NCBI GenBank assembly: GCA_011523425.1
Contig: WTGU01000087.1
Coordinates: 1 to 64,000 of the forward strand
Length of the DNA: 64,000 nucleotides
Source of the DNA: Alphaproteobacteria bacterium
Lineage (GTDB): Bacteria > Pseudomonadota > Alphaproteobacteria > UBA828
Direction of reading: 5' to 3'
The position numbers and the translations under genes are program-made. How positions within the stretch are numbered: position 1 is the stretch's first letter; every line of letters begins with the position of its first letter. This document shows, in pieces, positions 1 through 64,000 of the stretch. The notes under the pieces are model-generated. The model had not been told where the DNA came from. It was given only the letters and a program-made list of their open reading frames with translations, and searched no databases.

Positions 1-386
1 TTGTCGACGTATTCGTCGAGGGGCTCGACCGCGCCGGCGCGCACCATGTCGCCCAGCCAGGCGGGGACGATGTTCAGGACGTCATAGGCGCCGGTGCCGC
101 CCCGATGCTCCTGCAACATCTTGGGGAACATCTCGTCATGCTGGGCTTCGATGATGTTCACCTTGATCCCGGTGAGCTCTTCCCACATCGGTCCCGAGAA
201 GTTCTGCGGACCCAGCGCCTGCAGTCCCGCTTCCCAGAACACGTTGATCTCGGTGCCGGCATACTGCTTGGCCTCGCGCACCGCGATCTCGGCGGCGCTC
301 TCCGCCCAGGCGGCAGATGACCCGCCAGCGAGCACCGCAAGAGCGGCGAGCCCGCCGATCATTGACCGCATCGACCTGATTGCCAT
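1..386 (-). CDS. ABC transporter family 1 solute-binding protein, N-terminal part (cut by window edge)
   Basis: This gene runs off the left edge, so only about 128 N-terminal residues are visible. The ATG at 386 follows a clear GGGAGG ribosome site. Residues 1-28 form a signal peptide with an Arg-containing n-region, an Ala/Leu/Gly core and a likely cut after AWA. The mature start (GTEINVFWEAG, then MWEELTG and later EHRGGTGAYDV) matches family 1 extracellular solute-binding proteins, which capture small organic solutes in the periplasm for an ABC importer. It lies 48 bp downstream of two HpcH/HpaI aldolase genes on the same strand. It may therefore supply their substrate or a precursor, which is inference. 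The permease and ATPase genes would lie beyond the edge. Confidence 0.75.
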   Translation of the reverse strand, partial: MAIRSMRSMIGGLAALAVLAGGSSAAWAESAAEIAVREAKQYAGTEINVFWEAGLQALGPQNFSGPMWEELTGIKVNIIEAQHDEMFPKMLQEHRGGTGAYDVLNIVPAWLGDMVRAGAVEPLDEYVD

Positions 387-405
387 GGATGGCCTCCCGT
401 TATTC

Positions 406-425
406 GGCGCGGCGGGCGCCGCGCC
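406..425. other. Intercistronic hairpin between aldolase and solute-binding protein genes
   Basis: A perfect 8-bp inverted repeat, GGCGCGGC and GCCGCGCC around GGGC, lies between the aldolase stop (435) and the binding-protein start (386). No T-run follows on the minus strand, so a complete terminator is unlikely. Such hairpins can stabilise or attenuate mRNA and set separate expression levels for a binding protein. The function here is inferred. Confidence 0.5.
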
Positions 426-434
426 CTCCTCCAG

Positions 435-1241
435 TCAGTTATTCGCCGCGGCGCCTGAGCGCGGGCCGCGGCAGGCCTTGCGCAGCGCGGCGATGCCCTC
501 CGCGAGGCCCCGCTGCACCAGCCAACTGTCCCCAGAATAGCATAGGAAGTCGAAGCCCATGTCATGCAGCGCCACCCCGGTTTCGGTGTCGTCGCAGATG
601 CGGCCGAGCGACTTTCCGTGCCGCTTGCAGGCGGCGCTCGCCCGCTCCATCGCCGCCTGGAATCGCGGGTGGTCGAAGCGGGCCGGGATCCCCATGGCGA
701 CCGAGAGGTCGAAATGGCCGATCCAGATGCCGTCCACGCCGTCGAGCGCGGCGATGGCCTCGATCTCCTCGATGCCCTCGGGCGTCTCGATCTTGGGGAA
801 GAACACCACGTCGCGGTTGGCGGCGCGGAGCTTCGGCGCCGGCGGGCCGGGGACGTAGCGGTCGTGGGCGATGCCGACGGCGACGCCGCGCGCCCCTTTC
901 GGCGCATAGCGGACGTGATCGAGAATGGCGCGCGCCTCCTCGGCGCTGCCGACCTTGGCCGGCTGGATGCCGTCCGCCCCCATGTCCAGCGCGCGCGCCA
1001 CCATGTCGTAGTCGCCGCCGACGGTGGAGACGATCACCGGCAGGTCGGCCGCCTGGTAGAAGCGCAGCATGCGCTTGAGCTGGTCGTAGCCGAAGCCGGA
1101 GTGCTCCATGTCGAGCAGCGCGTACTGGCAGCCGGCGGCCTTGAGCGTCTGACCCATGCCGGGGCTGTCGAACTCGATCACGAAGGAGCCGAACTTGGGC
1201 TTCTTCGTGCCCATCATCGCGCGCAGAGCGGTGCTCGGCAT
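435..1241 (-). CDS. HpcH/HpaI aldolase family protein, paralogue 1, with the catalytic Arg replaced
   Basis: This 268-residue protein belongs to the HpcH/HpaI (class II pyruvate aldolase, KDR aldolase-like) TIM-barrel family, which cleaves or forms 4-hydroxy-2-oxoacids with a divalent metal. The family landmarks are His47 in LLDMEH, Glu152 in KIETPEG and Asp178 in WIGHFDLS. They align with the general-base His and the metal ligands Glu and Asp of E. coli HpaI. At the position of the pyruvate-binding Arg (Arg70 of HpaI) this copy has Ser72 (PVIVSTVGG), whereas the neighbouring paralogue keeps Arg72. The reaction may therefore differ from simple retro-aldol cleavage. The ATG at 1241 follows AGGGG and lies 9 bp after the stop of the upstream paralogue, so the two are co-transcribed. 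Confidence 0.85.
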   Translation of the reverse strand: MPSTALRAMMGTKKPKFGSFVIEFDSPGMGQTLKAAGCQYALLDMEHSGFGYDQLKRMLRFYQAADLPVIVSTVGGDYDMVARALDMGADGIQPAKVGSAEEARAILDHVRYAPKGARGVAVGIAHDRYVPGPPAPKLRAANRDVVFFPKIETPEGIEEIEAIAALDGVDGIWIGHFDLSVAMGIPARFDHPRFQAAMERASAACKRHGKSLGRICDDTETGVALHDMGFDFLCYSGDSWLVQRGLAEGIAALRKACRGPRSGAAANN

Positions 1242-1250
1242 CGCTTGCCC

Positions 1251-2042
1251 CTAACGCCGCCGGCGGCCGGCGAGCGCAGCCTTCAGGTCGCCGATGCCGC
1301 GGCTAAGCGTCTCCCGCAGGAGCCAGACGTCGGCGGAGTAGCAGATCATGTCGAAGCCCTGGTGATAGGCGGCGATGCCGCCCTCGACATCGAGGACGAG
1401 ACAGCCGAAGGATTTCTTGTGCCTCGCGCAGGCGCGCGCGACCCGGTCCACCGCCGCAAGGAAGTCCGGATGATCGAAGCGGCCGGGAATGCCGAGGGAG
1501 GTGCTGAGGTCGAAGTGGCCGATCCAGAGGCCGTCGATCCCGTCCGTGGCGGCGATCTCCTCCACATTCTCGAGGCCCTGGCGGGTCTCGATCAGGAGGA
1601 ACACCGCGACATGGCGATTGGCGGCGCGCATCTTGGTGACCGGCGCGCCCGGCGCGTAGCGGTCGTGGGCGATGCCGAGGGCGACGCCGCGATTGCCCAG
1701 CGGCGGATACTTGGCGTGCGCCGCGATTCGCCGGGCTTCCTCCGCCGTGCCCGCCATCGGCGTCATGATCCCTTCGGCCCCCATGTCGAGCGCACGGGCG
1801 ATGTGGTGGTAGTGACGCGAGGGCACACGCACGAACGCCGGCAGCTCGGCCGCCTCCATGTAGCGCAGGAGCTGCTTCACCGTGTCGAAGCCGAAGCCGG
1901 AGTGCTCCATGTCGAGGAACACGAACTGGGCGCCGGCGGCCTTGAGGATGTGGCCGATGCCGGGGGAGGCGAGCTCGATCAGGACCGTGCCGAACTTGGC
2001 CCGCCGCGTCGCCGCCATCTCCTTCAGCGTGGTCAGCGCCAC
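1251..2042 (-). CDS. HpcH/HpaI aldolase family protein, paralogue 2
   Basis: This 263-residue protein is a full-length HpcH/HpaI aldolase, a metal-dependent class II enzyme acting on 2-oxo-3-deoxy or 4-hydroxy-2-oxo acids. The GTG start at 2042 is preceded by GGGAGG six bases upstream. The open frame continues far upstream, but that extension is Arg/Glu/Asp-rich antisense sequence and not part of the family. His47 (FLDMEH), Arg72 (FVRVPS), Glu152 (IETRQG) and Asp178 (WIGHFDLS) are all in the expected places, so this copy looks catalytically complete. It and the downstream paralogue share residue numbering exactly and probably arose by tandem duplication. The substrate cannot be read from sequence. 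Confidence 0.88.
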   Translation of the reverse strand: MALTTLKEMAATRRAKFGTVLIELASPGIGHILKAAGAQFVFLDMEHSGFGFDTVKQLLRYMEAAELPAFVRVPSRHYHHIARALDMGAEGIMTPMAGTAEEARRIAAHAKYPPLGNRGVALGIAHDRYAPGAPVTKMRAANRHVAVFLLIETRQGLENVEEIAATDGIDGLWIGHFDLSTSLGIPGRFDHPDFLAAVDRVARACARHKKSFGCLVLDVEGGIAAYHQGFDMICYSADVWLLRETLSRGIGDLKAALAGRRRR

Positions 2043-2288
2043 CCGAGACCTCCCGCTTGCCCCGCGCAAAGGGTCTGCCGACGATCGATTTCGCCAGTCC
2101 GCGCCGCATGTTAGCAGCAATGCGGCAGGCCGCCCAATCGGGCATGCGGAGGGGCGCCGCGCTCTCGCTCGCTGCAGGGAGGGGGGCAGGCGCGGCCAGG
2201 GACGCGGAAGGAGTTCTTGAAGCGCGTCATCGGCTGATGCACGATTCCGCGATACCGATTCGATGCCGCCAGTGACAGGGAAGCGGCC

Positions 2289-3146
2289 ATGGGAATCGTG
2301 ACAGACATCGTCCTCCCGATCGCCCTTGCGATCATCATGTTCTCGCTCGGGCTGGGACTCACCGTCAGCGACTTCGTCCGGGTCGCGAAGCGGCCGCGCG
2401 ACTTCCTCGTGGGCGCCGTGTCGCAAGTGGTGCTGCTGCCGGCCGTGGCCTACGGCCTGGTCAGCCTGTGGTCGCTTCCGCCGGAGCTCGCGCTCGGCGT
2501 CATGATCATCGCCGCGGCGCCCGGTGGGGTGACCTCGAACCTGCTGGCCGCCTTCGGGCGCGGCGACGTGGCGCTGTCCATCTCGCTGACGGCCATCATC
2601 AGCCTGCTCTCCGTCATCACCATCCCGCTCATCGTGGTGTTCGCGCACGAGCGGTTCATGGGCGGCGATGCGGGCGAGATCTCCGTCCTCGAGACGGCGC
2701 TGAGCGTCTTCCTGATCGTCACCCTGCCGGCGCTGATCGGGCTCGCGGTGCGACGCTGGGCCGAGGGCTTCGCCACACGCTTCCTGGCGACGGCGCACCG
2801 TCTCTCCGCGCTGCTCTTCGCCCTGGTGCTCGCGGGCGCCATCTACCAGGAGCACGAGAACGCGCTGGACTACCTGGACCAGGCGGGGCCGGTGACGGTG
2901 GTGCTCAACGTCGTGATGATGGCAATCGCTTATCTCCTGGCGCGACTCTTCGCCTCCGGCCCCCGCCAGCGTGTCACCATCGCCATCGAATGCGGCATCC
3001 AGAACGGCACGCTGGCCATCGCCGTGGCGACGCTCGTCTTCGGCGGCGGCCTCGCCACCGTGCCGGCGGCGACCTACAGCATCCTCATGTTCGGGACCGC
3101 GCTGATCTTCGTCGCCGTCCTCAGGCGCCAGGTGCCTGCGGAGTAA
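2289..3146 (+). CDS. Bile acid:sodium symporter (BASS) family transporter
   Basis: This 285-residue integral membrane protein has eight to ten hydrophobic segments. It carries the family signatures APGGVTSN (residues 77-84) and ECGIQNGTLAI (from residue 234), where the Glu and Gln-Asn pair lie in the discontinuous helices that bind sodium and substrate in BASS proteins. Bacterial members move bile acids, pantoate and other organic anions with Na+, so an organic acid is the likely cargo here. The ATG at 2289 follows an AGGGAAG-type ribosome site. The gene stands alone, divergent from the aldolase pair across about 246 bp and convergent with the isochorismatase-family gene. A role in carrying substrate for either cluster is plausible but unproven. 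Confidence 0.88.
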   Translation: MGIVTDIVLPIALAIIMFSLGLGLTVSDFVRVAKRPRDFLVGAVSQVVLLPAVAYGLVSLWSLPPELALGVMIIAAAPGGVTSNLLAAFGRGDVALSISLTAIISLLSVITIPLIVVFAHERFMGGDAGEISVLETALSVFLIVTLPALIGLAVRRWAEGFATRFLATAHRLSALLFALVLAGAIYQEHENALDYLDQAGPVTVVLNVVMMAIAYLLARLFASGPRQRVTIAIECGIQNGTLAIAVATLVFGGGLATVPAATYSILMFGTALIFVAVLRRQVPAE

Positions 3147-3179
3147 GGGCCGGCGGCGCGTAGAAAGGACGACGAGGGG

Positions 3180-3872
3180 CTAGCCGGAGGCTCCCAGCGC
3201 CGCGAGGGCCTCCTCCGCGCTCATCACGTCGCCGAACTGCTGGATGACGGTCTCCAGCGCGTCGCGGTGCTCCTCGTCGGTAAGCGCTGCGCAGCAGTCG
3301 GCGATCATCACGGTCTTGAAGTCGAGCATCATGGCGTCGCGCGCCGTCGATTCGCAGCAGACGTCGGTCTTGGTGCCGCCGATGAGCAGCGTGTCTATGC
3401 CGCGCTCGCGCAACTTCCCCTCGAGCGGCGAGGAGCCGGCGATCAGCGCGCTGTAGCGGTTCTTGAAGAGGAGGGTGTCCTCGTCCGCGACCTCCAGCTC
3501 GGGCCAGAGTTTTTGGCCGTCGGCACCCGGCGCAAGACCCGCAATGGTGCGGGCGCGCGCCTCGTCGGAGACGAAATGGTCGAAGAAGCCGGGCCAGTCG
3601 GAGGCGCCGTCGTCGCGGCGCGCGTTGGCGTGGGCGACCCAGAAGACGGCCACGCCGAGCGCCCTGAGCCGCGCGTTGAGAGCGTTGATCCGGGGCACGA
3701 CGGCGCGTGCCATCGGCACCTCTACCGGCGCGCCTGGCGCGAGAAAGGTCACCTGCATGTCGATGTAGACCGCCGCGCTGCGCGCGGGATCGAGCCGCTC
3801 GAAGAGGCGCATCCGCCCGCGCCGCTTCACGACCCGCTCGACGATCTCCGGACGGATGGCGATATCGTGCAC
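3180..3872 (-). CDS. Isochorismatase-family cysteine hydrolase (N-carbamoylsarcosine-amidase-like)
   Basis: This 230-residue amidohydrolase belongs to the isochorismatase-like fold that includes N-carbamoylsarcosine amidase, nicotinamidase and biuret hydrolase. The catalytic triad is visible as Asp38 in VYIDMQ, Lys in LFKNRYSAL and Cys in TDVCCESTARDAM. The GTG start at 3872 was chosen because AGAGGAC precedes it and because the N-terminus VHDIAIRPEIVERVVKRRG matches the leader seen in this subfamily. An ATG 20 codons in would remove that segment. It is the last gene of hyuA-hyuB-gamma, 11 bp after the gamma gene. In N-methylhydantoin breakdown the HyuAB product N-carbamoylsarcosine is hydrolysed by an enzyme of this family, so that role fits but is inferred. 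Confidence 0.87.
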   Translation of the reverse strand: MHDIAIRPEIVERVVKRRGRMRLFERLDPARSAAVYIDMQVTFLAPGAPVEVPMARAVVPRINALNARLRALGVAVFWVAHANARRDDGASDWPGFFDHFVSDEARARTIAGLAPGADGQKLWPELEVADEDTLLFKNRYSALIAGSSPLEGKLRERGIDTLLIGGTKTDVCCESTARDAMMLDFKTVMIADCCAALTDEEHRDALETVIQQFGDVMSAEEALAALGASG

Positions 3873-3883
3873 GGGATGGTCCT

Positions 3884-4159
3884 CTACACCCGCACGATGT
3901 CGGTGAGGAAGGGATCGCCCGCGAGCGCCGATTCGGTATCCAGCAGGGCGCTGCAGCCGGGGCAGTAGAAGCGCCGCAGCAGGACCCGCTCGGCGTTGCT
4001 GTAGGGCGCGCCGCCGGCGCCCTGCATGGGCTGCTCGTCGAGCCGGGCGTGTTCCTTCCAGGGCGCGCCGGCAGGGCCCAGCGCATGGCCGCACGCCAGG
4101 CATGCGATGGCGCGATCCTCGTTCACCGCGAGGGTGGCCGATATGCGGGTCGCGCTCAT
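3884..4159 (-). CDS. Acetone carboxylase gamma-subunit-like zinc-ribbon protein
   Basis: This 91-residue protein has two Cys pairs, Cys20-x2-Cys23 (CLACGH) and Cys66-x2-Cys69 (CPGCSALLDTE), spaced as a metal-binding ribbon. The layout, with WKEHA after the first pair and a C-terminal LLDTE, matches the small gamma subunit of acetone and acetophenone carboxylases (Acetone_carb_G family). Its ATG overlaps the hyuB stop in an ATGA junction, which implies translational coupling and fixed stoichiometry with HyuB. Its presence argues that the HyuA/HyuB pair forms a three-subunit complex like the ATP-dependent ketone carboxylases, although related small subunits also occur in some hydantoinase operons. 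No catalytic role can be assigned to it alone. Confidence 0.75.
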   Translation of the reverse strand: MSATRISATLAVNEDRAIACLACGHALGPAGAPWKEHARLDEQPMQGAGGAPYSNAERVLLRRFYCPGCSALLDTESALAGDPFLTDIVRV

Positions 4160-5985
4160 TCGGCTGCCACAGGCGTCGCGAGCCGGGCTTGGCGGAGCGC
4201 CTCGCGGCGGGCCCGGGTGGCGTCCTCGTCCACCCCGCCGGCCGTCGTCACCACGCCGTAGACCCTGGCCGCCACTTCCGCCGAGACCGCGCCGGCCTGG
4301 ACGTCGGCCTGCACCCGCGCAGGCTCCCGCTCCAGAGGGTCGCCGAAGCCGCCGCCGCCGTCGGAGCGGACGTAGAGCGCGTCGTCTCCCTTGAGCGGGA
4401 AGACGCCCCAGGAGATCGTCTCCGCCTCGCCGGTCATCTCGTCGAGGGAGGTGGGGAAGGGGTTGACGTTGCGCCCGTCCTCCCTGGCGCGGTTGTTGTG
4501 CACCCAGCGGTAGGCGCAGGGCGCGCCGGCATAGCCGCCGCCCAGCCCCTCGCTCATCGAGAACTCGGTGCCCTTGCCCGAGACCACGTAGTTGATGCCG
4601 CCCTCCGGCGAATCGTGCTGCACCAGGGCGAACTCGATCCCGTTGCCGCCGCGCCAGCGTCCGGGCCCGCCGGTATCCGGGCGCGCGCGGCGGAAGAGGT
4701 AGCGCACCGGGAAGGTCGCCTCGGTGGTCTCGACATTGGCCATGCGGCCGATGGGGTTGGGGATCTCGCCGCCGACGTCGATGCCGTCGGCCCAGGTGCG
4801 GGCCCCGCCCGCGCCGCCGAAGGTCTCGGTCAGGATGCCGATGGCCTCCTGGCGGCGCTGGTTGAGGCCGAACATGAAGATGGCGAAGTGGCTGCCGTGC
4901 CAGACGGCCGTGGCCTCCTTCGCGTAGGCCTCGCTCGCGGACAGCATCTTGGCGATGCAGGTGCAGGCGGCGTTGTTGACCGACTGGATCGCGCCCACGG
5001 TGGCGAGCGAGACCGGCGCAGGGCGCGTGCAGTTCACCACCGAGCCTTCCGGCGCGATCATACTGATCGGCCTCAGCACGCCGTCGTTCCAAGTGATGTC
5101 GTAGCAGAGCAGCGGGAAGAGGGGGGCGAAGAAGCCGCCCCACGAGGCCCAGTAGGTGCAGTTGATGCCGTAGTGCGACTGCGGGCTCGAGCCGGTGAAG
5201 TCGAAGGTGAGTTCGTCCCCCTCCTTGGTCATGGCGAGCAGCACCCGGCAGGTCTCGCCCTCGATGTCGAAATACTGCCGCGCCTCCCAGCGGCCGTCCG
5301 GCAATTCCTGCAGGCGCTTGCGGAAGAGCGTCTCCGACTGGTCGACCAGCGCCGCGCAGGCCTCGTCCACGGGCTCCGCGCCGTACTTCTCGATCAGCGC
5401 CACCATCCGCTCCCGCGCGACGTTGTTGGCCGCGATCATCGAGGAGAGGTCGAGCGCCACCATCTCCGGCGCGCGCACCATGTTGAGCAGCGTGTCCATC
5501 ACGTCGCGGCGCATGGTGTCGCCTTCCACCAGCTTGATGCCGGGCGATGAGAAGCCCTCGGTGAAGATGTCGCGCGAATCCGGGCTGAAGCCGCCGGGCA
5601 CCATGGCGCCGATGTCGTAGACGTGGACGAAGCAGGCGCTCCACGCGACCAGCCGGCCGTCGTGGTGGATCGGCGCCACCAGGTAGATGTCGGAGGTGTG
5701 CAGCGCGGCGGTGTAGGGGCAGTTGGTGAGGAACACGTCGCCCTCGCCGATGTCGCCCTCGAAGCGGCGGATGACCGCCTTGCAGGCCTCCGCCGCGCTG
5801 GTGAGATGGTGTAGGAAGCCCACGCCGCCCATGAGCAGGGAGCCGTCGGCGCGGTAGAGCGAGACCATGAGATCGTGGCCCTCGTTGGTGATCGCGCTGC
5901 CGGAGACGTGCTTCAGCGTGATCACGGCCTCGTCGATGACGCGGAACAGCCGGTGGCGGATGATCGAGAAGGTGATCGGGTCCAT
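4156..5985 (-). CDS. hyuB: Hydantoinase B/oxoprolinase family subunit
   Basis: This 609-residue cytoplasmic protein is a full-length HyuB, the partner of HyuA in ATP-dependent N-methylhydantoinase, 5-oxoprolinase and acetone/acetophenone carboxylase complexes. It starts MDPITFSIIRHRL and has the family blocks NEGHDLMVS, FLTNCPYTAALH, GGFSPDSRDIFTEG, DFTGSS and GGPGRWRGGNGIE. In this superfamily HyuB completes the ring opening or carboxylation of the intermediate that HyuA phosphorylates. It begins 8 bp after hyuA and overlaps the gamma gene by 4 bp, so the three are one translational unit. The exact substrate (hydantoin, pyrrolidone-type lactam or ketone) is not evident from the sequence. Confidence 0.9.
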   Translation of the reverse strand: MDPITFSIIRHRLFRVIDEAVITLKHVSGSAITNEGHDLMVSLYRADGSLLMGGVGFLHHLTSAAEACKAVIRRFEGDIGEGDVFLTNCPYTAALHTSDIYLVAPIHHDGRLVAWSACFVHVYDIGAMVPGGFSPDSRDIFTEGFSSPGIKLVEGDTMRRDVMDTLLNMVRAPEMVALDLSSMIAANNVARERMVALIEKYGAEPVDEACAALVDQSETLFRKRLQELPDGRWEARQYFDIEGETCRVLLAMTKEGDELTFDFTGSSPQSHYGINCTYWASWGGFFAPLFPLLCYDITWNDGVLRPISMIAPEGSVVNCTRPAPVSLATVGAIQSVNNAACTCIAKMLSASEAYAKEATAVWHGSHFAIFMFGLNQRRQEAIGILTETFGGAGGARTWADGIDVGGEIPNPIGRMANVETTEATFPVRYLFRRARPDTGGPGRWRGGNGIEFALVQHDSPEGGINYVVSGKGTEFSMSEGLGGGYAGAPCAYRWVHNNRAREDGRNVNPFPTSLDEMTGEAETISWGVFPLKGDDALYVRSDGGGGFGDPLEREPARVQADVQAGAVSAEVAARVYGVVTTAGGVDEDATRARREALRQARLATPVAAE

Positions 5986-5993
5986 GGCGGGCC

Positions 5994-8114
5994 TCAGCCG
6001 AGCTCGATGACGATGTTACGGTAGGCGTCCATACGGCCGGCCTGGCCGGCCTGTAGGACGATGGTGGTGATCGGCGTGTGGATCACTGCAGGCCCGGTGA
6101 CGACGTTGCCCGGCGCGAGCCGCTCGAAGTCGTAGATGTCCGCCGGCGCAAGCGCGCCCGCGGCCTCGACGAAGATGTCGCGCCGGCCGATCAGCGCGGG
6201 CGCCGGATCGCCGTCGCCGGGCGGGGAGCGCTCGATGGGAGGGCGCTCCACCAGGCCGCGCGCGGACAGCCGGAACATGGTCATCTCCATGCCGGCGGCG
6301 CGATAGGCGGAGCCCTTGCCGAACTTGCGCTCGTAGAGCGCCTCGAAATCGGCCGCGAGCCAGGCGACGGCGGCATCGTCCATCGGCCCGCCGTCCGCCA
6401 CCGGTGTCGTCACCTCGTGCACCTGGCGGCCGTAGCGCAGGTCGACCGACCAGTCCAGCGCAATCGCGTCGCCGGTGAATCCCTCGGCGGCGAGCTGGGC
6501 GCGGGCGCGCTCCACCATCGGCGCGTAGATCGCGTTGATCTCCTCGGCAGGGCTGTCCGCCGGCAGCGTCCTGGTGACGCTGTATTCGTGGACGATGTCG
6601 GCGGCCAGCAGGCCGAAGGCGGCGTTTACCGCGGCGGTGTGGGGCACCACGATGCGCTTTACGCCGAGCTCCGCGCCGAACACGCCGCAGAGCAGCCCGC
6701 AGCTTCCGCCGAAGGCGTGCAGCACGAAATCGCGCGGGTCGAGGCCGCGCTCCACCGTGATCTCGTGGATGAGGTCGGTGATCTGCGCCGCGGCGATGCG
6801 GTAGATGCCGATGGCCGCCTCTTCCACGCTCATGGCGAGCGGCCTGGCCACCTTCTCCTCGAATGCGTGCCGGGCGGCTTGCGCATCGAGCGTGATGGTG
6901 CCGCCGAGGAAGGTGCCGGGGTCCATGTAGCCGACCAGCAGCATGACGTCGGTCAGCGTCGGCTCGGTCCCGCCGAGCCCGTAGCAGACCGGGCCGGGCC
7001 GGGCGCCGGCGCTTGCGGGGCCGACGCCGGGCACGCCCGTGACGGGGTCCAGCGCCACGATGCTGCCGCCGCCGGCGCCGATGGAGACCACCTCGATCTT
7101 CGGCGCCACGTAGTGGTAGCGGTCGACCATCGGCTCGCGCGCGTACTCGATCGCCCCGCCCTGGATGACGCCGACCTTGAAGGTGGTGCCGCCCATGTCG
7201 CAGGCGATGATGTCGTCGTCCTCCATGAGCTGGCCGAGATGGCGGCTGCCGATGACGCCGGCGGCGGGGCCGCATTCGAGCATGCCGACGGCGCGTCCGG
7301 CCGCCTCCTCGGCCGGCAGCAGACCGCCATAGCCCTGCATCACCAGCAGCGGCCCGTCATAGCCGCGCGCCTTGAGCAGCCCCTGCAGGGTGGTCACGTA
7401 GTCGCGGGCGATGCGCCCGGCATAGGCGTTGATGACCGTCGTCGACGCGCGCTCGTACTCGCCCGGCACCGGCGCGATCTCGCTCGAGAGCGTGACGTAG
7501 ACGGATGGCGCGATCTCGCGGATCAGGTCGCCGACCCGGCGCTCGTGGGCGTCGTTGTAGAAGGACCAGAGGAAGGAGACGGCCAGCGCGTCCACGCCCG
7601 CATCCTCGACCAGCGCGCAGATCGCCGCGCGCACCGCGTCCTCGTCCAGCGGGCGCAGGACGGCGCCCTTGTAGTCCACCCGCTCCGGCACGCCCCTGGT
7701 GCGGGTTCCCGGCACCAGCGCGGGCGCCCGGTCGGTCGCCACGGGGTGCTTGATTCCGTCCTCGGTGAGGCCGGCCCAGCGGCCGTAGGCGCCGCGGGTG
7801 ATGGTCAGCGTGTCCTCGAAGCCCTCCGTGGTGATGAGCCCGGTGCTGGCGCCGGTGCGGGTGAGCAGCGTGTTGTCGACCACCGTAGATCCGTGCACGA
7901 AGAGCCCCGTCTCGGCCAGCAAGGCATCCGTGGCGATGCCCATGCCTTCCGCCGCGGCGGCGACGGCGGCGAGCACGCCGTCCGCGAAGTCGGGCGGGGT
8001 GGAGAGCGCCTTGCCCAGGCGCACCGGCTCGCCGGCGGCGAAGAGCACCGCATCGGTGCAGGTGCCGCCGACGTCGGTCGCGACCACGTAGCGGGCGCCG
8101 TTCCTCTCGCTCAT
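5994..8114 (-). CDS. hyuA: Hydantoinase/oxoprolinase family ATPase subunit
   Basis: This 706-residue protein is a HyuA-type subunit with the actin-like ATPase fold. The first phosphate motif is DVGGTCTD (residues 14-21) and the second is CDMGGTTFKVG. VHGSTVVDNTLLTRTGA and QGYGGLL are further family blocks. HyuA uses ATP to activate the carbonyl oxygen of a cyclic imide, lactam or enol before HyuB acts. The ATG at 8114 follows AAGGG and is the first Met that gives the conserved N-terminus. The longer open frame upstream is low-complexity and was excluded. The gene heads the four-gene operon and diverges from a cytochrome c' gene across 173 bp, which must hold both promoters. Confidence 0.92.
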   Translation of the reverse strand: MSERNGARYVVATDVGGTCTDAVLFAAGEPVRLGKALSTPPDFADGVLAAVAAAAEGMGIATDALLAETGLFVHGSTVVDNTLLTRTGASTGLITTEGFEDTLTITRGAYGRWAGLTEDGIKHPVATDRAPALVPGTRTRGVPERVDYKGAVLRPLDEDAVRAAICALVEDAGVDALAVSFLWSFYNDAHERRVGDLIREIAPSVYVTLSSEIAPVPGEYERASTTVINAYAGRIARDYVTTLQGLLKARGYDGPLLVMQGYGGLLPAEEAAGRAVGMLECGPAAGVIGSRHLGQLMEDDDIIACDMGGTTFKVGVIQGGAIEYAREPMVDRYHYVAPKIEVVSIGAGGGSIVALDPVTGVPGVGPASAGARPGPVCYGLGGTEPTLTDVMLLVGYMDPGTFLGGTITLDAQAARHAFEEKVARPLAMSVEEAAIGIYRIAAAQITDLIHEITVERGLDPRDFVLHAFGGSCGLLCGVFGAELGVKRIVVPHTAAVNAAFGLLAADIVHEYSVTRTLPADSPAEEINAIYAPMVERARAQLAAEGFTGDAIALDWSVDLRYGRQVHEVTTPVADGGPMDDAAVAWLAADFEALYERKFGKGSAYRAAGMEMTMFRLSARGLVERPPIERSPPGDGDPAPALIGRRDIFVEAAGALAPADIYDFERLAPGNVVTGPAVIHTPITTIVLQAGQAGRMDAYRNIVIELG

Positions 8115-8287
8115 GCCGTGCCCTTCGTCCGTCGCCGGCCATATTGCCGCCGGCGGGGGCGAACGCAAGCCGGCGCAGCGCGCGGGTCGGAACGGCGGAC
8201 GGCAATCGGCGATGGCGGGAGGCGGCTTGGGAGAGTAGGATTCGCGCAGGGAAAGAAGCCCGGACGGCACGGGCAGGGGGGCAGACG

Positions 8288-8773
8288 ATGACGAGACGCG
8301 CACTGATTTCGGCTGCGGCGGCACTGGCGTTCGCGCTGGTGGCGTTCGCCGGCACCGGCACGGCGAGCGCCCAGGAGGACCACTCGGGCGCAATCAAGGC
8401 CCGCCTAGCCTACATGCAGCTCAACGGCTTCTTCATGGGCCAGCTCGCGGGCATCGCCAAGGGCCAGGTTCCTTACGACGGGGCGCAGGCGAGCGGGATC
8501 GCCAACAATCTGCTCGCGCTGTCCACGATGGACGTGGGCGCAATGTGGCCGCCCGGCTCCGACAACGGTGCGCTTCCCGGCAAGACCCGGGCCAAGGCGG
8601 AAGTCTGGACCACCTTCCCGGCGGTCGTCGAGAAGGCCGATGCGATGACCAAGGCGCTGGAAGGTCTGGTGGCGGCGGCAGGCACCGATCTCGCCAGCCT
8701 GCAGGGCGCCTTCGGCGCGGTCGGCGCCGCCTGCGGCGGCTGCCACCGCCCGTTCCGCGCCGAGAGGTTTTGA
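8288..8773 (+). CDS. Cytochrome c' (class II c-type cytochrome)
   Basis: This 161-residue precursor has a signal peptide ending near GTASAQE and one haem-binding motif, C149-GG-C152-H153, nine residues from the C-terminus. That position and the helical body (IKARLAYMQLNGFFMGQLAG, WTTFPAVVEKADAM) are typical of cytochromes c' and c-556, which are periplasmic four-helix haem proteins linked to NO binding, electron transfer or stress. The ATG at 8288 starts a proper signal peptide, whereas the open frame upstream adds 48 residues without one. It is divergent from hyuA, which does not by itself imply a shared function. No partner redox gene lies beside it. Confidence 0.88.
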   Translation: MTRRALISAAAALAFALVAFAGTGTASAQEDHSGAIKARLAYMQLNGFFMGQLAGIAKGQVPYDGAQASGIANNLLALSTMDVGAMWPPGSDNGALPGKTRAKAEVWTTFPAVVEKADAMTKALEGLVAAAGTDLASLQGAFGAVGAACGGCHRPFRAERF

Positions 8774-8865
8774 GAGGGACTCTACCAAGAATCCTCAGGC
8801 GCCGGGCGCTCATGCGCGCGTTGCCGCGCGACGCGCTCGCTCCGCTCGATCGTGCGCTCCGCGCG

Positions 8866-8928
8866 CGTGGACGTGCGACGCTACGCGCCTTCGGCGCATC
8901 GTGCGCCTGCGCACGTGGACGTGCGACG
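8866..8928. repeat. 15-bp direct repeat pair downstream of cytochrome c' gene
   Basis: CGTGGACGTGCGACG occurs at 8866-8880 and again, identical, at 8914-8928 (48-bp period). The surrounding 8816-8935 is an unusually CG-dinucleotide-rich stretch with no convincing reading frame. It lies in the 265-bp convergent spacer between the cytochrome gene and the BKACE gene. No function is assigned. Confidence 0.6.
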
Positions 8929-8942
8929 TGCGGTCGCGCCGT

Positions 8943-8963
8943 CCGGGCCGCCTGGCGGCCCGG
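8943..8963. terminator. Perfect GC hairpin between convergent genes
   Basis: A perfect 10-bp inverted repeat, CCGGGCCGCC and GGCGGCCCGG with one central base, is followed on the plus strand by TTCTCTT. It sits between the convergent cytochrome c' and BKACE genes. That location suits a bidirectional terminator, although the T-tract is weak and an IHF- or REP-like role is possible. Confidence 0.45.
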
Positions 8964-9038
8964 TTCTCTTGACGACAGTCATCTCGCGCTGGCCACCATA
9001 ATGAGAACATCTGGCGTCTGAGGGGGGGATGTGCTCCT

Positions 9039-9965
9039 TCAGAAGCTGACCTGATCGCCGCCCTTGAGGCCCAGCATCTCGCGCGCCTCCGCCGGCGTCG
9101 CGACCTCGAGGGAGAGCTCCTCGACGATGCGCCTGGCCTTGGCGACCTGGGCGGCGTTGGAGGGCGCGAGCTCGCCCTTGCCGATGAAGAGGCTGTCTTC
9201 CAGGCCGACGCGGATATTGCCCCCCATCATCGCGCCCATGGTGACGAAGCTCATCTGGTGGCGGCCGGCGGCCAGGATCGACCAGCGGTAGTCGTCGCCG
9301 AAGAGCTTGTTGGCGATGCGGCGCATGTGCATCAGGTTCTCGTGGTCGGCGCCGATGCCGCCCAGGATGCCGAAGATGGTCTGCACGAAGAGCGGCGGCT
9401 TCACCAAGCCCCGGTCGACGAAATGGGCCAGGTTGTAAAGGTGGCCGACGTCGTAGCACTCGAACTCGAAGCGCACGCCGTGGCCTTCACCCAAATCCTT
9501 CATGATGTATTCGATATCTTTGAATGTGTTGCGGAAAATAAAGTCCTTCGTGCCCTCCAGATGGGCCCTCTCCCAGTCGTACTTGAACTCCTTGTAGCGG
9601 TTCAGCATCGGGTAGATGCCGAAGTTCATGGAGCCCATGTTGAGCGAGGTCATCTCCGGGCTCGCGCGGCGCGGCGCGGCGAGGCGCTCGTCCAGCGTCA
9701 TGCCGAGCCCGCCGCCGGTGGTGATGTTGATGACCGCGTCGGACTGCTGCTTGATGCGCGGCAGGAAGGCCATGAAGACGTCCGGGTCCGGCGTCGGCCG
9801 CCCGTCCTCGGGGTCGCGCGCGTGCAGGTGGAGGATGGAGGCGCCGGCCTCAGCCGCGGCCACGCCGTCGGCCGCGATCTCGTCCGGAGTCAGCGGCAGG
9901 TGCGGCGACATGGTGGGGGTGTGGATCGATCCCGTGACCGCGCAGGTGATGATGACTTTGCTCAT
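9039..9965 (-). CDS. Beta-keto acid cleavage enzyme (BKACE, DUF849; 3-keto-5-aminohexanoate cleavage-like)
   Basis: This 308-residue zinc enzyme belongs to the BKACE family, which condenses a beta-keto acid with acetyl-CoA to give acetoacetate and a new CoA ester. The zinc ligands His46 and His48 are in ILHLHARDP. NITTGGG (from residue 80), LNMGSMNFG, FECYDVGHL and GGNIRVGLEDSL are further family blocks. The N-terminus IITCAVTGSIHTPTMSPHLP is typical. The subgroup-specific substrate residues cannot be read without structure-based alignment, so the keto acid is unknown. It is the last gene of the pxpBC/tartrate-dehydratase/MFS cluster, about 100 bp after the MFS gene. It may convert the pathway's beta-keto product, which is inference. 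Confidence 0.9.
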   Translation of the reverse strand: MSKVIITCAVTGSIHTPTMSPHLPLTPDEIAADGVAAAEAGASILHLHARDPEDGRPTPDPDVFMAFLPRIKQQSDAVINITTGGGLGMTLDERLAAPRRASPEMTSLNMGSMNFGIYPMLNRYKEFKYDWERAHLEGTKDFIFRNTFKDIEYIMKDLGEGHGVRFEFECYDVGHLYNLAHFVDRGLVKPPLFVQTIFGILGGIGADHENLMHMRRIANKLFGDDYRWSILAAGRHQMSFVTMGAMMGGNIRVGLEDSLFIGKGELAPSNAAQVAKARRIVEELSLEVATPAEAREMLGLKGGDQVSF

Positions 9966-9989
9966 TGGCCCGTGACCTCCCGCTCTCGT

Positions 9990-10008
9990 CCGGCACGCGC
10001 CGTGCCGG
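9990..10008. other. Hairpin between MFS and BKACE genes
   Basis: A perfect 8-bp dyad, CCGGCACG and CGTGCCGG around CGC, lies in the 103-bp gap between the MFS stop (10069) and the BKACE start (9965). There is no T-run on the minus strand. It may modulate read-through into the BKACE gene or be neutral. Confidence 0.4.
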
Positions 10009-10068
10009 CGGCTGCGAGGGTTCTACCCGCCCGCCGCCCGCTCCGACAAGCGCGCCGGCATGGACGAA

Positions 10069-11268
10069 TCAGGCGTGTCCCGCCGGCTCCCGGCCGCGTG
10101 CTGCCCAGCGGATGGCGGCGAAGGTCCCCGCGCCGAAGAGCGCGAACGAACCCAGCAGGACGTAGAGGGTGCCGTCGAAGGCATAGCCGATCAGCCCGCC
10201 GAGCGGCACCGAGATGAGGGTGGAGAGCAGCGAGACGAGCGCCGCGCCCACGCCCGCGACGTGGCCGAGAGGCTGCATCGCGAGTGCGTTCAGGTTGCCG
10301 AAGAGAAGGCCGACCGCCGCGAAGACGAGCATCAGGGAGACCACGAACAGCCAGAGCGGCAGCAGCCCGTCGAAAGCGAAGGTTCCCGCCCACGACGCCA
10401 GCGAGACGAGGGTGGCGCCGAACGCCGCGACGCTCGAGAGGCGGACCATGCCGTAGCGCATGACGAGATGGCCGTTCACCAGCGCGGTGACGCCGAACGC
10501 CAGCGCCAGCCCGCCGAAATAGGCGGGGAAGAGAGAGCCCACGCCGTAGGCGTCCTGGAAGATCTGCTGGGCCGTGCTCAGGTAGGCGACGAAGGGGGAA
10601 AAGGCGAAGCCGAGCGCAAGCGTGTATCCCATCGACTGCCGGACCCGCAGCACCTCCATCGCCGATCGTCCGAGCGCGCTGAGGGAGAGGCGCGTGCGCC
10701 GCTCCGCCGGCAGCGTCTCGGGCTGGCGCAGCATGAGCCAGATGCCGGCGATGGCGGCGGCGGCGAAGAGCGTGAGGAAGATGGCGCGCCAGCCCGCGAT
10801 CGCCTGGATGCCCTGGCCGATGGCCGGCGCGAGCGTGGGCACGAGGATGAACACCGCCATCGCGAACGACATGATGCGCGCCATCCGGCGGCCCTCGTAC
10901 TGGTCGCGCACCAGCGCCACCGAGACGATGCGCGGCGCCGCGACGCCGATGCCCTGGAGCACGCGGCCGGCGAGCATGGATTCGAAGGTGGGTGCGAGGA
11001 TCGAGACGACGCAGCCGGCCATGAAGAGCGCAAGGCCGGCAAAGATGGCGGGCTTGCGGCCGATGACGTCGGAAAGCGGGCCGAAGAGGAGCTGCCCGAA
11101 GCCGAGCCCGAGGAAGAGGGCGGTCACGACGAGCTGCACGTCGTTGCGCCGCGCCGCGCCGAGGTCGCTCCCGATGGCCGGCAGCGCGGGCAGCATGGCG
11201 TCGATCGAGAGCGCGACGAGCGCCATCAGCAGGGCGACGAGCGGGACGAACTCGGCGGCGCTCGGCAT
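10069..11268 (-). CDS. Bcr/CflA-type MFS transporter
   Basis: This 399-residue protein has twelve predicted membrane helices and the major facilitator loop motif GPLSDVIGRKP between helices 2 and 3. LAGRVLQGIGVAAPRIVSVALVRDQYEGRRMARIM-type residues around helix 4 match motif C and the Bcr/CflA drug:H+ antiporter subfamily. The family usually exports drugs, sulfonamides or amino acids. Here the gene lies 53 bp downstream of a tartrate-dehydratase-like gene and upstream of a BKACE gene on the same strand. That suggests a pathway transporter, for uptake or for export of an intermediate, rather than a general resistance pump. The ATG at 11268 gives the expected short N-terminus before helix 1. 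Confidence 0.85.
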   Translation of the reverse strand: MPSAAEFVPLVALLMALVALSIDAMLPALPAIGSDLGAARRNDVQLVVTALFLGLGFGQLLFGPLSDVIGRKPAIFAGLALFMAGCVVSILAPTFESMLAGRVLQGIGVAAPRIVSVALVRDQYEGRRMARIMSFAMAVFILVPTLAPAIGQGIQAIAGWRAIFLTLFAAAAIAGIWLMLRQPETLPAERRTRLSLSALGRSAMEVLRVRQSMGYTLALGFAFSPFVAYLSTAQQIFQDAYGVGSLFPAYFGGLALAFGVTALVNGHLVMRYGMVRLSSVAAFGATLVSLASWAGTFAFDGLLPLWLFVVSLMLVFAAVGLLFGNLNALAMQPLGHVAGVGAALVSLLSTLISVPLGGLIGYAFDGTLYVLLGSFALFGAGTFAAIRWAARGREPAGHA

Positions 11269-11321
11269 GGGCCGCCCCGTCGTCTCTCCGGCTGCCGCCG
11301 GGACCGCGTGCCGACCGGAAT

Positions 11322-12485
11322 TCAGAGTAGGGTCTCCAGCAGTGCGGCGAGCGCGGCCTTGTGCTCGAAGCCCGCGCCGGGCGCATCGCCGAGGCTGACC
11401 CGGCCATCCTCCACCGGGGTGTCGTCGGCGAAGCCGCCGAAGGGCTGGAAGACGCCCGGATAGGATTCGCAGCCGCCGAGCGCAAGGCCGCCGGCGGCGG
11501 CGAGCGCCAGCAGGTTACCGCCGTGGGGGAGGAAGCGGCGGGGCGACCAGCCTTCCGCCGCCATCATGGCGACGATGTCGATGGTCTCGCCCACGCCGTA
11601 GGCGAGCGCCGGGTCGAACTGCACGAAGTCGACGTCCGGCCGCATGCCGCCGAAGCGGAGCAGGTTGCGCGCGTCCTGCAGCGAGAGCAGGTTCTCGCCG
11701 GTCGCGATCGCGCCGGGATAGGCTGCCGCCACCGCCGCGTTGAGGGAGAAGTCGAGGGGATCGCCGGGCTCCTCGTACCAGGCGAGGCGGTAGGGAACGA
11801 GCGCGTCGGCGTAGCGGAGCGCGGTCTCGGCGTCGAAGCGGCCGTTCGCGTCCACCGCGAGCCGGGCGCCGTCGCCGCCCAGCAGCGCCAGCACCGCCTC
11901 GATCCTGGCGCGGTCTTCGTCGAGGGTGGCGCCGCCGATCTTCATCTTCACCTGGGTGTAGCCCTGATCGAGATAGCGTCGCATCTCGGCGACGAGGCCT
12001 TCCGTGCCCTTGTCGGGGTCGTAGTAGCCGCCGGCGGCGTAGACGGGGACGCTCCGCTCCGGTGCGCCCGTGCCGGCCGCGTCCGCGATCGTCGCCCAGA
12101 GCGGCATGTCGGCGATCTTGGCGGCCGCATCCCAGACCGCGATGTCGAGCGCCGCCACGGCGACCGCGCGCTCACCGTGGCCGCCGGGCTTCTCGTTCCG
12201 CATCATCAGGCTGCGGATGGCGCGCGCGTCGAGGGTGGTACCGTCCGTGCTCGCGTGCTCCTCCGGCGCCTCCAGCACGCGCGGCGCGAGGCGCTCGCGG
12301 ATCAGCGCGCTCTGGGCGTAGCGGCCGTTGGCGTTGAAGCCGAAGCCCACCACGGGCCTGCCGCCGCGCACCACGTCCGTGATCACGGCGACCGCGCTCA
12401 CGGTCATCCTGCTGAAGTCGATCACGGCGTTCCGCATCGGCGCGCCCATGGGCACGACGGCATCGCGGATCTCGACGATCCTCAT
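11322..12485 (-). CDS. D-tartrate dehydratase-like enolase-superfamily enzyme
   Basis: This 387-residue protein has the enolase/mandelate-racemase two-domain fold and closely resembles, from memory, Bradyrhizobium D(-)-tartrate dehydratase. Shared blocks include GFGFNANGRYAQ, NEKPGGHGER, AAGGYY, VKMKIGG and FLPHGGN. Candidate active-site residues are Lys180/Lys182, the metal ligands Asp212, Glu238/Glu239 and Glu264, and His321. These fall within a residue or two of the known positions. The reaction would be dehydration of a 2,3-dihydroxy acid to an oxaloacetate-type keto acid. The ATG at 12485 overlaps the stop of the upstream pxpC-like gene in ATGA, so it is translationally coupled to it. 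A longer open frame upstream lies inside pxpC and was ignored. Confidence 0.85.
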   Translation of the reverse strand: MRIVEIRDAVVPMGAPMRNAVIDFSRMTVSAVAVITDVVRGGRPVVGFGFNANGRYAQSALIRERLAPRVLEAPEEHASTDGTTLDARAIRSLMMRNEKPGGHGERAVAVAALDIAVWDAAAKIADMPLWATIADAAGTGAPERSVPVYAAGGYYDPDKGTEGLVAEMRRYLDQGYTQVKMKIGGATLDEDRARIEAVLALLGGDGARLAVDANGRFDAETALRYADALVPYRLAWYEEPGDPLDFSLNAAVAAAYPGAIATGENLLSLQDARNLLRFGGMRPDVDFVQFDPALAYGVGETIDIVAMMAAEGWSPRRFLPHGGNLLALAAAGGLALGGCESYPGVFQPFGGFADDTPVEDGRVSLGDAPGAGFEHKAALAALLETLL

Positions 12486-13483
12486 GCCCGGCCGCCGTCC
12501 TGCTCCCCGGGTGCCAGGGAGTCCTCGGTGCACAGCGTGGCGATGCGGCGGCGCTCGGCCTGCGCGGCCGCCACCGTGACCTCGCGGAAGCGGTAGATCT
12601 CGTTGGGTCGCGACTGGCCGAGCTTCCACCAGGCGCAGGTCGGCACCGTGTAGGGGTTGATGAAGCCGCCGAGGGTGAGGGTGTCCACCATCAGGATGAT
12701 GGGGGTCTGGCCGCAGAGGTTGATGGCGCCGATGGGGTAGCCGTGGTCGATCACGTTGGAGGGGTGCTCGCCGTTCTCCGGTGCCTTGTCGGTCGCCTTC
12801 GCGGTGAAGGTCCAGTCCGGCCCGTCAAGGCGGAAGCCGACGCGATTGCTCTTGGACGAAAGCCGCCAGTCGCTCGTCAGGAAGCGCCGCTTGCCGGCCT
12901 CGTCGATCCAGTCGTCGTTGGGACCGGCGACGACCTCGATCTCCCAGACGCCGCCGGCGGGGGAGGGCGGGCGCACGCCGTCCCTCAGCCTGCGGCTGGG
13001 CGCCGTCGCGCCGACGTCTCGCAGGGGGATGGACTGGCCTTCCTTCAGTGCGGCCCCCTCGAGGCCGCCGCAGGCGCCGATGACGAAGGTCGCCCGCGAT
13101 TCGAGAAAGGGGGCCACCTCGATGCCGCCGGCGAAGGCGATGTAGGTGCGGGCACCGGTGACGGCGGAGCCCAGCGCCAGCGTCTGCCCGGCATGCACGG
13201 CGATGCTCTCCCAGAGCGGCACGGGCGCGCCGTCGAGGGTGGCCTTCATGTCGGCGCCGGTGAGCGCGATCACCGCGTCCCGGTCCGCGCGCAGCACCGG
13301 CCCGATGAAGGCGCATTCCAGCGCCGCCGCGCCCGGCGGATTGCCGACCAGGACGTTGGCGAGGCGGAATGACCAGTGGTCGATGGGCCCGGACGGCGGG
13401 AAGCCCATGCCGAAGGCGCCCTTGCGGCCCGGATAATCCTGCACCGTGGTCTCGAGACCGCCCTTGATGACCGTGAATCCCAT
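12482..13483 (-). CDS. Biotin-dependent carboxyltransferase / 5-oxoprolinase subunit C family protein, copy 1
   Basis: This 333-residue protein belongs to the PxpC/KipA/allophanate-hydrolase-subunit-2 family. It begins with the standard GLETTVQDYPGRKG motif and has GFPPSGPIDHWSFRLANVLVGN, LTGADM, VVAGPNDDW and EHPSNVIDHGYPIGAINLCGQTPIIL. PxpC works with PxpB and PxpA to open 5-oxoproline using ATP, and relatives bind carboxylated biotin or act on urea. A second pxpC-like gene with the same blocks lies upstream, so the BC cassette is duplicated. It starts 3 bp after the pxpB-like gene and overlaps the dehydratase gene by 4 bp. Without a PxpA gene nearby, 5-oxoproline itself is an uncertain substrate. 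Confidence 0.87.
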   Translation of the reverse strand: MGFTVIKGGLETTVQDYPGRKGAFGMGFPPSGPIDHWSFRLANVLVGNPPGAAALECAFIGPVLRADRDAVIALTGADMKATLDGAPVPLWESIAVHAGQTLALGSAVTGARTYIAFAGGIEVAPFLESRATFVIGACGGLEGAALKEGQSIPLRDVGATAPSRRLRDGVRPPSPAGGVWEIEVVAGPNDDWIDEAGKRRFLTSDWRLSSKSNRVGFRLDGPDWTFTAKATDKAPENGEHPSNVIDHGYPIGAINLCGQTPIILMVDTLTLGGFINPYTVPTCAWWKLGQSRPNEIYRFREVTVAAAQAERRRIATLCTEDSLAPGEQDGGRA

Positions 13484-13486
13484 GGT

Positions 13487-14356
13487 TCAGAACCGCTCGC
13501 TCGCATCGAGGGAGGCGGCCCATGCCTTGTAGGCGCGGACGGAGAAACGCTGATAGCCGGTCACGTTGAAGGTATAGGTGCCGTCGGCCACGCGGCTCTC
13601 GATGTAGTCGAACTCTTCGCGCTCGACGGGCACGAACTTGACCCTGTCGGCGGCATCCAGCAGCACCACCCGGTCACGGTAGGCCGGCAGCCTCGCCTGC
13701 GTGTCCCAGAGCGGCACCGGCGTGCGCCCGATCAGGTTGTAGCCGCCCGGCCCCGGCGTCGTGTAGATCGAGGTGGAGAGTCCGCCGACGCCGATGGCGC
13801 CGAGCGTCGTCCAGGTGCGCGGCGGGTTGTACTTGGGCGAGGTGATGGCGCAGCGCGGATCGAGCGCCACCATCAGCGGCAGCCCCGGCGTGGAGCACAC
13901 CGCGACCACCCAGTGCTCGGTCCCCGAATGTACACGCGCGAGCTGAGCCGCGTCCTCCAGCCCGTTGATTCGGGCCACGAATTCCGGGTCTCCCTCGCGC
14001 GGCGCGATGCGCTCGGCGTAGTCCTCCACGCAGGCCTTCGTCCACGGGTCGCGGTACATGACGGGGAGGTAGGCGAGGCGGCTCTCCAGCTCCAGGTCCT
14101 CGACCGGGCCGAGCCCCTCGATGAGGCGGCGGAGCTCCCGCTCCAGGTCGTCCGCGCCGATCAGGTCCGGGTCGTACTCCACCACCACCGAGTTGTAGGA
14201 GGGGTTGGTGTCGATCACGCCCTTGGTGCGGTCCTCCCGCAGTGCCGCCGTCAGCCCCAGCGCCATGAAGTTGAGGTCGATGCGCGCATCGTCGCCGAAT
14301 TGCACCAGCACGAAGGTGTCGCCGCCGGGCAGGAAGCGCGGCTCGTCGAAGATCAC
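13487..14356 (-). CDS. 5-oxoprolinase subunit B / KipI family protein, copy 1
   Basis: This 289-residue protein is of the PxpB/KipI/allophanate-hydrolase-subunit-1 family. The GTG start at 14356 was chosen because VIFDEPRFLPGGD aligns with MIYDEPRFRPGGD of the other copy. It also overlaps the upstream pxpC stop as GTGA, with GGAGGA just before. Family blocks seen are LARVHSGTEHWVVAV, DPRCAITSPKYNPPRTW, GGLSTSIYTTPGPGGYNLIGRTPVPLWD and FVPVEREEFDYI. It is a cyclophilin-like-fold partner of PxpC and probably binds it directly. Its length equals that of copy 2 (289 residues), which supports cassette duplication. Confidence 0.87.
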   Translation of the reverse strand: MIFDEPRFLPGGDTFVLVQFGDDARIDLNFMALGLTAALREDRTKGVIDTNPSYNSVVVEYDPDLIGADDLERELRRLIEGLGPVEDLELESRLAYLPVMYRDPWTKACVEDYAERIAPREGDPEFVARINGLEDAAQLARVHSGTEHWVVAVCSTPGLPLMVALDPRCAITSPKYNPPRTWTTLGAIGVGGLSTSIYTTPGPGGYNLIGRTPVPLWDTQARLPAYRDRVVLLDAADRVKFVPVEREEFDYIESRVADGTYTFNVTGYQRFSVRAYKAWAASLDASERF

Positions 14357-15336
14357 CCGGCGTCCTCCAGGCTTGCTTCGGCGCAGAGCGCGTCGATCCG
14401 CTGCCGCTCGGCCTGCGCGTCGGCGACCGAGACGAGATCGAAGCGGTAGACGTCGTTGGGCTTCGACTGGGCGAGCTTCCAGAATGCGGCGGACGGCACC
14501 GTGAAGGGGTTGATGAAGCCGCCGGCCGACGGCCCGTCGTTGACCAGGATGATCGGCGTCTGGCCGCAGAGGTTCACCGCGCCCACCGGATAGCCGTGGT
14601 CGAGGATGTTGGAGGGATGTTCGCCGTGCTCCGGTCCCTTGTCGGTGGCGCGGGCGGCGAAGGTCCACTCAGGGCCGGAGAGGCGGTAGCCGGTACGGTT
14701 GCTGCGGGCCTGCAGCGTCCACGCGCTCTCCAGGAACATGTGCTGGCCGGCCTCGTCGATCCAGTCGTCGTTGGGGCCGGCGACGACCTCGATCCGCCAC
14801 TCCTTGCCCGCAGGGATCGGCGGCCGGCAGTCGGCCCTGACCCGCCGGCCCGGCCTGCCGGCCCCGGCCCTGTCGCCCAGCGGCAGGCGCTGGCCGTCCT
14901 TGAGCGCGTGGCCCTCCATGCCGCCGACTCCGGCCATATGAAAGGTCGAGCGCGAGCCCAGCACCGGGGCCGTGTCGATGCCGCCGGCGACGGCGAGGTA
15001 GGTGCGGGCGCCGGTGCTTGCGAAGCCGGTCTCCAGCACCGCTCCGGCGGGCACGGCGACGCTCTCCCACTGGGGCATGGGCACGCCGTCGAGGGTCGGC
15101 GCCATCGTGGCACCGGTCAGCGCGATCAGCGTCTCGCTCTCGAAGCGGAGCGTCGGCCCGAGGAACTGGATCTCCAGCCCCGCAGCGTCGTCCGCGTTGC
15201 CCACCAGCAGGTTGGCGAGGCGGAAGGACCACATGTCGAAGGGGCCGGACGGTGGGAAGCCCTGCTCCCAGAAGCCGTAGCGGCCGGGAAAATCCTGCAC
15301 GCCGGTCTCGAGCCCGGCCTTGACCACTTCGATCAC
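14353..15336 (-). CDS. Biotin-dependent carboxyltransferase / 5-oxoprolinase subunit C family protein, copy 2
   Basis: This 327-residue PxpC-type protein begins VIEVVKAGLETGVQDFPGRYG from a GTG at 15336, with GGAGG upstream. The upstream in-frame extension lies in a repeat element and is not coding. It shares GFPPSGPFDMWSFRLANLLVGN, VVAGPNDDWIDEAG, ATDKGPEHGEHPSN and NLCGQTPIIL with the downstream copy but differs in many loop residues. The duplication is therefore old enough to have diverged, and the two cassettes may act on different substrates. Its stop overlaps the start of the copy 1 pxpB-like gene. Together with the pxpB-like gene at 15493-16362 it forms the first of the two BC pairs. 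Confidence 0.87.
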   Translation of the reverse strand: MIEVVKAGLETGVQDFPGRYGFWEQGFPPSGPFDMWSFRLANLLVGNADDAAGLEIQFLGPTLRFESETLIALTGATMAPTLDGVPMPQWESVAVPAGAVLETGFASTGARTYLAVAGGIDTAPVLGSRSTFHMAGVGGMEGHALKDGQRLPLGDRAGAGRPGRRVRADCRPPIPAGKEWRIEVVAGPNDDWIDEAGQHMFLESAWTLQARSNRTGYRLSGPEWTFAARATDKGPEHGEHPSNILDHGYPVGAVNLCGQTPIILVNDGPSAGGFINPFTVPSAAFWKLAQSKPNDVYRFDLVSVADAQAERQRIDALCAEASLEDAG

Positions 15337-15360
15337 GGCCGTAGCCCTCCACCCCGTTCC

Positions 15361-15448
15361 GTCATGGCCGGGCTTGTCCCGGCCATCCACGAGAACACCC
15401 CGGCCTCGCCCGGCGGGAAGAGATGCCCGGAACCAGTCCGGGCATGAC
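15361..15448. repeat. Paired-hairpin intergenic repeat element, alphaproteobacterial type
   Basis: Two perfect 9-bp hairpins lie between copy 2 pxpC and copy 2 pxpB. ATGGCCGGG and CCCGGCCAT (15364-15386) surround CTTGT, and ATGCCCGGA and TCCGGGCAT (15423-15445) surround ACCAG. The unit is bounded by GTCATG (15361) and CATGAC (15448). Elements of this look are scattered by the hundred in many alphaproteobacterial genomes. Here it separates the two genes of one BC cassette and may affect mRNA stability. Confidence 0.75.
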
Positions 15449-15492
15449 GGCGAGGGGTAGGCCGAGCTGGCACGAATTCGCAGGCCACGACG

Positions 15493-16362
15493 CTAGAACC
15501 TGACGCTCATGTCGAGGGTCGCGAGCCACTCGTGGTAGGCGCGGATCGAGAACTTCGCGTAGGCCGCGACCTGGTGCTCGTAGGCGCCGCTCTCCACCTG
15601 CGCCGTCACGTGGTCGTACTCCTCCCGGCCCACGGGCACGAAGCGCACGCGGTCGCCCGGCCGGAGCAGGGCGAGGCGATCGCGGAAGGCGCGCAGCCGC
15701 TGCTCCAGGTCGAACACCGGCACCGGCGAGTGGCCGATGATCTGGTAGCCGCCGGGAGTGCGGGCCGGATAGAGGCAGGTGACGGAGCCGCCGTAGCCGA
15801 GCGTTCCCTTCGGCGTCCAGGTGCGCGGCGGGTTGTACTTCGGCGCCGTGAGGCGGCAGCGCGGATCCAGCGCGATCAGCGACGCGAGGCCGGGGTAGAA
15901 GCCCAGTGCCGCGACCCAGTACTCCGTGCCGGAATGGATGCGCGCGAGCTGCGCGCGGCTCTCCAGCGCATTGAGCCGCACCATGAGGTCGGGGTCGTAC
16001 TCCTTCTCGCCGATACGGGCGCAGTAGTCCTCCCAGCAGGCGCGGGTGAGGTGGTCGAAGTAGAGCACGGGGAAGGTGTAGAGCGGGCTCGGCAGTTCCA
16101 CGTCCTCGAGCGAGCCGAGGGAGCCATGGAGCGCTCCGATCTCGCGCAGGACGTCGTCGTAGCCGATCCGCTCGGGCGCGTAGCTGATGACGATGGAGGC
16201 CATGTTCGGCAGCAGCTCGACGATGCCGTCGAGCCGGGCCTCGCGCACCCGCGCGGTCAGCGCATGCACCAGGAAGTTGAGATCGAAATTGAGCTCGTCG
16301 CCGAGCTCCATCTCGATGAAGCGGTCGCCGCCCGGCCTGAAACGCGGCTCGTCGTAGATCAT
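15493..16362 (-). CDS. 5-oxoprolinase subunit B / KipI family protein, copy 2
   Basis: This 289-residue PxpB/KipI-type protein starts MIYDEPRFRPGGDRF at 16362. An ATG ten codons upstream adds only Arg-rich residues absent from the paralogue. It shares LARIHSGTEYWVAALGFYPG, DPRCRLTAPKYNPPRTW, GGSVTCLYPARTPGGYQIIGHSPVPVFD and FVPVGREEYDHV with copy 1. It is the promoter-proximal gene of the cluster that runs down to the BKACE gene. The 240 bp up to the divergent E1 gene therefore probably hold the promoters of both. Its partner pxpC-like gene follows after a 156-bp gap that carries the repeat element. Confidence 0.87.
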   Translation of the reverse strand: MIYDEPRFRPGGDRFIEMELGDELNFDLNFLVHALTARVREARLDGIVELLPNMASIVISYAPERIGYDDVLREIGALHGSLGSLEDVELPSPLYTFPVLYFDHLTRACWEDYCARIGEKEYDPDLMVRLNALESRAQLARIHSGTEYWVAALGFYPGLASLIALDPRCRLTAPKYNPPRTWTPKGTLGYGGSVTCLYPARTPGGYQIIGHSPVPVFDLEQRLRAFRDRLALLRPGDRVRFVPVGREEYDHVTAQVESGAYEHQVAAYAKFSIRAYHEWLATLDMSVRF

Positions 16363-16602
16363 CGCGTGCCGTCGGCCTCTCCGCCGCGTCATCCCGTCCG
16401 GCGAAGCCGCCGGTGCGTGCGCGCGGTTCTAGCCCGGATGTCCGACCGCTGTCACGGCCCGCGTCGTGCGAAACGCATGCGGAGGGCGTCCGACCTAGCT
16501 GCCCCTGCCGAGGCGCGCCGGCCCTGCCATCTCTGCTATAAGAGCCGGGCGCTTCCGGCGCCGCCGAGCGGACGTGCGCCGGAGCGGGCAGGGGAGGGCG
16601 CC

Positions 16603-18798
16603 ATGCCGACGATGGAACCGCTGACCTCGGAGACTCCGTGGCACCGGCTGGTGGCCGACGAGGCCGACTGGCGGGACGAGGATCCGCGCATCCTGGCCTA
16701 TCTGCTCGAGCAGCTCCTCCTCGTCCGCCGCTTCGAGGAGCGCATCCTCGCGCTCTTCAAGGCGGGCTGCGTGCACGGGCCGGCGCACGCCAGCATCGGC
16801 CAGGAGGGCGGCGCGGTCGGCGCCATGTCGACGCTGACCGACGACGACAAGATCAACGCCACCCACCGCGCCCATCACCAGTTCCTCGCCAAGTTCCTCA
16901 ACCACGCGGTGCCGCTCGGCTACGACCCGCTCAGCAGCGACTGGCCCGAGCCGATGCAGGAGGTGGTGCACCGCTCCATGGCCGAGATCATGGGGCTCAC
17001 GCCGGGCTACTGCGGCGGGCGCGGCGGCTCCATGCACATGCGCTGGGACGAGGCCGGCGTGCTCGGCACCAACGCCATCGTCGGCGGCAACCCGCCGCAG
17101 GCGGTGGGCTACGCGCTGGCCGAGAAGCTGAAGCGCAGCGGCAATCTCACTGTCACCTTCTTCGGCGACGGCGCGATGCAGAACGGCGCGGCCTACGAAT
17201 CCCTCAACATGGCCGCCCTCTACGACCTGCCCATCGTCTTCTTCGTCGAGAACAACCTCTACGGCGTCTCCACCCACGTCTCCGAGACCACGCGCGAGAC
17301 GCGGCTCAGCGCGCGGGGGCAAGGGGTCGCGGTGCCCTCGGTCGAGGTCGACGGCATGGACGTGATGGCGGTGCGCAAGGCGATGCAGTGGGCGAGGTCC
17401 GAGATCGAGGCGGGCAACGGGCCGGTGCTGATCGAGTCCCTCACCTACCGCTACTTCCACCAGCACGGGCCGATGAAGGGCAGCGCCTTCGGCTACCGCG
17501 ACAAGGACGAGGAGGAGGCCTGGCACGCCCGCGACCCGGTGAGCACCATGCCGAAGCGCCTGGTGGAGCTCGGCATCCTGGGCGAGGCGGCCGTCGCCCG
17601 GCTGGAGGGACGGGCGGGCGAGGCGGTGGAGAGGGCCGCGCAGGCATTGACCGAGACCGAGCCCGGCTCCAACCGGCTCCGCGTGGTGCCGGCGCTCTGG
17701 CCCGACGCCGCGGCGGTGGACCGCGGCATCCGCGGAGACCTCTCGGAGCTCGACGGCGTGCGCGCCATGGAGCCGGAGGAGGTCGATCCCGCCGACGCCC
17801 GCGAGATGACCTACATCGAATCCATCGCCGCCGCCCAGTTCCACGCGATGGAGCGGGACGAGAGCGTGATCGTGCTGGGCGAGGACGTGCACCGGCTGAA
17901 GGGAGGCACGGTGGGCGCCACCAAGGGGATCGCCGAGGCCTTCCCCGAGCGCCTCATCGGCACGCCCATCGCCGAGAACGGCTTTTGCGGCATGGGGTTG
18001 GGCGCGGCGGTCAACGGCCTCAGGCCGATCGTCGAGATCATGTACGCCGACTTCTGCCTGGTGGCGGCGGACCAGCTCTTCAACCAAGCCGCCAAGGTGC
18101 GCCACATGTTCGGCGGCGACCATACGGCCCCGCTCATCCTGCGCGCCCGCGTCGCCGCCGGTGGCGGCTACGGCTCGCAGCACTCGATGGACCCGTCAGG
18201 TGTCTTCGCGCTCTGGCCGGGCTGGCGCATCATCGCGCCGACCACGCCCTTCGACTATGTCGGTCTCTTCAACAGCGCCGTCCGCTGCAACGACCCGGTG
18301 GCGATCATCGAGTGCCAGGCGCTCTATCAGGAGACGGGCCCGGTGCCGGATGACCTCGACTACTGCATCCCCTTCGGCAAGGCGCGCATCGTGCGCCCCG
18401 GCAGCGCCTGCACCCTGGTGACCTGCGCCAACATGGTGCCGGTGAGCACGGCGGCCGCGGACGCCGCCGGCATCGACGCCGAGGTGATCGACCTGCGCAC
18501 CCTCGACCCGCTCGGCATGGACTGGGAGACCATCGGGGCGAGCGTCAGGCGCACCAACCGCCTGCTGATCGTGGAGCAGACCGCGCGCGGCCCCTCGCTC
18601 GGCGCGCGTATCGCCCAGGAGGCGCAGGAGCGGCTCTTCGACTGGCTCGACCACGAGATCCTCAGGGTCTCGGGCTCGCAGGCAGCGCCCGTGGTCTCCA
18701 AGGTGCTGGAGACGGCGGCGCTGGCCCAGCAGGAGGACGTGATCGCGGGCCTCCGAGCGGTCACCGAAGCCGCGCCGCTGCCCGACGCCGCCGAGTAG
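16603..18798 (+). CDS. Fused E1 alpha-beta thiamine-diphosphate 2-oxoacid dehydrogenase
   Basis: This 731-residue protein joins the alpha and beta subunits of a heterotetrameric E1 in one chain. Residues 1 to about 370 are alpha, with the thiamine diphosphate motif GDG at 188-190 and NN at 217-218, and YRYFHQHGPMKGS downstream. Residues about 390-731 are beta, with MTYIESIAAAQFHAMERDESVIVLGEDV and ENGFCGMGLGAAVNGLRPIVEI. Such E1 enzymes decarboxylate pyruvate, branched 2-oxoacids or acetoin and hand the acyl group to a lipoyl E2. The ATG at 16603 follows GGGGAGGG. The open frame upstream reads through antisense pxpB sequence and was excluded. No E2 or E3 gene is adjacent, so the partner must lie elsewhere. 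Confidence 0.9.
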   Translation: MPTMEPLTSETPWHRLVADEADWRDEDPRILAYLLEQLLLVRRFEERILALFKAGCVHGPAHASIGQEGGAVGAMSTLTDDDKINATHRAHHQFLAKFLNHAVPLGYDPLSSDWPEPMQEVVHRSMAEIMGLTPGYCGGRGGSMHMRWDEAGVLGTNAIVGGNPPQAVGYALAEKLKRSGNLTVTFFGDGAMQNGAAYESLNMAALYDLPIVFFVENNLYGVSTHVSETTRETRLSARGQGVAVPSVEVDGMDVMAVRKAMQWARSEIEAGNGPVLIESLTYRYFHQHGPMKGSAFGYRDKDEEEAWHARDPVSTMPKRLVELGILGEAAVARLEGRAGEAVERAAQALTETEPGSNRLRVVPALWPDAAAVDRGIRGDLSELDGVRAMEPEEVDPADAREMTYIESIAAAQFHAMERDESVIVLGEDVHRLKGGTVGATKGIAEAFPERLIGTPIAENGFCGMGLGAAVNGLRPIVEIMYADFCLVAADQLFNQAAKVRHMFGGDHTAPLILRARVAAGGGYGSQHSMDPSGVFALWPGWRIIAPTTPFDYVGLFNSAVRCNDPVAIIECQALYQETGPVPDDLDYCIPFGKARIVRPGSACTLVTCANMVPVSTAAADAAGIDAEVIDLRTLDPLGMDWETIGASVRRTNRLLIVEQTARGPSLGARIAQEAQERLFDWLDHEILRVSGSQAAPVVSKVLETAALAQQEDVIAGLRAVTEAAPLPDAAE

Positions 18799-18805
18799 CC
18801 CAACT

Positions 18806-18848
18806 CACCCTCTTCCCCCTCGGGAGAAGGGGCGGGGCGAGAAGGGTG
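18806..18848. repeat. REP-like hairpin after the E1 gene
   Basis: The segment starts with CACCCT and ends with AGGGTG and has further complementary CCCCCTC and GAGAAGG tracts. It forms a long imperfect hairpin just after the E1 stop. It resembles the 'caccctc...gagaaggg' intergenic repeats of alphaproteobacteria and could also end transcription of the E1 gene. Confidence 0.5.
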
Positions 18849-19061
18849 GCGGCCCGCGGCTGCCGGGTGGGGGCTCGCACGCCGGCCCGACTCCACCGAA
18901 ATCGCTAAGTTAATCGACCGCCGCGTCCCCGGCCATAGAGGGGTCGCCACGCGCTCGGGCAGCCGCGTTGGCAGCGCCTGCGCTTTCATGCTATATCAAA
19001 AAAGTCCAATGTTAGATCGCAAAGCACACTCCCTCTGCTTATGTGACTTGCGACGTCTTTT

Positions 19062-19083
19062 GCGGAAATCGGACGATTTCCGC
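19062..19083. promoter_or_regulatory. Perfect 10-bp inverted repeat upstream of surface lipoprotein gene
   Basis: GCGGAAATCG (19062-19071) and CGATTTCCGC (19074-19083) flank GA, 73 bp before the start of the 1312-residue protein gene. A perfect dyad in a less GC-rich stretch upstream of a start suits a regulator's operator or a 5' leader hairpin. No regulator is identified. Confidence 0.45.
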
Positions 19084-19156
19084 TCGATATCGGCAGACAC
19101 GCGCTTCATGACCCTGCGATCCGACAGATCAAGTTAGCCATATCGAGGCAGGCACC

Positions 19157-22100
19157 ATGCCCTTCCTTCCGAAATGTTCGCCTCCGATACCGTTCAGCCG
19201 TTCGACCTGTGCGGCCTTGGCAGCCATGGTGATCGCGCTCAGCCTCGGCCTGACTGCCTGCGGCGGCGGGGGCGGTGGAGACGGCTCCGGCGGAGGGCCG
19301 ACCGTTCGCGACGACCATGGCGACGGGTTGAGAACCGCCACGCGCGTTGCGCCGGACTCGAGCACATCCGGCGTGTTGACGTCTGGCGACGAGGATTGGT
19401 TCGAGATCCCCCTGAACCGGGAAGGCACGCTCTTGGTCTACACAACCGGCGGCACGGATACCCAGGGTCAACTGTATGACGAATTCCAAAGAGTTGTAAG
19501 CGAAGACGGCGATGGAGGCTCAGGCCTCAACTTCCGGATCGAGACGAGCGTCAGGGACCTCACCCATTACGTCCGGGTGCGGGGCCACGGCGGCCGCGCG
19601 AGCGGGCCCTACACCCTGCACGTGCGCTTTACCTCCACCTCCACACCGGGCGACATCCATGGGGACACGCGGCAAACCGCCACGCCCATCGCGCCGGGAT
19701 CGGTCACGGCGGGCAATTTGACGCGAGGCGACGAGGACTGGTTCCGGTTCACGGTGGACGTGGCCGGCAGGCTGGATGCCCACACCAGCGGCAGCCACGA
19801 TACCTCTGGCCGCCTGTATGACGCCAACGGCGGGCTGTTGGACGACTACTGCTGTGGGGGTTCCAACCGCAACTTCCGGATGATTCGCGACATCACCGCC
19901 GGCACCTACTATATCCGGGTGACCGCGGATTTCGCAGGCAGGACGCCCGACTACACCCTCAACGTGAACTTCACGCCGGGAGGCGCCGACCACGGCGACT
20001 CGCGGCAATCCGCTTCGCTCGTCGAGACGGGGTCGGACACGGACAGCCTGTTGACGAGCGGCGATGTGGACTATTTCCGGGTCGTCTTGGATCGTCCCGG
20101 CGAACTGACTGTCTATACCAGCGGCGGCACCGATACCGTCGGTCGCCTGGAGGATTCCGGCGGCTCCGCGCTGGCCAGCGACGACAACGGGGGCAGCGGC
20201 AACAACTTCCGAATCGTGCGCGACGTCGCGGCCGGCACGTATTACGTGCGGGTGACGTCGGGCCCCCGGTTCAGCACCAGTTTCGGGTCCTTCACCCTGC
20301 ACGTGCGCTTTGCACCCGCCTCGACGGGCACCGACCACGGCGACAGGCCGTCGGACGCCACGGTCATCACCACGACGTCGGACACGCCCGGAGAGGTGAC
20401 GATCGGCGACAGGGACTGGTTCCGGGTCGCCGTGGATCAGCCGGGCAGACTGACGGTCTACACCAGCGGCAGCACCGATACCGTCGGTCGCCTGGAGAAC
20501 GCTCGCGGCAATCAGCTTGCCTATGACAACGATGGGGGCACCGGCAGCAACTTCCGGATCGAGTACGACGTCTTTGCCGGCACCTATTACGTCGAGGTGC
20601 TGGGCCGTTACGGTGCCAGCACGGTCGGGTCCTACACCCTGCACGTGCGCTTCACGCCCGCCCCGACGGTCGATGACCACGGCGAAAGACCGTCGGACGC
20701 CACGATCGTCACCACGACGTCGGACACGTCCGGCGAGCTGACCGCCGGCGACGAGGACTGGTTCCGGATCGTCGTGGATCGGCCCGGCAGACTGACGGTC
20801 TACAGCAGCGGCAGCACCGATACCGTCGGCCGCCTGAGGGACAGCAACCAAACGCTGCTGGCCCAAAGCAACGATGAAGGCAGCGGCAACAACTTCCGGA
20901 TCGAGCATGACGTTTCCGCAGGGACGTACTACGTCGATGTTCGAGGCCGCATCAGTGCGAGTACGGCCGGGCCTTACACCCTGCACGTGCGCTTCAACGC
21001 GACCCCGAGCGGCGGCGACGATCATGGCGACACGTGCACTGGCGGCACCGCCGTCGACCTGGGCTCGACCACGTCCATCGAACTGCAGCGAGACGGCGAG
21101 CTGACGGCGGGCGATACGGACTATTACCGGGTCACCGTCGGCGCCGGCAGGCTGCGGGCCTTCACCAGCGGCACCACCGATACCGTCGGCCGCGTGGAAA
21201 GCACCGGCGGTACGACGCTCGCCAGCGACGACAACGGGGGCAGCGGCAGCAACTTCCTCATCGAGCAGAGCGTCTCCGGCGGCACCTACTGCGTCCGGGT
21301 GACGGGCGCCGGCGGCCGTACCGGGCCCTACACCCTGCACCTGCGCCTTCTCGAAGAGATCATCGTCGGCATGAGCGGTGACGTGCGGGTCAACATTACG
21401 TGGACCGCCGACGTCGACCTCGACCTCTACGTCACGAATCCATGTGGCCAGACACTGGGCTACAGGGAGGGCGACAGGAACACCTGCCGGGGCTTTACGG
21501 GCGAGTGGGACATCGACGACAGGGGGAACGGAACCCCGCCGAACAGCCCGAACGCGGAGAACATCGCGTGGCCGAACGGAGCGCCGTCCGGGCGCTATAC
21601 CGTCCGAGTCAATTACTTCCGTGGAGTCGTTCCTGCCGGCTACACCGTCAGGATCTTCCGCGGGACTCGGCTCACCGGAACCCACAGCGGCCAGCTCGAT
21701 CCGACCGATCGCGGAATAAGACGACACGTGACCGACTTCACGTTCACCGGGAGCTCGTCCAGCCAGAGCACGGAGACATCGCGCTTTGAGGCCGGCTCCC
21801 AGGCGCTGTCGCAGGCGGCGCGGTCCCTCGGCATGTCCGCCGTGGCGGCGATGAGCAGCCGGGGTCGGTCGCCGGGCGGCTCGTCGCTGACGCTCGCGGG
21901 CCAGCCGGTCTCGTTCGCGACCGGCGTGGCCGATACGGCGGCATCCCCGCTTGGCGAGCTCTCCTTCGCCGGGGCTGGCCCGGAGCCGGCGGGCCTCGAG
22001 GGGCCGGAGCGCGCGGGCAGCTGGCGCGAGTTCCTGCACGGCAGCCGCTTCGATGTCGCCGTGGGCGAGGAGATGCGCGCCTGGGGCGAGGCCCGCGGCA

Positions 22101-23095
22101 CCGAGGGCATCGACGAGAGCCGCTTCCTCGGCTTCGAGCGGGACTTCGGCCGCGGGCTCGTGGCCGGGGTGGCGTTCTCGGATACGGTGAACGAGGGCAG
22201 CTTCGGCCTCGCGGAGTCGGAGTCGCTCGAGGCGTCGCTCGCGAGCGCATACCAGTACCTGCACCTCTCGCCGGGCGCAGCGACCGAGCTGTGGAGCCTG
22301 GTGGGCGCGGGCGAGGGGGAGCTCCTGCTGAGCGACGATGTCGGCACGGTCGCGACCGACCTCTCGATGCAGATGTTCGCCTTCGGCAGCCGCCACGGAC
22401 TCGCGCCGCTCGTGGCGGGCCTTGCGCCGACGGTGTCGGCCGACGGCTTCCTGGTGCGGCTCGAGGCGGAGGGCCGCGCGGGGCTCGGCCCGCTTGCCGG
22501 CGACGCGAGCCGGCTGCGCACGGGCGTGCTGTTCGAGCGTTCTCTCGAAGGCGGGGGCTGGACGCCCAGGATCGGGTTCGGCGTACGCCATGAGGACGAC
22601 GAGCGAGGCGTGGCGATGCGCAGCGAGGTGATGGCGGGCTTCGGCTATGCGCGCGACCGCTTCCGGATCGACGGGATGACGCATCTCTGGCCCGGCGGCT
22701 CGGGCGAGGCGGGCGCCGGCGTGGACGGCCCGAGGACGCAGGACCCGGGGACGCGGCTGACGGCGCACTACGGGGAGGCGGCGGACGGCCGGGGCCTTGC
22801 GGTGTCGGTGGATGCGCTGGCGGGTCCGGTGCCGGATGCGCCGGTGTGGAGCAGCGACGAGGCCTCGGGCGGCTCCTCGGGCCTGCGCCTGCAGGCGGGC
22901 TACGGCCTGGCATCGGGCCTGGGGCAGGGCCGCTGGACGCCTTACGGCACGATGCAGCTCGACGGAGACGAGCGGCGTCTGCGCGAAGGCATCCGCCACG
23001 ACATCGGCGCCATGAGCCTCGACCTCTACGGCGAGCATCGGCTCGGGGCGGCGCCCGAGCACAGGATTCACGTCGGCGTCCGCGCCCGGTTCTGA
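19157..23095 (+). CDS. Surface lipoprotein with six PPC-like repeats and C-terminal autotransporter-type barrel
   Basis: This 1312-residue protein has a lipoprotein signal peptide with lipobox LTAC (Cys about 35) and a Gly-rich spacer. Six repeats of about 110-115 residues span about 50-732. Each opens with DHGD and contains GDEDWFRI, LTVYTSGSTDTVGRL, NFRI, AGTYYV and YTLHVRF, as in pre-peptidase C-terminal (PPC) jelly-roll domains. Residues about 735-860 contain DVDLDLYVTNPCG, like the DUF2135/YfaP domain. The last 340 residues alternate polar and hydrophobic residues, carry WREFLHGSRFDV and end in RARF, the pattern of an outer-membrane barrel. The likely arrangement is a barrel-anchored surface protein whose N-terminus is also lipidated, as in NalP-type autotransporters. 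No protease triad is visible. Confidence 0.75.
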   Translation: MPFLPKCSPPIPFSRSTCAALAAMVIALSLGLTACGGGGGGDGSGGGPTVRDDHGDGLRTATRVAPDSSTSGVLTSGDEDWFEIPLNREGTLLVYTTGGTDTQGQLYDEFQRVVSEDGDGGSGLNFRIETSVRDLTHYVRVRGHGGRASGPYTLHVRFTSTSTPGDIHGDTRQTATPIAPGSVTAGNLTRGDEDWFRFTVDVAGRLDAHTSGSHDTSGRLYDANGGLLDDYCCGGSNRNFRMIRDITAGTYYIRVTADFAGRTPDYTLNVNFTPGGADHGDSRQSASLVETGSDTDSLLTSGDVDYFRVVLDRPGELTVYTSGGTDTVGRLEDSGGSALASDDNGGSGNNFRIVRDVAAGTYYVRVTSGPRFSTSFGSFTLHVRFAPASTGTDHGDRPSDATVITTTSDTPGEVTIGDRDWFRVAVDQPGRLTVYTSGSTDTVGRLENARGNQLAYDNDGGTGSNFRIEYDVFAGTYYVEVLGRYGASTVGSYTLHVRFTPAPTVDDHGERPSDATIVTTTSDTSGELTAGDEDWFRIVVDRPGRLTVYSSGSTDTVGRLRDSNQTLLAQSNDEGSGNNFRIEHDVSAGTYYVDVRGRISASTAGPYTLHVRFNATPSGGDDHGDTCTGGTAVDLGSTTSIELQRDGELTAGDTDYYRVTVGAGRLRAFTSGTTDTVGRVESTGGTTLASDDNGGSGSNFLIEQSVSGGTYCVRVTGAGGRTGPYTLHLRLLEEIIVGMSGDVRVNITWTADVDLDLYVTNPCGQTLGYREGDRNTCRGFTGEWDIDDRGNGTPPNSPNAENIAWPNGAPSGRYTVRVNYFRGVVPAGYTVRIFRGTRLTGTHSGQLDPTDRGIRRHVTDFTFTGSSSSQSTETSRFEAGSQALSQAARSLGMSAVAAMSSRGRSPGGSSLTLAGQPVSFATGVADTAASPLGELSFAGAGPEPAGLEGPERAGSWREFLHGSRFDVAVGEEMRAWGEARGTEGIDESRFLGFERDFGRGLVAGVAFSDTVNEGSFGLAESESLEASLASAYQYLHLSPGAATELWSLVGAGEGELLLSDDVGTVATDLSMQMFAFGSRHGLAPLVAGLAPTVSADGFLVRLEAEGRAGLGPLAGDASRLRTGVLFERSLEGGGWTPRIGFGVRHEDDERGVAMRSEVMAGFGYARDRFRIDGMTHLWPGGSGEAGAGVDGPRTQDPGTRLTAHYGEAADGRGLAVSVDALAGPVPDAPVWSSDEASGGSSGLRLQAGYGLASGLGQGRWTPYGTMQLDGDERRLREGIRHDIGAMSLDLYGEHRLGAAPEHRIHVGVRARF

Positions 23096-23134
23096 GTGTC
23101 GGCGCCGGCGGGAGGGGAGGAGGCGGCTCGGCGG

Positions 23135-24004
23135 CTAGTCGCCCTGCACAGGGTCGGGAGGCGGCTTGCGGGCAGGGCCACGCTCGGCGCGCTTGGCGTC
23201 CTCCCACAGCCGATCCAGCTCGGCTAGGCCGACATCGTCGGCGGTGCGGCCCGATGCCGCCAGCGCCGCCTCGATATGACGGAAGCGCGCGGTGAACATG
23301 GCGTTGGCGCCGCGCAGGGCCCCCTCCGGATCGACGCCCAGATGGCGCGCGAGGTTGACGCAGGCGAAGAGCAGATCGCCGAGCTCGGCGGTCATGGTCG
23401 CCGAATCCCGCTCCGCCGCCGCTTCCCTGAGCTCGGCCACTTCCTCCAGCACCTTGTCGAAGACTGGCGCGGCCTCCGGCCAGTCGAAGCCCACGCGCGC
23501 CGCCCGCTTCTGCAGCTTTTCGGCGCGCAGCAGGGCAGGAAGGGCGAGCGCCACGCCGTCGAGCGCGCTGGGCGTGCGGCCTTCGGCCTGCGCGCGTGCG
23601 TCCCGCTCGGCGGCCTTCTGGGCCTCCCAGGCCCGCATCTGTGCCGGCGCCGAGTTGCGCGCCTCGGAGTCGTCGTCGCCGAAGACGTTGGGGTGGCGGC
23701 GGATCATCTTGTCCGCGATGCCGTCTGCCACCTCGTCGAAGTCGAAGCTGCCGTCCTCGCGCGCCATCTGGGCGTGAAAGACGACCTGCAGCAGCAGATC
23801 GCCGAGCTCGTCCCGGAGCGCCGCCCGATCGCCGAGCCGGATCGCCTCGGCCACCTCGTAGGCTTCCTCGATGGTGTAGGGCGCGATGGTCTCGAAGCTC
23901 TGCTCCAGGTCCCAAGGACAGCCACCCGCCGGATCGCGCAGCCGCGCCATGACCTTGAGCAGGCGTGCGATGCCGGAGCCTGCGTCGGGCGGTCCGCCGC
24001 TCAT
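23135..24004 (-). CDS. mazG: Nucleoside triphosphate pyrophosphohydrolase MazG
   Basis: This 289-residue protein has two MazG domains. The first has CPWDLEQSFETIAPYTIEEAYEVAEAI with DELGDLLLQVVFHAQ. The second has KVLEEVAELREA with TAELGDLLFACVNLARHLG. The EExxE and ExxD clusters bind Mg2+. MazG hydrolyses (d)NTPs to NMP and pyrophosphate, cleaning damaged nucleotides and influencing ppGpp pools. The ATG at 24004 gives the standard short N-terminus (ARLLKVMARLRDP). No strong ribosome site precedes it, so an earlier start cannot be excluded. The 154 bp before it include an AT-rich stretch (about 24105-24130 in window numbering) that probably carries its own promoter, apart from the operon ending at 24159. 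Confidence 0.93.
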   Translation of the reverse strand: MSGGPPDAGSGIARLLKVMARLRDPAGGCPWDLEQSFETIAPYTIEEAYEVAEAIRLGDRAALRDELGDLLLQVVFHAQMAREDGSFDFDEVADGIADKMIRRHPNVFGDDDSEARNSAPAQMRAWEAQKAAERDARAQAEGRTPSALDGVALALPALLRAEKLQKRAARVGFDWPEAAPVFDKVLEEVAELREAAAERDSATMTAELGDLLFACVNLARHLGVDPEGALRGANAMFTARFRHIEAALAASGRTADDVGLAELDRLWEDAKRAERGPARKPPPDPVQGD

Positions 24005-24158
24005 GGCTCGGCCGCCGCCGCGAGGGAGGGACGAGAAGGGGCCGTTCGGGAACAGGCGCGGGCCGCCTGAGGTGCCGCGACTGCCCGTGGGATAAACCGC
24101 ATAAGATATATTATGGGAAATAATAGACCATCCAGGACGATCGTGGCGGTACAATGGG

Positions 24159-24941
24159 TTACGGGGCGCATTGGAGATCTTCCATCTCGATGACGAGCCC
24201 GTCGTGGCCCGGCACCACGCCCGCCGGCAAGCTGGCGCGCAGCGTCTCGTAGTCGAACTGGTGGGACATGTGCGTGAGCACCGCGAGCCTGGGTCTCACC
24301 CGTGCGATCCATTCGAGCGTCAGGTCCAGATGCGCGTGCGTCGGATGCTCGCGGTAGCCGAGACAGTCGACGATCCAGAGCCCGACCCCCTCGAGCGCCG
24401 CGAACGCCTCCCCCGGCAACACCTTCACGTCGGTCGAGTACGCCATGTCGCCGATCCGGTAGCCGGTGGTGATGCCGCGCCCGTGGGTCTGCGGAAACGG
24501 CGTCACGCCCACGCCGCCCGCGGCGAACGGGCCGTCGATGACCACCGGGTTGAGGCTGGGCTTGGCCCATCCCTTGGTGCCCATGGGCTCGAACGCATAG
24601 GCGAAGCGCTTTCTGATGGCCGTCAGCGTGGCGGCCGAGCCATAGGTATCGAGCGCCCGTCCCGTGTGGAAATTGATCGAGCGCAGGTCGTCGATCCCGT
24701 GCACGTGATCGGCATGGCCGTGGGTATAGAGCACGGCGTCGAGGTGCGAGACACCCGCATCCACCAGTTGCGCGTGCAGGTCCGGCGGCGTGTCGATCAG
24801 GAGCTGCGCCGAACCGGTTTCGACCAGCGCGGAAACCCGCCGGCGGCGGTTGCGCGGATCGGGCGAGCGGCACACCGCGCAGTCGCAGCCGATCATCGGA
24901 ACGCCGCTCGATGTACCGCATCCGAGGATCGTTATTTTCAT
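24159..24941 (-). CDS. PhnP-like metallo-beta-lactamase-fold phosphodiesterase
   Basis: This 260-residue hydrolase starts MKITILGCGTSSGVP and has the MBL motif THGHADH (His74, His76, Asp78, His79). CDCAVCRS near residues 19-26 is a Cys cluster found in PhnP and its relatives. Later blocks are STDVKVLP and DCLGYREHPTHAHLD, which supply further metal ligands. The family includes PhnP cyclic phosphodiesterase and tRNase-Z-like enzymes acting on nucleotide phosphodiesters. Since no phosphonate genes are present, a general nucleotide-salvage role is more likely. The ATG overlaps the tatD stop as ATGA. This pairing at the end of tmk-holB-metG-tatD is commonly conserved in alphaproteobacteria. Confidence 0.88.
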   Translation of the reverse strand: MKITILGCGTSSGVPMIGCDCAVCRSPDPRNRRRRVSALVETGSAQLLIDTPPDLHAQLVDAGVSHLDAVLYTHGHADHVHGIDDLRSINFHTGRALDTYGSAATLTAIRKRFAYAFEPMGTKGWAKPSLNPVVIDGPFAAGGVGVTPFPQTHGRGITTGYRIGDMAYSTDVKVLPGEAFAALEGVGLWIVDCLGYREHPTHAHLDLTLEWIARVRPRLAVLTHMSHQFDYETLRASLPAGVVPGHDGLVIEMEDLQCAP

Positions 24942-25741
24942 TGAATACCAGCGCTGTCTGGCCGCGCCTTCGCGAAGAGTCTGAAGAAATTGTCGGTCGT
25001 CGCACGGGCCAGCGCGGCCTCGTCCAGGCCCTTCAGCTCGGCGAGTCGCGCGGCGGTGTGGCGCACATGGGCGGGCTCGTTGCGCCGGCCCCGGTGCGGC
25101 ACCGGCGCGAGGTAGGGCGCGTCGGTCTCCACCAGGAGCCGGTCGGCCGGCACGTCCCGGGCGACGGCCCGCACCTCGTCCGCGTTCTTGAAGGTGAGGA
25201 TGCCCGAAAACGAGATGGAGAGGCCGATCTCGAGCGCGGTCTCGGCGACCGCGCGGCCTGCGCTGAAGCAGTGGATGACGCCGGGGAAGGCCCCCTGCCC
25301 CGCTTCCTCGCGCAGGATTCGGCAGGTCTCCGCATCGGCGGAGCGCGTGTGCACGATGAGCGGCAGCCCGGTCTCCCGCGCAGCCGCGATATGGCAGCGG
25401 AAACTGGCTTCCTGCGCGGGCCTCGGGCTGTTGTCGTAATGAAAATCCAGCCCGGTCTCGCCGATCCCGATCACCTTGGGATGGGCGGCCATCCGGACCA
25501 GGTGCTCGGCGGTGATCGCCGGCTCCTCGGCGACGTGGTGCGGATGGATGCCGACCGAGCACCAGACCTGGGGGTGGGCCTCTGCCAGGCCGCGCACCGC
25601 ATCGAACCGCGTCACCCGCGTGCAGATGGTCTGCAGGGCGCCGACCCCGGCTTCGGCCGCGCGCGCGAGCACGCCGTCGATGTCGGCGGCGAAGTCGGGG
25701 AAGTCGAGATGGCAGTGGCTGTCGACCAGCATCCGTAGCAA
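24938..25741 (-). CDS. tatD: TatD/YcfH family metal-dependent deoxyribonuclease
   Basis: This 267-residue TIM-barrel metal hydrolase starts MLRMLVDSHCHLDF, where His9 and His11 are the first metal ligands. GIHPHH, GETGLDFHYD, VHTRSADAET and HCFSA are the other ligand-bearing blocks of the TatD family. Members are 3'-5' DNases acting in DNA repair and in turnover of oxidised ends. The start is most likely TTG at 25741, because GAGGGG lies five to six bases before it. The ATG three codons later is 14 bases from that site. It lies 9 bp after metG in the same operon. Confidence 0.92.
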   Translation of the reverse strand: MLRMLVDSHCHLDFPDFAADIDGVLARAAEAGVGALQTICTRVTRFDAVRGLAEAHPQVWCSVGIHPHHVAEEPAITAEHLVRMAAHPKVIGIGETGLDFHYDNSPRPAQEASFRCHIAAARETGLPLIVHTRSADAETCRILREEAGQGAFPGVIHCFSAGRAVAETALEIGLSISFSGILTFKNADEVRAVARDVPADRLLVETDAPYLAPVPHRGRRNEPAHVRHTAARLAELKGLDEAALARATTDNFFRLFAKARPDSAGIQ

Positions 25742-25750
25742 TATTTCCCC

Positions 25751-27310
25751 TCAGGTTTCCGCCGTATCCTCTTCGTATCGCGGGAAGATCGGTGCGGGCT
25801 TCGGGATCGGTGTTCCGGGCGCGAGTCGCCCCTCCGGCCCGAGTGCCGCGAGCGTGCGCGCCTCCGCCGGCACGCCGAGCTGATCGAGCATGCGCCCGCT
25901 CGAGGCCGGCATGAACGCGAGCGTCAGCACGGCGAGGTGCCGCAGCGTCTCGGCCACCACGTAGAGCACCGTCGCCATCCGTGCCGGGTCAGACTTGCGC
26001 AGCACCCAGGGCGCCTGCTCGTCGACGTAGCGGTTGGCCTGGCCGACCACCTCCCAGACGTGGATCAGGGCCCGATGAAAGGACTGCGCGCCGAGGTCCG
26101 CCCTCACCGTCTCCACCAGCCCCTCGGCGGCGCCGAGCAGGGCCTCGTCCGCCGCCTCGAAGGCGCCCGGCTCCGGCACGGCGGCGTCGCAGTTGCGGTG
26201 GATCATGGTCAACACCCGCTGCGCCAGGTTGCCGTAGTCGTTCGCCAGATCGTCGTTCATGCGGCCGACGATCGCCCGGTGCGAGAAGTCGCCGTCGCTG
26301 CCGAAGGGCAGCGCCCGCAGCAGGAAGTAGCGGACGGCGTCGAGCCCGTAGCGCGCCACGATCTGGTGTGGGTCGATCACGTTGCCGAGGGACTTCGACA
26401 TCTTCTCGCCCTCGTTCGTCCACCAGCCGTGGGCGAAGACGCGCGTGGGCGGCTCGACCCCGGCGGCCATCAGGAAGGCCGGCCAGTAGACCGCGTGGAA
26501 GCGCAGGATGTCCTTGCCCACCATGTGCAGATCGGCGGGCCAGTAGGTGCGCCAGGTCTCGCAGTCGGTGTCGGGGAAGCCGGCGCCGCTGATGTAGTTG
26601 GTCAGCGCGTCGAGCCACACGTACATGGTGTGGTCCGGATCGCCCGGCACGGGGATGCCCCATGTCAGGCTCGCGCGCGAGACGGAGAGGTCGTTCAGCC
26701 CGCTCGTGACGAAGCTGATGACCTCGTTGCGCCGGCTCTCCGGCGCGATCGCATCCGGGTTCTTTTCGTAGAACTCGAGCAGCGGCTCCTGCCAGGCGGA
26801 GAGGCGGAAGAAGTAGCTCGGCTCCTCGACCCATTCGACCGGCGAGCCGTCGCCCGCCGTCACCTTGCTGCCGTCGGCCGCCGTCGTGACCTCCGAATCG
26901 GCGTAGAACGCCTCCTCCCGCACCGAGTACCAGCCGGCGTACTTGCCGAGATAGATGTGGCCGTTGGCCGCGATGCGGCGCCACAGCTCCTCGCAGGAGC
27001 GCGTGTGACGATCCTCGGTGGTGCGGATGAAGTCGTCGTTGCTGTAGCCCATCACGTCGCCGAGGGCGCGGAATCGTTCCGAGACCCCGTCGACGAACGC
27101 CTGCGGCTCCATGCCGGCGGCCGAGGCCGACTTTTGCACCTTCTGGCCGTGCTCGTCGGTGCCCGTGAGGAACAGCACGTCGCGGCCGTCGAGCCGCATG
27201 AAGCGGGCCAGCACGTCGCAGGCGAGCGAGGTGTAGGCATGCCCGATATGGGGCGAATCGTTCACGTAGTAGATCGGGGTGCTCAGGTAGTACGCCGCTC
27301 GGGGCGCCAT
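25751..27310 (-). CDS. metG: Methionyl-tRNA synthetase
   Basis: This 519-residue class I aminoacyl-tRNA synthetase charges tRNA-Met. The nucleotide motif PHIGHAY (HIGH at 21-24) and KMSKS (303-307) are intact. FVTSGLNDLSVSR, YVWLDALTNYI and AHGWWTNEGEKMSKS are family blocks. The connective domain (GWYSVREEAFY) lacks the Cys knuckle, and there is no C-terminal tRNA-binding domain, as in the shorter alphaproteobacterial form. It sits 19 bp after holB and 9 bp before tatD. The only methionyl-tRNA synthetase seen in the window, it is presumably essential. Confidence 0.96.
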   Translation of the reverse strand: MAPRAAYYLSTPIYYVNDSPHIGHAYTSLACDVLARFMRLDGRDVLFLTGTDEHGQKVQKSASAAGMEPQAFVDGVSERFRALGDVMGYSNDDFIRTTEDRHTRSCEELWRRIAANGHIYLGKYAGWYSVREEAFYADSEVTTAADGSKVTAGDGSPVEWVEEPSYFFRLSAWQEPLLEFYEKNPDAIAPESRRNEVISFVTSGLNDLSVSRASLTWGIPVPGDPDHTMYVWLDALTNYISGAGFPDTDCETWRTYWPADLHMVGKDILRFHAVYWPAFLMAAGVEPPTRVFAHGWWTNEGEKMSKSLGNVIDPHQIVARYGLDAVRYFLLRALPFGSDGDFSHRAIVGRMNDDLANDYGNLAQRVLTMIHRNCDAAVPEPGAFEAADEALLGAAEGLVETVRADLGAQSFHRALIHVWEVVGQANRYVDEQAPWVLRKSDPARMATVLYVVAETLRHLAVLTLAFMPASSGRMLDQLGVPAEARTLAALGPEGRLAPGTPIPKPAPIFPRYEEDTAET

Positions 27311-27329
27311 GGGCTCGCCTCCCTGCCGC

Positions 27330-28412
27330 TCAGGCCCGCGCCCGCGCGGCCTCCTGCAGCGTCGTAAAGGCGCCGATCAGGACCTGCCTGGGCTCGAGAT
27401 TGAGCCCGTCCGCGTCGGCGAACGAGCGGCGCAGGTTTTCCCACACGCCGACCCAGCGATCAAGCGCCGCTCCGTCCAGCATGGCCGCGCTCGCCCTCTC
27501 GCCGGGCACCACCTCGGCCATCGTGCCGAGCTCGCCCCGTGCCGCGGCGCGAATCGAGCGGCCGAGCCACCAGAGGATCAGCTCGGCGAGCGTGCGCAGG
27601 CGATCCACCCCGTCCCGTCCCGCGAGCCCGTCGGCAAGCTGGTGCAGCGGTTTGGCGTCGAGCGCGGGAAGCGTGCCGACGAGCCCGATCACGCGCCGGT
27701 AGAGAGCAGCCCCGCCCTGCTCCGCCAGTGCCGCGGCGCGCCCCGGACTACCTTCGGCGAGCAGCCCCAGCACGCGGCGCTCGTCAGCCGCAAGGCCGGG
27801 CATCGCCTCCGCGAGCAGCCCCTCCAGCGCCGGCGCCGGCAGCGGCGCCAGGGTGAGGACGCGGCAGCGTGAGCGCAGCGTCGCCGGCAGGCGGCTCGGC
27901 GCGTGACTCACGAGGAGGAAGAGCACCCGGCCGGGCGGCTCCTCCAGGCGCTTGAGGAGCGCGTTGGCGGCGTTGCGGTTCATCTCCTCCGCCGCATCGA
28001 CCACCACGACCCGCCAGCCCCCCTCGCCTGCGGTGAGCGAGAGAAAGGCGTTGGCCGCGCGCACGTCGTCGACCACGATCTCGGCGCGCAGCCGGCCGCG
28101 CTCGCCCAGTCCGCGCTCGATGACGGCGAGATCGCTGTGGCCGCCGGCCGCGACCCGCCGGAAGACGGGATGGTCGGGCGGCATCGCCAGGTCGTCGGCG
28201 CCGCCCTCGCCGCCGCTCAGCGCAAAGCGGGCGAAGCGGTACGCCAGCGTCGCCTTGCCGATACCGCGCGGACCCGCGATCAGCCAGGCGTGGGCAAGCC
28301 GTCCGCTTCGCCACGCCGCGGTGAGGGTGGCGGCGGCGGCCTCGTGGCCGACCAGGTGCGGGTTCTCGCGCGGCGGCGGCCAGGCGAAGGCGGGGGGCTC
28401 GCTCTCAGCCAT
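27330..28412 (-). CDS. holB: DNA polymerase III subunit delta'
   Basis: This 360-residue clamp-loader subunit has a Walker-A-like stretch GPRGIGKA (47-54) in which Ala replaces the usual Ser/Thr, as expected for the non-hydrolysing delta' subunit. VVDAAEEMNRNAANALLKRLEEPP is the region corresponding to Walker B/SRC, and APSRLPATLRSRCRVL carries the SRC motif. It acts in the clamp-loader complex at the replication fork. The ATG at 28412 overlaps the tmk stop by 8 bp, so translation is coupled. The longer open frame upstream is antisense or frame-shifted tmk and was not used. Confidence 0.93.
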   Translation of the reverse strand: MAESEPPAFAWPPPRENPHLVGHEAAAATLTAAWRSGRLAHAWLIAGPRGIGKATLAYRFARFALSGGEGGADDLAMPPDHPVFRRVAAGGHSDLAVIERGLGERGRLRAEIVVDDVRAANAFLSLTAGEGGWRVVVVDAAEEMNRNAANALLKRLEEPPGRVLFLLVSHAPSRLPATLRSRCRVLTLAPLPAPALEGLLAEAMPGLAADERRVLGLLAEGSPGRAAALAEQGGAALYRRVIGLVGTLPALDAKPLHQLADGLAGRDGVDRLRTLAELILWWLGRSIRAAARGELGTMAEVVPGERASAAMLDGAALDRWVGVWENLRRSFADADGLNLEPRQVLIGAFTTLQEAARARA

Positions 28413-29043
28413 CGGAGGGAACCGGGAGGCGTGCCGCCACGACCGCGAAGATCGCCCGGCCGACCGTCTCCGGGTCTGCTGCTGCATCCACCACCGCGAA
28501 GCGCTCCGGCTCGGCCTGGGCGCGGGCGAGAAAGCCCTCCCGCACGCGCTCGTGAAAGTCCGCCCCCATGCGCTCGTAGCGATTGGAGCCTGCGCGCGCG
28601 CCGGCCCGCCCGAGCCCCTCCGCCGCCGCAATGTCCAGCACGATCGTCAGGTCGGGCGCGAATCCGTCTAGGGAGAGCTGGCTGAGACGCTCCATGACGG
28701 CGAGGTCGGCGCCCTGGCCGTGGCCCTGGTAGACCATCATCGAATCGACGAAGCGGTCCGAGACGACCCAGAGGCCCCGCGCGAGCGCCGGCTCGATGGT
28801 GTGCTGCAGGTGATCGCGCCGCGCCGCCGCGTGCAGCATCGCCTCGGCGAGCGGGTCCCAGCGCTCGGCCGGGCCCGAGACCAGGAGCTTGCGGATCTCC
28901 TCGGCCCCGGGCGAGCCGCCGGGCTCGCGGGTGGCGAGCGTGCCCACACCGTGCGCCTCGAGTGCCGCGCAGAGGCCGGCGGTCTGTACGGTCTTGCCGG
29001 CGCCCTCGCCGCCCTCCAGCGTGATGAAGCATCCGCGCGTCAT
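28405..29043 (-). CDS. tmk: Thymidylate kinase
   Basis: This 212-residue kinase converts dTMP to dTDP. The P-loop is GGEGAGKT (11-18), followed by TREPGGSPGAEEIRKLL, which binds the nucleotide base and phosphate. DRF (96-98) and the lid segment NRYERMG with nearby Arg residues are also present. It starts at the ATG at 29043, giving FITLEGGEGAGKT at the normal distance. The frame remains open upstream into dacC antisense sequence, which was discarded. It is coupled to holB and follows dacC by 35 bp. Confidence 0.95.
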   Translation of the reverse strand: MTRGCFITLEGGEGAGKTVQTAGLCAALEAHGVGTLATREPGGSPGAEEIRKLLVSGPAERWDPLAEAMLHAAARRDHLQHTIEPALARGLWVVSDRFVDSMMVYQGHGQGADLAVMERLSQLSLDGFAPDLTIVLDIAAAEGLGRAGARAGSNRYERMGADFHERVREGFLARAQAEPERFAVVDAAADPETVGRAIFAVVAARLPVPSDG

Positions 29044-29078
29044 GCGGCGTAGGCCGTGACCATGGCGGGAAGTCCGGG

Positions 29079-30251
29079 CTACCCGCCCCGGCCCCAGATC
29101 AATGCGTCGATCGCGGCACCGATTCGCCCGAAGCCCGAGAGGCTGTCCACCGTGGCACCCGCCAGCAGCGGCCACTCGCGCGTCTCCACCTCCGGCGCAC
29201 TCACCACCAGCCTGGCCACCGGCGCGCCGCTCTCGACCGGGGCCGCGATGGGGCTGTCGGCCACGATCTTCACCTCCATGTGCTTGCGGGACGAGCGCGG
29301 CATCATCACCATGACGTCGCGATCCACCACCAGCGGCACCGCGTCTTCCTCGCCGAGCCAAACCTCGAACTCGTCGACCACCTCGCCGGCTCGGAACAGG
29401 ACGTAGGTCTTGAACGCCCGGAAACCGTAGTTCAGCAATCGCTCGGACTCCCGGGCGCGGACGTTGACGCCGTCGAGGCCGTTCACCACCAGCACCAGGC
29501 GCTGCTCGCCACGTTTCGCCGATGCCGCGAGACCGTGGCCGGAAACGCTGGTGTAGCCCGTCTTCAGGCCGTCGGCACCGTCGTAGCGGTAGAGCAGCGG
29601 GTTGCGGTTGCCCTGGCGGATACCGTTGTAGGTGTAGGTCTTCTCCGCGAACATCGGATAGTACTCGGGGAAGTCCGCGATGATCCGCCGCGACAGCTCG
29701 GCGACATCGCTTGCCGTGGTCACGTGGTCCGGGTCCGGCCAGCCGGTGGCGTTGGTGAAGTGGCTGTCGTCGAGACCGATCTCCGCCGCCTTGTCGTTCA
29801 TCATGTCGGCGAACGCGCTCTCCGACCCGGCAATGCCTTCGGCCAGCACGATGCTGGCATCGTTGCCCGATTGCACGATGATCCCGCGCAGCAGCTCGCC
29901 GACCGTCACCCTGGAATCGACTTCGAGAAACATCCGCGATCCCTTCATCCGCCAGGCCTTCGGGCTGACCGTGAAGGTGTCCTCCATGGCGAGGCGACCC
30001 TCCGCCAGATGCTCGAAAGCGATGTAGAGCGTCATGATCTTGCTCATGGACGCCGGATACATCGGCTCGTCCGCATTCTTTGCGGCGAGCGTCATGCCGG
30101 TCGCGGCATCGACCAGGACGAACTGCTTTGCGCTGGTTTCGATCGCGGCGGACGGGCGAGGGTGCGAGACGGCGACGAGCGCGCCGAGCCCCAGGGCGCA
30201 GCAGAGAGCGCCGAGCCAGGGATGGCGGCTCATTCCACGACGGTCGGCCAT
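29079..30251 (-). CDS. dacC: D-alanyl-D-alanine carboxypeptidase (PBP5/6-type, peptidase S11)
   Basis: This 390-residue periplasmic enzyme trims the terminal D-Ala of peptidoglycan pentapeptides. The three active-site motifs are SMSK (68-71), SGN (128-130) and KTG (230-232). A signal peptide (GALCCALGLGALVAVSH) precedes IETSAKQFVLVDA. The C-terminal part (EDAVPLVVDRDVMVMMPR to the end) is the usual PBP5 C-terminal domain. The final residues (GRIGAAIDALIWGRGG) may be a membrane amphipath. The ATG at 30251 has AGGAG about 11 bases upstream, and an ATG six codons later is the alternative. It follows rlpA by 85 bp. Confidence 0.93.
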   Translation of the reverse strand: MADRRGMSRHPWLGALCCALGLGALVAVSHPRPSAAIETSAKQFVLVDAATGMTLAAKNADEPMYPASMSKIMTLYIAFEHLAEGRLAMEDTFTVSPKAWRMKGSRMFLEVDSRVTVGELLRGIIVQSGNDASIVLAEGIAGSESAFADMMNDKAAEIGLDDSHFTNATGWPDPDHVTTASDVAELSRRIIADFPEYYPMFAEKTYTYNGIRQGNRNPLLYRYDGADGLKTGYTSVSGHGLAASAKRGEQRLVLVVNGLDGVNVRARESERLLNYGFRAFKTYVLFRAGEVVDEFEVWLGEEDAVPLVVDRDVMVMMPRSSRKHMEVKIVADSPIAAPVESGAPVARLVVSAPEVETREWPLLAGATVDSLSGFGRIGAAIDALIWGRGG

Positions 30252-30336
30252 CGTGTATCGGCTCCTCGGTCCGGGAACATGGCGACCACCAAGATGTACA
30301 CCCTCGCCATGGGCCGGGCCAAGCGCCACAGGGTCG

Positions 30337-31308
30337 TCAGCGGTATTTCGCGGCGACGATCTGCGAGCCGGTGACGCCGGCACGGGCCAGCCGCGCCACG
30401 ATGGAGGCGGCCTCGTCGTCGGAATCGACCGGGCCGATGCGGACCGCGTATACCAGCCGGCCGCCGCGCCGTTCCGGCTCGACCGCGACGCTGCCGAAGG
30501 AGCGCACCCGGGCGCCCAGGCGCTGGGCCGCATCGTGTCCTTCGAGCACGGCGGCCTCGATCAGGAATGCCTGCGAGGATGCATCGCCGCCGGCCCCGAT
30601 CCGGGCCCGGGGAGGGCGCGGCGCCGGCTCCGCCGTCCGCACGGGCTTGACTTGCGGCACGGGCTCCACCCGGGCTGCGGCCGCGAGCTCGTCGCGGCGG
30701 TTGCGAGGCTTGAAGACGACGGGCGGCGCGTCGGCTGTGGCGACGCGAACCGGACGATCCGCAGGAGCCGGCGGCGCATCGGGCAGCGGGTCGTCGAGCC
30801 CCAGATACTCGACCCGGACCCGCGCCAGCCCCTCGCGATGGAAGCCGAGAAGTTGCGCCGCGCGGCGCGACAGGTCGATCAGGCGGTCGTCGATGAAGGG
30901 GCCGCGATCGTTCACCCGTACGTCCAGCTGGCGCCCGTTCTCGAGGTTGGTCACGCGGACCCGGCTCGGCAACGGCAGCGTGGGGTGGGCGGCGCTCACC
31001 GCGTTCATGTCGAAGCGCTCGCCGTTCGCCGTCGGCCGGCCGTGGAAGCCCGGTCCGTACCACGAGGCGATGCCGGTGCGGTCGTAGCTGGGATCGTAGC
31101 TCGGATAGTACCAGTTGCCGCTGATCGCGTAGGGCGCGCCCAACTTGTAGTGGGACTGGGCGCCACGGGGGAGCGGCCGGGTCTCCGGGACGACGGCGGC
31201 GGTCCTCATCGTCTTGGCGACATGGGACGCGAGCTGCACGCTTTCGCACCCGGCGAGCGCAAGCAGGCAGAGGGCGAACGACGCGAGGAGAAGGCGGTGC
31301 AGTCTCAT
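30337..31308 (-). CDS. rlpA: Septal-ring RlpA-family lipoprotein with SPOR domain
   Basis: This 323-residue outer-membrane lipoprotein has lipobox LAGC (Cys21). A double-psi beta-barrel domain lies at about 75-165 (ASWYGPGFHGRPTANGERFDM, RVNDRGPF, IDLSRRAA). A Pro-rich linker follows, then a C-terminal SPOR domain (about 245-323) that binds denuded septal glycan. RlpA proteins cleave such strands in some bacteria. It sits between mltB (19 bp upstream) and dacC. Three wall-remodelling genes therefore lead into tmk-holB-metG in one tight operon. Confidence 0.92.
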   Translation of the reverse strand: MRLHRLLLASFALCLLALAGCESVQLASHVAKTMRTAAVVPETRPLPRGAQSHYKLGAPYAISGNWYYPSYDPSYDRTGIASWYGPGFHGRPTANGERFDMNAVSAAHPTLPLPSRVRVTNLENGRQLDVRVNDRGPFIDDRLIDLSRRAAQLLGFHREGLARVRVEYLGLDDPLPDAPPAPADRPVRVATADAPPVVFKPRNRRDELAAAARVEPVPQVKPVRTAEPAPRPPRARIGAGGDASSQAFLIEAAVLEGHDAAQRLGARVRSFGSVAVEPERRGGRLVYAVRIGPVDSDDEAASIVARLARAGVTGSQIVAAKYR

Positions 31309-31327
31309 CGGCCTGGCCGGCCGGCGC

Positions 31328-32341
31328 TCACCGCCCCCCGATTCTGTCGGCCAGCGTGCCGACAGCGGTCGCGAAATAGAAGGAGCGGTTCCACCGCATG
31401 ATCGTCCGGTAGTTGCCGTAGACGAGGTATGCCGGCCCCTCCTCCCCGCCGGGCAGGACCACGGAGCCGCTGATCGCCACCTGCGGCAGATCGCTCCCGT
31501 CGGCCCGCCGCAGGCCGAGCGCGCGCCAGTCGTCCAGCGACTTGCTCACTTCGAGCCCGACCAGCGCGGGGTCGAATCCCTCCGGCAGCCGCACGGCACG
31601 CCCCCAGGTTTCGCCGGTGCGCCATCCGGCCTGCACGAGATAGTTGGCGGCGGACGCGAACACGTCGCCCTGGGTGCCCCAGATGTCGCGTCGGCCGTCG
31701 CCGTCGTAGTCCACGGCGTAGCGCACGAAGCTCGACGGCATGAACTGGCTCTGCCCCATGGCGCCCGCCCAGCTCCCCACCATCGCCTCGGGCGCGATGT
31801 GGCCGTCCTCCAGGATGCGGAGCGCATGCATCAGCTCCTGGCGGAAATAGTCGCTGCGCCGTCCGTCATGGGCGAGCGTCGCCAGCGCGCCGATCACCGG
31901 GAACCCGCCCAGATAGCGGCCGTAGCTCGTCTCGATGCCCCATAGTGCGACGATGAAGCGGGGCGGCACGCCGAACTTCCGCCCGATCGGCTCCAGCAGG
32001 TCGCGATGGGCGGCGAGAAGCTCCCGCCCCTGCGCCACGCGCGACTCCGGGACCACGCGCTCCATGTACTCGGCGAAGGTGATGGTGGTCTCGGGCTGGT
32101 GGCGGTCCAGCTCGATGATGCGCGGAATCGGCTCGATACCTTCGAACGCCCGATCGAAGGTGGCCGCGCTGATGCCGAGTTCCAGCGCCTCGCTGCGCAC
32201 GCCCTCGCGCCACTGGGCGAAGCTCTCGACGTCGACCTCCTGCGCCGCCCCGCCGCCGCCGACCAGAAGTGCCGCGACGAGCGCCGCGCCGGCGGCCACA
32301 CGCAGGGAATTCAGCCCGAATCGCGACTCGCGCCGTTTCAT
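31328..32341 (-). CDS. Lytic murein transglycosylase, MltB family
   Basis: This 337-residue protein cleaves MurNAc-GlcNAc bonds with release of anhydro-muropeptides. It has a Sec signal ending near GAAQE and no lipobox, so it is likely periplasmic. FAQWREGVRSEAL and YMERVVPESRV open the SLT domain. The catalytic Glu137 is in ALWGIETSYGRY, and WAGAMGQSQFMPSSF and DGDGRRDIWGTQGDVFASAANYL follow. The C-terminal peptidoglycan-binding domain of some homologues is absent. The ATG at 32341 is the first in frame before the signal peptide, and the gene leads the wall and nucleotide operon. Confidence 0.93.
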   Translation of the reverse strand: MKRRESRFGLNSLRVAAGAALVAALLVGGGGAAQEVDVESFAQWREGVRSEALELGISAATFDRAFEGIEPIPRIIELDRHQPETTITFAEYMERVVPESRVAQGRELLAAHRDLLEPIGRKFGVPPRFIVALWGIETSYGRYLGGFPVIGALATLAHDGRRSDYFRQELMHALRILEDGHIAPEAMVGSWAGAMGQSQFMPSSFVRYAVDYDGDGRRDIWGTQGDVFASAANYLVQAGWRTGETWGRAVRLPEGFDPALVGLEVSKSLDDWRALGLRRADGSDLPQVAISGSVVLPGGEEGPAYLVYGNYRTIMRWNRSFYFATAVGTLADRIGGR

Positions 32342-32437
32342 GGCGGCCCCCTATGCCACGCGCGGCGCCCGCGCGCCAAGCCCCGTCTTCCCTGCGGCGG
32401 CGTGCGTGCGGGCGTGGGACCGGCTGCGGCGCGCGGC

Positions 32438-33412
32438 TCAGGCGCTTCGGTCGAGCGCCTCGGGATTGACGACGACGGACCGGTCCAGCCGGCCGTCCAG
32501 CGCGTCGAGCACGTTCTGCGCGCACCGGGTCGCCATGCGGATGAAGGCGCCGCGCGAGGAGCCCCCCATGTGCGGCATCAGCACCGTTGCCGGGTGGCTC
32601 AGCAGCGGATCGTCCGGGCGCGGCGGCTCCTCGTCGAAGACGTCGAGGCCCGCGCCGGCCAGACGGCCCGATTCGAGCGCCGCATGGAGCGCCACGCCGT
32701 CGACGATCGGTCCCCGGGCGGCGTTCACGAGGATCGCGCCCGGCTTCATCCGCTCCAGCGCCGCCCGGTCGATCAGGTGGCGGGTCTCGTCGTTGAGCGG
32801 CACGTGCACGCTCACGTAGTCCGCGCGCGGCAGCGCCTCGGCGAGGTCGGCGACCGGCACGCAGCCGGCGTCGATGATGTTCATCTGCGGAATGTACGGA
32901 TCGCAGCACTCGACGCGCATGTCGAAGGCCAGGCAGCGCGCCGCGACACGCCGCCCGATGCGCCCGAAGCCGACGATCAGCACGGTCTTCCCGTAGAGCT
33001 CGAGATGATCGGCGGCCTCGCGCACGAGGAAGTCGCCGCGCCTGACCGCCTCGTCGTAGTGGCGGGCTCGCTTCGCAGCCGCCAGCATGAAGTAGAGGGT
33101 GAGCTCGGCGACGGTGACGGCGTTGGCGTCGCCCACGGTTGCGACCGGAATCCCGCGCGCGGTCGCCGCCGCCATGTCGATGTTGTCGCAGCCGACGCCG
33201 TGACGCGCGACCACCTTGAGCCGTGTCGCGGCCTCCAGAATCCCGGCGCGGAGCGGCAGGTAGCGCAGGATGAGGCCGTCGGCATCGGCGATCTCGCGGC
33301 GCAACGTGGCCTCGTCGTCCCGCTCGACCGCCAGGACGGCGAGGTCGCTGCGCTCCGCCAGCAGATCGGTGCCGGCATCGTCGATCGCGTCGTGTATGAT
33401 CACCTTCGGCAT
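32438..33412 (-). CDS. D-isomer-specific 2-hydroxyacid dehydrogenase (SerA-like)
   Basis: This 324-residue NAD(P)-dependent oxidoreductase is full length. The dinucleotide motif is GFGRIG (148-153), followed by DPY (171-173). The catalytic Arg233 is in NAARGP, Glu262 in DVFDEEPP and His281 in MPHMGG. The fold is that of phosphoglycerate, glyoxylate and hydroxypyruvate reductases. It lacks the C-terminal ACT domain of SerA, so a catabolic hydroxyacid reaction is likely. It is divergent from a class III aminotransferase across 80 bp. That pair could link an amino acid, its 2-oxoacid and a hydroxyacid, which is inference. Confidence 0.9.
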   Translation of the reverse strand: MPKVIIHDAIDDAGTDLLAERSDLAVLAVERDDEATLRREIADADGLILRYLPLRAGILEAATRLKVVARHGVGCDNIDMAAATARGIPVATVGDANAVTVAELTLYFMLAAAKRARHYDEAVRRGDFLVREAADHLELYGKTVLIVGFGRIGRRVAARCLAFDMRVECCDPYIPQMNIIDAGCVPVADLAEALPRADYVSVHVPLNDETRHLIDRAALERMKPGAILVNAARGPIVDGVALHAALESGRLAGAGLDVFDEEPPRPDDPLLSHPATVLMPHMGGSSRGAFIRMATRCAQNVLDALDGRLDRSVVVNPEALDRSA

Positions 33413-33492
33413 GGTCGCTCCGCGGTTCGCGCTCGCGCGCGGCGTCGGGCAGGGCCGGCCACCACCGACGGAACGGTTCGAGGTCCCGAGCG

Positions 33493-34896
33493 ATGGCGCT
33501 GAACTCCCCCGACGCGCGCGATCTTGCGCATCATCTTCATTCCTACACCCATCTCCCCAGCCTGGAACGGGACGGCCCGCTCGTGCTGGAGCGGGGCGAA
33601 GGTATCTATGTCCACGACACGCATGGCAAGCGCTATCTGGAGAGCGTCTCGGGCCTGTGGAACGTGGTCGCCGGATTCAGCGAGCCCCGGATCGTGCAGG
33701 CGGCGCACGAGGCCATGCAGCAGATGCCGGCCTACCACACCTTCTTCGGCCGCACCGCCCTGCCGCCCGTCGTGCTGGCCGAGAAGCTGGTCGAGATCGC
33801 ACCGATGGAGGTCGCGCGGGTCTATTTCGTCAACTCCGGCTCGGAGGCGAACGACACCGCGATCAAGATGCTCTGGATGATGGCGCGGGGAGCCGGCGAG
33901 CCGGCGCGGCGCACGCTCATCTCCCGCTCGATGGCCTATCACGGCACGACCGTGGCCTCCTGCAGCCTCAACGGAAAGCCCTACATCGGCGCCTTCGGCC
34001 TGCCGCTGCCGGAGGTGCGCTACGTGGAGGCGCCCCACTACTGGCGAAACGCCCATCCCGGCGAGAGCGAGGCGGCCTATGTCGAGCGCCTCGCGGCCGA
34101 GCTGGAAGGGCTGATCGAGTCGGAGGGGCCCGAGACCATCGCCGGCTTCTTCGCCGAGCCGGTGATGGGGGCGGGCGGCGCCGTGCCGCCGCCGGCCGGC
34201 TACTTCCCGCGCATACAGGCGATCCTGAACCGCCACGGCATCCCGTTCGTCGCCGACGAGGTGGTCACCGGGCTGGGGCGCACCGGCAACCTCTGGGGCG
34301 CGGAGACCTACGACTTCACGCCGGACATCCTGGTCACCTCGAAGGCGCTCACCTCCGGCTACGCCCCGATGGCGGCCGTGCTGCTGTCTGCCGAGATGGA
34401 CCGCCGACTGCACCGAGCGGCTGAGGAATACGACGAGTTCCCCCACGGCTTCACCACCGGCGGCAGCCCGGTCGCCGCCGCCGTCGCGCTGGAGACCATC
34501 GCGCTGATCACCGAGCCGGGCGGCCTGCTCGACAACGTGAGGGCGGTGGCGCCCGCCTTCGAGGCGGCGCTCGGCGCCTTCGAGGACCATCCGCTGGTAG
34601 GCGAGGTGCGGCATGTCGGCCTCCTCGGCGCCCTCGAGATCGTCGCCGACAAGGCCGGCAAGCGCCCCTTCGCGCCGGAGCACGAGATCGGCGAGCGGAT
34701 CGTGAGCCTCGCTTACGAGCGGGGCCTCGTGACGCGGCCGATCGGGGATGCCGTGATCGTCGCCCCGCCCTTCATCATCACGGAGGCGCAGATCGGCGAG
34801 TTGATGGGAACCCTCGGCGACGTGCTGGACGCGCTCGCCGACGCGGCCTCCCGCGAAGGCATGGGCCCGGAGCCCCTCGCCGCTTCCGCCGAGTAG
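33493..34896 (+). CDS. Class III (omega-amino acid) aminotransferase
   Basis: This 467-residue PLP enzyme transfers an amino group from omega-amino acids, amines or beta-alanine-type donors to pyruvate or 2-oxoglutarate. The Schiff-base lysine is Lys284 in VTSKALTSGY. Other family blocks are YFVNSGSEANDTAIK, SMAYHGTT, FFAEPVMGAGG, VADEVVTGLGRTG and HGFTTGGSP. The N-terminus (HHLHSYTHLPSLERDGP) and length match the pyruvate-dependent omega-transaminase group. The specific donor is not evident. It is transcribed away from the 2-hydroxyacid dehydrogenase gene. Confidence 0.9.
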   Translation: MALNSPDARDLAHHLHSYTHLPSLERDGPLVLERGEGIYVHDTHGKRYLESVSGLWNVVAGFSEPRIVQAAHEAMQQMPAYHTFFGRTALPPVVLAEKLVEIAPMEVARVYFVNSGSEANDTAIKMLWMMARGAGEPARRTLISRSMAYHGTTVASCSLNGKPYIGAFGLPLPEVRYVEAPHYWRNAHPGESEAAYVERLAAELEGLIESEGPETIAGFFAEPVMGAGGAVPPPAGYFPRIQAILNRHGIPFVADEVVTGLGRTGNLWGAETYDFTPDILVTSKALTSGYAPMAAVLLSAEMDRRLHRAAEEYDEFPHGFTTGGSPVAAAVALETIALITEPGGLLDNVRAVAPAFEAALGAFEDHPLVGEVRHVGLLGALEIVADKAGKRPFAPEHEIGERIVSLAYERGLVTRPIGDAVIVAPPFIITEAQIGELMGTLGDVLDALADAASREGMGPEPLAASAE

Positions 34897-34963
34897 CCGG
34901 CCGGCGCAGGGGCGCAGCAGGCCTACCGAAGACCCTTAGATAGTACACGCGAAAAGGCGGTTA

Positions 34964-34984
34964 CTTTATTGATATGAAATAAAG
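34964..34984. terminator. AT-rich hairpin between convergent genes
   Basis: CTTTATT and AATAAAG form a perfect 7-bp stem around GATATGA between the aminotransferase stop (34896) and the acyl-CoA synthetase stop (35018). It stands out as one of the few AT-rich hairpins in the window. A bidirectional termination role is plausible, although the stem is weak. Confidence 0.4.
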
Positions 34985-35017
34985 ACAAGGCGGAGGAGAT
35001 AAGCCCGCAACGGCCGT

Positions 35018-36745
35018 TCAGCCCGCCTTTCGTGCCTCCCTCTCGTACCCTTCGTCCGCGTCTTCGGAGAGCACGCGGGCACGCTCGCGCAGCTCGTACT
35101 TCATGATCTTGCCTGTCGCCGTCTTCGGCAGGTCGCCGAAGACGAACGTGCGCGGCACCTTGAAGCGGGCGAGATGCGCGCGGCAATGCTCGACCAGCGC
35201 TTCCTCCGTGGTCGCCCCGGCGCCGGGCTTCAGAGCGACGAAGGCGCACGGCGTCTCGCCCCACCGCTCGTCCGGCCGCGCGACCACCGCCGCCTCGAGC
35301 ACGGCCTCGTGGCCGTAGAGCGCGTTCTCCACCTCGATGCTGGAGATGTTCTCGCCGCCGGAGATGATGATGTCCTTGGCGCGGTCGGTGATCTGGATGT
35401 AGCCGTCGGGATGGGTCACGGCGAGGTCGCCGCTGTGGAACCAGCCGCCGCGGAAGGCCTCGGCGGTGGCGTCGGCATCCTCGAGATAGCCCTTCATCAC
35501 CGTGTTGCCGCGCAGCATGATCTCGCCGGTGGTGGCGCCGTCGGCCGGCACCGGCGCGAGCGTTTCCGGGTCCGCCACCATGGCGCCCCGGATCGCCTGA
35601 TGACGCACGCCCTGGCGCGCCATCAGCGCCGCGCGGTCGGCAAGCGGGAGCTCCGGCCAGTCTTCCTGCGGCGCCGCCACGAGCGCCGGCCCGTAGACCT
35701 CGGTGAGCCCGTAGAGATGGGTGACGTTGAAGCCCATCGCCTCCATGGCCGCGATCACCGGCGCCGGCGGAGCCGCGCCCCCGGTGGCGACCTCCACCAC
35801 ATGGTCGAAGCGGCGCTTCTCGCTCTCCGGCGCGTTGATCAGCATGCCGAGCACAACCGGTGCGCCGGCCATGTGGGTCACCCCCTCCTCGGCGATCAGC
35901 CGGAACACCTCCGCCGGCTCCGGCCGGCGCAGGCAGACGTGCGTGCCCGCCGCCGCGGTCACGGCCCAGGTATGGGTCCAGCCGTTGCAGTGGAACATCG
36001 GCAGCGTCCAGAGATAGACCGCATCCCGGGTCATTCCGTTCATCAGTACGTTGCTGAGCGCGTTCAGGTAGGCGCCGCGGTGGTGATAGACCACGCCCTT
36101 CGGCTGGCCCGTGGTGCCAGACGTGTAGTTGAGCGAGATCGCCCGCCACTCGTCTTCGGGCCAGGGCCAGTCGAAGTCCGGCGCGCCGGTGGCGAGCAGC
36201 GCCTCGTAGTCCTCGTCGGCGAAGCCGCTCCCCGTTCCCGTCCCGCCACCCTCCGCCTCGTCGTCCTCGATCGCCACCACGTGCGGGCAGCGGTCGAGTC
36301 CTGACAGCGCCTCCTCCACCACGCCGGCAAGGGCCGAATCGGCGATCAGCACGCGGGAGCGCGCATGCGCGAGCATGCCTGCGATGGAAGCGGGATCGAG
36401 GCGGGTGTTGAGCGCGTTCAGCACCGCACCGGCCATGGGCACGCCGAAATGGGCCTCCAGCATCGCCGGCACGTTCGGCGCGATGATGGAGACCGTATCG
36501 CCGATGCCGATACCGCGTCCGGCGAGCGCGCTGGCCAGCCGCCGGCAGCGCGCATAGGTCTCACCATAGCTCCGCCGCAGTGCGCCGTGCACCACGGCCG
36601 TCCGCGCCGGGTAGATCGCGGCCGCCCGCGCCATGAAGTCGCAGGGCGTGAGCGCCGCATGGTTGGCCGATACCCGTTCGAGCCCGCGCTCGTAGCGGTT
36701 CTTGTCCGACACGCCTCCGCTCTCCTTCGCAACCGATGCGCCCAT
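35018..36745 (-). CDS. AMP-forming acyl-CoA synthetase
   Basis: This 575-residue member of the ANL superfamily activates a carboxylic acid to an acyl-CoA through an acyl-AMP. The phosphate-binding loop is YTSGTTGQPKG (207-217). Later motifs are HLYGLTEVYGP, WFHSGDLAVTHPDGY with ITDRAKDIIISGGENISS, and PKTATGKIMK with the catalytic Lys. The segment LPMFHCNGWTHTW is characteristic of the AAE/AlkK medium-chain and methylmercaptopropionate-type ligases. The acid substrate cannot be told from sequence. It is divergent from a DsbA-like gene across 97 bp and convergent with the aminotransferase gene. Confidence 0.9.
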   Translation of the reverse strand: MGASVAKESGGVSDKNRYERGLERVSANHAALTPCDFMARAAAIYPARTAVVHGALRRSYGETYARCRRLASALAGRGIGIGDTVSIIAPNVPAMLEAHFGVPMAGAVLNALNTRLDPASIAGMLAHARSRVLIADSALAGVVEEALSGLDRCPHVVAIEDDEAEGGGTGTGSGFADEDYEALLATGAPDFDWPWPEDEWRAISLNYTSGTTGQPKGVVYHHRGAYLNALSNVLMNGMTRDAVYLWTLPMFHCNGWTHTWAVTAAAGTHVCLRRPEPAEVFRLIAEEGVTHMAGAPVVLGMLINAPESEKRRFDHVVEVATGGAAPPAPVIAAMEAMGFNVTHLYGLTEVYGPALVAAPQEDWPELPLADRAALMARQGVRHQAIRGAMVADPETLAPVPADGATTGEIMLRGNTVMKGYLEDADATAEAFRGGWFHSGDLAVTHPDGYIQITDRAKDIIISGGENISSIEVENALYGHEAVLEAAVVARPDERWGETPCAFVALKPGAGATTEEALVEHCRAHLARFKVPRTFVFGDLPKTATGKIMKYELRERARVLSEDADEGYEREARKAG

Positions 36746-36842
36746 GGTCGGCGGTGGGCAGGCGCAGCGTCAAGATCGGGCGCCCTCGCGGCAGGCGGGG
36801 CGCGCGCTCGCGCCGCCCCGGGCGGGCAGCTATACTCGGCCG

Positions 36843-37514
36843 ATGCAGGTTGCCATCGTCTCCGACACGATCTGTCCCTGGTGCTACATCGGCAAGCGCC
36901 GGTTCGAGCGTGCCCACGCGGGCCGTCCGGCCGATCTTGCGGTCGAGTGGCGCCCGTTCCAGCTCAACCCGGACATGCCCGCCGAAGGCGTCGACCGTCA
37001 GCGCTACATGGTGGCGAAGTTCGGCTCCGAGGAGCGGGTCGCCGAGATTTTCGGCATGATAGAGCAGGCCGGTGAGGCGGAAGGCATCCGCTTCGCCTTC
37101 GACCGTATCGCGCGCACCCCCAACACGGTGGATTCGCACCGCCTGATCGCCTTCGCAGGCGAGCGCGGGGTGCAGGACGAGGTGGTCGAGGCGCTGTTCC
37201 GCCGCTATTTCGAGCAGGCCGAGGACATCGGCGACGGCGCCGTTCTCGCACGAGCCGGTGCGGACGGCGGCCTCGACGAAGACGAGGTGCGCCGCTTCCT
37301 GGCGGGAACCGGGGGCGTCGACGAGGTCCGGCAGGAGAGCGAGGCGGCCAGCCGCACGGGCATTTCGGGGGTGCCCTGCTTCATCTTCGAGGGGCGCTAC
37401 GCGGTGACCGGCGCGCAGGAGCCGGACATCTTCGAGCGGGTCTTCGAGCTTGCGGCCTCCGGCAATGTCGGGGTCGGGAGCGAGGCTGCGCCCTCCCCGC
37501 CACGGGCAGGCTAG
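36843..37514 (+). CDS. DsbA-family thiol oxidoreductase (FrnE-like)
   Basis: This 223-residue thioredoxin-fold protein has the active site C11-PW-C14 (TICPWCYIGKRR) and the cis-Pro loop GISGVPCF. ARTPNTVDSHRLI and a helical insertion place it in the FrnE/DsbA group. There is no signal peptide, so it should be cytoplasmic, where such proteins act as disulfide isomerase or oxidoreductase. The ATG at 36843 is preferred, since the upstream open frame contributes only low-complexity residues before the conserved VAIVSDTICPWC strand. It ends 27 bp before the convergent YhdP-like gene. Confidence 0.88.
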   Translation: MQVAIVSDTICPWCYIGKRRFERAHAGRPADLAVEWRPFQLNPDMPAEGVDRQRYMVAKFGSEERVAEIFGMIEQAGEAEGIRFAFDRIARTPNTVDSHRLIAFAGERGVQDEVVEALFRRYFEQAEDIGDGAVLARAGADGGLDEDEVRRFLAGTGGVDEVRQESEAASRTGISGVPCFIFEGRYAVTGAQEPDIFERVFELAASGNVGVGSEAAPSPPRAG

Positions 37515-37541
37515 ACGCGCACGACGGCGGCGTTCGCCGGC

Positions 37542-40500
37542 TTATTCTTCCTCGTCGCTTCTCCCGCCCAGAAACGAGAACAGGTTGCGGAGGAAGCCTG
37601 GCGTGAGCACGGTGAGCGGGTTCACCTGGATTTCCGGCTCCTCGGTCGTGCCGCTGACCTGGTAGGCGGCCGCGAACAGCCCCTCGCCCTTCCCGCCGGT
37701 CAGCAGCTCGCCGATCACGGGAACGACCTCGACGAGGGTGTTGAGCGTATGGGCCGGAACGATCGTGCCCCGCATGTTCACCCGCTCCGTTTCGAGATCG
37801 ACGGTTCCTTCCGCATTGACGCCGACGACGAAGCCGGACGTTCGAGCCTCCCGGATGGTCAGGACGTCGTCTTCGATCGAGAAGGGCATCTCCAATTCCG
37901 AGAACGCGATGCCATCGCCCCGCAGGATGTCCACCAGGCCGAACAGCGTGGCGATGGAGAGGAGCTGCGCGAGGGTCGGCGCGTTGATCACGCGGTAGTC
38001 GTCTATCCTGACCGTGCCGGTAATGGGCACGCCCGGCCGGTCATCGTGCAGCACAGCCTCGAGCAGAAGCTCGCCGCCGACGGCATTGTCGTAGATGTCG
38101 AAGGCGTGGGCCACCGCGCCGGCGTCGCTGGAACGCACGGTCACCCTGCGCTTGTTCTCGTGCGGTTCCACCGAGAAGTGCATGGGCACGCCGGTCGCGA
38201 GCGTTCCCTCCATGAAGCCGGCGTGGCGGCCCCCGGAATCCGATTCGAAACGGGCGCGGACATTGGTCAGCTGCCCGTCGTCGTCGACCACGAGCCGCTC
38301 GATATCGAGATCGAAGGCAAGTGCGCCGGATCGCGACTCGCTCTCGTCCATCAGACTGTCGAGATAGGGCCGCGCGTCGAAGCTGGACCCTCGAATCGAG
38401 ACCCGCGTGATCCCGTCGTCGATCTCGATTCGGCCGGCGATGTCGTTCATCCCGTTGCGCAGGCTCTCGATGGTGATGTCGCGCACCGTGCCGAGTCCGG
38501 GTGCGAGCGTCGCCTGGCCGACGGCGCTGAGCGTCTCCGTGTCCACCTCGACCCGGGTGAGCTCCACCGAGCCGTCGGGGGAAAAAGCGGCGAGGACGTG
38601 CACGCTCCCGGGCTCGCCGGCGGGCTTGAACCAGTAGAGATCCGGAATCGAGAACTGCGCTTCCGTCGCGTCGAAGTGGAGCTCCGCCCGCGGCGCCTCG
38701 TCGCCGCCCGGATCGTCGTACTGCGCCTCGATCGCCAGGCTCCCCTGCACATGGGGCGCGAGATCGAGCCCCAGCGCGGCCTGTCCCTCCGGCGTCACCG
38801 TCGTGGATACGTCGAAGCGGCGCGCGAGCGGGGCATCGTCGCCGATCCCCTCCTGCCACGAGATCGTCGCCGGCATGCCCTGAAGGCGGGCCGTGCCGCG
38901 CACGTCCATGCTCCTGTTGTCGACGCCGAGGCTCAGCGCCCCCTCCGTCAGGTCGACGAGGCCGGCGATGCCGTCCAGCCGGGCATCTTGCAGCCGCGCC
39001 ACCGCGCTCACGTCGACCTGCTCGGCCGTGAGCGAACCGATCAGCGGCAGAGAGACCGTGAAGAGCGTCTGCACCCGGCCGCCGGCCCCGCTCGGCTGCA
39101 GGCCCGTCTTCGTCACCAGCGCGAGCCGGGGATGGTCGAGCAGCGCCAGGGCCTCGTCCACCGGCCCTTCGGCCTCGATCATCGTGGAGAGCCGGGGCTC
39201 CGCCGAATAGAAGTCGCTCAGGAGGGCGCTGCCGCGGGAGGCCGTGACGTCCCCGATGCGCCCGCCGCTCATCTCGAGCGCGAGCGAATTGCCGGTGAAG
39301 CGCCCGGTGCCGTCGACCCCCTCTACGGGCGGCAGCGGGCGCAGGTAGTGCATGCTCGCATTCTCGAAGGCGAGCATGCCGGACGCCGCATCGGCGTCGA
39401 ATCGACCGTCCTCCAGCGCGCCGGGCGGAAGATCGAGCGCGGCGTCGAATTGGCTGATCACGCCGTCCTCGACGTTCTTGACGATCCAGTTGCGGCCCGG
39501 ACCGAGAAACGCCGTCGGCCAGTAGGTTCCGAGTGACTCGAACGGCACGTCGCGCATGCGGAAATTGCCGCGCACCCCGATGCCTGCGTCGGCCTGCCAG
39601 ATCTCTCCGTCGAGGAAGAAGCTCGGGCGGTCGGATTCGACGGTGAGCGAGTCGAACTCGAGCCGCGTGAGCGTGTCGTCGACCGAGCCCCGGGCGGCGA
39701 GCCGGCGTATCGGCACCGGCGCGCTGAACACATCCGGCAGGATGATCTCGCCGGGCCCGCCCGTGACGCCGAAGGTGGCACCGCCGGGGGCGCTCTCCGG
39801 CGCCAGATCGAAGGTCACGGTGCCGGAGAGCGGGAGCCGGATGCTGTCGCTCCCCTCGGCCGCTGGTGTCGTGCCCGCGTACCGGATGCCCGCATTCTCG
39901 AACACGAGCGTGCCGGACGCAGACGCGCCGCCGGCCGCGCCCTCCTCCAGCGCGCCGGGCGCGACATCGAGCGCCGCGTCGAGGCTCGTGATCGTGCCGC
40001 CCTTGATGCTGTCGACGATCAGGTCGCGGCCCTCGCCCAGGAAGTCCTCGGGCCAGTAGTCGCCGAGCGAGTCGAACGGCATGTCCCGTATCCGGACGTT
40101 TCCGCGCATGCCGATGCCCGCGTCCGCCTCCCAGATCTCTCCCTCGAGGGAGACACTCGGGCGGTCGGTGTCGACGGTGAGGGAATCGAGGACCAGCCGC
40201 GAGAGCGTCTCGTCGACGGAGCCCGAGATGGCGAGCGTGCGTATCGGCACGGGCGCGGGAAAGACCGCCGGCAGGACGACCTCGCCGGGCCCGCCCGTGA
40301 TGTCGAAGAAGGCGCCGCCGGCGCCCTTCTCCGGCGCCAGATCGAAGGTCACGGTGCCGGTGAGCGGGAGCTGAATGCTGTCGCCTCCCTCGGCTGCCGG
40401 CGCCGTGCCCGCGTAGCGGATGCCCGCATTCTCGAACGCGAGCGTGCCGGCTGCCGAGGCGGCGCCGGCCCCGCCCTCCTCCAACGCGCCGGGCGCGATA

Positions 40501-41726
40501 TCGAGCGCCGCGTCGAAGGCGGTGATCGTGCCGCCCTTGATGCTGTCGACGATCCAGCTGCGGTCCTCCTCGAGGAAGTCCTCTGGCCAATAGTCGCCGA
40601 GCGAGTCGAACGGCATGTCGCGCACCCGGACACTTCCGCGCACGCCGATGCCCGCGTCCGCCTCCCAGATCTCTCCCTCAAGGGAGACGCTCGGGCGGTC
40701 GGTGCCGACGGTGAACGAATCGAGGACCAGCCGCGTGAGCGTGTCGTCGACGGAGCCTGAGGCGGCGAGCCTGCGTACCGGCACCGGCGCGGGAAAGACC
40801 GCCGGCAGAGCGACCTCGCCGGGCCCGCCCGTGATGTCGAAGACGGCGCCGCCGAAGGCGCTCCCCGGCGCCAGATCGACGGTCACGGTGCCGGAAAGCG
40901 GGAGCCTCCACCCGCCCAAGTCCCCAAACTCGGGTGCGATGGCGGCGAGCTGCGACGGTTCGAGCCCCGCGAACGTGACCGCGGCGCTGCCCATCCCGGT
41001 CTCCCGGTGGTGGAAAAGCTGCACCTCCAGATGCGCTTCGGCGTCCTGCACGTGCAGGTCCGTCGAGAGGTGGCCGACGATCGAGGCCTCGTCCAGATCG
41101 AGGGTGAGGTCGGTGGTGGGAGACGTCCAGGTGAGACCGGACGCCTCGTCGTGGAGGTCCACGGCGGCGTCGCTGAGGGCGACGCGCCGGAGCCGTGCCA
41201 TCGGGTGGTCCTCGCGGGGCGGGTCGAGCAGGTCGGCCACCAGATCGTCGGCGGCGTCGCTGGAGTCGGTGGCGCCGGCAGCATCGGCAGCGCCCGCCTC
41301 CACGCGGCCGTCTCCGCTGCCGGCGAGGTGAAGCTGGCCGTCGAGGCTGCGAACCAGGCCGAGGCGCGGCTCCCGAAGCTCGATCGAGGTCGGCGCGACG
41401 ACGCCTCGCAGAAGCGCCGCGCCGCTCAGTCCGATCGCCGCCGCCGGCACCTGTGCCAGGGTTTCGCCCTCGGTATCCGCGATGCGCAGATCGGTCAGCT
41501 GGATTTCGAGCGGATGGCCCCAGCCGGCCCAGACCAGGAGAGTGTCCTCGAATTCGAAGCGGTAGGAGAGGTCCTCGCCATGCAGGGCCTCCTCCACGTA
41601 GGGAGAGAGGAAGCCGAGCGAGAGCGGCCCCTCGGTCAGGCGCCAGGCGCCCAGGCCGAAGACGACGGCCAGTGCGCCGAACAGCGCGCCGAATACGTGG
41701 AGAGCGACGCGGGCCGTCGATCTCAT
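37542..41726 (-). CDS. YhdP/AsmA-like bridge protein with internal triplication
   Basis: This 1394-residue protein has an N-terminal membrane anchor (VALHVFGALFGALAVVFGLGAWRL), a beta-rich body and the C-terminal block typical of YhdP/AsmA-like proteins. That block includes SVDFETERVNMRGT-type text, here DLETERVNMRGTIVPAHTLN, and VPVIGELLTGG. These bridge-like proteins help move phospholipid between the inner and outer membranes. Three direct repeats of exactly 534 bp (178 codons) occupy 39303-40904 and carry LPLSGTVTFDLAP, FDITGGPGEV and PFDSLGDYWPEDFL. Removing two units leaves about 1040 residues, nearer a normal size. The ATG at 41726 starts at the anchor, and the open frame upstream reads antisense glnE and was excluded. 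It is divergent from glnE across 91 bp. Confidence 0.82.
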   Translation of the reverse strand: MRSTARVALHVFGALFGALAVVFGLGAWRLTEGPLSLGFLSPYVEEALHGEDLSYRFEFEDTLLVWAGWGHPLEIQLTDLRIADTEGETLAQVPAAAIGLSGAALLRGVVAPTSIELREPRLGLVRSLDGQLHLAGSGDGRVEAGAADAAGATDSSDAADDLVADLLDPPREDHPMARLRRVALSDAAVDLHDEASGLTWTSPTTDLTLDLDEASIVGHLSTDLHVQDAEAHLEVQLFHHRETGMGSAAVTFAGLEPSQLAAIAPEFGDLGGWRLPLSGTVTVDLAPGSAFGGAVFDITGGPGEVALPAVFPAPVPVRRLAASGSVDDTLTRLVLDSFTVGTDRPSVSLEGEIWEADAGIGVRGSVRVRDMPFDSLGDYWPEDFLEEDRSWIVDSIKGGTITAFDAALDIAPGALEEGGAGAASAAGTLAFENAGIRYAGTAPAAEGGDSIQLPLTGTVTFDLAPEKGAGGAFFDITGGPGEVVLPAVFPAPVPIRTLAISGSVDETLSRLVLDSLTVDTDRPSVSLEGEIWEADAGIGMRGNVRIRDMPFDSLGDYWPEDFLGEGRDLIVDSIKGGTITSLDAALDVAPGALEEGAAGGASASGTLVFENAGIRYAGTTPAAEGSDSIRLPLSGTVTFDLAPESAPGGATFGVTGGPGEIILPDVFSAPVPIRRLAARGSVDDTLTRLEFDSLTVESDRPSFFLDGEIWQADAGIGVRGNFRMRDVPFESLGTYWPTAFLGPGRNWIVKNVEDGVISQFDAALDLPPGALEDGRFDADAASGMLAFENASMHYLRPLPPVEGVDGTGRFTGNSLALEMSGGRIGDVTASRGSALLSDFYSAEPRLSTMIEAEGPVDEALALLDHPRLALVTKTGLQPSGAGGRVQTLFTVSLPLIGSLTAEQVDVSAVARLQDARLDGIAGLVDLTEGALSLGVDNRSMDVRGTARLQGMPATISWQEGIGDDAPLARRFDVSTTVTPEGQAALGLDLAPHVQGSLAIEAQYDDPGGDEAPRAELHFDATEAQFSIPDLYWFKPAGEPGSVHVLAAFSPDGSVELTRVEVDTETLSAVGQATLAPGLGTVRDITIESLRNGMNDIAGRIEIDDGITRVSIRGSSFDARPYLDSLMDESESRSGALAFDLDIERLVVDDDGQLTNVRARFESDSGGRHAGFMEGTLATGVPMHFSVEPHENKRRVTVRSSDAGAVAHAFDIYDNAVGGELLLEAVLHDDRPGVPITGTVRIDDYRVINAPTLAQLLSIATLFGLVDILRGDGIAFSELEMPFSIEDDVLTIREARTSGFVVGVNAEGTVDLETERVNMRGTIVPAHTLNTLVEVVPVIGELLTGGKGEGLFAAAYQVSGTTEEPEIQVNPLTVLTPGFLRNLFSFLGGRSDEEE
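39303..40904. repeat. Three tandem 534-bp units inside the YhdP-like gene
   Basis: Units start at 40904, 40370 and 39836 (minus strand) and end at 40371, 39837 and 39303. The spacing is exactly 534 bp each time. Units 1 and 2 are the most alike, and unit 3 has drifted and changes at its end. All are in frame, so the gene stays open. This is segmental tandem amplification of a structural module. Confidence 0.85.
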
Positions 41727-41773
41727 CTCGGTGGTCCGGAGACGGCCGCTGCTGCCGCGCCCCTGCGCCCCCT

Positions 41774-41803
41774 TTGCCTGTTCCCGCCGCCGATCCTTGT
41801 AAT
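41774..41803 (+). promoter_or_regulatory. Possible promoter for glnE
   Basis: TTGCCT (41774-41779) and TGTAAT (41798-41803) are separated by 18 bp, close to a sigma-70 pattern, and lie just before the GTG at 41818. The predicted transcript start would be about 41810, so the leader would be very short. That fits the lack of a ribosome site before the GTG. It is one candidate in a 91-bp divergent region. Confidence 0.35.
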
Positions 41804-41817
41804 ACAATCGGTGCGCG

Positions 41818-44787
41818 GTGTCCCTCTTGCCCTTCCTTAGAGACGATGCGGAGCATCCCGTCCCGGCCCCGGCCGAGCGCGCCCAAGCGGGTCGGGAAGC
41901 ATGGCTGCAGGCCGCCGCCGCGCTCGGCGGCAGCGACGAGACGTTTGCCGCCGCCCTTGCCGGCGAGCGGCGCGCCGGCGCCTTCCTCGACGGCGTGTTG
42001 GGCTCGAGTCCCGCGCTCGGCCGGGCGCTCGCCCGCGAGCCAGGCCAGCTTCGCACCATGGCGGAAAACGGGCCCGAGGCAGCGCTCGGCGGCGCGCTCG
42101 ACGAGATCGCCGGCCATGCCTGCCTGAGCGATGACCGTCGCGCCGTCGCCATCCGGCTGCGGACGGCCAAGCGGCGGGCGTCGCTCGTCATCGCGCTCGC
42201 CGATCTCGCCGGCGCCTGGCCGCTGGAGACGGTATCGGCGGCGCTGACCCGCACAGCCGAGGCCGTGCTGGCCGGCACGCTCAACCATCTGCTCCACGTG
42301 GCCATGGCGCGCGGTGCGCTCGCGCCGGCGGACCGGGACGAGCCGGCAGCGACCAGCGGGCTGACGGTTCTCGGCGTCGGCAGGCTGGGAGCGGGCGAGC
42401 TCACCTATGCGAGCGAGCTCGACCTCGTCGTGCTGTTCGACCCGGAGCGGGTGCAGAGCGGCGGGCGCGGCGAGCCGACGGAGATCCTGCACCGCCTGGT
42501 TCGCGATCTCACCGCCATTCTGGAAGACCGCACCGACGAAGGCAGCATCTACCGGACCGACCTCAGGCTCAGGCCCGACATCGGCGGCACGCCGCTCGCG
42601 CTCTCCACCCTGGCGGCCGAGCAGTATTACGAGAGCCACGGCCAGAATTGGGAACGCGCCGCGATGATCAAGGCGCGCCCGGTCGCCGGCGATCCGGCGG
42701 TCGGCGCCGCCATGATCGAGCGTCTGCGCCCCTTCATCTGGCGCAAGTACCTGGATTTCGCCGCCATTCAGGACATCCAGTCGATCAAGCGCCAGATCAA
42801 CGCGGAGCCCGGTCGCCGCCTGGCCGACATCGCCGGCCACGATATCGAGCTCGGCCGGGGCGGCATTCGCCAGATCGAGCTCTATGCCCAAACGCAGCAG
42901 CTCATCTGGGGCGGCCGGGATCCGGCGCTCCGCGCGCGCGCGACCTGCGACGCGCTGGAGGCGCTCGCCGCCGCCGGCCATGCGAGCCGGGAGACGGCGG
43001 ACGAGCTGATCGCCTCGTACCGCTTTCACCGCCGGCTCGAGCAGCGCGTGCAGTTGATCGGGGGCGAGCCGGTCTGGCGGGTGCCGGACGACGCCGAGAG
43101 CCGCGCCGCGCTCGCCCGCTTCGCCGGTCTTGCCGACGAGGGCGCCCTTGCGGACGCGCTGCTCGCCCGCGTGCACGCCGTCGAGCGGCACTATGCCGCG
43201 CTCTTCGAGGACGAGCCGGCACTCGGCGGCGAGGACGGCAACCTGGTGTTCACCGGCACCGACGACGATCCCGACACCCTCGCGAGCCTCACGCGGATGG
43301 GCTTCGCCGATGCGCCGGCCGTCTCCTCGACGATACGCCACTGGCACCACGGCCGAATCCGGGCGACCCGCAGCACGCGGGCGCGCGAGCTTCTGACCGA
43401 GCTGATGCCGGCTCTCCTGCGTGCGCTGGCCAACACGGCCGATCCGGACTCCGCCTTCCGCAAGCTCGACGAGTTTCTCGGCAGGCTGCCGTCCGGCGTG
43501 CAGCCCTTCCTGCTGCTCCACGACAATCCCGGCCTGCTCGCCACCCTTGCCGAGATCCTGGGCAGCGCGCCGCGCATCGCCCTGCATCTCAGCCGCAACC
43601 CGTCCCTGCTCGAAGGACTCATCAGCGGCGACCTCCACCAGCGGCTGCCGGAGCGGGACGAGCTGAACGACGATGTCGAGCGCACGCTCGCGCCGATGGC
43701 CGAGTTTACGCACATGCTCGACGGCGTGAGGCGCTGGCAGCACCAGCGCGAGTTCCAGGTCGGCATGCAGATCCTGCGGGGCGACGTGCCCGTGGACAAG
43801 CTGTCGGGCGCGCTCTCGGATATTGCCGATACCGTCATCGGTGCGCTGCTCCCCCGGGTGCAGGAGGAGTTCGCCCGGCGGCACGGCTCGGTGCCGGGCA
43901 CCGCCTTCGCCGTGCTCGGCATGGGCAAGCTCGGCAGCCGCGAGCTGACCTTCGACAGCGACCTCGACGTCGTCTTCCTCTATGGCGCACCGGACGGGGG
44001 CGACACACACTCGGACGGAGCACAGGCGCTCGCGCCCAGCCACTACTACGCCCGCTTCAGCCAGCGCCTCTCGCACGCCGTCAGCGCGCTTACCGCCGAG
44101 GGACGGCTCTACGAGATCGACACGCGGCTCCGCCCGTCAGGCGAATCGGGGCCGCTCGCCACCGAGGCCGCCGCCTTCAGCCGCTACCACGAGCAGGACG
44201 CCTGGACCTGGGAGCACATGGCGCTCACCCGGGCCAGGCCGGTGGCGGGCGACGATGCCCTCTCGGCTGCGGCGATGGAGGGGATCAGGGCGGTCCTCTG
44301 CGCCCGCCGCGAGCCGGAGAGGCTGCTCGCCGACGTGGCCTCGATGCGCGAGCGGGTGGCCGGCGAGCGTGAGACCGGGAACCGGTGGCGCCTCAAGCAT
44401 GTGCGGGGCGGCCTGCTCGACCTCGAATTCATCGCGCAATACCACCTCCTGCTCCACGCCACCCGGCACCCGTCGATCCTGGTCCAGTCGACGCAGTCGA
44501 TGTTCAGGCGGCTGGGGGAGGCCGGCATTCTGGACAACGAGGAGGCGTTCGACCTCGCCGACATGGTCGCCTTCCTCCAGCGCCTCCAGGGCCTGCTCAG
44601 GCTCACCGTCGGCACCAATCGCGACGTCGAGCGCTTCACCCCCGGCGTCCGCGAGACCCTGGCGCGGGCCACGGGCGCAGATAGCTTCGCCGCCCTGGAG
44701 GAGAGGATCGTCGCCGTTCAGGATCGCGTCCGCGCCGTCTATCATCGCCTGATCGCAGGCCCGGCGGCGGCGCTCGGCGGAGAGTGA
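41818..44787 (+). CDS. glnE: Bifunctional glutamine synthetase adenylyltransferase/adenylyl-removing enzyme
   Basis: This 989-residue protein switches glutamine synthetase off by adenylylation and on by deadenylylation in response to PII. It has two nucleotidyltransferase domains. The N-terminal one has GVGRLGAGELTYASELDLVVLFD near residues 185-208. The C-terminal one has GMGKLGSRELTFDSDLDVVFLY. The latter keeps the D-x-D metal pair, while the N-terminal one reads E200-L-D202. KLDEFLGRLPSG and FEALVNIVEP-like spacers fit the linker. The GTG at 41818 is the first start in frame. Its length matches the family norm (about 950-1000). Confidence 0.93.
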   Translation: MSLLPFLRDDAEHPVPAPAERAQAGREAWLQAAAALGGSDETFAAALAGERRAGAFLDGVLGSSPALGRALAREPGQLRTMAENGPEAALGGALDEIAGHACLSDDRRAVAIRLRTAKRRASLVIALADLAGAWPLETVSAALTRTAEAVLAGTLNHLLHVAMARGALAPADRDEPAATSGLTVLGVGRLGAGELTYASELDLVVLFDPERVQSGGRGEPTEILHRLVRDLTAILEDRTDEGSIYRTDLRLRPDIGGTPLALSTLAAEQYYESHGQNWERAAMIKARPVAGDPAVGAAMIERLRPFIWRKYLDFAAIQDIQSIKRQINAEPGRRLADIAGHDIELGRGGIRQIELYAQTQQLIWGGRDPALRARATCDALEALAAAGHASRETADELIASYRFHRRLEQRVQLIGGEPVWRVPDDAESRAALARFAGLADEGALADALLARVHAVERHYAALFEDEPALGGEDGNLVFTGTDDDPDTLASLTRMGFADAPAVSSTIRHWHHGRIRATRSTRARELLTELMPALLRALANTADPDSAFRKLDEFLGRLPSGVQPFLLLHDNPGLLATLAEILGSAPRIALHLSRNPSLLEGLISGDLHQRLPERDELNDDVERTLAPMAEFTHMLDGVRRWQHQREFQVGMQILRGDVPVDKLSGALSDIADTVIGALLPRVQEEFARRHGSVPGTAFAVLGMGKLGSRELTFDSDLDVVFLYGAPDGGDTHSDGAQALAPSHYYARFSQRLSHAVSALTAEGRLYEIDTRLRPSGESGPLATEAAAFSRYHEQDAWTWEHMALTRARPVAGDDALSAAAMEGIRAVLCARREPERLLADVASMRERVAGERETGNRWRLKHVRGGLLDLEFIAQYHLLLHATRHPSILVQSTQSMFRRLGEAGILDNEEAFDLADMVAFLQRLQGLLRLTVGTNRDVERFTPGVRETLARATGADSFAALEERIVAVQDRVRAVYHRLIAGPAAALGGE

Positions 44788-44811
44788 CGGGAAAACGAGG
44801 GGAAATCGCAC

Positions 44812-45297
44812 ATGACGACGGTAATCGACGCGGGCCAGCCTGCGCCCGCATTCACGGCGCCAACCGACGGCGGCGGCTCGCTCAGCCTCGAAAGCCTGCG
44901 CGGCAAGGCGGTGGTGCTCTACTTCTACCCCCGCGACGACACGCCGGGCTGCACCCGCGAAGCGCAGGAGTTCACCGAAGCCCTGCCCGCGTTCGCGGCT
45001 GCCGGCGCCGAGATCGTCGGCGTCTCCAAGGATTCCGCCGCGAAGCACGACAGGTTCAGGGAGAAGTACGGTCTCCCCTTCACCCTCGTCTCCGATGCCG
45101 ACGGCGATATCTGCGAGCGCTACGGCGTCTGGGTGGAGAAGAAGAACTACGGCAAGACCTACCTGGGCATCGAGCGCGCGACCTTCCTCATCGACGCCGA
45201 CGGCACCGTTGCCGAGGTCTGGCGCAAGGTGAAGGTGGCCGGCCACGTGGAGAAGGTGCTGGAGGCGGTCAAGGACCTGAGCCGGGCCGGCGGCTGA
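44812..45297 (+). CDS. bcp: BCP-type peroxiredoxin (thioredoxin-dependent thiol peroxidase)
   Basis: This 161-residue peroxiredoxin reduces hydroperoxides. The peroxidatic Cys47 is in FYPRDDTPGCTREAQEF, with Pro and Thr three to four residues before it. The resolving Cys that lies five residues later in E. coli Bcp is absent (Gln52). Another Cys in DGDICERYGVW could resolve, or the enzyme is of the 1-Cys type. It lies 24 bp after glnE on the same strand and may be co-transcribed. The ATG at 44812 gives the usual N-terminus with AGQPAPAFTAP. Confidence 0.92.
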   Translation: MTTVIDAGQPAPAFTAPTDGGGSLSLESLRGKAVVLYFYPRDDTPGCTREAQEFTEALPAFAAAGAEIVGVSKDSAAKHDRFREKYGLPFTLVSDADGDICERYGVWVEKKNYGKTYLGIERATFLIDADGTVAEVWRKVKVAGHVEKVLEAVKDLSRAGG

Positions 45298-45372
45298 CGG
45301 CCGCAGCGCGATCTCGATGTAACCCGCCCGTTCCCCCACGGTGTCACGCCCGGCGAGGCCGGACGCGCCGGC

Positions 45373-45615
45373 TTAGCCTCCCTTGAACGGCCGGAAGAGG
45401 CTGATGGTGTCGTCGGGCGAAAGGGGGGTCTCGGGCCAATAGTCGCGGGGGACGGCCTCGCCGTTCACCATGGCGAGCAGCGCCGGATCGCCGTCCACGC
45501 CGAGGCCCGACAGCGCGTCCGCGACGCTCGCGCCCGCCGCGAGGTCGAGAGTGCGCCTCTTCGCGCTGCCGAACTGGGGGAGCTCGATGGCGACGAGCTC
45601 CACCGTCACCTTCAT
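45373..45615 (-). CDS. MoaD/ThiS-family sulfur carrier protein
   Basis: This 80-residue ubiquitin-like protein ends FKGG, the C-terminal di-Gly that is thiocarboxylated in MoaD and ThiS. LDLAAGASVADALSGLG and LLAMVNGEAVPRDYWPETPLSPDDTISLFRPFKGG match MoaD-type folds. MoaD donates sulfur to the pterin dithiolene of molybdopterin or tungstopterin. The ATG at 45615 overlaps the AOR stop as ATGA, so it is translated with the tungsten enzyme and probably serves its cofactor. No MoaE or other cofactor gene is adjacent. Confidence 0.85.
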   Translation of the reverse strand: MKVTVELVAIELPQFGSAKRRTLDLAAGASVADALSGLGVDGDPALLAMVNGEAVPRDYWPETPLSPDDTISLFRPFKGG

Positions 45616-47447
45616 CCGAGGCCGAGGCGCTGCATGGTCTCCGCCGTCGGCTTGCCGTCCGCCGTCCAGCCGCGCAGCTCGTAGTACTGCGGCAGCATGG
45701 TGTCGAGCTCGCAGACCTTGCCCTTGCCGGAGCCGCTCTTCACCGCCTCCTTGAGGATGCGCTGCGGCAGCGTGTCGTCGTCGGCGGTCATGCCGGCGTC
45801 GAGGTTGAACTGGCGCTCCATGTTCCAGATGCGCTCGCCCGTCTCGTTTAGCCGGTCCACGGTCCACTCGCCCGCGCAGGCGGAATCGACCAGACTGGCC
45901 ACGTCCTCCAGCCCCCAGATCATCATGGGGAAGGCGCAGATGCCGACCGAATCGATGGCGGCGTTCGAATCCTGGCTGTCCTTCACGATCTTCGCCTTGC
46001 CCTCCAGCTTGCCGCCGGAGAAGTCGTCCTCGTAGGGGTCGGCGCGCAGGTGGCATGCGCCGCGGTTGCTGGTGGCATACGCGAGCCCCATGCCCTGCAT
46101 GGAGCGGCCGTCATAGCCGGGGAACTCCTGCCCCTTGGCGACCATGGCGAACTCCGGCCGGCGGTACTTCTCGCAGAGCAGCTTGGCGCCGAGGCCGAGA
46201 TCCTTGCCGAACCCGGTGCCGGTGCCGGCCTGCTCCGCCGCGTGGCAGAGCGCCTCGGCCGAGCCGAAGGTGTAGGCGACGCCGCCGGTCTCCGCGTCGC
46301 CGATCGCGCCCTCCTCGTAGAGCTCCATCGCCGCGGCGACGGTGGCGCCGAAGGAGATCGGGTCCATCCCGTCCTCGTTGCAGACGAAGTTGGCGAAGGT
46401 CGCGGCCTCGATGTCGTCCACGCCCACCATGGGGCCGAGCGAATAGGCCGATTCGTATTCCAGCCCGCCGCTCACCTTCCGGTAGCGCTCCCTGCCCTCG
46501 CCCCGGGCCGCGAAGTGCGAGGGGTCCATCTTGGAGGCGCGCTGGCAGCCGATGGTGCAGGCGAAGCAGGCGCGGTTCGCGACCAGATTGGCGGAGCCGT
46601 CGGAGCGCCGCACCTTCGCCATCGCGTCGGGGCCGAGGTTGTCGGTGCCCTCGAACTGCACGTCCCGGTTGTTGCGGGTGGGCAGGCTGCCGAAGGCCTG
46701 GGTGACGTCGATCATGGAGAGCGTGCCGGTGCGCGCGAGGTCGGCGCGGGTCTGGCTTGCCGCGAGCTTCGCCTGGGCCGCGCCCGTGGCCTCGGCGAAG
46801 GCGTCGTCGTCATCCACCGCGACGCCGCGTGTGCCGCGCACGGCGATCGCCTTCAGGTTCTTGGACCCCATCACGGCGCCGACGCCGGAGCGCCCGGCGG
46901 CGCGGTCGAGGTCGTTCATCACGCAGGCGTAGCGGCACAGCGTCTCCCCTGCCCTGCCGATGGAGGCGATCTTGATGGCGCCGTCCTGGTGGCGCGCCTT
47001 GATCAGCGGCTCGGTATCCCACACCGACTTGCCCCAGACGAAGCCCTCGGCGTCGACGAGCTCGGCGTGGTCGTCCTTGATGTAGAGATAGACCGGGCGC
47101 GGCGAGCGGCCCTCGCAGATCACCATGTCCCAGCCGGCGAGCTTCAGCTCGCCGCCGAAGTAGCCGCCCGAGTTGGAGCAGGCGATGGCGTTGGTCAGCG
47201 CGCCCTTGGTGACGACCGTGTAGCGGCCGCCGGTCGGCGCCGTGGTTCCGGTCAGCGGGCCGGTGGCGAAGATGAGCTTGTTATCGGGCGAGAGCGGATC
47301 CGCCTTCGGGTCCATCTCCTCCACGAGATACTTGCTGGCAAGGCCCCTGCTGCCCAGGTAGGACTGCGCCCACTCCATGTTGAGAGGCTCCTCGGTGCAG
47401 GAGCCGGCGGTGAGGTCGACGCGTAACAGTCTGCCTTGCCATCCCAT
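45612..47447 (-). CDS. Aldehyde:ferredoxin oxidoreductase family protein (tungsten/molybdenum enzyme)
   Basis: This 611-residue protein is a full-length AOR-family enzyme, which oxidises aldehydes to acids with ferredoxin, or the reverse. It begins GWQGRLLRVDLTAGS, as the family does. The [4Fe-4S] ligands are Cys294, Cys297, Cys301 (ACFACTIGC) and Cys504 (SVGICAFP). Pterin-binding blocks include GPLTGTTAPTGGRY, CSNSGGYFGGELKLAG and RGACHLRADPY. Length and Cys spacing match characterised AORs. It forms a two-gene operon with a MoaD-like carrier. The reduction partner is not next door, and the substrate is unknown. Confidence 0.92.
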   Translation of the reverse strand: MGWQGRLLRVDLTAGSCTEEPLNMEWAQSYLGSRGLASKYLVEEMDPKADPLSPDNKLIFATGPLTGTTAPTGGRYTVVTKGALTNAIACSNSGGYFGGELKLAGWDMVICEGRSPRPVYLYIKDDHAELVDAEGFVWGKSVWDTEPLIKARHQDGAIKIASIGRAGETLCRYACVMNDLDRAAGRSGVGAVMGSKNLKAIAVRGTRGVAVDDDDAFAEATGAAQAKLAASQTRADLARTGTLSMIDVTQAFGSLPTRNNRDVQFEGTDNLGPDAMAKVRRSDGSANLVANRACFACTIGCQRASKMDPSHFAARGEGRERYRKVSGGLEYESAYSLGPMVGVDDIEAATFANFVCNEDGMDPISFGATVAAAMELYEEGAIGDAETGGVAYTFGSAEALCHAAEQAGTGTGFGKDLGLGAKLLCEKYRRPEFAMVAKGQEFPGYDGRSMQGMGLAYATSNRGACHLRADPYEDDFSGGKLEGKAKIVKDSQDSNAAIDSVGICAFPMMIWGLEDVASLVDSACAGEWTVDRLNETGERIWNMERQFNLDAGMTADDDTLPQRILKEAVKSGSGKGKVCELDTMLPQYYELRGWTADGKPTAETMQRLGLG

Positions 47448-47684
47448 GACGTCCTCCGCGCAGTCGATTCGGCCGGGCCGGGCCGCATGGCGGGAAGGTA
47501 CCCGCCGGCGTCGCGTTCGCCAAGAGGGCGACCCGGACTTGCTCCGTCCTGTCGCATCCCCTTGGGCCGCTCGCCTCTCGTCGCCCGCTCGGGCGCAGGC
47601 GGGAGCAATCGCCGCTCAGCGCTGAAACGATCTTCAGCCTCGCCGGTCTTACCTGATGCCCCGCAGCAAATTTTTTCCCGAAAA

Positions 47685-47700
47685 TCCCCAATGTTGGGGA
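47685..47700. promoter_or_regulatory. Inverted repeat in the intergenic region upstream of the AOR gene
   Basis: TCCCCAA and TTGGGGA form a perfect 7-bp dyad around TG, with an A-rich and T-rich flank on its left (TTTTTTCCCG). Its size and position, about 240 bp from the AOR start, suit a regulator-binding site. The regulator is unknown. Confidence 0.35.
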
Positions 47701-48166
47701 AGCGCCCGCGCGAACGGAGCGTCTATTCTCCCGCGCCGGCAACGATTCTGGCGAAGGAAAATCCGAAGGACGGACGCCTGCTGTCGAGGGTCGAGGTTCT
47801 TTATGGCAACACGCGTTGAAAGCGTTGGGAGAAGCAGTGGAAAAACGGCCCTCCCCGGGCACACCGGGTTGGCTGGCGCGGAGCTTGCGGCACCCGCTGC
47901 CTCGAAAGGGTCGGCCAGCGAATCGGGTTGCGGCATCCCGAAGCGCCGCGAACGCTCGCGTTTCAAACGTCCCTGTTCTGTCGGTGCTTCAACGACATCC
48001 GCGTCTCCCAACCCAGAGACCGCGCGCTTCGTCCCGCTCTCTTGGCGCCGCCAACAGAGCGGCCCGGCGCTCCGTCAACGACAGGCCCAAAGAGAGCGTT
48101 GCTTGGTTTCCAAAAAGGGAGAGTCACCGCTGCTGCCAACGAGTAGGAGGCTGCGAGCGAGCTCAT

Positions 48167-48207
48167 GAAAAACAATTCCGGATTGTTCGTGACGACGAAT
48201 GTTTTTC
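48167..48207. promoter_or_regulatory. Nested hairpins upstream of giant surface protein gene
   Basis: GAAAAACA (48167-48174) pairs with TGTTTTTC (48200-48207), with an inner TTCGT/ACGAA stem (48186-48199). An alternative stem is AACAAT/ATTGTT (48171-48187). These mutually exclusive pairings lie about 230 bp before the 13-kb gene. A leader or small-RNA role is possible but unproven. Confidence 0.3.
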
Positions 48208-48437
48208 CTGCCTGCGAGGGCTTCCTCAAGCGGAGGGAGACGCATGTGGCGCGCTGTCCGTCGGGCCAATCGGGTGCGGAGAATGTCATGCACAGCCTTG
48301 AGGAAATGAGTTCGCCTGCCGCGCCGCCTTCCCACCCGCCACCGCCATAGCTCCCGTCGCGCTTCGAGACGGGCCGACACCCTGCCGGCGCGCCTCGCAC
48401 CCCTCGTCCCGTATCGATTCATCAGGACCAGCCGACC

Positions 48438-51400
48438 ATGTGTTTGTCCATTCCGCCGCTGGCGACACGCGTCCTGCTCCCGGTCTGCCTCATCCTGTGC
48501 CTCGCAGGCCTGTTCGCCGCCACCGCCCGGGCGCAGACGGTCGATACGCTCGTCTCGAACACGGGCCAGAGCGCTCTCTCCGGCGCCACCCCGTCGATCC
48601 AGGCCCAGAGCTTCACCACCGGCCCGCACGGCACCGGATACACGCTCTCCTCCATCAGCCTCCTGCCGTTTCGCGACTTCGCGGGCGACTCGGGCACGTT
48701 CGTCGCCATCAAGGAAGACAGCGCCGGCCGGCCGGGCACCCTGGTGGCCGCGCTCGCGACTCCCGACGACGCTTACGTGCCGGGGGACTTCTTCTCCTAC
48801 ACGGCTCCGGCAAACACGGTCCTGCAGGCGAACACCACCTACTGGATCGTCCTGAACGAGGAGCAGGCACAGAGCGACTGGCAAGGGTGGGGAAAGACGG
48901 CTTCGCGTGGGGAGGACAGCACGTCGCTGCCGGGCTGGAGCATCGGAAATGCCCGCCTGCAGCAAAGCGGAACCTCCTGGAACACCGCAGCCGACCCCCT
49001 GCGGATCGACATTCGCGGTTACAAGAACGCCAACCCGACGCTGAGCATCGCCGCAGCGTCCGCGCTCGAGGGCAGCCCCGTGCGGTTCGCCGTCTCCCTC
49101 GACAATGCGACCGATGGCGTGGTGACGGTGCAGTACGACACCGGCGACGTTACCGCGATCGCGGGAACGGACTACACGGCCGCCTCGTCCCAGACGCTCA
49201 CCATCCCAGCCGGAGACACCGTCGCCGAATTCAGCATCGCCACGACCGAAGACAGCGTCGACGAGGCCGACGAAACCTTCACCGTGACGTTGTCCAACCC
49301 CTCGTCCAATGCCGACCTCGGGACCGTCAAGTCCGCCACCGGAACGATTCTCGACGGCGACGGCAAGCCGGCCGTCAGCGTGGCCGGCGCGTCGGCCACC
49401 GAAGGCGCGAACCTGAGCTTCACCGTCAGCCTCAGGTTCGTGACGGACACCGACGTCACGGTGGAATACAGCACGTCGATCGGCACCGGCGACACCGCGT
49501 CCGCGAGCGACTTCACCGCCGAAAGCGGCGAGACGGCGACCATCACCGCCGGGCAGACCGAGACCGCGATCAGCATCGCCACCACCCAGGATTCCGTCGA
49601 CGAATCCGACGAGACGCTCACGCTCACGATCTCGAACCCCTCGTCCAACGCCGAGCTGGGCACGGCGACCTCGGCGACCGGCACCATCGAGGACGACGAC
49701 ACGGCAGGGCTCGTGTTCTCGGCGCCGATCCTCGGCGTCACCGAAGGCGCCAGCAACAGCTACACGGTGGCGCTGGCGACCGAGCCGAGCGCAACCGTGA
49801 GCGTCTCGATCGCCGCCGGCGGGAGTGCCGGGCTGACGCTCGGCACGAGCCAGCTCAGCTTCACGCCGACGAACTGGGGCGAGGCGCAGACCGTAAGCGT
49901 GAGCGCGGACCACGACGACGACGCCTCGCCCGGCAGCGCTACGCTGACGCACACCGCCAGCGGCGGGGACTACGGATCGGTCGCCGCCACGTTGCCGGTC
50001 GCGGTGACGGACGACGACACGCCCGCCATCGTGCTCTCCCAGACCGCCCTGCCGGTGCCCGAGGACGGCAGCGCCACCTATACGGTCGCGCTCGCGACCC
50101 TGCCCACGGAGAAGGTGACGCTGGAGCTTGCCGGCACCGCCGGCACCGATCTCACGGTCGCGCCGAACGCCATCGAATTCGAACCCGGCGACTGGGACAC
50201 GCCCGTGACGGTCACGGTCGAGGCCGCGGCAGACCTGGACGCCGACAACGACCCGGAGACCCTGACCTACACCGCGAGCGGGGGCGACTACGGGGGAGTC
50301 TCCGCGAGCGTCGCCGTGGAGGTCGTCGACACGGTCGCGGCGTCGATCGTGCTCAACAAGACCCGCCTGCACGTCAAGGAAGGCGGAGCGGCCGTCGCCT
50401 ACAGGGTCGCTCTCGGCCTCCAGCCCGCGAGCGACGTGACGGTTCAGGTCACACGGGTCAACGGCGCCCCGCTGTTCATCGGCACCTCCTCCGCATCGGG
50501 TCAAAGCGCGACGCTGACCTTCACGCCGGATAACTGGGATCAGTCGCAGAGGATCGTCGTCGCTGCGTCCAGCAACGTCGTGACAGGGAACCGGGAACAC
50601 GAGCTGCGCCACCGGGCCGCGGGCGGCGGGTACGGCTCGGCGCCGGTCGTCGATCTGCCGGTGCTGATCCAGGACGAGAACGCACAGAATAGCTACGTGT
50701 TCTCGGAGACCGCGCTATCGCTGGCCGAGGACGGGACTACCAGCTACACGCTGAAGCTCGGCAAACGGCCGTCCGCGAACCTCAGCGTGACCATCGCGGG
50801 CGGCGGCAGCAGCCTGACCGTCGAGCCGGGCAGTCTGTCGTTCACGCGGGACAACTGGAACGACGGGCAAACGGTGAGCGTGACGGCGGTGGCGCAGGTC
50901 TCCGCTCAGGATGCCACGAAAACGCTCACGCACACGGGCGACGGCGGCGGGTACGACTCCGGCGCGCTGGCGCCGGGAGAGCTGCCGGTAACCATCGTGC
51001 GCGACGTGCCGAAGATCGCGGACACGGGCGGCGTCACGGTCACCTCCCGGCCCCTGCACACCGGCAACACCTACGCGAGTGGCGAGACCATCGCCCTCTC
51101 GGTGAAGTTCGATCGGGACGTGGTCGTGGATACCGGCAACGGCTCGCCCGATCTCGAGGTGGACATCGGTTCGTCGTCCAGGATCGTCGGCTACGCCGGC
51201 ATGGCCGGAAACAGGACGCTGACGTTCGAATACGTAGTTCAGGCCGGCGACCTCGACAGTGACGGCATCAGCGTCGGGGACGACGCCCTCGTGCTCAACG
51301 GCGCGACCATCCGGGCCGGTGCCGACCAGCGCGACGCCGAGCTCGGCGGGACCGCGCTGTCGACGCAAGGGGGCCACCGGGTGGACGGTAGCCAGACGCT

Positions 51401-54400
51401 GGCCGCGGCGACGCTCGCCTCGCTGGGGCTCGCCCACGGCACCACATCGCTCGACCTGACGCCGCCATTCGCCTCCGGGACGACCGCGTACGAGGCCACG
51501 GTGTCCGCCAGCGTCGAGTTCGTGACTGTGTCGGCCTCCGCGGCGGGAGGCGGCAACGCGAGGATCCTGCCCGCCGATGCGGACAGCAACGCCACCGGAC
51601 ACCAGGTGCGGATCGACGGCGCGGAGACGGAGATCACCGTCACCGCGGTCAGGGCGCCGCGGCCGGACGGGACTTATACGGTGACGGTATCGCAGGTGAG
51701 GCCGAGCGTCTCGATCGCCGCCGACGTGTCCACGCTCGCCTTCCACCTCCAGGGCTTCACGCTCACGGTCACGCGGGCCGCGGCGACCGCCGAGGCGCTT
51801 GCCGTGAACCTCGCCTTCACGCAGGACCAGGACTTCCTGCCGTCCAGCAAGCTGTCCCGGACGGTCACGATCCCGGCCAACCAGACCTCCGCCACGCTCA
51901 CCCTCGAGCCGGGCGACTTCACCGGCGGCGCCACGGCAGACGGCACGCTCACCGCGAGCATCGCGTCGCACTCGACCTATGCGATCGGGAGCGACGGCTC
52001 CGCGAGCGTCGCGATGGTGGCCGCCGACCCGGCGATCACCGTGCGGCCCTCCAGCGCCGCGCACGTGTTTCCCGAAGACTCCGGAACGCATTCGATCGGG
52101 TTCGTCGCGGAGACCGCGGCGGGGGTGCCCGAGCCGGCCGGGATATCCTTCAGGCTCATCGTCAGCACCCAGAACGGAACGGCGGTGGGAAACCTGGACT
52201 ACGAGGCCCTCGGCACCAGCTTCGTCAGCTTCCAGGCATCGGACTTCGCGGCGCAGGACGGCCGGTACGTGGCCACCAAGTCCGTGGACGTGACCCTCAC
52301 CGATGACGACCTCGTCGAGGGAAACGAAGGTTTCTCGCTCCGGCTTATCAAGAACAACTTTCCTGCGGCGGTGGCCCTGGCCGGCTCCGACGGCTCCACA
52401 TGCGGCACCGTCTGTGCATGGAACATCGTCATCGTCGACGACGACAGTCCGCCGGCCCAGGTGACCGGGGTCGCGCTGACACCCGCCGGCGGCTCGCTGG
52501 GCGTGAGCTGGGACGGGGTGCTCGGCGCCGATGGCTACAAGGTGCAGTGGAAGTCCGGCGACCAGACCTTCGCGACCGCCTCCTCCGACGGGCGCGAGGC
52601 GAGCATCTCTTCGGGCTCGACCACCAGCCACACGATCCCCTCGCTCACCGACGGCACCGACTACACCGTGCGCGTGCTCGCGGTTCGCGGCAGTCTCGAA
52701 GGGGCCTGGTCGACCGAGGTCGCGGGGCGCCCCGACCTGCCCACCCTTACCGTCGCGGCCGCATCGGCGACGGAGGGCGCCGCGGTCGAGTTCACGGTCA
52801 GCCTCAGCCGGGCTGCCGCGAGCGCGGTAACGGTCCAGTACGACACCTCCATCGAATCCGGCGACACGGCGTCGGCGGACGACTTCACCGCCGCGAGCGG
52901 CGAAACGCTCACCATCGGCGCCGGCCAGACCTCGGGCACGGTTTCCATCGCCACGACCGGCGACACGGCCGACGAAGACGACGAGACGTTTACGCTGACG
53001 CTCTCCAACCCCTCGTCCAACGCCGCGCTCGAAACGGCGCGATCGGCGACCGGCACCATCGTGGACGACGACGTGACCGCGGCGTCGGTCGCTTCCGTGA
53101 CCTTCACCGACGTGCCGTCGTCGGGGAGCTACGGGCTGGGCGACACCATCGAGGTGAGCGTGACCTTCGACGCCGCGGTGGACGTGACGGGCACGCCGCG
53201 CGTGGGCCTGTCCATGGACGGCACGCCCGCTGCCGGCAGCTACGCGCTCTACGACGCCGGCGCCAGCTCGGCCACCGTGCTGGTGTTCCGCAAGACGGTG
53301 ACGGCAGCGGACGACGACGACACGGATGGGATCGGCGTGCCCGCCGACGCACTGGAGCTCAACGGCGGCAGCATCGTCAACGACGGCACCACGGTGGCGG
53401 CGACTCTCGGCCATACGTCGGTCTCGAACGGCGCGAACGTCGCCACGCGGTGGATCGAGGGCATCGCGGTGACGTCCACGCCGACGGTGCCCGAGACCGT
53501 GACCGGGGATCCGATCTACGGTCCCGGCGAGACGGTGCGGCTCACTGTCACGTTCGAGAACGCGGTCACGGTGGACACAGCGTCCGGCACGCCGGCGCTG
53601 AAGATCGTCGCCGGCAGCGGGGGGCGCCAGGATGCGGAATATGAGAGCGGGTCCGGCAGCACGGCGCTGGTGTTTGCCTGGGCGGTGCCGGCGGCCGTCG
53701 CGGGCGACGGGACGCCGATCGGCGTTCCCTCCAATACCGCCGCCGACCGGACGCTCCTGACCAACGGCGGCCTGGTGCTGAACGGCGGCACCATCGAGGA
53801 CGCCGGCGCCAGGGCGGTAAACCTCCGGCACGGGAGCTACGTGACCGCCTCGCAGGTCGACACCACCGGGCCGGTGTTGGCGACCGGGCCTGCCGGCGCG
53901 GTCGTGGACGGAACCGAGCTGGTGTTTAGCTTCGAGCGGTCGAGCGGCGTTCCGGACCATCTGGATGAGGACTCCGAGCCGGCGCCGGGCGATTTCACGG
54001 TCACGGTCCTGAGCGTGGGCACGAGGACGGTGTCGGGTGTGGACCTGGACGGCGCGACGGTGACGCTGGCGCTCGCGTCGCCCGTCGGCCATGCGCAGAC
54101 GGTGACGGTGGGCTACGCGCCCGGGACCGACAGGATCAAGGACCGCTGGGGCAACGAGGCGGCAGGCTTCTCGGGCCGCGCGGTGCGCAACGACAGCCCC
54201 GAGCCGACGCTCTCGATCGCGAGCGTCACGGTGGACGAGGACGACGGCACGGCCGCGTTCGCGGTGACGCTGGATGTGGCGAGCGGCGAAGAGGTGACGG
54301 TCGACTACGCCACCTCGGACGTGACGACCACAGGGGGTTCGGACTACACCGCGGCGTCCGGCACCCTGAGATTCGCGCCGGGCGATACGTCCGAGACCAT

Positions 54401-57400
54401 CACCGTCACGCTCGGCGACGACGCGCTCGCCGAGGGCGACGAGACCTTCAAGGTCACGCTGAGCAACGCGGCGAACGCCAGCATCGCCAATGGCGAGGCC
54501 ACGGGCACCATTGCCGACAACGAGGGAACGCCGACGGTGACCATCGCCGATGCCTCGGCGACCGAGGGCGATGCGGTCGAATTCGCCGTGACGCTGAGCC
54601 CGGCGTCTCAGACCGACGTGACGGTGCAGTACGCCACCACCGACGGCAGCGCGACGGCAGATTCCGCGCACGCGGACGGCGCCGACTATACCGCGCCGGC
54701 CAGCAACGCCACGCTCACGATCGCCGCCGGGAAGACGTCGGAGACCATCTCCATCGCCACCGGGGACGATACGGTGGACGAGGACGACGAGACCTTCACG
54801 ATGACGCTCTCCGGCCCGTCGTCCAACGCCGCGCTCGGATCGCCGAAGACCGCGACGGGCACCATCGAGGACGACGATACCGATCCGGCGGTGGTCACGA
54901 ACGTCGCCTTCACCAACCGGCCGTCGAACAACGTCTACGGTCTGGGCGACGTGATCGAGGTGCGCGTCACGTTCGACATCGCCGTGGAGGTCGGCGGAAC
55001 GCCGCGGGTCAAGCTCTACTTCATCGACGCGCACAGACTCAACGAGTATGCCTATTACGACGCGGCCTCCAGCACAGAGAGGGTGCTCGTTTTCAAGCGC
55101 GTCGTGACCGGCAACGACGACGACGATTCCAGCGTCCGGGTCGCGACGAACGGTCTCCAGCGCAACGGCGGGACCATCCGGAACAAGGGGACGACCGTCA
55201 ACGCCCGCCTCGACCATGTGTTTCACGACGGCGGCCTGAGCCTCGACACGCGGTGGGTGAAGAGTGTCGCCGTGACCTCCACGCCGACGGTGCCCGAGAC
55301 CGTGACCGGCGATCCGGTCTACGGCCCCGGTGAAACCGTCCGCTTCACCGTGACGTTTGAGAATGCCGTCGATGTCGACGAGACGAACGGCACCCCGGCG
55401 CTGAAGTTCCGCTCCGGCAGCGACTCGACGGTCCACACCGCGCCTTACGAAAGTGGCACGGGAACCACGGCGCTAGTGTTCGCCTGGACGGTGCCGGCTC
55501 AGGTGCCGGGCGACGGCGCCGCCCTCGTGGTTCCGACCAACGTCCGGGGCATCGGACTCAACGGCAGCAGCGGCCTGACGCTCGGCGGCGGCACCATCGA
55601 GAACGACGACGGTATCGCCGTGAACATCCGTCATCGCCAGCGCACCGCGGCCGCGCGGGTGGACACCACCGGGCCCGTGCTGGCGAGCGCCGCCGACGGC
55701 GCGACGGTGGATGGGACCGAGCTGGTCCTGGCCTTCGAGCGGGCGAGCGGCGTGGCGGAGCATCTGGACGAGGACTCCGAGCCGGCGCCGGGAGATTTCG
55801 AGGTCGCCGTGGCGGGGGCGTCGCGGTCGGTGACCGGCGTGGACGTGGACGGCGCGACGGTGACGCTGACGCTCGCGTCGGCCGTCGGCCATGCGCAGGC
55901 GGTGACGGTGGGCTACACGCCGGGGACCGACAGGATCAAGGACCGCTGGGGAAACGAGGCGGCCCAGTTCTCCGGCCGCACGGTGCGCAACGACAGCCCC
56001 GAGCCCGCGATCTCGATCGCGAGCGCGACCGCGGCGGAGAATGCCGGTAAGGTCGCATTCGCGGTGACACTGGACATGGCGAGCGGCGAGGCGGCAACCG
56101 TCGACTACGTGACCTCGGACGACACCGCGGAAGCGGGTTCCGACTACACCGCGGCGTCAGGCACCCTCGATTTCGCGGTGGGCGAGACGGCGAAGACCAT
56201 CGAGGTCGCGCTGATCGACGACTCGGTCGGCGAGGGCAGCGAGACCTTCAAGGTCACGCTGAGCAACACGTCGAACGCCACCGTCGCCGTCGCGATGGCC
56301 ACGGGCACCATCACCGACGACGAAACCCCGACGCTGACGATCGCCAACGCCTCGGCGACGGAAGGCGATGCCGTCGAGTTCACGGTCACGCTCGACTCGG
56401 TCGCATCGCGCGACGTCACGGTGCAGTACGGGACCAGCGACGGCACGGCGACATCGGACTCCCAGCACGAAGACGGGGCGGATTACTCCGCGCCTGCAAG
56501 CGGCGCCACGCTCACGATTTCCGCCGGCCAGGCGTCGAAGACCGTCTCCATCGCCACCGGGAGCGACACGGCGCACGAAGACGACGAGACTTTCACGCTG
56601 ACGCTCTCCAGCCCGTCGTCCAACGCCGCGCTGGGAACGCCGAAGACGGCGACGGGCACCATCGTCAACGACGATGCGGCATCGACGGACGCAACCCTGA
56701 CGTCGCTCACGGTCAAGGTGGGCGGCAGCGACGTCGCCCTGACGCCGGTCTTTGCGTCGGGGACGTCCAGCTACGAGGGGGAGATCGAGAACACGGCCGC
56801 CACGGTGAGCGTCGCCGTCGCGAGCAACCACGGCAAGGCGAGGGTCGCGATCGCGGGAGACGACGACACGAGCACCCCGAACCAGGCGGATCTGGCCATG
56901 GCCTTCGGCGAGAACACCGTCACGGTGACGGTGACCGCGGAAGACGGGGAAACCGAGCAAGCCTACACGATCGAGCTGACGCGGGCCGCCCCGGTGATCG
57001 AATGGGAGCACACGGGCCTCTACAAGGGGGAGGACGCCGGTGACGTGGAAATCGGGGTGATCCTGACGCCGGCGCTCGGCGAAGCCGTCAGCGTGGACTA
57101 CGCCACATTGAGCAGCAGCCTCGGGTTGCCCGGAGAGGACTACACGCCGGTCAGCGACACCCTGACGTTCGCGCCGGGCGAGACGCGAAAGACGTTCACC
57201 CTCTCGATTCTGGACGACTCGGTGTACGAGCCGGCCGGCGCGGGAAATGTCACCCTCGCCCTGAGCAACCCGACGGACCCGGCGGTATTCGGCATCAACG
57301 GGACGATATTGGTGGTGCTGGTGGGGCCCGACAACGAGTCCCCACCCACGGCGACCATGGAGGACGTGTCGGTCGACGAAGACGCGGGAACCATGACGTT

Positions 57401-60400
57401 CGTTCTCGAGCTGAGCCATCCGGTCGAGGGAGAGGTGGTCTACAGAACCCAATCTAACCGCGTCCAGGGCACGGCGACGGTGGTGGCTGACTACGAACGG
57501 TTCGTCGAATTCGGAGTTGACACGGACATCTCAATACCGTCCCGGCAGACGTCGGCGAGCTTTCAGGTGACCATCGTCGACGACGATATCGACGAGGAAG
57601 ACGAAACGCTCGCCATCGACTGGCGCTTGTCCTGGTCGGGGGTGGCGCCCACGGCGACGAATACGGTCAACGTCACCGGCACGATCGTGGACGACGACAC
57701 GCGCGGGGTGACGGTGTCACAGACCGCGCTCCCGGTGCCGGAGGGCGGCACGGCGACCTACACGGTGGTGCTCGACAGCGAGCCCACGGGCACCGTGACG
57801 GTGACGCCGTCACGCTCGAGCGGCGATACGGACGTGACGGTGAGCGGGGCGCTGACCTTCACGCCGTCGACCTGGGACACGGCGCAGACGGTGACGGTGA
57901 GCGCGGCCGAGGATGCGGACGCGGTCAACGACACGGCGACCGTCTCCCACGCGGTGGCCGGGGCCGACTACGGCTCCGAGACGGCCCCGGACGTTGCGGT
58001 GACGGTGACGGACGACGAGGCGGCGCCGGACGTTCCGGGCCGGGTGACGGGGCTGACCACCGACGCCACCGCCAGCAGGGTCGCACTGAGCTGGACGGCG
58101 CCCTCCTCCGGCACGGTCGTCGGCTACCGGGTCGAGGCGTCCTACGATGGCGGCTCCTCCTGGGCCGAGGTGATGGCCGACACGGGCGGAACCGGCATGG
58201 CCTACACGCACCGCTCGGGCCTGATGGCCGGCGAGACCCGCCACTACCGGGTCTCGGCCATTTTCGGCGGAGGCGACGGCACGGGCCCGGCGTCCGACGC
58301 GGCGGAGGCCAACGCGACGATCACGGTCGGCGGGCTGACGGTCACGGGTCTGGCAGTCGAGGACGCGCCGCACGGAGTGCCGACCGTCGATCTCTGCTGG
58401 AAGCCCGCCGATGTCGCGGCAAGCGACCTGGGAAGCTTCGCGATCCAGAAGAGAAAGCTCCACCCCTCGATGCCGGGAGAGTGGAGCGATGAGGTCTTCT
58501 CTCCCTGGTCCCCGTCGGATGCAGCCGACTGCGAGGCGGGCAGCATCGGTCTCCGCGTGAGCAGCGGCATCGTCGCGAATGTCCGCTACGCGTTCAGGAT
58601 GCGCGCCAGGCACGAAGACGGCTGGGCGCTGTCGAACGATGCCGAGGCGGCATCGGTCGACATGGCCAGGGATGTTCGCACCGAGGTGATGGCGGGCAAT
58701 TCCGGCGAGGCGGGAGACACCGAGGTGCCCGCCACCGTGTGCCGCGACTACGACGATCCGGCGACGCCCGAGAACGACGCGGGCACCTTTATCGTCAATA
58801 TCGGGTTCACGACGGGGCCGGAACTCTTCCTTTACTACGAAGAGGTGGACGGATTCGTGCTGGGCGATGACGTGACGCTCGTGAACGCGTCCGCGCAACT
58901 CATCGATCGTCCCTACAGCCGGAACCTGGGGTATCGGATCCGGGTCACCCCCACCGACTGGGGACAGCCGGTGGCGGTGAGCGTTCCCGCAGGCGCGGTG
59001 ACCCATTCCGAAACGGGGACACCGAACCTGGCCTCGAACGTCTTCCGTCGGAACACGTCCGACTCAACCGATTGCGACGCGAGCAGCACCGCGACGCTCT
59101 ATCAACCGTTCGTCAGGAGTGTCGAGATCCTCGACGACGACGATCGGAACGGAAATTGGGCGGCAGGCGAGCATGTCGGCGTCGCGATCGACTTCCGCGA
59201 GGACGTGGTCGTGGCGACGGAGGGTGGAGTCCCCTCGGTCACTCTCACCGTCGACGGCGAAACGGTGCAGGCGCCCTATGCCCGGGGGTCGGGTGGCGAA
59301 ACGCTCGTCTTCGCGCATGCGGTGACCGCCGCCCAGAGCCCGGTCTACAGCGTGGCCCTGCTGGCCGACAGCCTGTCGTTGAACGGCGGCACGATCGCGA
59401 GTCCCAACGGGCCGTCGGCAGAGCTCGGCCATGCGGGGGCTACGAAGGAGAGCCGGAGGCCGCCGCCGCCGCCACCCGGGCCCTCGCTGACCGCCCAATG
59501 GGCGAAATTCCCGCCCGGCCATTCCGGTGACGGCATGAAGTTCGTGGTCCGCGTGAAGTTCAGCGAGCCGGTGACCGTCAGCGCGCGGAGCCTTCGCAAC
59601 CATGCCCTGACGGTGACCGACGGCGTCATCGACGGCCTGTGGCAGGTCGCGAACGGCAACGGCGAGAAGAAAGGCGACCTGTGGGCGATCAGGGTGATGC
59701 CGACATCCACCCGTCCCCTGGCGCTGACGCTGGCCGCCACACCCGACTGCGCTGCGCAGGGGGCGATCTGCACCGCGGACAAGAGGCCGCTCTCCAGTGC
59801 GATATCCCTCACGGTGCCGGGGCCGGCACACGAGATCACGGTGGCGGACTCGGAGGTCCAGGAAGGGCCGGGCGCGGCGCTGGGGTTCGTCGTGACGCTG
59901 AGCGGCACGGCGCCCTATCGGGTCAAGGTCGATTACCGGACGGTGGACGGTACGGCAACCGCGGGCCTGGACTATACGGCTGTCTCGGGCCGACTCATCT
60001 TCGAGCGCGGCGAGACGTCGAAGACCATCGCCGTGCCGGTGCTCGACGACACGATCGACGATGACGGCGAGACCCTGACGCTCGTGCTGAGCAATCCGAA
60101 GCGGACGACGATCGTCGATGGCGAAGCCGTGGGGACGATTCGCAACAGCGATGCGATGCCGCAGGCGTGGCTGGCGCGCCTCGGGCGCACGGTCGCGGAC
60201 CAGGTGCTCGCGGCGGTCGAGGACCGCCTGGCGTCGGTGCCGGTCGCGGAGACGGAGCTGAGCATCGCGGGGCAGCGGGTCGACGGCAGCGCCGCATCGG
60301 ATGACGCCGAAGCGCGGGAGGCGGAAACCGGCCTCGAAACGCTGGCGGGATGGCTCGGCGGCGGGAGTGACGAGGACGAGGCGCGCGGATTCGCGTCGCG

Positions 60401-61592
60401 GCAGGTGACGGAGCGCGACTTGCTCACCGGCACGTCCTTCACCCTGACGGGACGAACGGCGGAGGATGGCGTCACCGCTGTGTGGGGCCGGGGAACGGTC
60501 GGTCGGTTCCACGGGCGCGAGGGCGCGCTCGCTCTCGACGGCGAGGTGCTGAGCAGCATGCTGGGTGCCGACTGGACGCAAGGGGCCCGAACCGCAGGGG
60601 TCTTGATCGCTCATTCCCGCGGCGAGGGCGGCTACCAGGCGGAGTCGGGCAGCGGCGCGGTCTCCTCGACCCTGACCGGGGTCTATCCCTACGGCCGTCT
60701 TGCGCTGAACGAGCGCGTGTCCCTGTGGGGCGTCTCGGGCTACGGCGCAGGCGCGCTTGCGCTCGGGCCGGAGGGCGGCGTGTCGCTCAACGCCGATATC
60801 GATCTCGCCATGGCGGCCGCGGGTGTCAGAGGCGTCGTTCGCGACGGCGGCGACGCCGGTGCCACCGTCGCGCTGACCGCCGACGGACTGATCGTGCGAA
60901 CCGGCTCCGAGAGCACGACGGGCCTGGCGTCCTCGACGGCGGACGTGACCCGCCTGCGTCTGGGCATCGAGGGATCGCAGCCGCTCCCGCTGGAGGGCGG
61001 CGCGCTGCTGACGCCAAGCGTCGAAGTCGGGCTGCGCCACGACGGCGGCGACGCCGAGACCGGTTTGGGGGTCGACATCGGCGCCGCGTCCGTCTGGGAG
61101 GAGCCGGCGCGGGGCCTCAGGGCGGAACTCCAGGGGCGCGGGCTACTGACCCACGCGGACGGGGATCTTCGGGAGCGCGGCTTCGCCGGCTCGCTCGTCT
61201 GGAACCCGAGGCGGGCCTCCGGGCTCGGTCCGTCGCTCACCGTGCGCCAGACGATCGGGGCTTCGCCGAGCAGCGGCATGGATGCGCTGCTCTCTCGGGA
61301 GACGCTTGCGGGCCTCGCCGCGAACGACAACGGAGCGGATTCCGCTCGCCGCTTCGACGTGACGCTGGGCTACGGGCTGCCCGTGCTGGGCGGCTGGTTC
61401 ATCGGCACACCCGAGATCGGGCTCGGGCTCACCGACATGGGCCGTGAGTACCGAATGGGCTGGGGGCTCGGACTCGCGCGTCACGACCGCCCCTCGCTCC
61501 ATCTCGAGCTCGAAGGCACACTGCACGAACGCGCGGACGAAGACCGCGCACCAGAGCACCGAATCGATTTCACCCTGAGGGCGCGCTGGTGA
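48438..61592 (+). CDS. Giant Calx-beta-repeat surface protein with C-terminal autotransporter-type barrel
   Basis: This 4384-residue protein has a Sec signal (cut near ARAQT) and a first domain (about 33-195, DTLVSNTGQ start) like choice-of-anchor modules. A chain of Calx-beta repeats follows (ATEGAAVEFTVSL, DDFTAASGETLTI, DDETFTLTLSNPSSNA, GTIVDDD). Modules with FTPTNWGEAQTVSVSAD, FN3 domains near 52450-52735 and 58030-58340, cadherin-like sandwiches near 51410-51700 and 56680-56980, and SwmB-like segments are interleaved. Near residue 3910 comes WLARLGRTVADQVLAAVEDR, a linker before the barrel. About 390 residues of amphipathic strands then end in RARW. It is probably outer-membrane-anchored and calcium-stabilised, perhaps an adhesin. 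Two 1.8-kb units (53080-54885, 54886-56680) are duplicated. The ATG at 48438 has no clear ribosome site but starts a good signal peptide. Confidence 0.8.
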   Translation: MCLSIPPLATRVLLPVCLILCLAGLFAATARAQTVDTLVSNTGQSALSGATPSIQAQSFTTGPHGTGYTLSSISLLPFRDFAGDSGTFVAIKEDSAGRPGTLVAALATPDDAYVPGDFFSYTAPANTVLQANTTYWIVLNEEQAQSDWQGWGKTASRGEDSTSLPGWSIGNARLQQSGTSWNTAADPLRIDIRGYKNANPTLSIAAASALEGSPVRFAVSLDNATDGVVTVQYDTGDVTAIAGTDYTAASSQTLTIPAGDTVAEFSIATTEDSVDEADETFTVTLSNPSSNADLGTVKSATGTILDGDGKPAVSVAGASATEGANLSFTVSLRFVTDTDVTVEYSTSIGTGDTASASDFTAESGETATITAGQTETAISIATTQDSVDESDETLTLTISNPSSNAELGTATSATGTIEDDDTAGLVFSAPILGVTEGASNSYTVALATEPSATVSVSIAAGGSAGLTLGTSQLSFTPTNWGEAQTVSVSADHDDDASPGSATLTHTASGGDYGSVAATLPVAVTDDDTPAIVLSQTALPVPEDGSATYTVALATLPTEKVTLELAGTAGTDLTVAPNAIEFEPGDWDTPVTVTVEAAADLDADNDPETLTYTASGGDYGGVSASVAVEVVDTVAASIVLNKTRLHVKEGGAAVAYRVALGLQPASDVTVQVTRVNGAPLFIGTSSASGQSATLTFTPDNWDQSQRIVVAASSNVVTGNREHELRHRAAGGGYGSAPVVDLPVLIQDENAQNSYVFSETALSLAEDGTTSYTLKLGKRPSANLSVTIAGGGSSLTVEPGSLSFTRDNWNDGQTVSVTAVAQVSAQDATKTLTHTGDGGGYDSGALAPGELPVTIVRDVPKIADTGGVTVTSRPLHTGNTYASGETIALSVKFDRDVVVDTGNGSPDLEVDIGSSSRIVGYAGMAGNRTLTFEYVVQAGDLDSDGISVGDDALVLNGATIRAGADQRDAELGGTALSTQGGHRVDGSQTLAAATLASLGLAHGTTSLDLTPPFASGTTAYEATVSASVEFVTVSASAAGGGNARILPADADSNATGHQVRIDGAETEITVTAVRAPRPDGTYTVTVSQVRPSVSIAADVSTLAFHLQGFTLTVTRAAATAEALAVNLAFTQDQDFLPSSKLSRTVTIPANQTSATLTLEPGDFTGGATADGTLTASIASHSTYAIGSDGSASVAMVAADPAITVRPSSAAHVFPEDSGTHSIGFVAETAAGVPEPAGISFRLIVSTQNGTAVGNLDYEALGTSFVSFQASDFAAQDGRYVATKSVDVTLTDDDLVEGNEGFSLRLIKNNFPAAVALAGSDGSTCGTVCAWNIVIVDDDSPPAQVTGVALTPAGGSLGVSWDGVLGADGYKVQWKSGDQTFATASSDGREASISSGSTTSHTIPSLTDGTDYTVRVLAVRGSLEGAWSTEVAGRPDLPTLTVAAASATEGAAVEFTVSLSRAAASAVTVQYDTSIESGDTASADDFTAASGETLTIGAGQTSGTVSIATTGDTADEDDETFTLTLSNPSSNAALETARSATGTIVDDDVTAASVASVTFTDVPSSGSYGLGDTIEVSVTFDAAVDVTGTPRVGLSMDGTPAAGSYALYDAGASSATVLVFRKTVTAADDDDTDGIGVPADALELNGGSIVNDGTTVAATLGHTSVSNGANVATRWIEGIAVTSTPTVPETVTGDPIYGPGETVRLTVTFENAVTVDTASGTPALKIVAGSGGRQDAEYESGSGSTALVFAWAVPAAVAGDGTPIGVPSNTAADRTLLTNGGLVLNGGTIEDAGARAVNLRHGSYVTASQVDTTGPVLATGPAGAVVDGTELVFSFERSSGVPDHLDEDSEPAPGDFTVTVLSVGTRTVSGVDLDGATVTLALASPVGHAQTVTVGYAPGTDRIKDRWGNEAAGFSGRAVRNDSPEPTLSIASVTVDEDDGTAAFAVTLDVASGEEVTVDYATSDVTTTGGSDYTAASGTLRFAPGDTSETITVTLGDDALAEGDETFKVTLSNAANASIANGEATGTIADNEGTPTVTIADASATEGDAVEFAVTLSPASQTDVTVQYATTDGSATADSAHADGADYTAPASNATLTIAAGKTSETISIATGDDTVDEDDETFTMTLSGPSSNAALGSPKTATGTIEDDDTDPAVVTNVAFTNRPSNNVYGLGDVIEVRVTFDIAVEVGGTPRVKLYFIDAHRLNEYAYYDAASSTERVLVFKRVVTGNDDDDSSVRVATNGLQRNGGTIRNKGTTVNARLDHVFHDGGLSLDTRWVKSVAVTSTPTVPETVTGDPVYGPGETVRFTVTFENAVDVDETNGTPALKFRSGSDSTVHTAPYESGTGTTALVFAWTVPAQVPGDGAALVVPTNVRGIGLNGSSGLTLGGGTIENDDGIAVNIRHRQRTAAARVDTTGPVLASAADGATVDGTELVLAFERASGVAEHLDEDSEPAPGDFEVAVAGASRSVTGVDVDGATVTLTLASAVGHAQAVTVGYTPGTDRIKDRWGNEAAQFSGRTVRNDSPEPAISIASATAAENAGKVAFAVTLDMASGEAATVDYVTSDDTAEAGSDYTAASGTLDFAVGETAKTIEVALIDDSVGEGSETFKVTLSNTSNATVAVAMATGTITDDETPTLTIANASATEGDAVEFTVTLDSVASRDVTVQYGTSDGTATSDSQHEDGADYSAPASGATLTISAGQASKTVSIATGSDTAHEDDETFTLTLSSPSSNAALGTPKTATGTIVNDDAASTDATLTSLTVKVGGSDVALTPVFASGTSSYEGEIENTAATVSVAVASNHGKARVAIAGDDDTSTPNQADLAMAFGENTVTVTVTAEDGETEQAYTIELTRAAPVIEWEHTGLYKGEDAGDVEIGVILTPALGEAVSVDYATLSSSLGLPGEDYTPVSDTLTFAPGETRKTFTLSILDDSVYEPAGAGNVTLALSNPTDPAVFGINGTILVVLVGPDNESPPTATMEDVSVDEDAGTMTFVLELSHPVEGEVVYRTQSNRVQGTATVVADYERFVEFGVDTDISIPSRQTSASFQVTIVDDDIDEEDETLAIDWRLSWSGVAPTATNTVNVTGTIVDDDTRGVTVSQTALPVPEGGTATYTVVLDSEPTGTVTVTPSRSSGDTDVTVSGALTFTPSTWDTAQTVTVSAAEDADAVNDTATVSHAVAGADYGSETAPDVAVTVTDDEAAPDVPGRVTGLTTDATASRVALSWTAPSSGTVVGYRVEASYDGGSSWAEVMADTGGTGMAYTHRSGLMAGETRHYRVSAIFGGGDGTGPASDAAEANATITVGGLTVTGLAVEDAPHGVPTVDLCWKPADVAASDLGSFAIQKRKLHPSMPGEWSDEVFSPWSPSDAADCEAGSIGLRVSSGIVANVRYAFRMRARHEDGWALSNDAEAASVDMARDVRTEVMAGNSGEAGDTEVPATVCRDYDDPATPENDAGTFIVNIGFTTGPELFLYYEEVDGFVLGDDVTLVNASAQLIDRPYSRNLGYRIRVTPTDWGQPVAVSVPAGAVTHSETGTPNLASNVFRRNTSDSTDCDASSTATLYQPFVRSVEILDDDDRNGNWAAGEHVGVAIDFREDVVVATEGGVPSVTLTVDGETVQAPYARGSGGETLVFAHAVTAAQSPVYSVALLADSLSLNGGTIASPNGPSAELGHAGATKESRRPPPPPPGPSLTAQWAKFPPGHSGDGMKFVVRVKFSEPVTVSARSLRNHALTVTDGVIDGLWQVANGNGEKKGDLWAIRVMPTSTRPLALTLAATPDCAAQGAICTADKRPLSSAISLTVPGPAHEITVADSEVQEGPGAALGFVVTLSGTAPYRVKVDYRTVDGTATAGLDYTAVSGRLIFERGETSKTIAVPVLDDTIDDDGETLTLVLSNPKRTTIVDGEAVGTIRNSDAMPQAWLARLGRTVADQVLAAVEDRLASVPVAETELSIAGQRVDGSAASDDAEAREAETGLETLAGWLGGGSDEDEARGFASRQVTERDLLTGTSFTLTGRTAEDGVTAVWGRGTVGRFHGREGALALDGEVLSSMLGADWTQGARTAGVLIAHSRGEGGYQAESGSGAVSSTLTGVYPYGRLALNERVSLWGVSGYGAGALALGPEGGVSLNADIDLAMAAAGVRGVVRDGGDAGATVALTADGLIVRTGSESTTGLASSTADVTRLRLGIEGSQPLPLEGGALLTPSVEVGLRHDGGDAETGLGVDIGAASVWEEPARGLRAELQGRGLLTHADGDLRERGFAGSLVWNPRRASGLGPSLTVRQTIGASPSSGMDALLSRETLAGLAANDNGADSARRFDVTLGYGLPVLGGWFIGTPEIGLGLTDMGREYRMGWGLGLARHDRPSLHLELEGTLHERADEDRAPEHRIDFTLRARW
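53080..56680. repeat. Two tandem units of about 1.8 kb in the giant gene
   Basis: Matching landmarks recur 1800-1803 bp apart, always in frame. The VTSTPTVPETVTGDP segment is at 53471 and 55274, and GTDRIKDRWGNEAA is near 54131 and 55931. Each unit holds a Swm-type strand module, a VTSTPT module, a SwmB-like module and two Calx-beta domains. It is an internal duplication of about 600 residues. Confidence 0.75.
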
Positions 61593-61667
61593 ATGGGGGG
61601 CGAACCCAGGCGGGCATCAGACTGCCCCGTTGCCGCGCCTCTCAGGGGGGCCATACTGCGCGCCGAT

Positions 61668-61685
61668 CACCCCCAGTAGGGGGTG
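61668..61685. terminator. Hairpin between convergent genes
   Basis: CACCCCC and GGGGGTG form a perfect 7-bp stem around AGTA, between the giant gene stop (61592) and the LarA-like stop (61695). No T-run follows, so termination would be weak or factor-assisted. Confidence 0.4.
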
Positions 61686-61694
61686 CGAGTACCA

Positions 61695-62984
61695 CTACGC
61701 GGCGGTGGGGCGGTGGACGGGCACCAGGTAGGGCCCTTCGGGAATCACGGCGATGCGGTTGTCGCGGTGCCGGGCGACACTGTCGGCCACGGCACCGGCG
61801 AGCGACTCGGTCATCCGGACCCCGGTGAGCGCGCGCTCCTCCGGCGCGAGGCCCTCGGTGAAGAGGTAGACGGTGCCGGCCCGCATCGGGCGGAGCTGCA
61901 TCTCGGTCTGCCACTCGTCGACCGCGGCATGGATCTTGCCGCTGATCTCGTCGAGGAAGCGCTCCGGCCCGTTCTCCACCAGGCGGCGCTGGGCGTCGGC
62001 GTAGTGGACTGAACCGAGCCCTTCGGAGCATGCCGATGCGACGATGAGGTCGCCGCCCGGCTCCAGGATCTCCAGCGGCCCGACCATGCCCTTGACCGTC
62101 TGGTAGTAGGTGGCGTCGAGAGGGTAGCCGGCGGCGCTCGTCAGCACCGTGCTGAAGCGCTCGGCGACGGGAACCGTGGCGTAACGTGCGGCGAAGCGCA
62201 CCGCCGCCTCGTGGCTCGCCACGACCTCGCCGTAGTTGAGAAAGGCGATGCGGCGCTCGTCGTCGATGACGCTGTTCACCGCCCGGGCGCCGCCGAGCAT
62301 CGCCATGATCTCCAGTTGCTCCTCGTGCAGCGGGTTCCCCTCCAGCACACAGTTAGTGCAGTTGGGATGCTCCATGAAGCGCGCGCTGTGGAAGGTGGTG
62401 ATGGTCTCGGCGTGGGCGACGCCGGGCGCGATCACCTTGCGCCCGCCGGACCAGCCGGCCATGAAGTGCGGCTCCACCAGGCCCGTCGCGATGCGCAGGT
62501 CGGCGTCCACGAAGCGCCGGTCGAGCCGCACGACCGTGCCGCGCCGGGTGGTGCCGAGAAGCACGTGGTCCTCGTCGTTCCGGGCGAAGTGGTTCGCCAC
62601 CTCCACCGTCTCCAGCACCCAGGGATCGCCCACCAGGGAGGCGAGCTCCTCTCCCTCATTGGGGCGGTGCAGCCCGGTCGCCACCAGCACCGTGATCTGC
62701 GCCGGCTCGACCCCGGCAGCGAGCAGGGTGCGGACGAGCGGCGGCAGGATCGTGCCGTTGGGCACCGGCCGTGTGAAGTCGCAGATGAGGATGCAGACGC
62801 GCCGCGCCTCTGCCGCTTCTTCCGCGAGCGGCGGGCAGCCTACGGGCCGGGCAAGCGCATCCTCCATCGCCAGTGCAGGCTGGGCGAGCAGCGGCATGGC
62901 CTGCTTCTCGATCAGGGTAAGGTCCAGCGACTCGGGCAGATCGACCGCGCGCATGCCCCGGCCATAGTTCAGGTGGACGCGCAT
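61695..62984 (-). CDS. LarA-family nickel-pincer racemase/epimerase
   Basis: This 429-residue protein is of the lactate racemase family. Conserved residues are Asp69 and Arg72 (CDFTRPVP), His106 (GLHRPN), His173 (EPHFMAGWSGGRK), Lys183 and His206 (MEHPN). They match the Asp72, Arg73, His108, His174, Lys184 and His200 of Lactiplantibacillus LarA, the enzyme whose Lys binds the nickel pincer. Family members racemise or epimerise 2-hydroxyacids. No larB, larC or larE cofactor gene is next to it. It lies 7 bp after a glutamate-synthase-like gene on the same strand, so the two form a unit. Confidence 0.88.
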   Translation of the reverse strand: MRVHLNYGRGMRAVDLPESLDLTLIEKQAMPLLAQPALAMEDALARPVGCPPLAEEAAEARRVCILICDFTRPVPNGTILPPLVRTLLAAGVEPAQITVLVATGLHRPNEGEELASLVGDPWVLETVEVANHFARNDEDHVLLGTTRRGTVVRLDRRFVDADLRIATGLVEPHFMAGWSGGRKVIAPGVAHAETITTFHSARFMEHPNCTNCVLEGNPLHEEQLEIMAMLGGARAVNSVIDDERRIAFLNYGEVVASHEAAVRFAARYATVPVAERFSTVLTSAAGYPLDATYYQTVKGMVGPLEILEPGGDLIVASACSEGLGSVHYADAQRRLVENGPERFLDEISGKIHAAVDEWQTEMQLRPMRAGTVYLFTEGLAPEERALTGVRMTESLAGAVADSVARHRDNRIAVIPEGPYLVPVHRPTAA

Positions 62985-62991
62985 CGCCCCC

Positions 62992-64000
62992 CTACTTTGT
63001 GCCTGCGAGAGGGATACCGGTTGCGGTTGCGGTTGCGACGGTGAGCGCGCGCAGGTCTTCGGGCTCGACGTTCTGGAGGTTCGTCTTGCCGGTACACCGC
63101 GCCATCATGGAGGCCTCCGACGCGGTGGCCTTGAGGATGTTGGTGGTGCCGTGGGAGCGGTCCTCGTCGCTGCGGTCGGCCTCGAAGGCGAGCTCGCGGG
63201 TGCCGGTGATCGCGCCGCCGGCGGCCAGCCCCACGGCGACGCCGAGCACCACGGCGACCGCGCCCAAGGCAATCACCTTCGCCGCATCGGTGCCGGAGCG
63301 CACGCCGCCGAAGTAGACGAGGTCGATCTCCTCCTCGCGGTCCAGCCGGCGCAGGATCGCCACCGCATCGCGCAGGATGGTGAGGTCCGGCGCGCCGCCC
63401 AGCTCCGCCCAGGGCGCGCCGAGGCTGGCGCTGCCGTCCAGCAGCAGCATGTCGAATCCCTGATCGAGGGCGTAGGGGATCGCGTCTTCCAGAAGCTGCG
63501 GCGAGGAGACGGCAAGCCCCAGCACCTGGCCCGGCGCCGCCTTCGCCGCCTCCACCGGGGCGAAGCGGTGGCCGAGGGAGTAGACCAGCCCGGCCGCGTC
63601 CGCGCTCGGCGCGAGCTGCCCCGGCAGCACCAGCTGGAACCAGCGGGTATCGACGCCGATGGGCCTGACCCCGAGATAGCTCGCATCCGCCTCCGCAATC
63701 CCGCGCGCCACCGCAGCCCGCACCTCGGCGGGCGCATCGTCGAAGCCCGTCACCAGGAAGGGCAGCGCCAGATCGACCGCGCCCACGGTGGTGCCGATGC
63801 GGCAGGCCTCGCGGTAGGGGTCGATCACCAGCCGCGAGAGATTGGCCGGCAGGAAGGCGAGATCGTCCAGTACCCCCGGAAGCGCGTCCGGGAAGGGGTC
63901 GTCGCGCTCGGCCATGCGCTTGTCCAGCATCGCCTTCTGGCGCACCGTGTCGTCCGGCCCGGTGCGCGCCATCACGAAGATGTCCTCCCGGTGCCCCACC
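62992..64000 (-). CDS. Glutamate-synthase-like FMN-domain protein, N-terminus probably beyond the window
   Basis: About 335 residues of a TIM-barrel FMN protein like the synthase domain of GltB/MgsC are visible. FDDAPAEVRAAVARG, LLLDGSASLGAPWAELGGAPDLTI and the phosphate-binding FGGVRSGTDAAKVIALGAVAVVLGVAVG fit that domain. The chain ends LTVATATATGIPLAGTK, as family members do. The Cys cluster for [3Fe-4S] is not seen, and the only Cys in the last block is in MMARCTGK. The frame is open to the right edge, and a GTG at 63999 is the first visible start. The true start probably lies outside, because such proteins are 400-500 residues. It is 7 bp upstream of the larA-like gene, which suggests a joint function. 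Confidence 0.65.
   Translation of the reverse strand, partial: VGHREDIFVMARTGPDDTVRQKAMLDKRMAERDDPFPDALPGVLDDLAFLPANLSRLVIDPYREACRIGTTVGAVDLALPFLVTGFDDAPAEVRAAVARGIAEADASYLGVRPIGVDTRWFQLVLPGQLAPSADAAGLVYSLGHRFAPVEAAKAAPGQVLGLAVSSPQLLEDAIPYALDQGFDMLLLDGSASLGAPWAELGGAPDLTILRDAVAILRRLDREEEIDLVYFGGVRSGTDAAKVIALGAVAVVLGVAVGLAAGGAITGTRELAFEADRSDEDRSHGTTNILKATASEASMMARCTGKTNLQNVEPEDLRALTVATATATGIPLAGTK

Follow-up and report, generated by a model that had tools for sequence, protein, structure and literature searches.

The window analysed here, a stretch of 64,000 nucleotides from an alphaproteobacterial contig (WTGU01000087.1), carries on its minus strand four consecutive genes in the order hyuA, hyuB, gamma and ISO, with two aldolase genes and a gene for a beta-keto acid cleavage enzyme (BKACE) nearby (Table 1). 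Read directly from the sequence, the junctions consist of an 8-bp gap between hyuA and hyuB (HyuA stop at 5994-5996, HyuB ATG at 5985), an ATGA overlap between hyuB and the gamma gene (HyuB stop TGA at 4156-4158, gamma ATG at 4157-4159) and an 11-bp gap between the gamma gene and ISO (gamma stop TAG at 3884-3886, ISO start GTG at 3872). A longer mechanical ORF start for ISO, at 4103, was set aside. Coordinates, junctions and Pfam domains agree with the first-pass annotation of this DNA, which had described a four-gene module coupled by an ATGA overlap and gaps of 8-11 bp. HyuA carries PF05378, PF01968 and PF19278, while HyuB matches PF02538 with 420 bits and ISO matches PF00857 with 134 bits (Pfam). 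Among the NCBIfam equivalogs, none scored above its cut-off for HyuA, HyuB, gamma or ISO; the BKACE gene, in turn, gave an above-cut-off match (550 vs 430 bits; PF05853 and NF053538). The predicted products are an ATP-dependent enzyme of three subunits, with kinship to both lactam hydrolases and ketone carboxylases, and an amidase.

Table 1 Genes of the module and its surroundings in the window.
Feature	Coordinates	Strand	Basis and remarks
hyuA, alpha subunit, ASKHA-type ATP-dependent kinase, 706 aa	5994..8114	-	Pfam Hydant_A_N/Hydantoinase_A/Hydant_A_C, motifs, PDB matches
hyuB, metal-site subunit, 609 aa	4156..5985	-	PF02538, metal tetrad, gamma-equipped tree branch
gamma subunit gene, four-Cys zinc ribbon, 91 aa	3884..4159	-	PF08882, invariant Cys, AF2 model fold
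ISO, isochorismatase-like Cys amidase, 230 aa, GTG start	3180..3872	-	PF00857, triad, model fold
HpcH/HpaI aldolase 1	435..1241	-	PF03328; linkage to the module conserved within the window's own genus alone
HpcH/HpaI aldolase 2 (5' end approximate)	1251..2060	-	PF03328; linkage also seen in several genera of the family
beta-keto acid cleavage enzyme (BKACE)	9039..9965	-	PF05853 and NF053538; near hyuA in the genus, directly upstream in L054

HyuA contains the motifs DVGGTCTD, DMGGTTFK, GPASAGARPGP and ERVDYKG; the phosphate 1, phosphate 2 and adenosine motifs and the ER-x-D-xx-G segment are all kept, and the catalytic residues are invariant in our alignments. Its best PDB matches are caprolactamase (6yra_A, the best of all, 35% over the full length), 5l9w_B and 7hk5. 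HyuB carries the metal tetrad Asp38-His96-Asp99-His121, located by alignment to 6yra_B and 5l9w_A and kept in the orthologues; the ATP-motif and metal-site residues of caprolactamase were taken from the literature (PMC8453981). The pair thus has the ATP motifs and the metal tetrad of Hyd-type enzymes, and since both are kept, ATP-dependent carbonyl activation and metal-site chemistry should, judging from these residues, both work in the module.

The match of the gamma protein to PF08882 is weak (33 bits, against a Pfam cut-off of 21). Its four cysteines (C20, C23, C66 and C69) are invariant in the orthologue alignments, and the only significant PDB fold matches of its AF2 model (pLDDT 86) are Apc and Acx gamma chains (5l9w_C, the best, 5m45_C, 5svb_C/F and 5svc_C), with E values of 2e-5 to 8e-5 and the next match at 0.65. 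The protein shares the four-Cys site with Apc gamma, in which the four cysteines have been proposed to hold Zn (PMC5214803). With the conserved cysteines and the Acx/Apc gamma fold that characterize the PF08882 family, the module gamma is a genuine homologue of the gamma subunits found in the carboxylases. The mixture pointed out earlier is real: next to an alpha-beta pair of the hydantoinase/lactamase type, the module has a gamma of true carboxylase type and a Cys amidase.

We then placed HyuA and HyuB in trees, including in the HyuB tree most other full-length copies of the window genome, both high- and low-scoring. One branch (100/99) parts all gamma-linked HyuBs from all 29 gamma-less ones, so that gamma presence follows the tree with a single change. 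The gamma-linked rows comprised Acx, Apc, the module, two further gamma-linked types of the window genome and three sequences from other genomes; the gamma-less rows were drawn from the window genome alone plus CapB and the N-methylhydantoinase, and the split holds for that sample. Acx and Apc group in a clade of their own (100/97) with the module outside it, the placement of long rows such as Apc being less sure. Likewise, in the HyuA tree the module forms its own clade (100/100) between the AcxA/ApcC pair and the hydrolases. Taken together, the trees make the module a separate gamma-equipped lineage, outside the Acx/Apc clade and apart from the two-subunit lactamases and hydantoinases. The first-pass annotation had named a position of HyuAB among true acetone carboxylases as grounds for refutation, and neither subunit falls there. 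Its suggestion of a substrate new to the characterised set is likely to be correct.

Published family criteria rely on gene order, tree position, length and motifs (PMC5214803), and here they give a mixed answer: the gene order is Acx-like, the lengths are nearer Hyd and the tree position agrees with neither. AcxABC of Xanthobacter (5m45/5svb) has in common with the module the alpha-beta-gamma order, with gamma downstream of beta as in acxA-acxB-acxC, as well as the homology and fold of gamma. In contrast to Acx, the module forms a separate clade, its HyuB and gamma are shorter (609 and 91 aa vs ~720-776 and ~168), its HyuA is 31% identical and it adds an amidase gene. ApcABCDE of Aromatoleum (5l9w), defined by an alpha-prime kinase in the cluster and the order apcABCD(E), also lies in a separate clade; the window cluster has a single HyuA, 34% identical to ApcC, and neither an alpha-prime nor an epsilon gene. 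The two-subunit Hyd arrangement of alpha and beta without gamma does not apply, as the gamma gene overlaps hyuB and HyuB sits on the gamma-equipped branch. Finally, caprolactamase CapAB of Pseudomonas jessenii (6yra) shares ATP motifs, metal tetrad and alpha-beta architecture with the module, but it has no gamma and no known linked amidase, and the module HyuB lies on the opposite side of the 100/99 split. Every module HyuA read has Lys at position +7 of the phosphate-2 motif (DMGGTTFK); the corresponding residue is Asp302 in CapA and Lys281 in Apc alpha-prime, a proposed bicarbonate kinase. This Lys was considered as a carboxylase marker and dropped because gamma-less paralogs of the window genome, which read DxGGTTAK, have it as well.

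The fourth protein, ISO, has the Asp-Lys-Cys triad of isochorismatase-like Cys amidases (Asp38-Lys137-Cys172), invariant in the orthologue alignment. An isochorismatase function was rejected, as EntB has Gly at the position of the nucleophile Cys172, and a nicotinamidase function also appears unlikely from the alignment, the His metal ligands described for PncA not being seen in the aligned segment. The nearest folds of the ISO model (pLDDT 83) are RutB, followed by 3irv, BiuH, CSHase and maleamate amidase; 3hu5, 3irv and RutB are the best neighbours when sequence and fold are combined. ISO stays below all NCBIfam equivalog cut-offs (RutB 65 of 378 bits, BiuH 62 of 370 bits). Against CSHase, for which we saw no NCBIfam model and used PDB chain 1nba, it scored 47 bits. 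Gln212 lies at Cys+40, the same spacing as BiuH Gln215 and TrtA Gln202, which reach in from the neighbouring subunit to bind the distal ureide (PMC5806882, PMC7948467). Tyr140 stands at the position of BiuH Lys145, as in RutB, with which ISO also shares KxRY. Because Gln212 is replaced by Asn in L068 and the Gln is also missing from RutB, it is not a firm ureide marker. Overall, the features of ISO favour a terminal amide or ureide as substrate.

To see how far the four genes travel together, we collected relatives with a short gamma gene through a family search, a scan of named genomes and an alignment search of the class and phylum. This gave 25 species (the window, L051-L065, L068, L082-L084 and L135-L139); the related records are metagenome-assembled and mostly alphaproteobacterial. 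HyuA, HyuB and gamma occur together in these 25 species (the short contig of L063 stops before hyuA), and the gamma gene is kept in every one. An orthologous ISO, 58-87% identical, follows in 24 of the 25, across alpha- and betaproteobacteria, either directly after gamma or behind an insert of up to ~0.8 kb; four genomes belonging to the same genus have a PIN-type toxin-like gene as the insert, other lineages an HTH/cupin regulator. The exception, the Rhodoferax-type MAG L084, has an operon of HyuA, HyuB, gamma, a regulator, a Mo hydroxylase (FAD, FeS and Mo subunits) and, at its end, an isochorismatase-family hydrolase that is non-orthologous to ISO (27% identical) and scores 124 bits against RutB. 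This swap for another member of the same hydrolase family indicates that the hydrolase step belongs to the pathway. HyuA-HyuB-gamma-ISO is a conserved operon, beyond chance, and the amidase is built into the module, as proposed earlier, in the sense of gene linkage. The module is also uncommon: clear module-type gammas were found in ~10 of 385 alphaproteobacterial genomes in the class sample and in one of 398 genomes in the phylum sample, namely the window's own. Our literature search found no publication describing this gene set.

The genes around the module in relatives suggest catabolism of N-heterocycles. A three-subunit Mo hydroxylase adjoins it in L068, L083, L084, L136 and L137, its nearest solved structures being 4-hydroxybenzoyl-CoA reductase, CO dehydrogenase and hydroxypseudooxynicotine dehydrogenase; a TRZ/ATZ-family deaminase lies near it in L065, L079 and L139; and a BMP-type ABC transporter does so in L068. 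These relatives lie outside the window's family; L064, which belongs to it, has a gene set homologous to that of the transporter. RidA-family genes are found near the module in L136 and L137 and, inside the window's family, in L051, L054 and L058. We discarded the Mo hydroxylase as a universal partner: it occurs in five species only, all outside the window's family, and the Mo hydroxylases of the window genome are at most 40% identical to the module-linked ones. A 2OG oxygenase in L136, L137 and L084 was considered as a thymine-hydroxylase clue; it is closer to ethylene-forming-enzyme-like proteins and is not decisive. In the window's genus, the neighbours are the two HpaI-type aldolases, BKACE, an enolase-superfamily enzyme and urea-carboxylase-like PxpB/PxpC pairs, a set compatible with N-heterocycles that leaves room for a beta-keto acid.

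Our model is that HyuA, HyuB, gamma and ISO together probably break down an oxidised nitrogen-containing ring. They would form one catabolic route for a lactam, cyclic imide or cyclic ureide, made up of an alpha-beta-gamma enzyme and its dedicated Cys amidase. HyuA, with its ASKHA fold, would phosphorylate the ring carbonyl using ATP, and the activated ring would pass to the HyuB metal site for hydrolytic opening, possibly with bicarbonate as in caprolactamase, with the gamma zinc ribbon acting as a structural clamp on HyuB. The opened product would bear a terminal amide or ureido group, from which the triad of ISO would free ammonia or carbamate, and in several relatives the RidA deaminase may take the resulting enamine or imine further. 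To this specific version, ATP-dependent opening of a lactam, imide or ureide followed by nitrogen release by ISO, we give slightly less than an even chance. What we observe are the genes and their fold families, the invariance of the catalytic and metal residues, the homology of gamma, the conserved operon and the neighbour genes; from them we infer complex formation, the order of steps, the ring-opening chemistry and the substrate. The model draws on the near-constant partnership with ISO (24/25) and the RutB-like hydrolase that ends the same operon in L084, on the Mo hydroxylase, TRZ/ATZ deaminase, BMP transporter and RidA linked in relatives, on the caprolactamase/Apc ATP motifs and HyuB tetrad, and on the amidase Cys (Gly in EntB) and Gln212 of ISO. 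Since the neighbour genes vary between lineages, substrates may differ as well. In uracil catabolism (RutB/RutC) and in the BiuH and TrtA pathways, an isochorismatase-like Cys amidase likewise acts after ring opening, and a RidA-family protein is a feature of the RutB/RutC pathway too. There, the ring is opened by the RutA flavin oxygenase or by cyanuric acid hydrolase, whereas here ATP-dependent HyuABgamma would do so.

It weighs against ring opening that gamma is known only from ketone carboxylases, on whose gamma-equipped side HyuB lies (100/99), and that the window's own family largely lacks neighbours of the heterocycle type. HyuABgamma could instead use ATP and bicarbonate to carboxylate a ketone or another enolisable compound, much as acetone carboxylase does. 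It would hand a beta-keto acid to the nearby BKACE or to CoA enzymes in the window's genus, and ISO would take an amide group off that substrate either before or after the carboxylation step. The homology of gamma to its Acx/Apc counterparts, its gene directly downstream of hyuB as in acxABC (PMC5214803) and the BKACE gene with its high-scoring equivalog match all agree with this, and it is mainly the tree position of HyuB beside Acx and Apc that keeps us from rating it lower. Yet the module lies outside the Acx/Apc clade, its subunits are far shorter than those of Acx (HyuB 609 vs 776 aa, gamma 91 vs 168), it has no alpha-prime as in Apc, BKACE is not near it outside a few genomes, and a Cys amidase without a role in ketone carboxylation is its near-constant partner. 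We consider a carboxylase less likely than ring opening, though a real contender.

That ISO is a general amidase or nicotinamidase merely sharing the transcript, the substrates of the two activities being unrelated, seems improbable. The 16 isochorismatase-family matches in the genome and the toxin-like or regulator genes between gamma and ISO in several genomes would fit it, but the linkage persists across two classes, even across these inserts, and the one species lacking an orthologue has a replacement from the same family. Even less credible, and set aside on phylogeny, is the creatinine/N-methylhydantoin route, from N-methylhydantoin through N-carbamoylsarcosine to sarcosine, that the first-pass annotation had read from HyuAB plus the amidase, with HyuAB as N-methylhydantoin amidohydrolase and ISO as N-carbamoylsarcosine amidohydrolase (CSHase). 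The gene classes are right in principle, CSHase (1nba) is among the fold neighbours of ISO, and Gln212 occupies the ureide-binding position. However, the solved N-methylhydantoinase (7hk5) is gamma-less and pairs with a different paralog of the window genome (100/100, 64% identical), whereas the module HyuA is gamma-linked and 37% identical to it. ISO, for its part, resembles 3hu5, 3irv and RutB more closely than it does CSHase.

According to a structural survey of the family, no hydantoinase-type complex contains gamma, and amide activation does not require it (PMC5214803). In the module, gamma has a fixed place next to an alpha-beta pair that branches outside the carboxylase clade, and an amidase gene almost always accompanies it. 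If ring opening is true, it adds an ATP-dependent route to N-heterocycle degradation. The HyuA/HyuB family has dozens of uncharacterised copies per genome (~36 here), and a marker that divides them (gamma), together with a linked amidase that limits the substrate, makes function assignment testable. The 3.6-Mb window genome has 40 HyuB and 34 HyuA matches besides its isochorismatase-family proteins, and 24 matches to the large subunit of Mo hydroxylases, some of them fragments; with so many of these enzymes, the organism is probably a degrader of many nitrogen compounds.

The hydantoinase/oxoprolinase family is extremely expanded in the window's own genome (G000), with 40 HyuB and 34 HyuA matches in 3.6 Mb. 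The HyuA closest to that of the module is solitary and lies on another contig of this genome, with neither HyuB nor the gamma subunit, a carboxylase-type zinc ribbon protein, close by. A second gamma-linked HyuB, with no HyuA alongside, is conserved across many relatives. One betaproteobacterial genome, G763, which carries the module at locus L082, contains eight gamma-like matches.

In four genomes of the window's genus (loci L055, L057, L059 and L060), the operon is interrupted between gamma and the isochorismatase-like amidase gene by a toxin-like gene with a PIN domain, similar to VapC on visual inspection, which is absent from the window.

Elsewhere in the window, the PxpC/PxpB-like pairs are more similar to components of urea carboxylase than to 5-oxoprolinase, and the product of the 4384-aa open reading frame is, as predicted from its sequence, a giant protein of surface or adhesin type.

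Further features of the window and of its genome (G000; C, contig; L, locus)
Feature	Position	Strand	Remarks
Two PxpC/PxpB-like pairs in succession	window 12482-16392	minus	
4384-aa open reading frame	window 48438-61592	plus	nine Calx-beta stretches; SWM, fn3 and cadherin-like domains
Second gamma-linked HyuB	G000:C103:33403-35562 (L067, L159)		no adjoining HyuA
HyuA closest to that of the module	G000:C110:62482-64611 (L158)		solitary; neither HyuB nor gamma close by
Another HyuA-HyuB pair	G000:C148:93531-98163		no gamma match; isochorismatase-family gene ~1 kb off
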